The translations under genes were made by a program, and so were the position numbers. Under the pieces are notes generated by a model. That model had not been told where the DNA came from. It made no database searches and saw only the letters and a list, made by a program, of their open reading frames with translations. 28,794 nt of DNA from positions 1 to 28,794 of the IMG/VR virus record IMGVR_UViG_3300032898_000133; one strand, 5' to 3'. Positions 1-28,794 of the stretch are shown piece after piece (the stretch's first letter is position 1; each line of letters begins with the position of its first letter). Source of the DNA: a virus.

Positions 1-170
1 CCTTGTGAGGGTCCCCGGGCTGCACGCAATGCGGGGATTTCCCGCTAGCTCAACGGCCGCGCAGGCAGCGGCCCTTGATCACCTTGACCGCATAGCCAGG
101 GAGCAGGCGGCGCGGCCTGTCACGACAGCGCTTCCTGTCATCCGCACGATCCCATTTGAGAGGAACCCTG
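1..170. other. Left edge: no supported gene
   Basis: No complete gene can be supported here. The glycosyltransferase frame is open back to GTG 5 and ATG 29, but its translation upstream of about position 296 overlaps the 42-aa reading frame at 171 and, from about position 170 on, becomes Arg/Gly/Pro-rich like an out-of-frame read. Frame 1 ends in a stop at 46-48 and could be the last 15 codons of a gene to the left. Just before 171 is a short inverted repeat, CTGTC-AC-GACAG, near a second CCTGTCA; it may be a regulatory site for the operon, but this is weak. Confidence 0.3.
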
Positions 171-299
171 ATGCACTTCCTGAGCGCGCTGTCCGGGGCG
201 GGGACGGTCTCGGCCCTCAGCGCCTGCGCCCTGGTGGCCATCGCCGCGACGGTGATACGGGTGCTCTGGCGCCGGGGCACGACCCCCTGGGACGCCTGA
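171..299 (+). CDS. 42-aa single-pass membrane peptide, first gene of the plus operon
   Basis: This small ORF starts at ATG 171, preceded by a good ribosome binding site (AGAGGAA, five bases upstream). It encodes 42 residues: a short polar start, a hydrophobic stretch from about residue 11 to 32 (GTVSALSACALVAIAATVI), then a basic tail with RR. That is the profile of a single transmembrane helix with the C-terminus inside. Its TGA stop overlaps the likely start of the polysaccharide synthase by the CTGA arrangement, so the two are probably translationally coupled and the peptide may be a small accessory subunit of the synthase. The function is inferred from position only. The competing reading is that the larger overlapping frame runs through, but that frame looks non-coding here. 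Confidence 0.55.
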   Translation: MHFLSALSGAGTVSALSACALVAIAATVIRVLWRRGTTPWDA

Positions 300-1639
300 G
301 CGCCGGCTACTCCAGGCTGCGGACGGCAGTCCTCCTCGCCCTTAGCGCGGCCGGGACCGGGGCGCTCGCATGGCGCCACGCCGGCGACGTGGCAGCCGGC
401 GACAGGCTGGGCGACGTGTGGATCGGACTGTCGGCCATCCTCGCCGCGATCCAGGTGCTGGCATGGGCCGACAGGCGCAAGACCGCGGCGGCCGGGCCGC
501 AGCGGGAGCTTGACGCGCTGAGGGTGACGGTGAATGTCCCGGTTTACAACGAGGACCCGGAGGCGCTGCGGCTCGTGGCGCTTGCCCTGGCGAGGCAGAC
601 CCGGCCCCCGCAGCGGGTGGACTTCGTTGACGACGGGTCGGACAAGTTCGGCTACCAGGACGTGCGGGAAGACCTGGAGCTGCTGTCCCTGCAGTACCCG
701 GCAACCGAGTTCCGGTGGGTCCGCACCGAGCGGGGGCCTGAGTCAGGCAAGCGGTCCGCGCAGGCTGTCACCTTCCGCGCCGACCCCGGTGCTGACATCT
801 TCGCCACCATCGACTCCGACACCATCCTTGATCCGCGGGCTGTCGAGGAGGGCCTGAGGGCGTTCGCTGATCCTCGCGTCCAGTCCGTGGCCGCCATGCT
901 GCTGGTGTTCAACGCCCGGCGCAACCTGCTCACGGCGCTGACAGAGATCTGGCTGTGCACCTACCAGCTGGGCGTCCGGGCCGCATGGTCCCGGCTGGGA
1001 TGCGTGCTGGTGAACTCGGGCGGCCTGGCGTTCTACCGTGCCGGGGTGGTGCGGGAGGCGCTTCCCGCTTACCTGGGGGAGACCTTCAGGGGGCGCCGGG
1101 TCGGCTACAGCGATGACGCGATGCTGACGTTCTTCGCGATGCTGCGCGGGCGGACAGTGCAGCAGCCGACCTGCTTCGCGTTCACGATCATGCCGGAGAA
1201 GGCTGGCCACCACGTGCGGCAGCAGCTGCGGTGGATGCGCGGGAACGTGATCCGCACGTTCTGGTGGTTCCGCTACCTGTCGCCGCTGCGGCTGGGCTGG
1301 TGGCTGGCCGCAGCAGCGTGGGCGACTTTCGCGCTGACCACGGTGCTGCTGGTCCTTGTCGCCGCCGTGCCGGCCGCAGAAGGCCACGTGCCGCCGGTGC
1401 CGTCGCCATGGGCGCTGGCCGGGCTCAGCTACCTGGTCAGCCTGCGGGCGCTCCTGGTCAGGCGCGGTGACCAGTCGCTGGCCGCGAGGCTGGCCGCGTA
1501 CGCTTGCGCTCCCCTGATCACCGCATGGTCGATGCTCGTGCTCCGCGCGCTGCGCCTGTGGTCTCTCCTCACCGTCGCCGAGTCGTCATGGGGAACCCGG
1601 TCAGACGTCGAGGTCACGGTGTCCGGGGGCAGGCCGTGA
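296..1639 (+). CDS. Processive family-2 glycosyltransferase (polysaccharide synthase, hyaluronan/cellulose-synthase-like)
   Basis: This is an integral-membrane GT2 enzyme of about 447 aa (numbering from the CTG at 296). Two N-terminal transmembrane helices lie at about residues 10-30 and 42-62, then the cytosolic catalytic domain begins with VTVNVPVYNED. The nucleotide-sugar/metal DSD motif is at 173-175, the catalytic-base motif SDDAML at about 272-277, and the processivity motif QQLRW at 309-313. Three more hydrophobic helices follow. This set (D,D,D,QxxRW plus C-terminal membrane helices) is typical of enzymes that both polymerise and extrude a polysaccharide; the sugar cannot be read from sequence. 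The frame is open back to GTG 5, but 296 (CTG overlapping the previous TGA) fits the coupled style of this operon; GTG 389 or 416 would cut off the first helix. The start is uncertain, the family is not. The next gene, a GH26-like lipoprotein, overlaps by four bases. Confidence 0.87.
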   Translation: MSAGYSRLRTAVLLALSAAGTGALAWRHAGDVAAGDRLGDVWIGLSAILAAIQVLAWADRRKTAAAGPQRELDALRVTVNVPVYNEDPEALRLVALALARQTRPPQRVDFVDDGSDKFGYQDVREDLELLSLQYPATEFRWVRTERGPESGKRSAQAVTFRADPGADIFATIDSDTILDPRAVEEGLRAFADPRVQSVAAMLLVFNARRNLLTALTEIWLCTYQLGVRAAWSRLGCVLVNSGGLAFYRAGVVREALPAYLGETFRGRRVGYSDDAMLTFFAMLRGRTVQQPTCFAFTIMPEKAGHHVRQQLRWMRGNVIRTFWWFRYLSPLRLGWWLAAAAWATFALTTVLLVLVAAVPAAEGHVPPVPSPWALAGLSYLVSLRALLVRRGDQSLAARLAAYACAPLITAWSMLVLRALRLWSLLTVAESSWGTRSDVEVTVSGGRP

Positions 1640-2529
1640 GGCGGCTGGCGCTGGTCGCCGCGACAGCGGTCCTGGTGACCGGGTGCACCAGCGCCGCCTC
1701 GTCATCGGGCGCCTCTCCTTCGCCGGCGCCGGCCGTCACGGCCAGCGGGTGCCTCCTGGGCCTCGCGGCGCCGGCGGGAGGCGCTGGCGCGTTCACCGCG
1801 GCAACCGGGGCGCATCCTGATGTCCTCGCCCAGTACGCGCAGCCGCAGGACCGGCTTGTCATCCCGCCGGCCGGGGTGATGCCGCTGCTGAGCCTCGCGA
1901 CTACGCAGCCGCCTGTGCAGGTGCTGGCCGGCGCCGACGACGACGCCCTGACGCGGCTCGGCCAGGAGATCGCCGCCTACGAGAGGCCCGTGGTCGTGAG
2001 CATCGACCCGGAGGCGAACGGCCCGTGGTACAGCTACGGGACACGGAAGGCGAGCCCGGCCCAGTACGTCGCCCTCTACCGCCACGTCCACGACGTCCTG
2101 CAGCAGGCCGGGGCGCGGAACGTCACCTGGGCATGGACGATCAGCAACAGCCCGCCGATCACCCATCCGTCGCTGCTGAGGTCCCTGTACCCGGGGGAGG
2201 CGTACGTGGACTGGATTGGCATCGACGGGTACTTCATCGGGTCGGAGGACAGCTGGCAGCAGGTCTTCGGGCGCGTCCTCGGCGAGGTCCGCCAGTTCAC
2301 CGGGAAGCCGTTCCTGATCACCGAGACCAGCGTGCAGTCCGGCCCGCAGGCCGCCCAGTGGGTGCGGGAGCTGTTCGCGGGAGTCGAGTCCACCCCTGGC
2401 ATCGTCGGCTTCGTCTGGTTCGACTACGACAAGGCCGCCGAGAACAGGGACGACTGGCGGATCGAGGACGACCCCGCGGCCCTCGCCGCGTTCAGGGCAG
2501 CCATCCGCCAGTACGGGGAGGGATCGTGA
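1636..2529 (+). CDS. Secreted lipoprotein with GH26-like (beta-mannanase family) glycoside hydrolase domain
   Basis: The GTG start at 1636 overlaps the synthase stop (GTGA). The product has 297 residues. The N-terminus is a lipoprotein signal: RR, a hydrophobic core, and the lipobox LVTG-C with Cys17. A Ser/Ala/Pro linker follows. The remainder looks like a TIM-barrel GH26 domain: DPEANGPWY, with Glu126 as probable acid/base (family pattern HEMNGxWY; here the first positions differ), WAWTISN, YVDWIGIDGYF, and ITETSV with Glu230 as probable nucleophile, then FVWFDYDK. GH26 enzymes cleave beta-1,4- or beta-1,3-linked glycans such as mannan. A membrane-anchored hydrolase coupled to a processive synthase resembles exopolysaccharide loci, where a hydrolase trims or releases the polymer. 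A role in degrading host surface glycan is the alternative. Activity is inferred. Confidence 0.82.
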   Translation: MRRLALVAATAVLVTGCTSAASSSGASPSPAPAVTASGCLLGLAAPAGGAGAFTAATGAHPDVLAQYAQPQDRLVIPPAGVMPLLSLATTQPPVQVLAGADDDALTRLGQEIAAYERPVVVSIDPEANGPWYSYGTRKASPAQYVALYRHVHDVLQQAGARNVTWAWTISNSPPITHPSLLRSLYPGEAYVDWIGIDGYFIGSEDSWQQVFGRVLGEVRQFTGKPFLITETSVQSGPQAAQWVRELFAGVESTPGIVGFVWFDYDKAAENRDDWRIEDDPAALAAFRAAIRQYGEGS

Positions 2530-3065
2530 AGCTGATCGTCCCCGCGCAGGCCGTCCCGGTCCTGTACCTGGACATTGACGGCACTGTCCGCAAGGGGAAG
2601 GACGAGCTGGGCCGGTTCGTTAACGGGCCGGCCGACGTCGAGGTGTTCCCCGAGGCCGTGGAGATGATGCGCCGCTGGCGGCGCGGCGGAGGACGGATCA
2701 TCGGCGTGTCCAACCAGGGCGGCATCGCGCTCGGGCTGGTGACGCTCCAGGACGTCGCCGCCGCCATGGCGGAGACGCACCGTCAGGCCGGAGAGCTGTT
2801 CGACAAGATCGCCTGGTGCTCCCACCACCCGGACGCGGCCAACCCGGAGATGGCCCGCTGCTGGTGCCGCAAGCCGTCACCAGGGCTGCTCATCGAGGCG
2901 GCGCTTGGGGTCGCCGCAGCCAGCGGCGAGTACTACCCGCCGTACATGGCCGTCATGGTCGGTGACCGGCCAGAGGATCAGCAGTGCGCCAGGATCGCGG
3001 GCCTTGACTTCCAGTGGGCAGCCGAATGGCGCGCGCACGCCAGTGAGCAGCCCGATGACCGGTGA
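2526..3065 (+). CDS. HAD-family phosphatase, GmhB/histidinol-phosphatase type
   Basis: GTG 2526 overlaps the previous stop (GTGA); the product has 179 residues. It carries all four HAD motifs: LDIDGT (nucleophile Asp16, acid Asp18), VSNQGG (motif II, Ser62/Asn63), the motif III Lys116 within CRKPSPG, and GDRPED (motif IV, Asp147). Between motifs II and III is the zinc-site pattern of the GmhB subgroup: Cys98, His100, Cys112 and Cys114. Relatives dephosphorylate heptose bisphosphate or histidinol phosphate. The same fold serves as the 3'-phosphatase of polynucleotide kinases, so with RNA-modifying neighbours a nucleic-acid end-healing role is also possible. The polysaccharide genes upstream favour a sugar phosphate. 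The substrate cannot be settled from sequence. Confidence 0.83.
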   Translation: MKLIVPAQAVPVLYLDIDGTVRKGKDELGRFVNGPADVEVFPEAVEMMRRWRRGGGRIIGVSNQGGIALGLVTLQDVAAAMAETHRQAGELFDKIAWCSHHPDAANPEMARCWCRKPSPGLLIEAALGVAAASGEYYPPYMAVMVGDRPEDQQCARIAGLDFQWAAEWRAHASEQPDDR

Positions 3066-3810
3066 CGGGGCCGTGACTGCCGCGGAGCTCGCGGCCCTGA
3101 AGGCGCACCTGGAAGACGGGCCGCGAGGCCTCGTCCCGGGAGTTCTGACCGACACCGCAGGTCCGCCCCGGGAAGTGGCCGCCTGCCTGCACGTCGTGAG
3201 ACTCCGGCTGGCCGGCCGGGGTAGCTCGCCGGTGATCGCCGTCGACGGCTCCGCGGGCATCATCCCCGCCGCCGACGGCCTCTGCTACGCCGGGGCGGCT
3301 GCGGTCTGCTCCGATGGCCGCGCGCTCGCCGCCTGGTTCACCGTGCCGCTGATGGACCGCCCGGCGATCTTCGCGGAATGGCAGGCACTCCGGCTCGGGC
3401 TGCGGCTCGCGGGCGGCTGCAGTGTGCCAGTCCTGGTGATCACCGACAACCAGGTAGTCGCCACCGAGGCACGGAAGGCGGCCACGGGCGTCTACAACTC
3501 GTTCGCCGTCGGCGCCCACGACCGGCAGGCGCTCGGGGACATCCGCTCAGCCACCGCGCAGGGCATCACCGTGACCATCGCATGGCGGCCTAAGCTCCCA
3601 GCCGACCGCGTCCACAAGACCGCCGCGACCACCCTCGGGCGGGCAGCTCACTCACTCGCATGGTGCGCACGCCGCCTCGCGGCAGACGGCATCTCCCTGG
3701 CCGGCGAGAGAGACTGGCTCACCGGGATCGCCAGCGACGCGCCACGGCGGGGAGAGGCCCTCCGGCAGAAGTACCTGCACCGGTTTGAGGCAGCCGCTCC
3801 GGTGGACTAG
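3055..3810 (+). CDS. RNase H-fold protein
   Basis: The chosen start is ATG 3055, overlapping the phosphatase stop by 11 bases; GTG 3073 is an alternative. The product has 251 residues. The N-terminal 55 residues are helical with no recognised domain. The next part has the order expected of RNase H: a first beta strand VIAVDGS (Asp64), a second strand with small residues, Glu108 in FAEWQALRLGL, and Asp131 in VLVITDNQ. The final helix reads HKTAATTLGR where catalytic RNases H usually have an Asp, so the fourth metal ligand is not obvious. It could be an active nuclease on RNA-DNA hybrids, a nuclease with a different fourth ligand, or a binding protein. Neighbours that act on RNA ends suggest nucleic-acid processing. 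Confidence 0.6.
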   Translation: MTGDGAVTAAELAALKAHLEDGPRGLVPGVLTDTAGPPREVAACLHVVRLRLAGRGSSPVIAVDGSAGIIPAADGLCYAGAAAVCSDGRALAAWFTVPLMDRPAIFAEWQALRLGLRLAGGCSVPVLVITDNQVVATEARKAATGVYNSFAVGAHDRQALGDIRSATAQGITVTIAWRPKLPADRVHKTAATTLGRAAHSLAWCARRLAADGISLAGERDWLTGIASDAPRRGEALRQKYLHRFEAAAPVD

Positions 3811-3868
3811 AGATCTGGGAGCCGCCTGGGACATACTGCCCGTATCGCGCAAGGGGGGATGGCTTGTC

Positions 3869-4477
3869 ATGATTACTGTCGTTTGGTGGCTCATCTGGTA
3901 CGGCGTGGCCGCCGTGTTCGCCTGGGGTGGCGTGCAGCAGGCAGAAGGCGGCGGCGGCCCGGCATGGATGGCTGCCGCCGGCGCCCAGCTCGCGATCGCG
4001 GCCGCGATCGCCGCGGGGACCGCCGTGGCGCAGGCCAGGTACTGCGCGTCTGGTGTCCCCGCGGCACGACGCGAGCTGCTCGCGCTGGCCCGGGCGGCAG
4101 GCGAGGGAACCCGGGTCAGCCCGCGCGATCACCTCGTGCTGTCGGTCAGCGGCCCAGGTGACCGGCGTGCACCCGGCTGGACCGTGACCCGCGTGGACGA
4201 CAGCCAGTACGCCGAGGCCCGGCCCCACGGCAGGATCGTGATGACAGGCGAGATCTTCGCGGTGACGCCCGTCTGGCCCGGGGTCGCCCGCAAGGTGGAA
4301 GGCGTCGCCGGCGTCCGCTACCCCGGCGGCGAGTTCCGGGACGAGACCCCGCCGGCCGAGATGTCATGGCGGGACCTGTGCCGCCTCCTGTACGGGGTAG
4401 CCGCCGCCCGCGGTGCGGACGCAGCCGAGATCAGGGAGCTGGCCGGCCAGCTCCGCGCGGCCGAGCCGCTCGGCTAG
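3869..4477 (+). CDS. Two-TM membrane protein of unknown function
   Basis: ATG 3869 lies ten bases after a purine-rich AAGGGGGG, a reasonable ribosome binding site. The product has 202 residues. Two hydrophobic segments occur at about residues 3-23 (rich in Trp) and 34-56 (Ala/Ile), joined by a Gly-rich loop, followed by a soluble C-terminal domain of about 145 residues ending in a charged helix. No family is recognised. The 58-bp gap before it, the longest so far in this operon, carries no clear promoter. A competing ATG ten bases upstream (3859) opens a different, Arg-rich frame that looks non-coding. Confidence 0.6.
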   Translation: MITVVWWLIWYGVAAVFAWGGVQQAEGGGGPAWMAAAGAQLAIAAAIAAGTAVAQARYCASGVPAARRELLALARAAGEGTRVSPRDHLVLSVSGPGDRRAPGWTVTRVDDSQYAEARPHGRIVMTGEIFAVTPVWPGVARKVEGVAGVRYPGGEFRDETPPAEMSWRDLCRLLYGVAAARGADAAEIRELAGQLRAAEPLG

Positions 4478-4519
4478 CCGGACCGCACCCCGGCCGGGAA
4501 AACGGCTAGCGCGGGCGCG

Positions 4520-4532
4520 GACAATAGGGGGC
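4520..4532 (+). promoter_or_regulatory. Possible -10 element just before the nucleotidyltransferase start
   Basis: GACAAT at 4520-4525 resembles an actinobacterial -10 hexamer and ends seven bases before ATG 4533, which would give a leaderless or nearly leaderless transcript. No convincing -35 is seen. The G-run between hexamer and ATG could instead act as a weak ribosome binding site. This sits in one of the two real gaps in the operon, so an internal promoter is plausible. Confidence 0.4.
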
Positions 4533-5270
4533 ATGCAAGGAGCGGAAGCAGACGACGCTGAGGTGAAGCCGCCGCCGGATGTCCTGCTGTCGGGCATCGT
4601 GGGTTCGACCGCCTACGGGCTTGCGCACGAGGGGTCCGACATTGACCGGCTCGGGGTGTTTGCCGCTCCGACCAGCGCGTTCCACGGGCTGCACCTGCCC
4701 ATCGGGAAGGGCGCCACCTGGGTCAGCAGCAAGCCAGACGCGACCTTCCACGAGGCAGGGAAGCTGGCCGGGCTGTTGCTAAAGGCGAACCCGACCGTCA
4801 CGGAGCTTTTGTTCCTCGGGGACTGGGAAGTGATGACGCCGGAAGGCGAGGCGCTCATCGCGATCCGGAAGTCGTTCCTGTCGGCGAAGCCGGTCCGAGA
4901 CGCGCACCTCGGGTTCTGCACTCAGCAGTTCAAGCGGATCGAGAACCGGGGCGACGGCTCGTTCGCCGCCGACCTGAGGAAGCGAACCGCAAAGCACGCC
5001 CGGCATCTCTGGAGGCTGTGCCGCCAGTGCGTTCAGCTGTGGACCGAGGGGACGCTGACCGTCCGGCTAGACGAGGGCGCCGCAGCAGAGTGCCGGGAGT
5101 TCGGCGAGCGCGTTGAGCTTGGCTACCTCAGCCGGGCGACCGACCTGATCCGGGCGACCGAGGAACTACTCGACTCAACGCCCTGCGCGCTGCCCGGACG
5201 CCCGGACGAGGCTGCGGCCGAGGCATGGCTTCAGGACGTCCGCCGTGCCTACTGGACGGACCGCCCGTGA
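4533..5270 (+). CDS. Predicted nucleotidyltransferase, COG3541 (YcgL)-like
   Basis: The product has 245 residues from ATG 4533. The DNA polymerase beta superfamily signature is clear: LLSGIVGSTAYGLAHEG followed by SDIDRLGVF, giving the GS motif (Gly24, Ser25) and metal ligands Asp36 and Asp38. Further on, KLAGLLLKANPTVTELLFL matches the conserved helical block of the COG3541 group, in which NPT-x-x-ELL is typical. The C-terminal half is helical and charged. Members of this group are often encoded beside RNA-repair genes. Here the gene overlaps a CCA-adding-type enzyme by four bases, which supports RNA 3'-end or tRNA metabolism, although the actual substrate is unknown. Confidence 0.8.
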   Translation: MQGAEADDAEVKPPPDVLLSGIVGSTAYGLAHEGSDIDRLGVFAAPTSAFHGLHLPIGKGATWVSSKPDATFHEAGKLAGLLLKANPTVTELLFLGDWEVMTPEGEALIAIRKSFLSAKPVRDAHLGFCTQQFKRIENRGDGSFAADLRKRTAKHARHLWRLCRQCVQLWTEGTLTVRLDEGAAAECREFGERVELGYLSRATDLIRATEELLDSTPCALPGRPDEAAAEAWLQDVRRAYWTDRP

Positions 5271-6631
5271 CCACGCTGCCGCCCCTCTCCCCGGACGTGG
5301 AGCGAGCCCTGGCCGCCATCCGCAGCGCCGGGGGTCGTCCGATGCTGGTCGGCGGCTGGGTGCGAGACGCCCTGCTGGGCAGCCCGTCCAAGGACATCGA
5401 CGTGGAGGTGTACGGCCTGACGTTCGCCGCCCTGGCGGAGGCCCTGAGCCGGGCCGGGCGGGTGGACGAGGTCGGCAAGAGCTACGGGGTGCTGAAGGTC
5501 CGCGCCGGGAGCAGCGACCTGGACGTGAACGTGCCCCGGCGGGACCGGAAGGTCAGCGACGGGCACCGGGGATTCGACGTCACCCCGGAGATGGCCCTCA
5601 GCTTCGCGGAGGCAAGCGCCCGGCGGGACTTCACGATCAACGCGCTCCTGTACGACCCCCAGACGGGGGACGTCATCGACTGCCACGGGGGCCTTGATGA
5701 CCTTCAGGCCGGGGTGCTGCGGCACACGTCGGAGGCGTTCGCCGAGGACCCGCTGCGGGTCCTGCGCGGAGTCCAGTTCGCGGCCCGGTTCGGGTTCCGG
5801 CTGGCACCCGAGACTGAGCGGCTGTGCTGGCAGCTCCGCGGCACGTACCATGAGCTGTCCGCGGAGCGCGTGTGGGGCGAGTTCGAGAAGATCGGCACCA
5901 GGGGCACCCGCATCACGGCCGCGCTCGCCGTCTTGTCGGGCACCTGGTGGGAACGGCACTTCCCGCAGCTGTCCGCGCTGCACTCCATCCCGCAGGACAC
6001 GCAGTGGCACCCCGAGGGCGACGTCCACGTCCACTCCGGCCTCGCCGCCGACCAGGCCGCGCGGCTCGCCGACGAGGCAGGCCTGGCCGGCACTGACCGG
6101 CTTGTCGTCGTCTTCGCCGCGCTCCTGCACGACCTCGGCAAGGTCACCCGCACGCAGGTCACGGGCGGCCGCATCACCTCGCACGGCCACGCCGAGGCAG
6201 GCGTTGAGCCCGCGGCGGCGTTCCTCCGCTCGATCGGCTGCCCCGAGGGAATCACCGCCCGGATCCTCCCGCTGATCCGGGAGCACATGAACGTCTTCGG
6301 CAGGCCGTCCAGGCCCGCGGTGCGCAGGCTCGCCCGCCGCCTGGTCCCCGCGACCCTCGCCGAGCTCGCGCTCGTGTCCGCCGCCGACTGCAAGGGACGG
6401 GGCAACCCGGACGCGCCCAGCCCGGCCGGTGAGTGGCTGGAGCTCGGCCGGGACCTGCAGGTGACCGAGCGGCCCGCGAAGGGCCTCCTGACCGGCGATC
6501 ACCTGATCGCGGCCGGGATGGTGCCAGGGCCAGCGTTCCGGCCCCTGCTGGCCGAGGCCCTGGCCGCACAGGATGCCGGGGAGTTCAGCGATGAGGCCGG
6601 AGCGGTCCGCTGGCTGGCAGCGCACCGCTAA
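5267..6631 (+). CDS. tRNA nucleotidyltransferase (class II CCA-adding type) with HD domain
   Basis: GTG 5267 overlaps the previous stop (GTGA); the product has 454 residues. The head domain has MLVGGWVRD (Gly29, Gly30), KDIDVEVYG (Asp43 and Asp45, metal ligands), LDVNVPRRD, then RRDFTINALLYD at 119-130 and DPLRVLRGVQFAARFGF at 161-177, the ATP/CTP template region of class II CCA enzymes. Residues about 254-310 form an HD phosphohydrolase-like domain (HVHSG, ALLHDLGK with His288/Asp289, SHGH), an organisation also seen in E. coli Cca. The expected activity is adding or repairing the 3' CCA of tRNA. In a phage this could restore tRNAs damaged by host nucleases. No tRNA gene is visible in the window, so the target would be host tRNA or phage tRNA encoded elsewhere. 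It is the last gene before the hairpin at 6644. Confidence 0.9.
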   Translation: MTTLPPLSPDVERALAAIRSAGGRPMLVGGWVRDALLGSPSKDIDVEVYGLTFAALAEALSRAGRVDEVGKSYGVLKVRAGSSDLDVNVPRRDRKVSDGHRGFDVTPEMALSFAEASARRDFTINALLYDPQTGDVIDCHGGLDDLQAGVLRHTSEAFAEDPLRVLRGVQFAARFGFRLAPETERLCWQLRGTYHELSAERVWGEFEKIGTRGTRITAALAVLSGTWWERHFPQLSALHSIPQDTQWHPEGDVHVHSGLAADQAARLADEAGLAGTDRLVVVFAALLHDLGKVTRTQVTGGRITSHGHAEAGVEPAAAFLRSIGCPEGITARILPLIREHMNVFGRPSRPAVRRLARRLVPATLAELALVSAADCKGRGNPDAPSPAGEWLELGRDLQVTERPAKGLLTGDHLIAAGMVPGPAFRPLLAEALAAQDAGEFSDEAGAVRWLAAHR

Positions 6632-6643
6632 GACGACGAAAGC

Positions 6644-6671
6644 GCCCCCGCCGCCCGAGGGCGGCGGGGGC
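6644..6671. terminator. Strong bidirectional hairpin terminator
   Basis: A perfect 12-bp GC-only stem (GCCCCCGCCGCC, loop CGAG, then the exact complement) lies between the convergent CCA gene and the small minus-strand gene at 6722. No T-run follows on the plus strand; on the minus strand a short GCTTTCGT follows the stem. The position between convergent operons makes shared termination the natural reading. Confidence 0.75.
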
Positions 6672-6721
6672 CTGTAACCATCCAACGCAAGCAAACGGCA
6701 CGGCGTGCCGCAACACAGAGG

Positions 6722-6970
6722 TTACGCGCTGGTGATGGCGGCGAGGACCTGCTGCAGTTCGGTCAGGAGCGGGCCGAGCTTGGCGGCGACCTCAGGGGCG
6801 GCCTCGGCGGCGAGGGCCTCCAGCTTGGGCAGCCACGCCTCCAGGGCCGGGATGAGGGTGCGGGCCTTCTCCGCGTCGGCGAGGGCCTCGCGGAAGCCGG
6901 GGATAACGTGCTCCTCGAACCAGGCGACGACGCCGTGCTTGGGAGCCGGGGCGGGCGTGGGAGTGGTCAT
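6722..6970 (-). CDS. 82-aa helical protein, unknown function
   Basis: The start is ATG 6970, with GGAAGG about eight bases upstream. The product is 82 residues: a Thr/Pro/Ala N-terminus, then charged and hydrophobic heptads through to the end (EALADAEKARTLIPALEAW and onwards), suggesting an amphipathic helix or short coiled coil. It is the last gene of the minus-strand late transcript before the terminator. No family is recognised. Its position just after the papain-like peptidase, which has a similar acidic helical C-terminus, might mean that the two interact, but that is speculative. Confidence 0.65.
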   Translation of the reverse strand: MTTPTPAPAPKHGVVAWFEEHVIPGFREALADAEKARTLIPALEAWLPKLEALAAEAAPEVAAKLGPLLTELQQVLAAITSA

Positions 6971-7032
6971 TCGGTTGCCTTCCTTCGATGGATCCGTAGT
7001 TCGGCCGGGCCGGGCCGTGCGGTCAGTGCGGG

Positions 7033-7863
7033 CTAGAGGCCGTGGGATTCCAGCCACTGGGCGAGTTCCTCGTAGCCGTTCTCCACGGCCTGCGCGCCAT
7101 GGCGGATGAGGCCGGCGAGCTCGGCTAGGAGGCCCTCGGGAGCCGGGGAGGGAGCCGGGGGCGCGGGGGCCTTAAGCGGCTGCGGGGCGGTGCAGTCGCC
7201 GCCCTCGGACAGCAGCCGCTCCAGGGTGGCGAAGCTCATCCTGAAGGAGCCGCCCACCCCGTAGGAGGTGCCCCACGAGTTGTCGCAGCCGATCATCTGG
7301 GCTTCGGCGTCAAGGATGCGCGCCTCGTACTCGTGGCCGCCGCGGACGGTCGCGCCCTCGGCGATGGTCACGGTCCCGTCCCCGGCCGGGTCATCGAAGG
7401 ACGTGTACCAGTTGGAGCCGATCATTACCGGGCCGTCCATCAGCGCCTGGAGGGCGGAGTCCAGGTCGGTGTAGTGGCTGAAGCCCGAGATCAGCCCGTC
7501 ATCCTCGGCCGCCTTCGCCACTGAGGGGCCGGTGGAGCCGTTGTCGTTCGGCGGGTAGGGGCCGTCGCCGTCGATTATCTCGGCCTGCGAGTACAGGCGC
7601 AGCGCCGCGGCCTCGTCCAGCATCAGGCCCTTGGGGAGCGCCGCGAACAGGGGGGCAGTCCCGAGGGCGCCGGTCATCGCGTTGCCGGTGCAGCTCCCGA
7701 CATCACCCTGGTTCAGGATCGGTATGCTCCGCGGCCAGGTGACAGAGGCGACCGCCCTGCGGGCTCCTGGGTAGGGGCGGGCAAGCTGCCGGAGCCTCGC
7801 GTCGACATGCCGTCCCAGCCGCTTGCCGGGAACGACGATCTCCTCGATGCGCTGGATGGTCAA
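7033..7863 (-). CDS. Papain-like (C1 family) cysteine peptidase
   Basis: The start codon is TTG 7863, with GGAGG eight bases upstream. The product has 276 residues. Papain-family catalytic elements are in order: the oxyanion Gln52 and nucleophile Cys58 in NQGDVGSCTGNA, His177 in RGGHEYEA, and Asn195 with Trp197 in CDNSWGTSYG. There is no signal peptide or propeptide of the usual size. After the catalytic domain (ending about residue 225) come a Pro/Ala linker and a short acidic helix. It lies 19 bp downstream of the 671-aa tail protein, so it may be a virion-associated peptidase, a processing enzyme for tail proteins, or a host-directed protease. A role in peptidoglycan cross-bridge cleavage is less likely but not excluded. 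Confidence 0.85.
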   Translation of the reverse strand: MTIQRIEEIVVPGKRLGRHVDARLRQLARPYPGARRAVASVTWPRSIPILNQGDVGSCTGNAMTGALGTAPLFAALPKGLMLDEAAALRLYSQAEIIDGDGPYPPNDNGSTGPSVAKAAEDDGLISGFSHYTDLDSALQALMDGPVMIGSNWYTSFDDPAGDGTVTIAEGATVRGGHEYEARILDAEAQMIGCDNSWGTSYGVGGSFRMSFATLERLLSEGGDCTAPQPLKAPAPPAPSPAPEGLLAELAGLIRHGAQAVENGYEELAQWLESHGL

Positions 7864-7882
7864 GGTGGGTACCTCCGGGAGG

Positions 7883-9898
7883 TCAGAAGATCGACAGGAT
7901 CGGGCCGGGGAGCACGGGTATCGCGGGGTTGCTGGTCACGCTGACCCAGATCTGGTAGTCCCCGTAGGCCAGGGAGACGCCGCCGTTCTCAGGGCCGACC
8001 AGGATGGTTGCCCAGTTGTTGCCTGAGCTGTCGGTGGCCCACGTGGCGGGCTGCCACTGGCCGCCCGTAGGCGACGCTGGCGGGAACGACTGGGGGACGA
8101 ACGCCATCTGCACCGTGTCGGACGTCGGGTCGTAGGCGGTTCCCGTCTCGGTGATCGTGTTCACCTGGAGCTGCACCGGCTGGGTCGACAGGGCCGACTG
8201 CGAGAGGCTCACCAGTGACTCCCCCTCGTCGTTCCGTGCCATTCCGAGGGCCCACAGCCACCGGGCGGTGCCAATGGACGCCAGCACGGGGATGTAGGGG
8301 GGCGGGGGTACCGGCTGGGGTGGCGGGGAGCCAAGGGCGCGGCCCTTGCGTCCCTTCCGGCCGGCGACGAGCATCCCGGTGGCGAACGGCTCGGGCGGGC
8401 CGATGACGGGGATCGGGACGCTGCCCCGTGCGCTGCCCCGGCGCCCGGGCCGGCCCCGGACCAGCAGGCCCCACGCGGGCGGGACCTCCTGCGGGCGCAC
8501 GAACGGCGCCGGGCTGCCCGCGGAGAGGCCCTTCCGGGCGTGCCTTCCCCGGACAGCGGCACCGGACGCGGGCAGCACCGGGGCGGGCCGGACGAGCGGC
8601 GGGGGGCTTCCCAGGCTCCGGCCCCTGGGCGCCGTGCGGCCCCTGACCGCGGTACCGCCGCCTGCGATGCCGACCGGGAGAACTTCCAGGTCGGTCCAGT
8701 AGTTCTGGTACAGGCCGGAGACGTACAGCTGGGGGAAGGTGTCCGTGTTGCCGGGCGTCTGCCCGAACACGCACTGGGCGCCCTCCTGGGTGCCCGTCGA
8801 GTACGGCGGGGTCGCCCCGGGCAGCGACCCGGAGTAGTCCCAGCCAGGGGAGGCGGACGCCTGAGGTGGCGCGTACAGCGGCCCCCATGTGATCCCGGCT
8901 GACCCGTAGCCGGTGCCCCAGTAGGAGGTGCTGGCGTCCTTCGCTGAGTCGGCGCCGGAGGTGACGAACACCCCGGCCCGGTAGTCGCCGGGGGGCAGCG
9001 TCCCCGTCAGGGTGCACGACACCCACCCGGACCCCGCCGTCGCAGTACCCCCCGACGGCGTGAGCCAGGCGGGCGAGTTGTTCCGCATGACGGGCTGGCC
9101 AGTGGCGACCGACCATACTGTGTAAGTGGTCGCGAGGGCCGCGGCTCCCGCCGGGGAGTAGTACCAGCCGCGGACCGCCTGGCATGGCTGCGAGAGCCGG
9201 ATGTTGGTGCAGACGTCGTAGGCGACGCCGCTCGTGTCCTGCACCGTGGCGGCGTTGGTGTCGATCTTATTCGGGTACAGCCGGTAGGTGCCTGAGTAGG
9301 AGGCCGGCGTCTGGTCGCTGACGATGACGTCGACCCAGAAGTTGCTGCTGTTCGACCCGCGGTTCGGCATGTTCGTCGTCGGGTCGGTGCCGGTGGTGGC
9401 GAACATGCCCTGGGAGCCACCGGAGTAGATGCCGTTGTTCGTGCCGCCGCCGGTGGAGTCACTGAACGCCGTCAGCGGCCCGTTGACGATCCCAGCCGAG
9501 TAGGGCTGCCCCGAGCCGAACTGGTTGTTGGTGATCGGAAAGCCGGCGACAACATTCCAGCCGGTCGCGGCAAGGTACTCGGTGCCGATCGCGACCGGGA
9601 TCGGGGTGGCCAGGGTGACGACGTTAAAGGCGCCGGCCGTCAGCGTGCCCGACGTCACCACCGACCCGGGCACCACCGTGCCGGCCGTGGCACCAGTCAT
9701 GTTCCACAAACAGAACTTCTGTGCCCCGGTGTCCCCGCCCGGGGGCACCCACCAGCGGTAGCCGGTGAAGAACATGCCGCCCTGCGCCACCGCGAACTTG
9801 ATGCCGCAGGTGAACGGCCCCGTCCCGGCACCGACAAGGCTCGACGGGCCGTTCCCGGGACGGCCGCCCGCCCCGTCCATCAGGCTGTAGGTGGTCAC
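7883..9898 (-). CDS. Tail/appendage protein with two DUF4082-like modules and RGR repeats
   Basis: GTG 9898 begins a 671-residue protein; the ribosome binding site is weak (GGAAGGCGGGG, somewhat distant). Residues about 20-195 and 203-405 look like two copies of a beta-sandwich resembling DUF4082 (compare GYRWWVPPGG with RGWYYSPAG, and both copies have TxYTVW or QKFCLW strands). Residues about 417-533 carry four Arg/Gly/Pro-rich repeats (separate entry). The last 135 residues form another beta-rich domain that resembles C-terminal domains of phage tail proteins. Such multi-domain proteins are usually distal tail or fibre components that bind the cell surface. The gene lies at the distal end of the late operon, after the HNH gene. 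The domain assignment is from pattern memory, not a search. Confidence 0.72.
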   Translation of the reverse strand: MTTYSLMDGAGGRPGNGPSSLVGAGTGPFTCGIKFAVAQGGMFFTGYRWWVPPGGDTGAQKFCLWNMTGATAGTVVPGSVVTSGTLTAGAFNVVTLATPIPVAIGTEYLAATGWNVVAGFPITNNQFGSGQPYSAGIVNGPLTAFSDSTGGGTNNGIYSGGSQGMFATTGTDPTTNMPNRGSNSSNFWVDVIVSDQTPASYSGTYRLYPNKIDTNAATVQDTSGVAYDVCTNIRLSQPCQAVRGWYYSPAGAAALATTYTVWSVATGQPVMRNNSPAWLTPSGGTATAGSGWVSCTLTGTLPPGDYRAGVFVTSGADSAKDASTSYWGTGYGSAGITWGPLYAPPQASASPGWDYSGSLPGATPPYSTGTQEGAQCVFGQTPGNTDTFPQLYVSGLYQNYWTDLEVLPVGIAGGGTAVRGRTAPRGRSLGSPPPLVRPAPVLPASGAAVRGRHARKGLSAGSPAPFVRPQEVPPAWGLLVRGRPGRRGSARGSVPIPVIGPPEPFATGMLVAGRKGRKGRALGSPPPQPVPPPPYIPVLASIGTARWLWALGMARNDEGESLVSLSQSALSTQPVQLQVNTITETGTAYDPTSDTVQMAFVPQSFPPASPTGGQWQPATWATDSSGNNWATILVGPENGGVSLAYGDYQIWVSVTSNPAIPVLPGPILSIF
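8300..8650 (-). repeat. Four tandem ~30-aa Arg/Gly/Pro repeats inside the 671-aa tail protein
   Basis: Within the tail protein, four units of about 28-31 residues follow the pattern VRGR-x2-R-x-G-x3-GSP-x-P-x-VRP followed by a short Pro/Ala spacer. Examples of unit starts are AVRGRTAPRGRSLGSPPP, AVRGRHARKGLSAGSPAP, LVRGRPGRRGSARGS and LVAGRKGRKGRALGSPPP. The units are strongly basic. Similarity is clear in protein but degenerate in DNA, so the duplication is not recent. Confidence 0.8.
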
Positions 9899-9959
9899 CG
9901 GCTACGGCCCCGCCTTCCGGGTGAGCACGGGGAAACGGGGGGCTGACGGAGGGCGGGGG

Positions 9960-10460
9960 TTACTCGACGAACCAGACCTGGATGCGGGCCGAAAGGCCAG
10001 ACCCGGCCGATACCGGGGTCGAGACGTAGAAGCACGACAGGGATGACGCGGCCAGCGGGATCTCCGTGCCAGCGTTCTCATAGGCATCCTCACCCCACGC
10101 GCCCGCAGACTCGGCCAGGTCCTGTCCCCACAGCTCCGTCGATTGCGTCAGGCCGGTCAGTGCCGTGGAGCCGCTCTTGAAGACGGTGTTCGCCGCCAGC
10201 GTGGTACCAGACTGCTGGCGAGGCGTCACCGCAGCACCGCCCCCGACGGAACCGGTCACGGTGTTCAGGGTGATGTAGGCGCTGTTGTTCGTGGACGGCG
10301 ACGCGGCCTGGCTGGAGGTCGCCACGACGGCGACCTTGATCCGGGCGATCACCAGGTCGTTCGTGCTTGTTGGCGCGATGTAGAGCGCCGGGAGCGGGGT
10401 CGTCCCCGAAAGTGCGACGAGTCCCGAGCTTGCGTAGTAGGTGCGGTTCAGCACTGTCAT
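9960..10460 (-). CDS. 166-aa beta-rich structural protein
   Basis: ATG 10460 follows an excellent ribosome binding site, AAAGGAG, seven bases upstream. The product has 166 residues, rich in Ser, Thr, Ala and Gly, with alternating hydrophobic strands (ARIKVAVVAT, SAYITLNTVT, ARIQVWFVE at the C-terminus). It resembles small appendage or tail proteins of actinophages, but I do not recognise a named family. The strong ribosome binding site and its place after a hairpin terminator suggest its own promoter, though none is clear. It sits between the HNH gene and the large tail protein. Confidence 0.65.
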   Translation of the reverse strand: MTVLNRTYYASSGLVALSGTTPLPALYIAPTSTNDLVIARIKVAVVATSSQAASPSTNNSAYITLNTVTGSVGGGAAVTPRQQSGTTLAANTVFKSGSTALTGLTQSTELWGQDLAESAGAWGEDAYENAGTEIPLAASSLSCFYVSTPVSAGSGLSARIQVWFVE

Positions 10461-10531
10461 GGCGGTCTCCTTTTGGGGGGGTTCGAGTTTCAGGGCAGAC
10501 CGCAAGGGCGCGATCGGGCGAAAGCGAACAA

Positions 10532-10556
10532 GGCCCTAGTCCGGTTGACTAGGGCC
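10532..10556 (-). terminator. Hairpin terminator after the HNH gene
   Basis: A perfect 10-bp stem, GGCCCTAGTC / GACTAGGGCC with loop CGGTT, lies about 40 bp downstream of the HNH endonuclease stop. On the minus strand the stem is followed by TTGTTCGCTTTCG, a modest T-rich tail. It probably ends the HNH transcript before the 166-aa protein gene. Confidence 0.6.
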
Positions 10557-10595
10557 CTTGCCGGCGTCGGATTCCCGGGGCGGTGGCGAGGTCCG

Positions 10596-11729
10596 CTAAG
10601 CGTTCGCGGCGAGGAGGCGCGTCGGCATTACCTCAGGCCGGAAAAAGTGGAAGCTTGCCAGCCGGACGATCCACGCCAGGAACTCGTCATACGGCATGTC
10701 GCTCTTGGAGTAGTTGCAGGTCTTGCAGCACGGGACGACGTTGCCCGGCTCGTAGCCCCGCGTGTTGTCCACGCGGTCAATCCCGTTGTAGACGAAGTCT
10801 CCGCTGTTCGGGCGCCCCCTGCGGATCGTGGCAGGCGCGACGCCGCAGTAATGGCAGTCGAGCGAGGTCAGCCGCCTGACGTCATCGTCGGTCAAGTTCC
10901 AGGAAAGGCCGCGCGATTCGGCGCCCGCCTGGTAGTTGCGCAAGACCGCCTTGAAGGCCGCCTCGCCCATGGCGTATCCCTTGTAGGGGCCGAACCTTGC
11001 GCAGCCGCAACTGCTGGCGCTTCCGTCGACAAGGTTCTTCCGGGGGGCCACTATCTCATTCCCGCAGTCGCACCTGCACAGCCAGCAACCTACGCGGCCT
11101 TCATTTGAGGGCTTGCTCCCAACCCACCGGATCGCGGTGAGCTTGCCGAAGCGCCGTCCGGCGTAGTCGGTGTACTTGATGCACTCCCTGCACGACTGGA
11201 CGCTCGGCGCCCGGAGCAGCACTACTAGCGAACGGGTGTACTCAGTGCCGCAGTCACAGAGCATGCGCGCCGCGCGGACGGCCGGCTTGCTCGGGCACTG
11301 GGTCACGACTTCCGGGTCAATGACGACGCTCTTGCCGATCCGCTGGCCCTCTTCGATGAACAGCCTGCGCAGCGACGGCTTAGGCCCTTCCGGCGCACGC
11401 TGGTGGCCCGCTACGAACCTCATCGGGGCGCCCTTGACGTAGCCACGCGCACGGCTGGTCATCGCCGCGATCGGCGCGGGCTGCCCGCACCCGCACTCGC
11501 ACAGCTTCACTCCTGCCGGCGCCTCGGCGAGATGGCGACCCTGGGCAAGCTGAGCAGCGTTGAGCTTGGCGAAGTGTCCCCGCACGAACCTCAGCGGCTG
11601 GCCTTTGGCCTGACCGCGAGCCGAGTTAGCGCTCTTCGCGATCGGTGCCGGCTGCCCGCATCCGCACTCGCAGAGCTTGATCTCGACCGGTGATCCCGCG
11701 TCAGCAGCGGCAGACGTACCCTGTTCCAT
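10596..11729 (-). CDS. HNH homing-type endonuclease with duplicated Cys-rich DNA-binding modules
   Basis: ATG 11729 follows AGGAG at good spacing. The product has 377 residues. Two copies of a 35-residue module (KLCECGCGQPAPIA ... ARGxxKGxPxRFVxGH) occupy residues 18-52 and 75-109. A CDCGTEYTR ... QSCREC region (157-183) follows, then a domain of the type GRRFGKLTAIRWVG ... CRCDCGNEIV ... LVDGSASSCGC (191-243) often found in phage homing endonucleases. The C-terminal nuclease (about 290-345) has CHYCG, YNGIDRVDN and NVVPCCKTCNYSK, a Cys-coordinated HNH variant in which ID stands near the usual first His. The enzyme likely cuts DNA at a specific site and copies its gene into that site. It is free-standing, not in an intron, and sits at the junction between the late genes and the opposite-strand small-gene cassette. 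Confidence 0.88.
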   Translation of the reverse strand: MEQGTSAAADAGSPVEIKLCECGCGQPAPIAKSANSARGQAKGQPLRFVRGHFAKLNAAQLAQGRHLAEAPAGVKLCECGCGQPAPIAAMTSRARGYVKGAPMRFVAGHQRAPEGPKPSLRRLFIEEGQRIGKSVVIDPEVVTQCPSKPAVRAARMLCDCGTEYTRSLVVLLRAPSVQSCRECIKYTDYAGRRFGKLTAIRWVGSKPSNEGRVGCWLCRCDCGNEIVAPRKNLVDGSASSCGCARFGPYKGYAMGEAAFKAVLRNYQAGAESRGLSWNLTDDDVRRLTSLDCHYCGVAPATIRRGRPNSGDFVYNGIDRVDNTRGYEPGNVVPCCKTCNYSKSDMPYDEFLAWIVRLASFHFFRPEVMPTRLLAANA

Positions 11730-11864
11730 GTCGACTCCTGCTAGTCGGCCAAGCCCCGGGCCGGATCAAGAGTGTTGCTGCACTCCCGGTCGCGGGGACT
11801 TTTTGGAACATTCTACCGAACGCCGTGCTCCTTCGTGGCGTGGATGGATGGCCGGGAGGCGGCC

Positions 11865-11876
11865 TACGCTTGCGGG
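11865..11876 (+). promoter_or_regulatory. -10 element for a probable leaderless transcript
   Basis: TACGCT (TANNNT) at 11865-11870 ends six bases before ATG 11877, so transcription would begin at or next to the start codon. No ribosome binding site lies at proper distance; the only purine run, GGGAGG, ends 17 bases upstream. The same layout occurs at 12084. No clear -35 box is seen. Confidence 0.55.
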
Positions 11877-12086
11877 ATGAGCGAGAAGGGCTTCAGCCGC
11901 CCGCAGATTCAGGACGCCATCACTGCGTGGCGGGACGGGGCGACTTACAATGCGCTCCACCCTCTGCGGGACTGCGAGCCGCCGTCGTGGCTATGGGACC
12001 CCGATGCGGTCAAGGACCTGGCACGGGTGATCGCCCACTCGCTGAACGGGGAGCAGCCGCCGGCGGTCCCGCTGCCGTGGTCTTAG
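11877..12086 (+). CDS. 69-aa protein of unknown function (plus-strand cassette gene 1)
   Basis: ATG 11877 gives a 69-residue acidic soluble protein, beginning MSEKGFSRPQIQDAI and ending LPWS. It has a helical start, a WRDGATYNALHPLRD segment and a second helix (DPDAVKDLARVIAHSL). No family is recognised. An in-frame upstream ATG exists but reads through the promoter-like region. The gene is transcribed away from the HNH gene and opposite to the late operon, as expected for early or lysogeny-expressed genes. Confidence 0.6.
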   Translation: MSEKGFSRPQIQDAITAWRDGATYNALHPLRDCEPPSWLWDPDAVKDLARVIAHSLNGEQPPAVPLPWS

Positions 12087-12095
12087 GCTTTCGGG
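12084..12095 (+). promoter_or_regulatory. -10 element overlapping the previous stop codon; leaderless start
   Basis: TAGGCT at 12084-12089 is a TANNNT hexamer whose first three bases are the stop codon of the preceding gene. It ends six bases before ATG 12096. The stretch TAGGCTTTCGGGATGA closely matches TACGCTTGCGGGATGA at 11865, which supports a shared promoter type. Confidence 0.55.
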
Positions 12096-12272
12096 ATGAA
12101 CTTCACCCGCCGCTCGGGCCCGCTCGACACGTTCTTGCGCCTGCTGTCGGCCATTGCCCTGGCGTGGGCCAGCGTCGCGACCCTGTGCGGGGACAGCACC
12201 GCCGGAGGCTGGCTGTTCCTGGCCTCGGCCGCACTGTTCGCATGGCCTACCTGGCGATGGATCCGGCGCTAG
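12096..12272 (+). CDS. 58-aa two-TM membrane protein (cassette gene 2)
   Basis: This short gene reads MNFTRRSGPLDTFLRLL, then two hydrophobic stretches at about residues 14-31 (LRLLSAIALAWASVATL) and 38-52 (GGWLFLASAALFAW), and ends in a basic WRWIRR tail. Two helices separated by a short polar turn with charged ends suggest a hairpin membrane protein. There is no ribosome binding site, and a -10 hexamer sits immediately upstream, fitting leaderless expression. Its TAG stop forms part of the GCTAGC element preceding the next gene. Such hairpin proteins in phages can be holins, antiholins or exclusion proteins; sequence alone does not decide. Confidence 0.55.
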   Translation: MNFTRRSGPLDTFLRLLSAIALAWASVATLCGDSTAGGWLFLASAALFAWPTWRWIRR

Positions 12273-12290
12273 CGGAGGATGAGGGCATGG
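12268..12290 (+). repeat. Initiation element repeat, copy 1
   Basis: GCTAGC followed directly by GGAGGATGAGGGCATGG, where the last ATG is the start of the gene at 12287. A near-identical copy (one extra G) is at 12492, and a diverged third (GAGAGGATGAGGGGCATGG) precedes the gene at 12834. The element holds a strong GGAGG ribosome binding site. Confidence 0.75.
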
Positions 12291-12487
12291 CACTGGCCGA
12301 GCCCGAGATCGAACGCGACCCGCGCTGGGAGTGGTGCCTGGTGCAGGGCGCGGGAGTGCCGGACATGTGGATCAAGGCGCGCTGCAAGCACACCGAGGTC
12401 ATCCCGGTCGAGTCTGTCACCGGTGAGACCGTCGCGCAGCTGTGCCTGACGTGCGACACCCAGTTCCCAGCGCCGGATGGCAACTGA
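12287..12487 (+). CDS. 66-aa Cys/His-containing protein (cassette gene 3)
   Basis: ATG 12287 follows GGAGG at suitable distance within the repeated initiation element. The protein has 66 residues. A Trp-rich start (DPRWEWCLVQG) is followed by CKH and, about 20 residues later, CLTC, giving a C-x-H ... C-x2-C arrangement that could bind zinc. Small zinc-ribbon proteins of this size are common in actinophage early regions and often have regulatory roles, but no family is assigned. Confidence 0.6.
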   Translation: MALAEPEIERDPRWEWCLVQGAGVPDMWIKARCKHTEVIPVESVTGETVAQLCLTCDTQFPAPDGN

Positions 12488-12491
12488 AAAC

Positions 12492-12515
12492 GCTAGCGGG
12501 AGGATGAGGGCATGG
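12492..12515 (+). repeat. Initiation element repeat, copy 2
   Basis: GCTAGCG followed by GGAGGATGAGGGCATGG, matching the copy at 12268 except for one added G. The terminal ATG is the start of the gene at 12512. The downstream coding sequences are unrelated, so what is repeated is the start signal, not the gene. Confidence 0.75.
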
Positions 12516-12841
12516 GGCACGAAGAGGGAGACGACGCGCCGCTCACGCTTGCCGGCCAGGCGGCGCTCATCATCGGGCGGCATCGCATGAGGAAGTTCAG
12601 CGCGGCCATGGACCAGCTGGAGACTGATCCGGGCATCTCGCGCGAGGATCTGCCCGCGATCACTCAGGGCATCCTGCAACTGTCCTCGATCACGGGAGGG
12701 TCCAGCGTCGATCGTGGCAGGCTGACCGAGGACGGCCCGCTGATTCCCGTGCCGGGCATGACGCCAGGGGCCATCGGGGACCTGCCCGACACCGGCCCCG
12801 GCAAGTACTGGCCGGCGGGAGAGGATGAGGGGCATGGCTGA
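12512..12841 (+). CDS. 109-aa protein of unknown function (cassette gene 4)
   Basis: ATG 12512 follows the second initiation element. The product has 109 residues and is acidic overall. A helical N-terminal half (AGQAALIIGRHRMRKFSAAM ... ISREDLPAITQGI) is followed by a Gly/Pro-rich tail. No family is recognised. Its 3' end contains the GAGAGGATGAGGGGC that serves as ribosome binding site for the next gene, which it overlaps by eight bases. Confidence 0.6.
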   Translation: MGHEEGDDAPLTLAGQAALIIGRHRMRKFSAAMDQLETDPGISREDLPAITQGILQLSSITGGSSVDRGRLTEDGPLIPVPGMTPGAIGDLPDTGPGKYWPAGEDEGHG

Positions 12842-13016
12842 GTGGCCCGGTGACCCGCGCTGCAACTTCTGCAGGCACCTGGCGTCCTCGCACCGGGCCG
12901 AGGTCGCGGCGGACCTGTCGGTGCCCTGCGCGGCCTGCCCCGGCGGACGCTGCCCGCCAGCCGCGACGAGCGCTAGCCTTCCCGGATCTCCAGTGACCCG
13001 TCAGCCTGCTCGGTGA
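12834..13016 (+). CDS. 60-aa putative zinc-finger protein (cassette gene 5)
   Basis: ATG 12834 follows GAGAGGATGAGGGGC and overlaps the previous stop. The 60 residues include CNFCRHLASSH and, 21 residues after the second Cys, CAACPGGRC, a paired C-x2-C layout consistent with a zinc ribbon. The last 17 residues read across the 3' end of the convergent minus-strand gene (44-bp tail-to-tail overlap) and are low in complexity. The reading frame is plausible because of the conserved start signal and the Cys pairs; the C-terminal end is less certain. Confidence 0.5.
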   Translation: MAEWPGDPRCNFCRHLASSHRAEVAADLSVPCAACPGGRCPPAATSASLPGSPVTRQPAR

Positions 13017-13194
13017 ACACCCAGGGCGGTGAGGCGAGCCGTGCTGGCCCCGTACCGTCAGGGGACAGGAGCACGACAACCTTGCGTCCGGTTGGCTCAA
13101 GGTCCGGGCCAAGCTCCTCGAGCGGCCCACAGTAGTCGCCGGGCTTCCGGAGTTCCTCGGGAGAGGCCACACGGCGGGCGATCGCGACCCTCAT
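12973..13194 (-). CDS. 73-aa protein of unknown function, end of lysis-region operon
   Basis: ATG 13194 overlaps the stop of the upstream gene (ATGA). The 73 residues begin MRVAIARRVASPEEL and end in VFTEQADGSLEIREG. The final motif (SPPWVF ... DGSLEIR) resembles small proteins I associate with actinophage genomes, but no function is known to me. It is the last gene of the overlapping minus-strand cassette from 17813 and converges on the plus-strand cassette, overlapping it by 44 bases. No terminator hairpin is visible at the junction. Confidence 0.65.
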   Translation of the reverse strand: MRVAIARRVASPEELRKPGDYCGPLEELGPDLEPTGRKVVVLLSPDGTGPARLASPPWVFTEQADGSLEIREG

Positions 13195-13610
13195 CCGGCA
13201 TCCCAGTCAGGCGTTGCGTCGCCTCCGCCGGCGAAGACGCGCCCCGCGCGGCCGGCACCATGCCGGATCCCGAGCGGGTTACGCGGCTTGTCCCCGAACC
13301 TGGAATTAGCCTCCGCAGTTCGCTGAATCTGGAAGTCGACACGCAAGCCCGAGCGGTCGCTGAGGTACACGCCGATCGCCAGGCAGAGCAGTTCCCACCG
13401 TTCCCTGGTCGGGCACGCGGCGGCGAACTCGCTGTCGTCGAGCATGAGCCTGACGTCGACGTCGCGGTACTTCTCGGCCCCGCCGATGCCCGCGGTGCCC
13501 ACAAGGTAAGGGTGCTCGCCGCCGAATGCCCTGCTGACCACCTGGCATGCCTGGTCAAGGTGGTACAGCTCTGTCGTGGTCAGCAGGTCCGTGCGGGGCC
13601 TGGTGGTCAT
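13191..13610 (-). CDS. Small nucleotidyltransferase-fold protein
   Basis: ATG 13610 overlaps the upstream stop (ATGA). The 139 residues contain a minimal polymerase-beta-type signature: YLVGTAGIGG then KYRDVDVRLML, giving Gly38-Thr39 and Asp50/Asp52, and a third acid at Asp92 in LRVDFQIQ. The Ser of the usual GS motif is Thr here. The C-terminal tail, Gly/Arg-rich (GDKPRNPLGIRHGAG), resembles the substrate-proximal loop of small nucleotidyltransferases. Possible roles are nucleotide transfer to RNA, protein or a small molecule. It lies downstream of a C39-like peptidase in the lysis cassette. It is the third member of this superfamily in the window and not closely similar to the other two. 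Confidence 0.65.
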   Translation of the reverse strand: MTTRPRTDLLTTTELYHLDQACQVVSRAFGGEHPYLVGTAGIGGAEKYRDVDVRLMLDDSEFAAACPTRERWELLCLAIGVYLSDRSGLRVDFQIQRTAEANSRFGDKPRNPLGIRHGAGRAGRVFAGGGDATPDWDAG

Positions 13611-14164
13611 GCTGCCACCCCGGTGGCTGCGGGCATCTTGTACCAGCCCTCGATGAAGTGGCAGCCGAAGAACGGCCGCCCGTCCGGTGCCTTACCCGGC
13701 CAGTCCGGGCACCCGGCCTTGGATCCGGGGCCGAGGAACCACTCCCACGGCTCGGTGACGTGCCCGTAGATCGGGTCCATCAGCAGCACGCCCTCAGGAG
13801 AGTGCCCGAGGACCACGGCGGCATGTCCCATGCCCGCGATCCGGTTGAGCATCACCTGGGCGATCCACCCGGCATCAAGGTGGCGCTCCGTCCACTCGCG
13901 GCGGCGGGGGCCGAGCCAGAACGCGTTGCGGCCGTCCTGGTCGCCCTGGTCCTCTGCCAGCGTGAACCGGAGGTGCTCCGCGCCGAGGACCTCGCGGGCG
14001 TAGGCGACCTCGTGGAAGCGCGTCTCCGCACGCCACGCCTTCACCATCTCCGCAGTCACGTCCGGCCGGCCGAGGCAGCGGGCCACGTAGGCGGCCGAGT
14101 AGTAGCCGCAGTCCTTCTGCCGGTCCGGCTGGAGGTACGGCTCAGGGAATGCCCTAGGCGTCAA
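13607..14164 (-). CDS. C39-like (papain-fold) cysteine peptidase
   Basis: A TTG start at 14164 with GGAG six bases upstream overlaps the preceding gene by 11 bases; no better in-frame start is nearby. The 185 residues begin with QPDRQKDCGYYSAAYVARC, the Gln-x2-Cys pattern of C39-type peptidases (Gln16, Cys19). They continue to GHAAVVLGHS (His114) and LLMDPIYG (Asp130), giving a Cys/His/Asp triad at the expected spacing. There is no signal peptide. Relatives cleave leader peptides or cross-bridge peptides. In this cassette, downstream of a GH25-like endolysin, it could be a second lytic activity or a host-protein protease. Confidence 0.7.
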   Translation of the reverse strand: MTPRAFPEPYLQPDRQKDCGYYSAAYVARCLGRPDVTAEMVKAWRAETRFHEVAYAREVLGAEHLRFTLAEDQGDQDGRNAFWLGPRRREWTERHLDAGWIAQVMLNRIAGMGHAAVVLGHSPEGVLLMDPIYGHVTEPWEWFLGPGSKAGCPDWPGKAPDGRPFFGCHFIEGWYKMPAATGVAA

Positions 14165-14501
14165 CGAGCGCTCCGTCTCTTATCCACCCGTGCCAGTACG
14201 ATCCCTCGCGGACGGGCTGCCCGTCCCGCATGACCCAGCACTCGGCATCAACCGAGGGGCTGACGGTGATCAGCGGCGGCGTCCCGCTAACAGCCCACAT
14301 CTCATGGGGCGCGCTCGAGGCCCGGTCGGTGGTGCGCCAGGAGACCTCCGAGCAGTAGCCGGGTCCTTGCGGCTTCGTGTTCGGCAGCACGATCCACCAG
14401 CACTCACGGCCGCCCTCGTCGCCGGACGGGTCGCGCCACATCATGCCCGGCTCCCGCTCGCCAGCGGGTGGCTTGTCAACGATCCGCAGCGGGACGCTCA
14501 T
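14154..14501 (-). CDS. 115-aa protein of unknown function
   Basis: ATG 14501 overlaps the endolysin stop by one base (TGATG). The product has 115 residues, rich in Trp and Gly, soluble, with a predicted beta character (GMMWRDPSG, CWWIVLPN, EMWAVSGTPP, CWVMRDGQ). No family is recognised. Its tight coupling to the endolysin upstream and the C39-like peptidase downstream suggests a role in the same stage of infection. Confidence 0.6.
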   Translation of the reverse strand: MSVPLRIVDKPPAGEREPGMMWRDPSGDEGGRECWWIVLPNTKPQGPGYCSEVSWRTTDRASSAPHEMWAVSGTPPLITVSPSVDAECWVMRDGQPVREGSYWHGWIRDGALVDA

Positions 14502-15295
14502 CAGGCCTCAAGCTGCTTCCAGGCACTCCACGGGTCCCCGCCCGCCTGGACCCGCCAGCAGTACGGCCCTGGCCGGCCGAGCTTCACGTTCTCCGCGTGG
14601 CCGCCCTCGACTACCGCCATCGCCACGACCTTTCCCGGTCGTGAGGCAGTGCCGTGGGCGACCTGGTAACGGTAGTGGGTGGCAGTCCGGACGAGGCCCC
14701 AGGCGAGGTCGGCGGTCACATCGGGCGTCCCCGACAAGCCGCCCGGTACCGGCCCGGCCGGCGGAAGGATATGGGGGGCGGTGTCCCAGAACGGCAGGCT
14801 CGCCTCGGCGAGGTCCTCGTCGTAGCCGGAGAAGCTGACCCACTGCGTCATCACGTCGCCGGCCGCGATGTGCGGGACGCTCGTCCACTGGGCACCCCAG
14901 TACAGGCCATCCGGGTTGTCATTGCCCAGGACCGTAGACTGCGACCCGTACACGATCAGCGGGTACCCGGCGGCCCTCAGCCCGTCGTACACGACCCGGA
15001 TGTAGGCCGCGTCTGCGGCCATCTCAACGTCCCAGGCGACCAGCGTGCCCTTCGGCGCACCGATCGCGCGCAGCGCCGCGACCGCCGCGGCGACATCGGC
15101 CGCCGCACCCGGCCCCGGCGGCTGGGACCGCACGAACACCGGCAGCCGGTAGCGGGCATGCTGCGCGCCGATCTCGCCTGTTGTCCAGGCGTGCAGCTGG
15201 TCACCGCCGGGCAGGTAGATGACCACCCCGTCTGAGGGCGGCGGGCTGGCCAGCGGGTAAGCGGCGTCCCAGAAGCTCAGCGTCCCGGTCGTCAT
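14501..15295 (-). CDS. Endolysin, GH25/DUF1906-like glycoside hydrolase
   Basis: ATG 15295 overlaps the potassium channel stop (ATGA). The product has 264 residues. The N-terminal 170 residues resemble a TIM-barrel glycoside hydrolase: an early Asp in FWDAAYP (Asp10), VVIYLPGGD, then the D-x-E motif VAWDVEMA (Asp89, Glu91), YDGLRAAGYPLIVYGSQ and LYWGAQWT. Those features fit the GH25 lysozyme and Rv2525c/DUF1906 group. The C-terminal 75 residues (TADLAWGLVRTATHYRYQV ... YCWRVQAGG) look like a fibronectin-III-type or wall-binding module. There is no signal peptide, so export would depend on a holin-like partner; several membrane proteins lie just upstream in the operon. Muralytic activity is inferred from fold and context. 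Confidence 0.75.
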   Translation of the reverse strand: MTTGTLSFWDAAYPLASPPPSDGVVIYLPGGDQLHAWTTGEIGAQHARYRLPVFVRSQPPGPGAAADVAAAVAALRAIGAPKGTLVAWDVEMAADAAYIRVVYDGLRAAGYPLIVYGSQSTVLGNDNPDGLYWGAQWTSVPHIAAGDVMTQWVSFSGYDEDLAEASLPFWDTAPHILPPAGPVPGGLSGTPDVTADLAWGLVRTATHYRYQVAHGTASRPGKVVAMAVVEGGHAENVKLGRPGPYCWRVQAGGDPWSAWKQLEA

Positions 15296-15627
15296 GATGT
15301 CGGGTCCTTCCCGGGGTCGGTCACGCGGTTGGGGTCAGCGGCTAGCGCCCGGTCAACGTGCTCTCGCACGTGCCGGTGTACGTGCATCGCGGTCAGGGAC
15401 GCGAACGTCGCGCCGAGAAGCGGGATAGCGGTCATCATCTCCGTGACCGCCACGACGTGCGCGGCCCCGGTCCTGGGCACGAGGTCGCCGTAGCCAACGG
15501 TGGTCGCCGTGCTGGCCGACCAGTACAGGGCCAGCCAGAACGAGACATGGTCCGCGATCGCGAACGCGACCGCCCCGCCGAGCACCGACGCCACCGCCAG
15601 CCCGGCGAGGATCAGGGTCCGCCGCAC
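15292..15627 (-). CDS. Two-TM potassium channel (KcsA-like pore module)
   Basis: GTG 15627 lies four bases after the previous stop. The product has 111 residues. The architecture is TM1 (about 3-25), pore helix in FWLALYWSASTAT, selectivity filter TVGYGD at residues 43-48, then TM2 (about 55-80) and a short His/Arg-rich cytoplasmic tail. The block STATTVGYGDLVP matches the canonical K+ filter and the residues that follow it in bacterial channels. At 111 residues it is smaller than KcsA (about 160) but has every element of a minimal pore and should form a tetramer. Its stop overlaps the endolysin start (ATGA), so the two are translationally coupled. That suggests a part in lysis, for example dissipating or setting membrane potential, though a role in infection physiology or exclusion cannot be ruled out. 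Confidence 0.9.
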   Translation of the reverse strand: MRRTLILAGLAVASVLGGAVAFAIADHVSFWLALYWSASTATTVGYGDLVPRTGAAHVVAVTEMMTAIPLLGATFASLTAMHVHRHVREHVDRALAADPNRVTDPGKDPTS

Positions 15628-15630
15628 CGG

Positions 15631-15930
15631 CTATTGCCTGTTCGCGATGGCGGCATGGTGGGCGGCGTGGAGGTCCTCGACGGTGCGCCTCGGGTGCGGA
15701 TGGTGACGCCAGCAGGCCCGCTCCCCGGCCGCCGTGGTCCGCCGCGCGTACCAGTAGCAGCGGTGCACCCCGCACTGGTTGTGCCACCAGAAGCCGCCGA
15801 GCCAGACGCCCATCCCGACGAGGAACGACCCGGCTATCCCCGACCAGAAGTTGTAAAACCCGAAGCGCCCGTAGGGCAGCCCGTAGTCGCATCCGGTGAC
15901 GTGGACCAGCCAGTGCCAGAGGGGGATCAC
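15631..15930 (-). CDS. 99-aa membrane protein with Cys/His-rich C-terminal tail
   Basis: GTG 15930 starts directly after the stop of the VIT-like gene (no gap). The 99 residues start with a Trp/His-rich amphipathic segment, then a hydrophobic helix at about 30-48 (SGIAGSFLVGMGVWLGGFW), then HNQCGVHRCYW ... ERACWRHHPHPRR, a cluster of Cys and His that could bind metal on the inner face. I recall similar proteins near lysis genes in actinophages, usually unannotated or called membrane proteins. It could be a holin or a regulator of the channel encoded next. No firm family is given. Confidence 0.7.
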   Translation of the reverse strand: MIPLWHWLVHVTGCDYGLPYGRFGFYNFWSGIAGSFLVGMGVWLGGFWWHNQCGVHRCYWYARRTTAAGERACWRHHPHPRRTVEDLHAAHHAAIANRQ

Positions 15931-16362
15931 CTAGAGCCACAGCCCGATCAGGCCGCAGGCCACGCCGGTCACCGCCAGCAGCGCGTACGTCTCGACAGCG
16001 GCCAGCACGCCCCGTTCCGGACGTAGCCAGCTGATGACCCCGCCCACTGCGACGGCCAGGGTCAGCGAGAAGCCCAGCGCCCATGGCCCCCGCCACGCCG
16101 AGTACGGGATCGCCGGGACGACGCACCCGGCGAGCGACGCGCCGCCGATGACCAGGGCCGCGAGCACTCCCGACTGCTTGTCGCTCACCCGCTGCGCGTT
16201 GGCCATGTTGATGAACTCCGCGACCCCCCCGGACACTGCTGCCGCCCAGACCGCCGACGGCGGCTGGTGGCTGACGATCAAGCCCGCGACGATGCCGAGG
16301 AACAGGCCGAGGCCGTCCACGGAACCGAACACGGCCTCCTTGCGAAACGGCGAGAGGTTCAC
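15931..16362 (-). CDS. VIT1/CCC1-like multi-pass membrane protein lacking the metal-binding domain
   Basis: GTG 16362 overlaps the upstream stop (GTGA). The 143 residues form about five hydrophobic helices. The start [17 protein letters not shown] resembles the first helix of VIT1/CCC1 iron/manganese transporters (DG near the start, Gly-rich helix). The second helix ends with [19 protein letters not shown], in the place where family members have a Glu/Met-containing metal pathway. Known transporters of this family have a cytosolic metal-binding domain between helices 2 and 3; here the loop is only a few residues, so it is either a stripped-down transporter or a membrane protein repurposed in lysis. 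Remote similarity only; an unrelated holin-like protein is the alternative. Confidence 0.6.
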
Positions 16363-16892
16363 TTCGCGGCTGCCGTGAGCATGTGCTCGTGGATCAGGTC
16401 GATCCGCGCCCGTGCCTCGGCCGCCACATGCGGGTCACGGATCACGGTCAGCTGGTTGTCCTGCAGGGCCTCTCCAGACTGTGACCAGTTCGTCGAGCCG
16501 GTCACCACGTCCAGGCCGTCGACCACGAGGAGCTTCATGTGCATGATCGCCCCATGCTCGCTCCGGCCGGCGACGACTGAGTTGGACGGGTAGGCCATCT
16601 TGGCGAGCAGCGCCCGCTCGTGAACGCCGCCAGCCTGGGAGGAGTCCAGCGTCATCGAGACATAGCAGTTCTCGTCATCGAGCTTCTCGTGGAGAGCTGC
16701 GGCGAGCTCGTCATCATCGAACCCGTACATGGCGAGCACTAGCGACCGGGTTGCCGACCCGATGAGGTCCGCAAGGACAGCGTGAACCTGGTCTACCGGC
16801 GAGTAGAACGTCAGCGGCGAGGCCGGGTAGCCGGCGGGGAATGAGCCGCCGAGCTTGTGCTTCACGAGCACCGACAGGTCAGGGAGTGCCAT
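16359..16892 (-). CDS. Phospholipase D superfamily protein with single HKD motif
   Basis: The start is ATG 16892, since GGAGG is placed well before it and it overlaps the upstream stop by one base (TGATG); an upstream in-frame extension has no such support. The 177 residues contain HMKLLVVD followed by GSTNWS: His118, Lys120 and Asp125 of the HKD motif and the conserved GS/N at 132-135. An upstream helix-strand pattern, [19 protein letters not shown], is typical of the family. A single HKD copy is the arrangement of Nuc-type endonucleases, which dimerise to form one active site. It may therefore cut nucleic acid (host DNA degradation) or act on membrane phospholipid. There is no signal peptide. 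Placement among membrane and lysis proteins makes the lipid option worth considering. Confidence 0.82.
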
Positions 16893-17446
16893 CAGGAGCC
16901 TCCGATCTTCACGCATGCGCTGATGGACAGGACGGTGACCGCGACAGTGCACTGAGGCGGCGAAGACGAGGACGGCGGCGGCGATGACGGGTGGACCGGG
17001 GGCGACGCAGGTGGCGTGGCCGGCGGGGCGCCCGAGGACGCTGGCGGGGACGATGAGGGCGACGGCTGAGGCGGGGAAGAGGCCGGTGGCGGCGAGTGCC
17101 CCGCCGGGGACTGGCCGGAGCCACTGCCTGTCCTCGTCGCGGGCGAGGACGGCCGGCCGCTGGCGAGATCGGCGGCGAGGACAGGCCCGCTTGCCGGCAC
17201 CCCGCCAGGGTGCGGAGCGGACCGGGATGGCCGGGCGGACGGGGACCTGCCGGGCGATCGCCGCACGGAGGGCCGCGGCGCTGAAGGGCCCGGGGCTGGC
17301 GGTGATGCCGCTACCGGTGGCGGCCCGGATGGCGGGGCTACACCGGGGTGGCCTGCCAGGCTGTTGACGGCCAGGGTCGCCCCGACCGCGATCGACAGGG
17401 CCAGCCCTGAGGGGACGGCCTTCGCCGCAAGCTCGCGCGCCTGCAT
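16892..17446 (-). CDS. Membrane-anchored Pro/Ser-rich extracellular protein
   Basis: ATG 17446 follows GGAGG eight bases upstream. The 184 residues start with a basic N-terminus and one hydrophobic segment at about 10-32 ([19 protein letters not shown]), without an obvious cleavage site or lipobox. Then come about 130 residues of Pro/Ser/Ala low-complexity sequence, and a C-terminal [19 protein letters not shown] segment with two Cys. The design suggests an extended stalk reaching into the thick cell wall, anchored in the membrane, with a small structured tip. It could act in lysis or in superinfection exclusion. No homologue is recognised; low-complexity regions prevent confident family assignment. 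Confidence 0.7.
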
Positions 17447-17447
17447 C

Positions 17448-17813
17448 TCAGTGGCCTCCGTGGTGGCTTATCCAGAGCGTGACGAGGACGCCGAGCAGGG
17501 CAACGACCGCGGGCAGGGCACCGGTCCAGAGCCGGTCGTGCCAGCGGCCGCGGGACTCCCCGTCGGCCTTCGCCTGGTCGTCGAGCCGCTTGCCGACCGC
17601 CCTGACAGCGGCGTCCCGGGCGGCACGCTCGGTTTCGATGGCCGCGGCGCGCTCCCGGCGCTCCTCGGCGAGGTCACGCTCCAGTTCGGCGAGGCGAAAG
17701 TCGACGGCTCTCTTGTCCGCCGCGTACTCGGGATGGCCGACCACCCCGGCGAGCATCCGGTGGATGTCGTCCAGCCGCCGGGCCAGCTCCCAGTTGGACG
17801 GGTCGTCGGGCAC
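17448..17813 (-). CDS. Coiled-coil protein with C-terminal TM helix (XhlA-like topology)
   Basis: GTG 17813 has GGAGG eight bases upstream; the longer reading starting at 17903 passes through this ribosome binding site and looks like noise. The 121 residues consist of a helical N-terminus, a long charged coiled coil (about 36-85, with ERDLAEERRERAAAIETER) and a C-terminal transmembrane helix (GALPAVVALLGVLVTLWI) ending in HHGGH. This topology is shared by XhlA-type lysis-associated proteins of Gram-positive phages and by small tail-tip-associated membrane proteins. It is the first gene of the lysis/membrane cassette, 67 bp after the last tail gene. Confidence 0.65.
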   Translation of the reverse strand: MPDDPSNWELARRLDDIHRMLAGVVGHPEYAADKRAVDFRLAELERDLAEERRERAAAIETERAARDAAVRAVGKRLDDQAKADGESRGRWHDRLWTGALPAVVALLGVLVTLWISHHGGH

Positions 17814-17880
17814 CGTGCCCACCTCCCCCGGGGGTGAGCTGTACTGCAGGGCAGGCGGGCGCTCCCTCCGCGTGCCGGGC

Positions 17881-18459
17881 CTAGTTCGACTCCCAGCTGA
17901 CATCCATCACCGACTGGTAGCTGGTGGCGACGGACGTCGGCTCGCTGCCGGACGACGATGAGAAGACGGCGGCGGCCTGGACGTAATCAGCGCCGCCCAG
18001 CATGTACACCCAGGCTGACCCGCCGACGATCTCCGGGGCGGACGAGGGCCGCAGCATCGTCTCCACGGCGTACTGGGTGGTCCCGGTCACGACGATGACC
18101 GGCCGCAGGACAGCATCCGAGGGGACGGTGCCAAGCGAGACGGCGACGTAGACGTGGTACCAGCCTGAGCATCCCGCTGGCGGCTGCCATGACCAGGCTG
18201 CCTGGGTGGACGTCGCTGATGCGCTCCACCCTGAGTACGGGTCCTCATCGACAGTGTCGAACTGGATGACGGTGGCCGATGAGGTGCTGAGCGTCTGGGC
18301 GCTGCTCGCCTGCCGGAGCCGCGCCAGGATCCCCGTCGCCGTGAACAGGATGGGATTGGTGATCAGCTGGTTGAGGTCGGCGGACAGCTGGCTGCCGTGC
18401 GGGTACAGCCCGGCGGGGATGACCGGGCCGCCGGCCGGAGGCGGGAGCAGGGTACTCAT
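17881..18459 (-). CDS. 192-aa tail/appendage protein, C1q-like fold
   Basis: ATG 18459 overlaps the upstream stop (ATGA). The 192 residues start with a Pro-rich linker, then SADLNQLITNPILFTATGILARLRQ, then a Ser/Thr-rich domain with YSGWSASATSTQAAW and GCSGWYHVYVAVSL. The order of elements matches both halves of the 384-aa protein encoded upstream, so the three modules appear related and of the beta jelly-roll (C1q/TNF-like) sort common in actinophage minor tail proteins. It is probably a trimeric receptor-binding or baseplate component. Confidence 0.65.
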   Translation of the reverse strand: MSTLLPPPAGGPVIPAGLYPHGSQLSADLNQLITNPILFTATGILARLRQASSAQTLSTSSATVIQFDTVDEDPYSGWSASATSTQAAWSWQPPAGCSGWYHVYVAVSLGTVPSDAVLRPVIVVTGTTQYAVETMLRPSSAPEIVGGSAWVYMLGGADYVQAAAVFSSSSGSEPTSVATSYQSVMDVSWESN

Positions 18460-19610
18460 GCTCCCCGCCAGACGACGATCAGCTTCGAGTGGGTGCTGGA
18501 GCTGTTCGTCAGGCTTACCGTGGACCCGGAGTTCTGGTTGCAGGTGACCTCAACGTACTGGCCGGCGGTCACCCGCAGGTACCGCTCGCAGGTCAAGGAC
18601 AGGCCCGCCGTTGACGTGCTCGCCGCAGCCGCCCGTGACCCGACCCAGGTGGTGGACCCGCTGACCCGCAGGGACGCCTGGTACGTGCCGGTGCTGCCGG
18701 CGAGGAACGAGACCTGCCCGTAGACGTAGTAGCGGCCTGCCCGGGGAAACGTGTACCGGGACGGGTTGCTGCCGGAGGACCAGCCCGAGTAGTTGTCCGA
18801 GTTGGTGCCATTGACCGTCGCGGTGGTCATGGTGATCGCGGTGTCGGCGCCGCCGGAGGGGATCGTCTGCGTGGTGCCGGCGTTGGACAGGCGGGCCATC
18901 GGCGGGAAAGCCAGGAAGTTGACGGTGTCCCGGAGGTTGCTGTTGAGGAACGCGCCGGTGATCTCCGTGGTGTCGGCGAATGCCGCCGGGGACGGGACGG
19001 GCAGCCCTGCCGTGCCGCCCAGGACGCCCACCCACCGGGCGGCCAGCCAGGGGAACGCCCCGGCGGCCTGGGAGGTGGTCAGGGTGACCGCGCTTCCGGT
19101 GTCCTGAAAGCCCAGCATCTGGACGAAGTCAGCGTTGACGACGGGCACGGCGGTACTGGCCGGCAGCATCTCCGCGAACGACGGGATCACCACGGCGGAC
19201 GCGGACGACGGCCCGGCATGCTGGCCGCCCATGTAGTTGGTGCTGACCCCGCCCTGCTTGGCCGCCAGCCCCGCCCCGAACGAGTACTGGCTGTTGGTGG
19301 TCGCCGCGCCGAACGGGACCGCGCCGCGGAACAGCCACCAGCCGCTCGTGGGAATGTAGTACCGGAACGAGTTCGTCGAGTCGCTGTGGCCGCCGCCGGT
19401 GTCGAGGAACTCGGTGTCGAGGGGCTGCACCGTGTCGCCGATGCCGGAGGGGAACGACTGGGCGGTCACCAGCTGGGCGAGGATCGCCATCGGCGGGCTC
19501 GTGATCAGCCACAGGGGCGCGGTCACGTTCGCCCTCAGCAGCGCCGACGTGATCGGCTCTGAGACGGTGGTGGACCAGGTCCGCTGTGAGACGCCCGTCG
19601 GGTACTGCAC
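18456..19610 (-). CDS. 384-aa minor tail protein with two C1q-like modules
   Basis: GTG 19610 is the first usable start: a TGA in this frame lies at 19614-19616. The 384 residues contain two similar halves. The first starts TSALLRANVTAPLWLI-x2-PPMAILAQ and has FLDTGGGHSDSTNSFRY and SGWWLFRGAVPF. The second starts TGAFLNSNLRDTVNFLAFPP and has SDNYSGWSSGSNPSRYTF and AGRYYVYGQVSFLAG. Each half is a short helical segment followed by a beta-rich domain, as in C1q-like minor tail proteins. The 5' 482 bases are also covered by the 3' end of the upstream large ORF in another frame; the 384-aa frame is the convincing one here. Confidence 0.75.
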   Translation of the reverse strand: MQYPTGVSQRTWSTTVSEPITSALLRANVTAPLWLITSPPMAILAQLVTAQSFPSGIGDTVQPLDTEFLDTGGGHSDSTNSFRYYIPTSGWWLFRGAVPFGAATTNSQYSFGAGLAAKQGGVSTNYMGGQHAGPSSASAVVIPSFAEMLPASTAVPVVNADFVQMLGFQDTGSAVTLTTSQAAGAFPWLAARWVGVLGGTAGLPVPSPAAFADTTEITGAFLNSNLRDTVNFLAFPPMARLSNAGTTQTIPSGGADTAITMTTATVNGTNSDNYSGWSSGSNPSRYTFPRAGRYYVYGQVSFLAGSTGTYQASLRVSGSTTWVGSRAAAASTSTAGLSLTCERYLRVTAGQYVEVTCNQNSGSTVSLTNSSSTHSKLIVVWRGA

Positions 19611-22600
19611 CAGTCACCGCCCCGGGTAAGAAAGCGATCGCGTTCTCCCCGGTGGGGAGGCCCCTGACCGGGTCGTTCGTGGCCAGCGCGCCGAGGAGGT
19701 AGGGGGTGGCCATGTACGTCACCTGCCACTGTCCCGGTGCCAGGGCGGGGGTGACGGACTGGATGACGAAGGGGTCCTGGATGACCGTCTGGGTGCCCTG
19801 GAGCCTGCGGGAGACCTGGACGACCGTGCCGACGTCGGCGGTCAGGACGAACTGCCAGGCCCAGGGGTTGGCCTTGGCGTCCACGGTGAACTGGGCGATC
19901 CGCAGCTCGGGCTGACCGTACTGGGCGAGGATCCAGTCGGACAGGTCCGTGACCGTGTCCGGGTCGATCAGGTAGACGGTCTCCTGCAAGGTCTGGTCGC
20001 CGTACTGGGTCATCGACGTCGGGGAGCTGACCGCGACCGCGACCCCGGAGTACTCCGTGATCGTCAGGTCATTAAACACCTGGCTGGGATCAAAGTCTGG
20101 CGAGAAGTCGGCCCCGTAGGGGATCTCGCCGGGCGTCCACAGCTGGGCGAGGTCGGCGTACAGCAGCACCGACGATCCGGGGGTGCCGGCCAGCTGGACG
20201 GTCAGGCTGACCCAGGCGGTGCTGCCCGGGGCGATGCCGCTGGCCGTGCACGATACCCAGGCGGTTCCCGGGTTCAGCGGCACCGCGCCGGTCGCCGTCG
20301 CGAGTGGGCTGCCTGTCACTGAGTAGAAGGTCAGGACCGTGACCGCGCCTGATGCCCACCCGCCCGGGCACAGCAGCATCACGGTCCCGGACACCTCGGA
20401 CCCGGGCGCCAGGGCGCACTTCTCGCTGACCGCCCCCGGGGTGGCCACGCCGCCGGGCGGGGTGATGAGCAGCGACTGGGCACCGGACCATGACTGCGCC
20501 GCCGACGCGGTGACCGTGGCACCGCCGGCCGCCGTCCAGGGGCTGATCCCGGCCTCGAAGTCCCAGTTCGCGTTCAGGTATGCGCCGGCCTGCTCGCCGA
20601 CATCCCAGGCGATGCCCCGGTTCCAGCGGTACTCGCGGGAGTCGAACGCCAGGTACCCGGCCCGGTCCACGGACAGCAGCCCCGTGTCGGACTGGGCGAT
20701 CTTCGTGATGTTCTGGGCGACGGCCTGCCCCTGGATGTCGGTCGCCGGCTCGAGGCTGTCGCTGGCGACCGACAGCCTGCGGGGCACGAGCATCGACGCG
20801 TAGGACATGAGGCGGCCGATCCTGTTGTGGGCAGCATCGCCCGCCAGGCCGTTCTGGTAGGAGAAGAAGTGCGCGACCATCCGGGTCTGGGTGAGGACCG
20901 AGGGGAAGACTGCCAGCCCTGCGAGGCTGAGGTTCGATGACTGGCCGGTCAGGATCCGGTCGGCCGCGCCGCCCCAGGTGACCCACTGGAACGACGGGGC
21001 CAGGTTGCAGGTGCCGCTCGCGGTGGTGAGGGCGATGCCGCCCGCCTCGAGCCACGCCGTCCATGCGGCCGGGGTGAGGGTGATCGTCCAGGCGTACCAG
21101 GTGCCGAGCGAGATCCCGCCGATGCCGCTCTCGATCCCGACCGTGCTCAGGTGGTAGGAGGTGCCAGCGCGGGTGCCCTTGTCGTAGACGGTGAGGTACC
21201 AGCCGATCCCGGCGCCGCTGCCGTCGTAGTCGCCCCAGAACTCGGCGATCGTCCCCGCGGTGCCCTGCAGCGCCCAGATGAGGAGCCTGCCGTTCGGCTG
21301 GGCGACCGCGGCGAACTGGACAAGGCACTCGATGGTGATCCCGCCGGTGATCGACGGGGCGGAGGTGGTGGCCGTGGACTGGAGGCAGTAGCCGTGCTGG
21401 ATGTCCGTGGAGCCGGTGTTCAGGCCGGACTGCGTCCAGCAGCCGGCCGCGGCGCCGAGCAGCACGGAGGTGTCCCCGCCGAACGCCTGCGCGCCGCTGG
21501 GGCCGGGGCCGAACTTGGACTGTACGACGGTGAGGGCGCTGGCCCCCCCGCCCGGGGCGAGGTTCGCCGCCATCGTGGACCCGGCCGGGTCCGAGCAGGG
21601 CCAGTAGCCCCATGGGTCATCGAGGAGGATCTCCCCGGCCGCGACCGTGGGCTGCAGGCTCGTCAGGCCGGCGTACACGTCGGTCGCCGTGGTGTTCGCG
21701 CTGGTGTAGCGGGACGAGGACAGCTGGGACGGCCAGCGCTCGATGTAGCCGCGCCATGCGACGTAGGTGCGGCCCTGCCAGGTGGCCAGCAGCCGCGCGG
21801 GGGTGAACACGTCCGGGCCGGTGGCGAAGACGGTGTTGGCGTTCAGCACCGAGCCGTTGGGGGCGGTGAGCTGGCAGGCGTCCCACCAGAACAGGGTGGT
21901 GGATGCCGGAGTGCCGTTGGCGACCAGCAGCACCGTGGCGAACGCGGCGGTGGAGGGGCTGGTGCCGGACGCCTGAGGGTAGGCCCACTGGCCTGCTGTC
22001 ACCGCGATGTTGGTGCCGCTGGAGTCGCTGACGTGCCCGCCGGAGGCGTTGTACCACCTGATGGTGGCGGCGACCGAGTTCCACCCGGCGGGGCAGTACA
22101 CCGCGGCGTAGGCCTGGTAGCCGGCGGTGGAGGAGGTGACCGGGTACTGAGCTGACTCGATGTACGGCCCGGACGTCACCCCGTCCGGCCCCATCAGCAT
22201 CGACGTGGCCCCGGTCCACGCGTACTGCCGGGACAGGGCCACGGTCACGTTGTTGCGGGCGTTCCACCCGGAGGTCCCCAGGTAGTAGGCGGAGGCCGTG
22301 TTCCCGGGTGTCAGGGCACCGTCATTGTTGCTGAGCATCAGCGACATGGACGACGCCTGGACGCTGTCCAGCTCGTACTGCTTGCCCCGCTGCCCGGACA
22401 GGCCCCGGTACCTGGCGGTCAGGTCCGTCCAGCTGAGCTGATCCCAGGGCGTCGCCATGCCGCTGCCGAACGCCGCCTCGAACCTGACGTGCGGCCAGCC
22501 CTGCGACGGGCCCGCCGGGGCCGGCTGGGTGACCAGCACGGCCATGCCGCACGCGCCGAAGTCGGGGCTGGCCCCTGTTGCCGTCCAGGTCGCTGAGACG

Positions 22601-23214
22601 GCGCCGGTGGCGATCTGCCAGCCGGAGGTGAGCGTCAGGTCGGCCAGGTGATCCGAGCCGTCCGACGTCGTGACCGTGGCCAGGGCGGACCAGCCGGTGC
22701 CGGACATGGTGACCGTGGCCGTGTTGTTGTCGGTCCCGCAGCAGGCCAGCGCCAGGACCGTCCCCGCGGGCGACGGGGCCGTGAGCGACACTGACGCGGA
22801 TGTGGCCGCGTTCGCCCAGCCCGTGTCGACCGCCTGGAGGCTGTACCCGGGTGACAGGCCGGACACCTCGAGGATGAGGATCCCCACGGCAGGCGCCCAC
22901 CCGGTCGGCGCCGCCCACACCCGGGTCGCCGCCGCCGCGCACGGGGCTGCCCAGATCGCCGCCCGCACGTTGCCCGCAGCGCTTGAGGTGCCTGCGGGCG
23001 CCCCCACGGGAAACCAGTGATTGGACGCGTCGTCGCCGAATGCCACTGTTGCCGGGCTGTCACCCGGCGCCTGCCAGGCAGCCAGGGCGATCAGCCAGTT
23101 CCCGGCCGTGTTCCCGATGCTGACCTGGGTGGCCTCGCCAACCGGGGTCGTGTACGCGAACCCGGCGTTGATGCTGAACCCGGCCGCCCACTGGTTAACG
23201 ACAGAGAAGACCAC
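19129..23214 (-). CDS. Large minor tail protein (LamG-containing); 3' end probably frameshifted
   Basis: GTG 23214 has GGAGGTGG upstream. As drawn the ORF is 1361 residues. About 1-240 are two beta-sandwich repeats; a segment with AYYLGTSGWNARN and YIERWPSQL follows (tail-associated fold); about 570-780 look like a LamG/concanavalin-like domain; about 885-1015 resemble a carbohydrate-binding module; and the last convincing part ends near WQVTYMATPYLLGAL ... NAIAFLPG (about residue 1198). Such endings are typical C-termini of actinophage minor tail proteins. After this the translation turns into Arg/His-rich noise to the stop at 19129, being the out-of-frame read of the next gene. The real stop is likely near 19614, so this is either a sequence error, a mutation or a translational frameshift. 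It probably acts at the tail tip and binds cell-surface glycans. Confidence 0.75.
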   Translation of the reverse strand: MVFSVVNQWAAGFSINAGFAYTTPVGEATQVSIGNTAGNWLIALAAWQAPGDSPATVAFGDDASNHWFPVGAPAGTSSAAGNVRAAIWAAPCAAAATRVWAAPTGWAPAVGILILEVSGLSPGYSLQAVDTGWANAATSASVSLTAPSPAGTVLALACCGTDNNTATVTMSGTGWSALATVTTSDGSDHLADLTLTSGWQIATGAVSATWTATGASPDFGACGMAVLVTQPAPAGPSQGWPHVRFEAAFGSGMATPWDQLSWTDLTARYRGLSGQRGKQYELDSVQASSMSLMLSNNDGALTPGNTASAYYLGTSGWNARNNVTVALSRQYAWTGATSMLMGPDGVTSGPYIESAQYPVTSSTAGYQAYAAVYCPAGWNSVAATIRWYNASGGHVSDSSGTNIAVTAGQWAYPQASGTSPSTAAFATVLLVANGTPASTTLFWWDACQLTAPNGSVLNANTVFATGPDVFTPARLLATWQGRTYVAWRGYIERWPSQLSSSRYTSANTTATDVYAGLTSLQPTVAAGEILLDDPWGYWPCSDPAGSTMAANLAPGGGASALTVVQSKFGPGPSGAQAFGGDTSVLLGAAAGCWTQSGLNTGSTDIQHGYCLQSTATTSAPSITGGITIECLVQFAAVAQPNGRLLIWALQGTAGTIAEFWGDYDGSGAGIGWYLTVYDKGTRAGTSYHLSTVGIESGIGGISLGTWYAWTITLTPAAWTAWLEAGGIALTTASGTCNLAPSFQWVTWGGAADRILTGQSSNLSLAGLAVFPSVLTQTRMVAHFFSYQNGLAGDAAHNRIGRLMSYASMLVPRRLSVASDSLEPATDIQGQAVAQNITKIAQSDTGLLSVDRAGYLAFDSREYRWNRGIAWDVGEQAGAYLNANWDFEAGISPWTAAGGATVTASAAQSWSGAQSLLITPPGGVATPGAVSEKCALAPGSEVSGTVMLLCPGGWASGAVTVLTFYSVTGSPLATATGAVPLNPGTAWVSCTASGIAPGSTAWVSLTVQLAGTPGSSVLLYADLAQLWTPGEIPYGADFSPDFDPSQVFNDLTITEYSGVAVAVSSPTSMTQYGDQTLQETVYLIDPDTVTDLSDWILAQYGQPELRIAQFTVDAKANPWAWQFVLTADVGTVVQVSRRLQGTQTVIQDPFVIQSVTPALAPGQWQVTYMATPYLLGALATNDPVRGLPTGENAIAFLPGAVTGAVPDGRLTADLVHHRLRADHVGAAEGERDRAPVADHEPADGDPRPAGDRPVVPLRHRRHGAAPRHRVPRHRRRPQRLDELVPVLHSHERLVAVPRRGPVRRGDHQQPVLVRGGAGGQAGRGQHQLHGRPACRAVVRVRRGDPVVRGDAAGQYRRARRQR

Positions 23215-23231
23215 GCCGCCACCACCTCCGG

Positions 23232-26200
23232 CTACCTGCCGGCCGCGAGCGCCAGGCCGTTACTCGGGTTACGGTGGTTGAAGCGCAGCGCCTCGGTCTG
23301 GACGACCCGGTAGATCTCGGTGGCGAGCTCCTGGTTGTTCCCGACGTAGCCGTCGACGTGGACGTTGATCGTCATCGTGCCTCCGCCGGCCCCGGCTCCC
23401 GCGGCGAGGCCCCCCGAGTACGGGGCGTACGCGGCGGCGGACAGGCCCTTGGCCGAGGTGCCGACGCGGGGGATGCCGTCCTCGATGCCGAGCGCGTAGC
23501 CGAGGGCGGTCATCAGCCCGTGCTCACGGAACACCTGCGAGGGGCTGCTGATCTTCAGCTCGCGCTTCATCGTGTTCACGGCGGCCTCGGCGAGCCGCTG
23601 CATCATCAGGACGATCGACTCCTGCTGGGACCGCAGGCCACTCATGAAGCCCTTGCCCGCCTGGGCGCCGGAGTCGTACATGGCGTCGGCCGCCGTGTAG
23701 CCGAGGCTGGTCGACGCGGAGGCGATCTGCCCCTCGGCCGTGTTGATGGACCGGATGTCTGACCATGACCCGGCGGCGAGCTCGGCGGCGATCTGCCCGC
23801 CCTGCACCGGGCCGGCCTGGATGAGCTGGTCAATGTAGGCCTTGTTCAGGCCCATCCTGGCGAGCTTGCCGATGTTGTTCTTGAACGCGACGATCTGGTC
23901 GACGTCCATGTGGAGGCTGCTGGCGATGTCCCCGGCGGTCAGCGGGGTCGACCCGCCCGCGCTCACGATCCCGAACGCCTGCTCGGTGTTGCTCGTCGTC
24001 GTCGCCGCATAGGACCTCGCCGCGGCGATGGTCTTCGCGATCGACGCCCGCTGGTTGGCCAGGGCCTGGAGCCGCCAGTTGTCCTGCTGCAGGTAGCTGG
24101 CCAGCCCGGATGCGCGTCCCTGGCTGATCAGCCCCGCGTTCAGCTCCGACTGGACGGCAGACATCATCTTGGTGATCGTCGAGCTCACCTGCGAGGCGGT
24201 GCCCTCCAGGCCGCCGACCAGGTTCGTGGAGAACAGGAGGCTGGTGTTCTGGGCGGTCTTCAGGGCTGCCGCGTAGGCGGACTGGGAGGAGTAGGTGATG
24301 CCGTCGGCCAGGCCCTGCCCTGTCATCACCCCGAGGTTGTAGGTGACCTTGGACGGGGAGCTGATCTGGAGCCGGTCCTTGACCGCCTGCTCGGCGAGGT
24401 CGCCTAGCTGGGTCACGACGGCCCGCAGCTCGTCCTCCACGGACATCATGCCCGTGGCGAGCCCGCGGGTGGCCTCCGCGCCAGCGGCACGGAGGGCGGC
24501 TCCCATCGCGTTGACCGAGGCGATCACCTGCGGTGCCGCCGACGTGATGCCCTGGGCGACGCCGAGGACGACGTTCTGCCCGTGCCCGTACATCACCCGT
24601 GACGGGGAGAGGATGTGCAGGACCCCGGCGAACGTGCTGCTGATGTCGTGGCCGATGCCGCCCACGTAGCTGAGCAGCCCGCCGACCGCGCTGCGGATGC
24701 CGGACAGCAGCCCGCCGATGATGTCCCTGCCCATGCTGATCATGGACCCGACCAGGCCGGACAGGGCTGACATGGCCTGCCCGGGGATCCGCGCGAACAC
24801 GCCGATGACGGACGACAGGTAGGAGCGGACGGCATTGAGGAAGCCCCTGAGGCCGCTCTCCACCGCGTTGAACGCCTGCCCGGCGAAGGACCGGATCGCG
24901 TTCCAGACCTGGCCGAACGTCTTCTGCACGTCCTGCCAGGCCTTGGACCAGTGCCCGGTGACCAGGTCGAGGAACACGCTGAAGATCCCGACGAGGAGGT
25001 CCCAGCCGATCTTCACGGTCGCGGCGATGAGGTCCCAGGTGACCCGGATCACGGTTGAGATGGCGGCCCATGCGACCCGGACCACGAGGAGGATCGCGGC
25101 CCAGGTGACATCCCAGATGTCTGAGATGATCATCAGGTCGGCCCGGACGACGGCGGCGATCACGCCCATGACCCCGGACACGACGCCCCAGATGATGTCC
25201 CACGCGCCGCGGGTGATCCCGTAGACCAGGTTCCACGTGGCGGCGAGGTACCGGCCGAGGGCCTCCGCGACGACCATGACGTAGCGGACCTGCACCATGG
25301 TGACGGTGGAGATGACGTCCCAGATGGCGCGCCAGACCTCGGTGATCTCGCCGCCGTAGGACTGCCACCAGGCGGTCAGGTCGTGCCACATGGCCAGGAA
25401 CGGGGCGGCGATCGCGTGCGCGGCGGCCTCGGCGTCGTGCGCGACGGTCTTCCAGTGCTCGGCGAGGAACACGACCAGGGCGCCGACCGGGCCGAGGAGC
25501 AGGCCGCCGAGGATGATGGCCAGCATCTGCCAGTGGCCTCGCACGAAGCTGACCAGGCCGCTGACGCCATCCTCGATCGGGCGGAGGACGTCGCTGTCGA
25601 GGAAGTGCCAGGCGTCGATCGCCGCGGCCTTGATGTCCCGCCACGCGGCGGCGAAGAAGTGCCCGAAGTCGGCCACGACGTCACGGACAATCTTGAAGTG
25701 CTCGTAGAGCTCGTACAGGCCGGCCGCGAGGGCGATGACGGCGATCAGGACGAGCATCACCGGGTCGGCGGCGGTCACGGCCTCGAAGATCTTCTCGGCA
25801 GTCGCGACTACCTTGAACGCGGCGGCGACCGCGAGGATCGCCCCGGCGAACGCGGCCAGTACCGGGTCCTTCTCGAAGAAGACGAAGACCCTGGCCAGCG
25901 CCCCGACCACCGAGGTCGCTGCGGGCAGCAGGACCGACCCGAAGGAGATCGCCAGGGACTGGGCACCGCTGACGAGGTCGTGCCACTGCTGCGACATCGT
26001 CTTGGTCCGCGCATTCCAGTCGGACGCGAACGAGTCAGCGCCTTCCTTTACCTGCGCGTACTTTCCCTGGAACCGGTCGAATTCCCCGACCAGGACGCCG
26101 ATCCCGCTTCCCGCTTTTTTACCGAAAACGTCGGTCAGGATCTCGCCGTAATCCTTGGCGGGCACCTTCGCGGCCTGCAGGTGCTGGATGAACATCTCCA

Positions 26201-27359
26201 GCGCGCCATTCAGGCCGCCGGTCTTCATGCGGTCAGCCAGCGACGTCGTCGTAAGGCCGAGCATTTTCAGCGTCGAGCCTGCGGTGGAGACCGGGGCAAC
26301 GATTGCCTGGACGGCCATCCGCAGGTCAGTGCCAGCCTTGGCGCCCCTGATATTGTTGTCACCATAGGTTGCCAGGGCCGCTGAGACATCCTGCAGGGTG
26401 ACGCCGTACATTTTTATATTCGCCAGGACGCCGGTTCCGAATGCCTCGGCAAGGTCCTGCATCTGCATGTCCCCGGCGCCGACTGTGGCATTCATGTAAC
26501 CCATTGCCTGGGTGTAGTTCTGAACGCCTGGAATTCCCGACGCAATAGCCGCGCCAAGGGCATTGGTGACGTCTACGAGGTTGGCGTTTCCGACCTGCGC
26601 GCCCATCGCTGCGACCTTTACCGCGTCGAGCATCTGCGTTCCAGTGGCGCCTGTGCTCGCCATGTTCGATGCGACGTGGTACAGGCTTTCGGCGAGGCTG
26701 TCCGGTCCCTCTCCGACCTGCCCGGACAGCTCGAGCACGCCCTGGGACAGGCCCTTGATCTGGGACTGGGCCACGCCGGCCTGGGTGTGGAGCTGCTCCA
26801 TGCTGCTCTGGAAGCCGGCGGCCTTGTCGATGCCGTAGGCGGCGGCGAGCCCGATGCCGAGGAAGGCGGTCTTCATGACCGTGCCGAAGCCGATGCTGGC
26901 GTCCTTGGCCGCGGCGGTCTTGCCCGCGTAGGACTCGGTGGCGACCCCGGCCCGCTCCGCGGCCTCGGTCTCCAGGTCCAGTCCGGCGGCGGCGATGTCC
27001 TCCGATGAGGCGAACTGGCCGTTCATCAGCCGGAGGCGGCCCTTGGCGTCGATCATCAGGCCGGCGGCCTCAAGGTCCCGCTCGAACGCGGCTACCTCAG
27101 CGTCCAGGCCGCCTACCACGGCATCGGATGAGGCGCCCAGCTGGCCACCCGCGGCAGCTGCCCGGTCGAACGACGCGGCCATCTCGTCCATGCCGGCCGC
27201 GGTCGCGTCGAACTCCGCGCCCATCCGCGCCGCCGAGGCTGTCGCCGCGTCGATCCCTGCGGCGAAGTCGTCGGTCTGGCCGAGCATGTCGCCGATGCCC
27301 GCGAGGTACTCCCCGGCCTGTATGCCGAACGTCTGGATCGCGGGGGGAAGGAGGCTCAA
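23232..27359 (-). CDS. Tape measure protein (TP901 family)
   Basis: TTG 27359 begins a 1375-residue protein. The N-terminal 180 residues are Ala-rich coiled coil. The TP901 core lies at about 190-450 (FQSSMEQLHTQAGV, DVTNALGAAI, DLAEAFGTGV, YGDNNIRGAKAGTDLRMAVQ, ILTDVFGKKAGSG). Next are long hydrophobic and Trp-rich helices (about 480-880), and a C-terminal part with three copies of the SPS-x-V motif (SPSRVMYGHG, SPSKVTYNLG, SPSQVFREHG). Tape measure proteins set tail length at about 0.15 nm per residue, so a tail of about 200 nm is expected, that is a long-tailed siphovirus. The start is unusual: a TTG just behind a hairpin that masks the ribosome binding site. Confidence 0.93.
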   Translation of the reverse strand: MSLLPPAIQTFGIQAGEYLAGIGDMLGQTDDFAAGIDAATASAARMGAEFDATAAGMDEMAASFDRAAAAGGQLGASSDAVVGGLDAEVAAFERDLEAAGLMIDAKGRLRLMNGQFASSEDIAAAGLDLETEAAERAGVATESYAGKTAAAKDASIGFGTVMKTAFLGIGLAAAYGIDKAAGFQSSMEQLHTQAGVAQSQIKGLSQGVLELSGQVGEGPDSLAESLYHVASNMASTGATGTQMLDAVKVAAMGAQVGNANLVDVTNALGAAIASGIPGVQNYTQAMGYMNATVGAGDMQMQDLAEAFGTGVLANIKMYGVTLQDVSAALATYGDNNIRGAKAGTDLRMAVQAIVAPVSTAGSTLKMLGLTTTSLADRMKTGGLNGALEMFIQHLQAAKVPAKDYGEILTDVFGKKAGSGIGVLVGEFDRFQGKYAQVKEGADSFASDWNARTKTMSQQWHDLVSGAQSLAISFGSVLLPAATSVVGALARVFVFFEKDPVLAAFAGAILAVAAAFKVVATAEKIFEAVTAADPVMLVLIAVIALAAGLYELYEHFKIVRDVVADFGHFFAAAWRDIKAAAIDAWHFLDSDVLRPIEDGVSGLVSFVRGHWQMLAIILGGLLLGPVGALVVFLAEHWKTVAHDAEAAAHAIAAPFLAMWHDLTAWWQSYGGEITEVWRAIWDVISTVTMVQVRYVMVVAEALGRYLAATWNLVYGITRGAWDIIWGVVSGVMGVIAAVVRADLMIISDIWDVTWAAILLVVRVAWAAISTVIRVTWDLIAATVKIGWDLLVGIFSVFLDLVTGHWSKAWQDVQKTFGQVWNAIRSFAGQAFNAVESGLRGFLNAVRSYLSSVIGVFARIPGQAMSALSGLVGSMISMGRDIIGGLLSGIRSAVGGLLSYVGGIGHDISSTFAGVLHILSPSRVMYGHGQNVVLGVAQGITSAAPQVIASVNAMGAALRAAGAEATRGLATGMMSVEDELRAVVTQLGDLAEQAVKDRLQISSPSKVTYNLGVMTGQGLADGITYSSQSAYAAALKTAQNTSLLFSTNLVGGLEGTASQVSSTITKMMSAVQSELNAGLISQGRASGLASYLQQDNWRLQALANQRASIAKTIAAARSYAATTTSNTEQAFGIVSAGGSTPLTAGDIASSLHMDVDQIVAFKNNIGKLARMGLNKAYIDQLIQAGPVQGGQIAAELAAGSWSDIRSINTAEGQIASASTSLGYTAADAMYDSGAQAGKGFMSGLRSQQESIVLMMQRLAEAAVNTMKRELKISSPSQVFREHGLMTALGYALGIEDGIPRVGTSAKGLSAAAYAPYSGGLAAGAGAGGGTMTINVHVDGYVGNNQELATEIYRVVQTEALRFNHRNPSNGLALAAGR

Positions 27360-27378
27360 GGGGGAGATCGCCTCCCCC
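27360..27378 (-). promoter_or_regulatory. Hairpin sequestering the ribosome binding site of the tape measure gene
   Basis: On the minus strand the bases just before the TTG start read GGGGGAG-GCGAT-CTCCCCC-TTG. The 7-bp perfect stem contains the ribosome binding sequence and ends exactly at the start codon. With a TTG start this should lower initiation of the tape measure protein, perhaps opened by ribosomes finishing the upstream gene (stop at 27401). Confidence 0.55.
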
Positions 27379-27400
27379 GGCGGCTGTCAGGTGGCGCGGG

Positions 27401-27892
27401 TCAGATGCCCATGGCGTCCATCCACGCGGCGACGGACACCCGGGTGGCGATGCCAGAGGAGATCAGCAGCTCGGTCGATGGCGCCAGCCACGGCCTGCGG
27501 GGAATGGTGACCTGCCGCCCGAAGAACCCAACTTCCGGGTTCCCTAGCTGGGGGAAGTTCCTGGCGTGGATGGTGACAGGGCCGAACTCGTGGACCCGGC
27601 CGTAGATGAGCACCGACCCGACCGTGCACAGGGCATACCCCTCATCGATGAGCCGTGACGGCGTCCGCCTGACAGACCGGCGCAGCGTGCCGGTGACCAG
27701 GCTGGGAGGCTGGCCCGGCCGGGACGGCGTCGGCTCACTGGCGGCGTGCGTCGATGAGGTGAGCTTGACCTTGACGGCGGTCTCGGCGGCCTGCCCGAGC
27801 GCCTGGCATGCCGCGAGGGGCGCGCTTGTGGCGGCCCGCTGCTGCAGCAGGCGAAGCTGCGCGGCGACGTCCCGGGCGGCGTTGGCGCTCAC
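27401..27892 (-). CDS. HK97-gp10-like / virion morphogenesis protein
   Basis: GTG 27892 has AGGAG seven bases upstream and overlaps the chaperone stop (GTGA). The product has 163 residues. Features include a helical N-terminus (ARDVAAQLRLLQQRA), the TGTLRRSV motif, then YGRVHEFG, a GFFGRQVTIPRRPWL segment and a helical C-terminus. The order LRRS ... HEFG ... IP-x-RPWL is characteristic of HK97 gp10-like tail-completion proteins and of Mu gpG-like morphogenesis proteins. Those are usually encoded before the major tail protein; here it sits between the chaperone and the tape measure, a less common place. The longer frame beginning at 28015 is out-of-frame reading of the chaperone. Confidence 0.7.
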   Translation of the reverse strand: MSANAARDVAAQLRLLQQRAATSAPLAACQALGQAAETAVKVKLTSSTHAASEPTPSRPGQPPSLVTGTLRRSVRRTPSRLIDEGYALCTVGSVLIYGRVHEFGPVTIHARNFPQLGNPEVGFFGRQVTIPRRPWLAPSTELLISSGIATRVSVAAWMDAMGI

Positions 27893-28170
27893 CGGCCGCT
27901 CCTGTTCCGCGCGGCGTCGCGCTCGGCCCGCTCGGCCATGCACCGGCGCTTGATCATCAGCAGATCCCAGCAGAACCTCTGAACGTAGGCGGGGGTTTCC
28001 TGCATCTCCCGCCACGACCAGGCGAGGCTCTCGCCGCCCATCAGCTCGAAGTCCCGGACCTCGGGGGGAATCGCGGGCTGCTGCCAGGTGCCGTCGTAGA
28101 TGCTCTCGGCGGGGGCTAGGACGTCCTCGAAGTACCAGCCTCCTGGGGCGCGGTCGGCCTCTGAGGGTTT
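27889..28170 (-). CDS. Tail assembly chaperone, -1 frame extension (G-T type)
   Basis: This frame has no suitable start codon near its beginning but an intact, protein-like sequence: GGWYFEDVLAPAESIYDGTW, then PPEVRDFELMGGESLAWSW, and so on to RDAARNRSGR and TGA at 27889-27891. It overlaps the first chaperone frame in the -1 phase, the classic arrangement in which ribosomes slip back to make a fused chaperone. The exact slip site is unclear; GGGCAAAC (28174-28167) and GGTAAAC just upstream are possible but not canonical heptamers. The coordinates start at the first codon after the candidate slip and are approximate. An internal ATG (in ELMGG) could only give a truncated product. Confidence 0.75.
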   Translation of the reverse strand, partial: KPSEADRAPGGWYFEDVLAPAESIYDGTWQQPAIPPEVRDFELMGGESLAWSWREMQETPAYVQRFCWDLLMIKRRCMAERAERDAARNRSGR

Positions 28171-28607
28171 GCCCGGTTTACCTCGTCCATGATCTTGTTG
28201 AGGATCGCGGACGGAACCCGGCCGACGAGCTCGGGTGTCGCGGGCAGCGGCAGGAGCCGGGGCGCGGTCTCCTCGTCCTCGATGAGGCTGCCGTCCTCGG
28301 CGAGCTTGACCGGGACGGTCGCGTCCCAGACGCGCCAGCCGATGACGAGGCGGGCGACCAGGGCGAAGCCCCGGTTCGCGTCGTCCTCGGTCAGGAGGTC
28401 ACCGGGGTCCTGGCCTGCCTCGATCGCCGCCCTCGCCGCTGCCATCCTGGCTTTCTCCGCGTCGCTGAGGCGGCCCGTGGACGTGGACAGGGCCTGCATC
28501 TCGGAGATCGGGACGAGCTTGGGGTTGCGGATGACGACGTAGACGTTGTCGCCTTCCTCCGCAAGCTCAGGGAAGCGGAGCGTGATGACGGGGTTCCTGT
28601 ACCCCAC
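28116..28607 (-). CDS. Tail assembly chaperone, zero frame
   Basis: GTG 28607, after AGGAAAGG, encodes 163 residues. The N-terminus (NPVITLRFPELAEEGDNVYV) is a beta-rich domain typical of siphovirus chaperones, followed by a charged helical middle (GRLSDAEKARMAAARAAIE) and a Pro-rich, Glu-rich end. It lies between the probable major tail protein and the tape measure, with a second frame overlapping its 3' end, the standard chaperone arrangement. The chaperones coat and shield the tape measure during tail assembly and are absent from the virion. Confidence 0.82.
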   Translation of the reverse strand: MGYRNPVITLRFPELAEEGDNVYVVIRNPKLVPISEMQALSTSTGRLSDAEKARMAAARAAIEAGQDPGDLLTEDDANRGFALVARLVIGWRVWDATVPVKLAEDGSLIEDEETAPRLLPLPATPELVGRVPSAILNKIMDEVNRANPQRPTAPQEAGTSRTS

Positions 28608-28622
28608 GGGGGACGACCTTTC

Positions 28623-28794
28623 CTAGTAGGCGGATGACACATAGTTTTTCAGGGTCACGGTGACGATGCCGCCGTCCGTGGCGTTGGCGATGCCGCTCAC
28701 GGCCTGAGACAGCTGCAGGTACGGCTGGCCGGTGTCGGCCTCGCCGGTGGTGGTGCCGCCCTTGGACATGGTGACCTGCAGGGACTGGCCGCCG
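28623..28794 (-). CDS. Probable major tail protein, C-terminal fragment
   Basis: Only the last 56 codons are in the window; the gene continues past the right edge. The reading ends VTLKNYVSSAY and TAG at 28623-28625. The sequence has Gly/Thr-rich beta strands (GGQSLQVTMSK, GGIVTVTLKNY). Its location just before the chaperone pair is where the major tail tube protein is found in almost all siphoviruses. The identity rests on position and on the beta-rich character. Confidence 0.55.
   Translation of the reverse strand, partial: GGQSLQVTMSKGGTTTGEADTGQPYLQLSQAVSGIANATDGGIVTVTLKNYVSSAY

Follow-up and report, generated by a model that had tools for sequence, protein, structure and literature searches.

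A KcsA-type potassium channel and its constant small membrane neighbor in a tailed-phage late operon

What might a tailed phage gain from a potassium channel encoded among its late genes? The question is raised by a DNA of 28,794 bases, here called the window, which constitutes an entire IMG/VR virus record (IMGVR_UViG_3300032898_000133) of an uncultivated soil phage and is possibly a genome fragment. An earlier note on this DNA had described a 111-residue, two-TM K+ channel with the filter sequence TVGYGD at residues 43-48, and had taken its late-operon position and its coupling to an endolysin gene to suggest its use. The features discussed below are collected in Table 1.

Table 1. Position, strand and supporting evidence for the late-operon features of the window
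Feature	Position	Strand	Evidence
Neck / tail completion protein	27401..28015	-	PHROG 26, E 1e-9
Tape measure protein	23232..27359	-	PHROG tape measure, E 3e-53; marks the operon as that of a tailed phage
PLD-like protein, same operon	16359..16952	-	Pfam PLDc_2, E 2.9e-14
VIT1-like membrane protein, 143 aa, abuts CHT	15931..16362	-	Pfam VIT1, E 2e-5, below cut-off
CHT, one predicted TM, C...C...C-x2-HH tail	15631..15930	-	Family HMM, conserved Cys/His columns, AF2
Two-TM K+ channel, 111 aa, GTG start	15292..15627	-	Ion_trans_2, AF2, KcsA fold match
Selectivity filter TVGYGD, residues 43-48	15484..15501	-	Sequence
Glycoside-hydrolase-like protein, probable endolysin	14501..15295	-	Weak Rv2525c_GlyHyd-like and PHROG endolysin matches

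The open reading frame, AF2 and Pfam all bear out the channel as first described, with the addition that it is read from the minus strand, beginning with GTG at position 15627; a plus-strand reading of 15292-15627 is ruled out by stop codons. The Ion_trans_2 search proposed in the note gave 52.3 bits against a curated cut-off of 22.5 (E 5.4e-14), and PHROG 14690 was matched with an E value of 1.8e-13. AF2 modeled the monomer with a pLDDT of 88.8 and helices at residues 2-26, 30-42 (the pore helix) and 54-97, so that sequence and model together place TVGYGD after the pore helix and between two TM helices, which is the layout of a K+ channel. Foldseek returned KcsA as the top fold match, the lowest rmsd values (1.6-1.7) belonging to open-state KcsA structures, including the non-inactivating E71A mutant (1.6), and a profile built on the channel family picks up KcsA among other K+ channels of known structure. 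The Pfam profile and the fold match rule out a chance occurrence of the motif. The window channel is a genuine KcsA-type pore, which most likely assembles into a K+-selective tetramer.

On the minus strand, the late operon leads from the neck gene through tape measure, tail-region, PLD-like, VIT1-like, CHT and channel genes to the glycoside hydrolase (GH)-like gene. The presence of tape measure and neck genes in this operon and on the same strand rules out host contamination of the channel region and confirms the viral origin and late-operon position that had been proposed. No promoter or terminator match was found around the operon; few are expected by chance in GC-rich DNA. The 1361-residue frame at 19129-23214 overlaps the next one (18456-19610) by 482 nt; its end resembles a wrong frame, and a frameshift, real or due to sequencing, is likely near 19600. 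Elsewhere in the window, 10596-11729 encodes an HNH/endonuclease VII-like protein with duplicated N-terminal Cys-rich CECGCGQPAP repeats, and two late-region genes (7033-7863 and 13607-14164) read as papain/C39-type cysteine peptidases, with no Pfam match. Positions 5-6631 hold cellular-looking genes on the plus strand, among them a glycosyltransferase 2, a CCA-adding/poly(A)-polymerase-like enzyme with an HD domain and, by reading, a GH26-like lipoprotein; this region may be phage cargo or host flank.

The reported overlap of the channel stop codon with the start of the downstream gene is exact (4 nt, ATGA), and the identity of that gene as an endolysin is probable, its own sequence giving weak matches. 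The protein scores 21.3 bits against Pfam Rv2525c_GlyHyd-like, under the cut-off of 27.2, and matches the PHROG 291 endolysins with an E value of 1e-3; no homologue was detectable in the deposited phage collection, and a scan for the GH family recovered three loci only, two of them without a channel. Its homologues in L092 and L120 carry C-terminal PG_binding_1 domains that score above cut-off, making an endolysin role likely, and we regard the protein as a probable divergent endolysin on grounds of sequence. Four-nucleotide overlaps occur at 5 of the 16 junctions of the window's gene string, and the overlap of channel and GH-like genes is therefore ordinary packing.

Scans of 2.9 million viral contigs, with duplicates collapsed by sequence, yielded 17 distinct phage loci of the channel subfamily, namely the window and L002, L005, L007, L008, L009, L011, L012, L013, L015, L016, L017, L044, L088, L092, L126 and L139; matches outside the subfamily were either distant channels of the 2-TM kind or longer Firmicutes-type prophage channels. 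An endolysin-type gene lies immediately downstream of the channel in three of the 17: the window, L092, where it belongs to the same GH family (48% identity), and L011, where it is a GH25 lysozyme (E 9e-23). The other 14 have none in this place. Neighbors elsewhere include the tail terminator (L005, L012), a head-tail adaptor (L005, L013), terminase (L009, L044, L139) and portal (L009), the context of the remaining loci being judged by reading. Because these neighbors differ, the position of the channel is variable within the late region. The survey rules out endolysin coupling as a conserved feature: the arrangement that the note proposed to look for in other phages, a channel beside an endolysin, is present in the window, L092 and L011 and absent from the rest, and lysis coupling, given also the frequency of 4-nt overlaps in the window, is not supported as the defining feature.

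What the comparison singles out is the pairing with CHT rather than lysis, in which the channel may still have a part. This small membrane protein is encoded directly 5′ of the channel at 17/17 phage loci, with a 3-nt gap in the window and, across the junctions, either a gap of +3 or an overlap of 1-44 nt, mostly 4. Features shared in the alignment are a TM helix, a motif resembling Y-x-F/W-x-SG and a tail of Cys and His residues (C...C...C-x2-H). The CHT HMM was built from channel-adjacent proteins, and its matches to these are by construction; the CHTs of L088, L092, L126 and L139, which lay outside the earlier alignment, were recognized by reading and that of L015 was identified by eye. An apparent frameshift interrupts the CHT of L009 between its Cys pairs. 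The AF2 model (pLDDT 81.6) contains a single TM helix at residues 32-50, together with a hairpin and a helix at the C-terminus. The charges suggest an N-out/C-in topology, and the Cys/His tail is possibly cytosolic and, from its residue pattern, metal-binding. No relative of CHT was found in Pfam, PHROGs, PDB or BFVD, tblastn with four different members of the family gave no match in 50,697 deposited phages, and HMM searches did not place CHT beside other sampled phage K+ channels.

A more typical CHT profile recovered 60 viral contigs, 58 of them with an HMM match; the channel is present on only one, which is again the contig of L009. On the CHT-only contigs the neighbors are, by reading, connector, tail, packaging or lysis-like genes. 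Since dozens of CHT contigs have no channel, CHT is a family of broader occurrence among uncultivated and probably actinobacterial phages and is not obligately a channel subunit. Within L156-L215 the family has the form YGFWSGFGSDLGE...HNCHxxxCWRxGxH...CxxHHP. At L193 (2664-3662) CHT is followed directly by a member of the GH family of the window's probable endolysin, with no channel, and at L184 (1979-2464), as in the window (15931-16362), a half-length VIT1-like membrane protein lies upstream of CHT.

The pair also occurs on bacterial chromosomes. A motif scan of the genomes of 84,980 species revealed one such channel, in a Frankiaceae MAG, with CHT upstream; searching 395 genomes of the same class with a CHT profile added a second genome (G110), which was found by CHT alone and in which the channel proved to be adjacent. 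Both genomes share pirin, FAD-linked oxidase, dehydrogenase, UDG-like, CrcB-like and MFS genes as neighbors, named by reading rather than by HMM. Because these common neighbors are not phage genes, the locus looks like chromosome and not prophage, which further weakens the case for lysis coupling. Other actinobacterial genomes carry CHT without the channel. In one of these chromosomal settings (L152, 4013-5905) the CHT gene immediately precedes that of a His-rich CDF-type cation exporter and lies near Zn-uptake-ABC-like genes, labels that were read by eye. The window copy is the most divergent of the channel family, on a long branch; the backbone of the tree is unresolved and the direction of phage-host transfer is therefore not claimed.

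The filter TVGYGD is intact in 17 of 19 aligned members, that is, in 15 phage loci (the window included) and the two chromosomal copies. The exceptions are L092, which reads TSGNSP, and L139, which reads TVG-C-D and has a shortened C-terminus. They are sisters in the tree (78% support), are not near the window, and retain CHT and open channel frames despite the loss of the filter, from which we conclude that K+ selectivity is dispensable in this branch. The equivalent of KcsA E71 is S, T, A, V or G across the family, never Glu, and Pro69 of the inner helix is invariant. Nei-Gojobori dN/dS ratios of 0.15-0.45 in four phage or bacterial pairs argue that the channel gene is maintained and point clearly to purifying selection in several relatives; the value for the window and L002 (0.53) is less reliable, dS being about 1.0.

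The reading that we prefer, at a probability of roughly 0.5, is that CHT and the channel form a two-gene module which supplies a K+-leak channel and clamps the host membrane potential late in infection. CHT would be translated directly ahead of a minimal KcsA-type channel, whose tetramer, upon expression of the late operon, would let K+ leak selectively across the host plasma membrane and shift its potential toward the equilibrium value for K+. The constant and mostly overlapping gene order suggests that CHT assembles with the channel or gates it. The lack of Glu at the E71 position, the invariant Pro and the fit to open-state and E71A KcsA structures together suggest a standing, weakly inactivating leak. 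With its variable late-operon positions the module looks like cargo carried by the phages; in the few phages in which it lies beside an endolysin it may tune lysis. As to its purpose, we give about equal weight to exclusion of other phages, lysis timing and ion balance.

Each of these purposes can be developed into an explanation of its own. Were the two proteins the holin-like pair of a lysis cassette, with a two-TM N-in/C-in channel and a one-TM N-out/C-in CHT, channel opening would shift the membrane potential and trigger or time lysis by the overlapping endolysin. This explanation gains from the overlap of the channel with a probable endolysin gene in both the window and L092, and with a GH25 lysozyme gene in L011, from the L193 arrangement, in which a gene of that GH family as in the window comes straight after CHT, and from the lysis neighbor that L092 retains after loss of the filter, but most channel loci have no adjoining endolysin-type gene, several being located by terminase or connector genes, and the chromosomal copies are accompanied by no lysis genes. 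Furthermore, holins are triggered by depolarization, whereas a K+ leak alone should tend to hyperpolarize the cell. The predicted topologies do match those of mycobacteriophage lysis-cassette pairs (PMC13056207), and on balance we consider a holin pair unlikely. A more elaborate version, in which a K+-selective pore gated by its Cys/His partner served as a holin-like lysis clock in some soil actinophages and one branch later lost the filter, strikes us as distinctly improbable.

The variable late position and the chromosomal copies are what one would expect of a cargo gene, and this is congruent with superinfection exclusion or host takeover, in which a K+ conductance would alter potential or turgor and block DNA injection by a second phage. 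By analogy, depolarization linked to Kcv is reported to keep a second virus from infecting (PMC7354518), and a different channel lies near the repressor in the temperate phage JNU_P5. Late expression is, however, atypical of exclusion genes, and there is no virus membrane bearing the channel as there is in chloroviruses; we rate this explanation as rather unlikely. Much the same doubt attaches to a host-derived cargo for cation homeostasis, in which VIT1-like protein, CHT and channel would set the concentrations of metals and K+ in the infected cell and would serve neither lysis nor exclusion in particular. It draws on the VIT1-like gene directly upstream of CHT in 5/17 channel loci and in six CHT-only loci, homologues of the window protein being found upstream of CHT in L002, L005, L007 and L111, on the chromosomal CHT beside the CDF-type exporter and Zn-uptake-like genes, and on the existence of the chromosomal pair. 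Against this, VIT is absent from most channel loci, the exporter and uptake genes were labeled by eye, and the VIT1 matches fall below the Pfam cut-off, that of the window reaching 24.8 bits against 28.1 over the N-terminal 50 residues only. Lastly, the destroyed filters of L092 and L139 could signify a decaying, non-conducting relic in which the pore fold persists and K+ conduction is gone. The perfect filter of the window and of nearly all aligned members, dN/dS well below 1 in four pairs and the sister relationship of the two losses, away from the window, make this very improbable.

The channel subfamily, with its constant partner CHT, its chromosomal copies and its filter-loss variants, constitutes a testable system for the use of host membrane potential by phages. 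The CHT family, which occurs on dozens of contigs from uncultivated phages and in neither the deposited phages nor the family libraries, is itself unexplored.

Potassium channel genes in tailed phages are not new. Greiner et al. 2018 (PMC6163359) catalogued such genes from Myrna, Phabba, BillNye, vibriophages and PLE and term any suggested function speculative; our literature search found no functional study of a tailed-phage K+ channel. The new elements here are a subfamily with a constant partner, a chromosomal counterpart and filter-less variants. The channels of Myrna, Phabba and BillNye (PHROG 14690) are likewise 2-TM K+ channels of tailed phages; unlike that of the window, those of Phabba, Muntaha and JNU_P5 lie among nucleotide/NAD-metabolism, tRNA or repressor genes and without CHT. 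Chlorovirus Kcv is also a minimal viral K+ channel, but it belongs to a eukaryotic virus, resides in the internal membrane of the virion and acts at entry (PMC7354518), whereas the window channel is a late gene of a tailed phage. In the lysis cassettes of mycobacteriophages a 2-TMD N-in-C-in protein is commonly accompanied by a 1-TMD N-out-C-in protein (PMC13056207), and the holin-like pair LysF1a/LysF1b resembles channel and CHT in topology; the paper mentions no potassium channel, and channel and CHT usually lie outside a lysis cassette. The closest parallel is KcsA, the pH-gated 2-TM channel of Streptomyces lividans, which shares with the window channel the order M1, pore helix, filter and M2, the TVGYGD sequence and about 33% identity over the aligned part. 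The window channel differs from it in having Ser at the E71 position, an inner-helix proline that is invariant in its family, an upstream partner protein and a place in a phage late operon.
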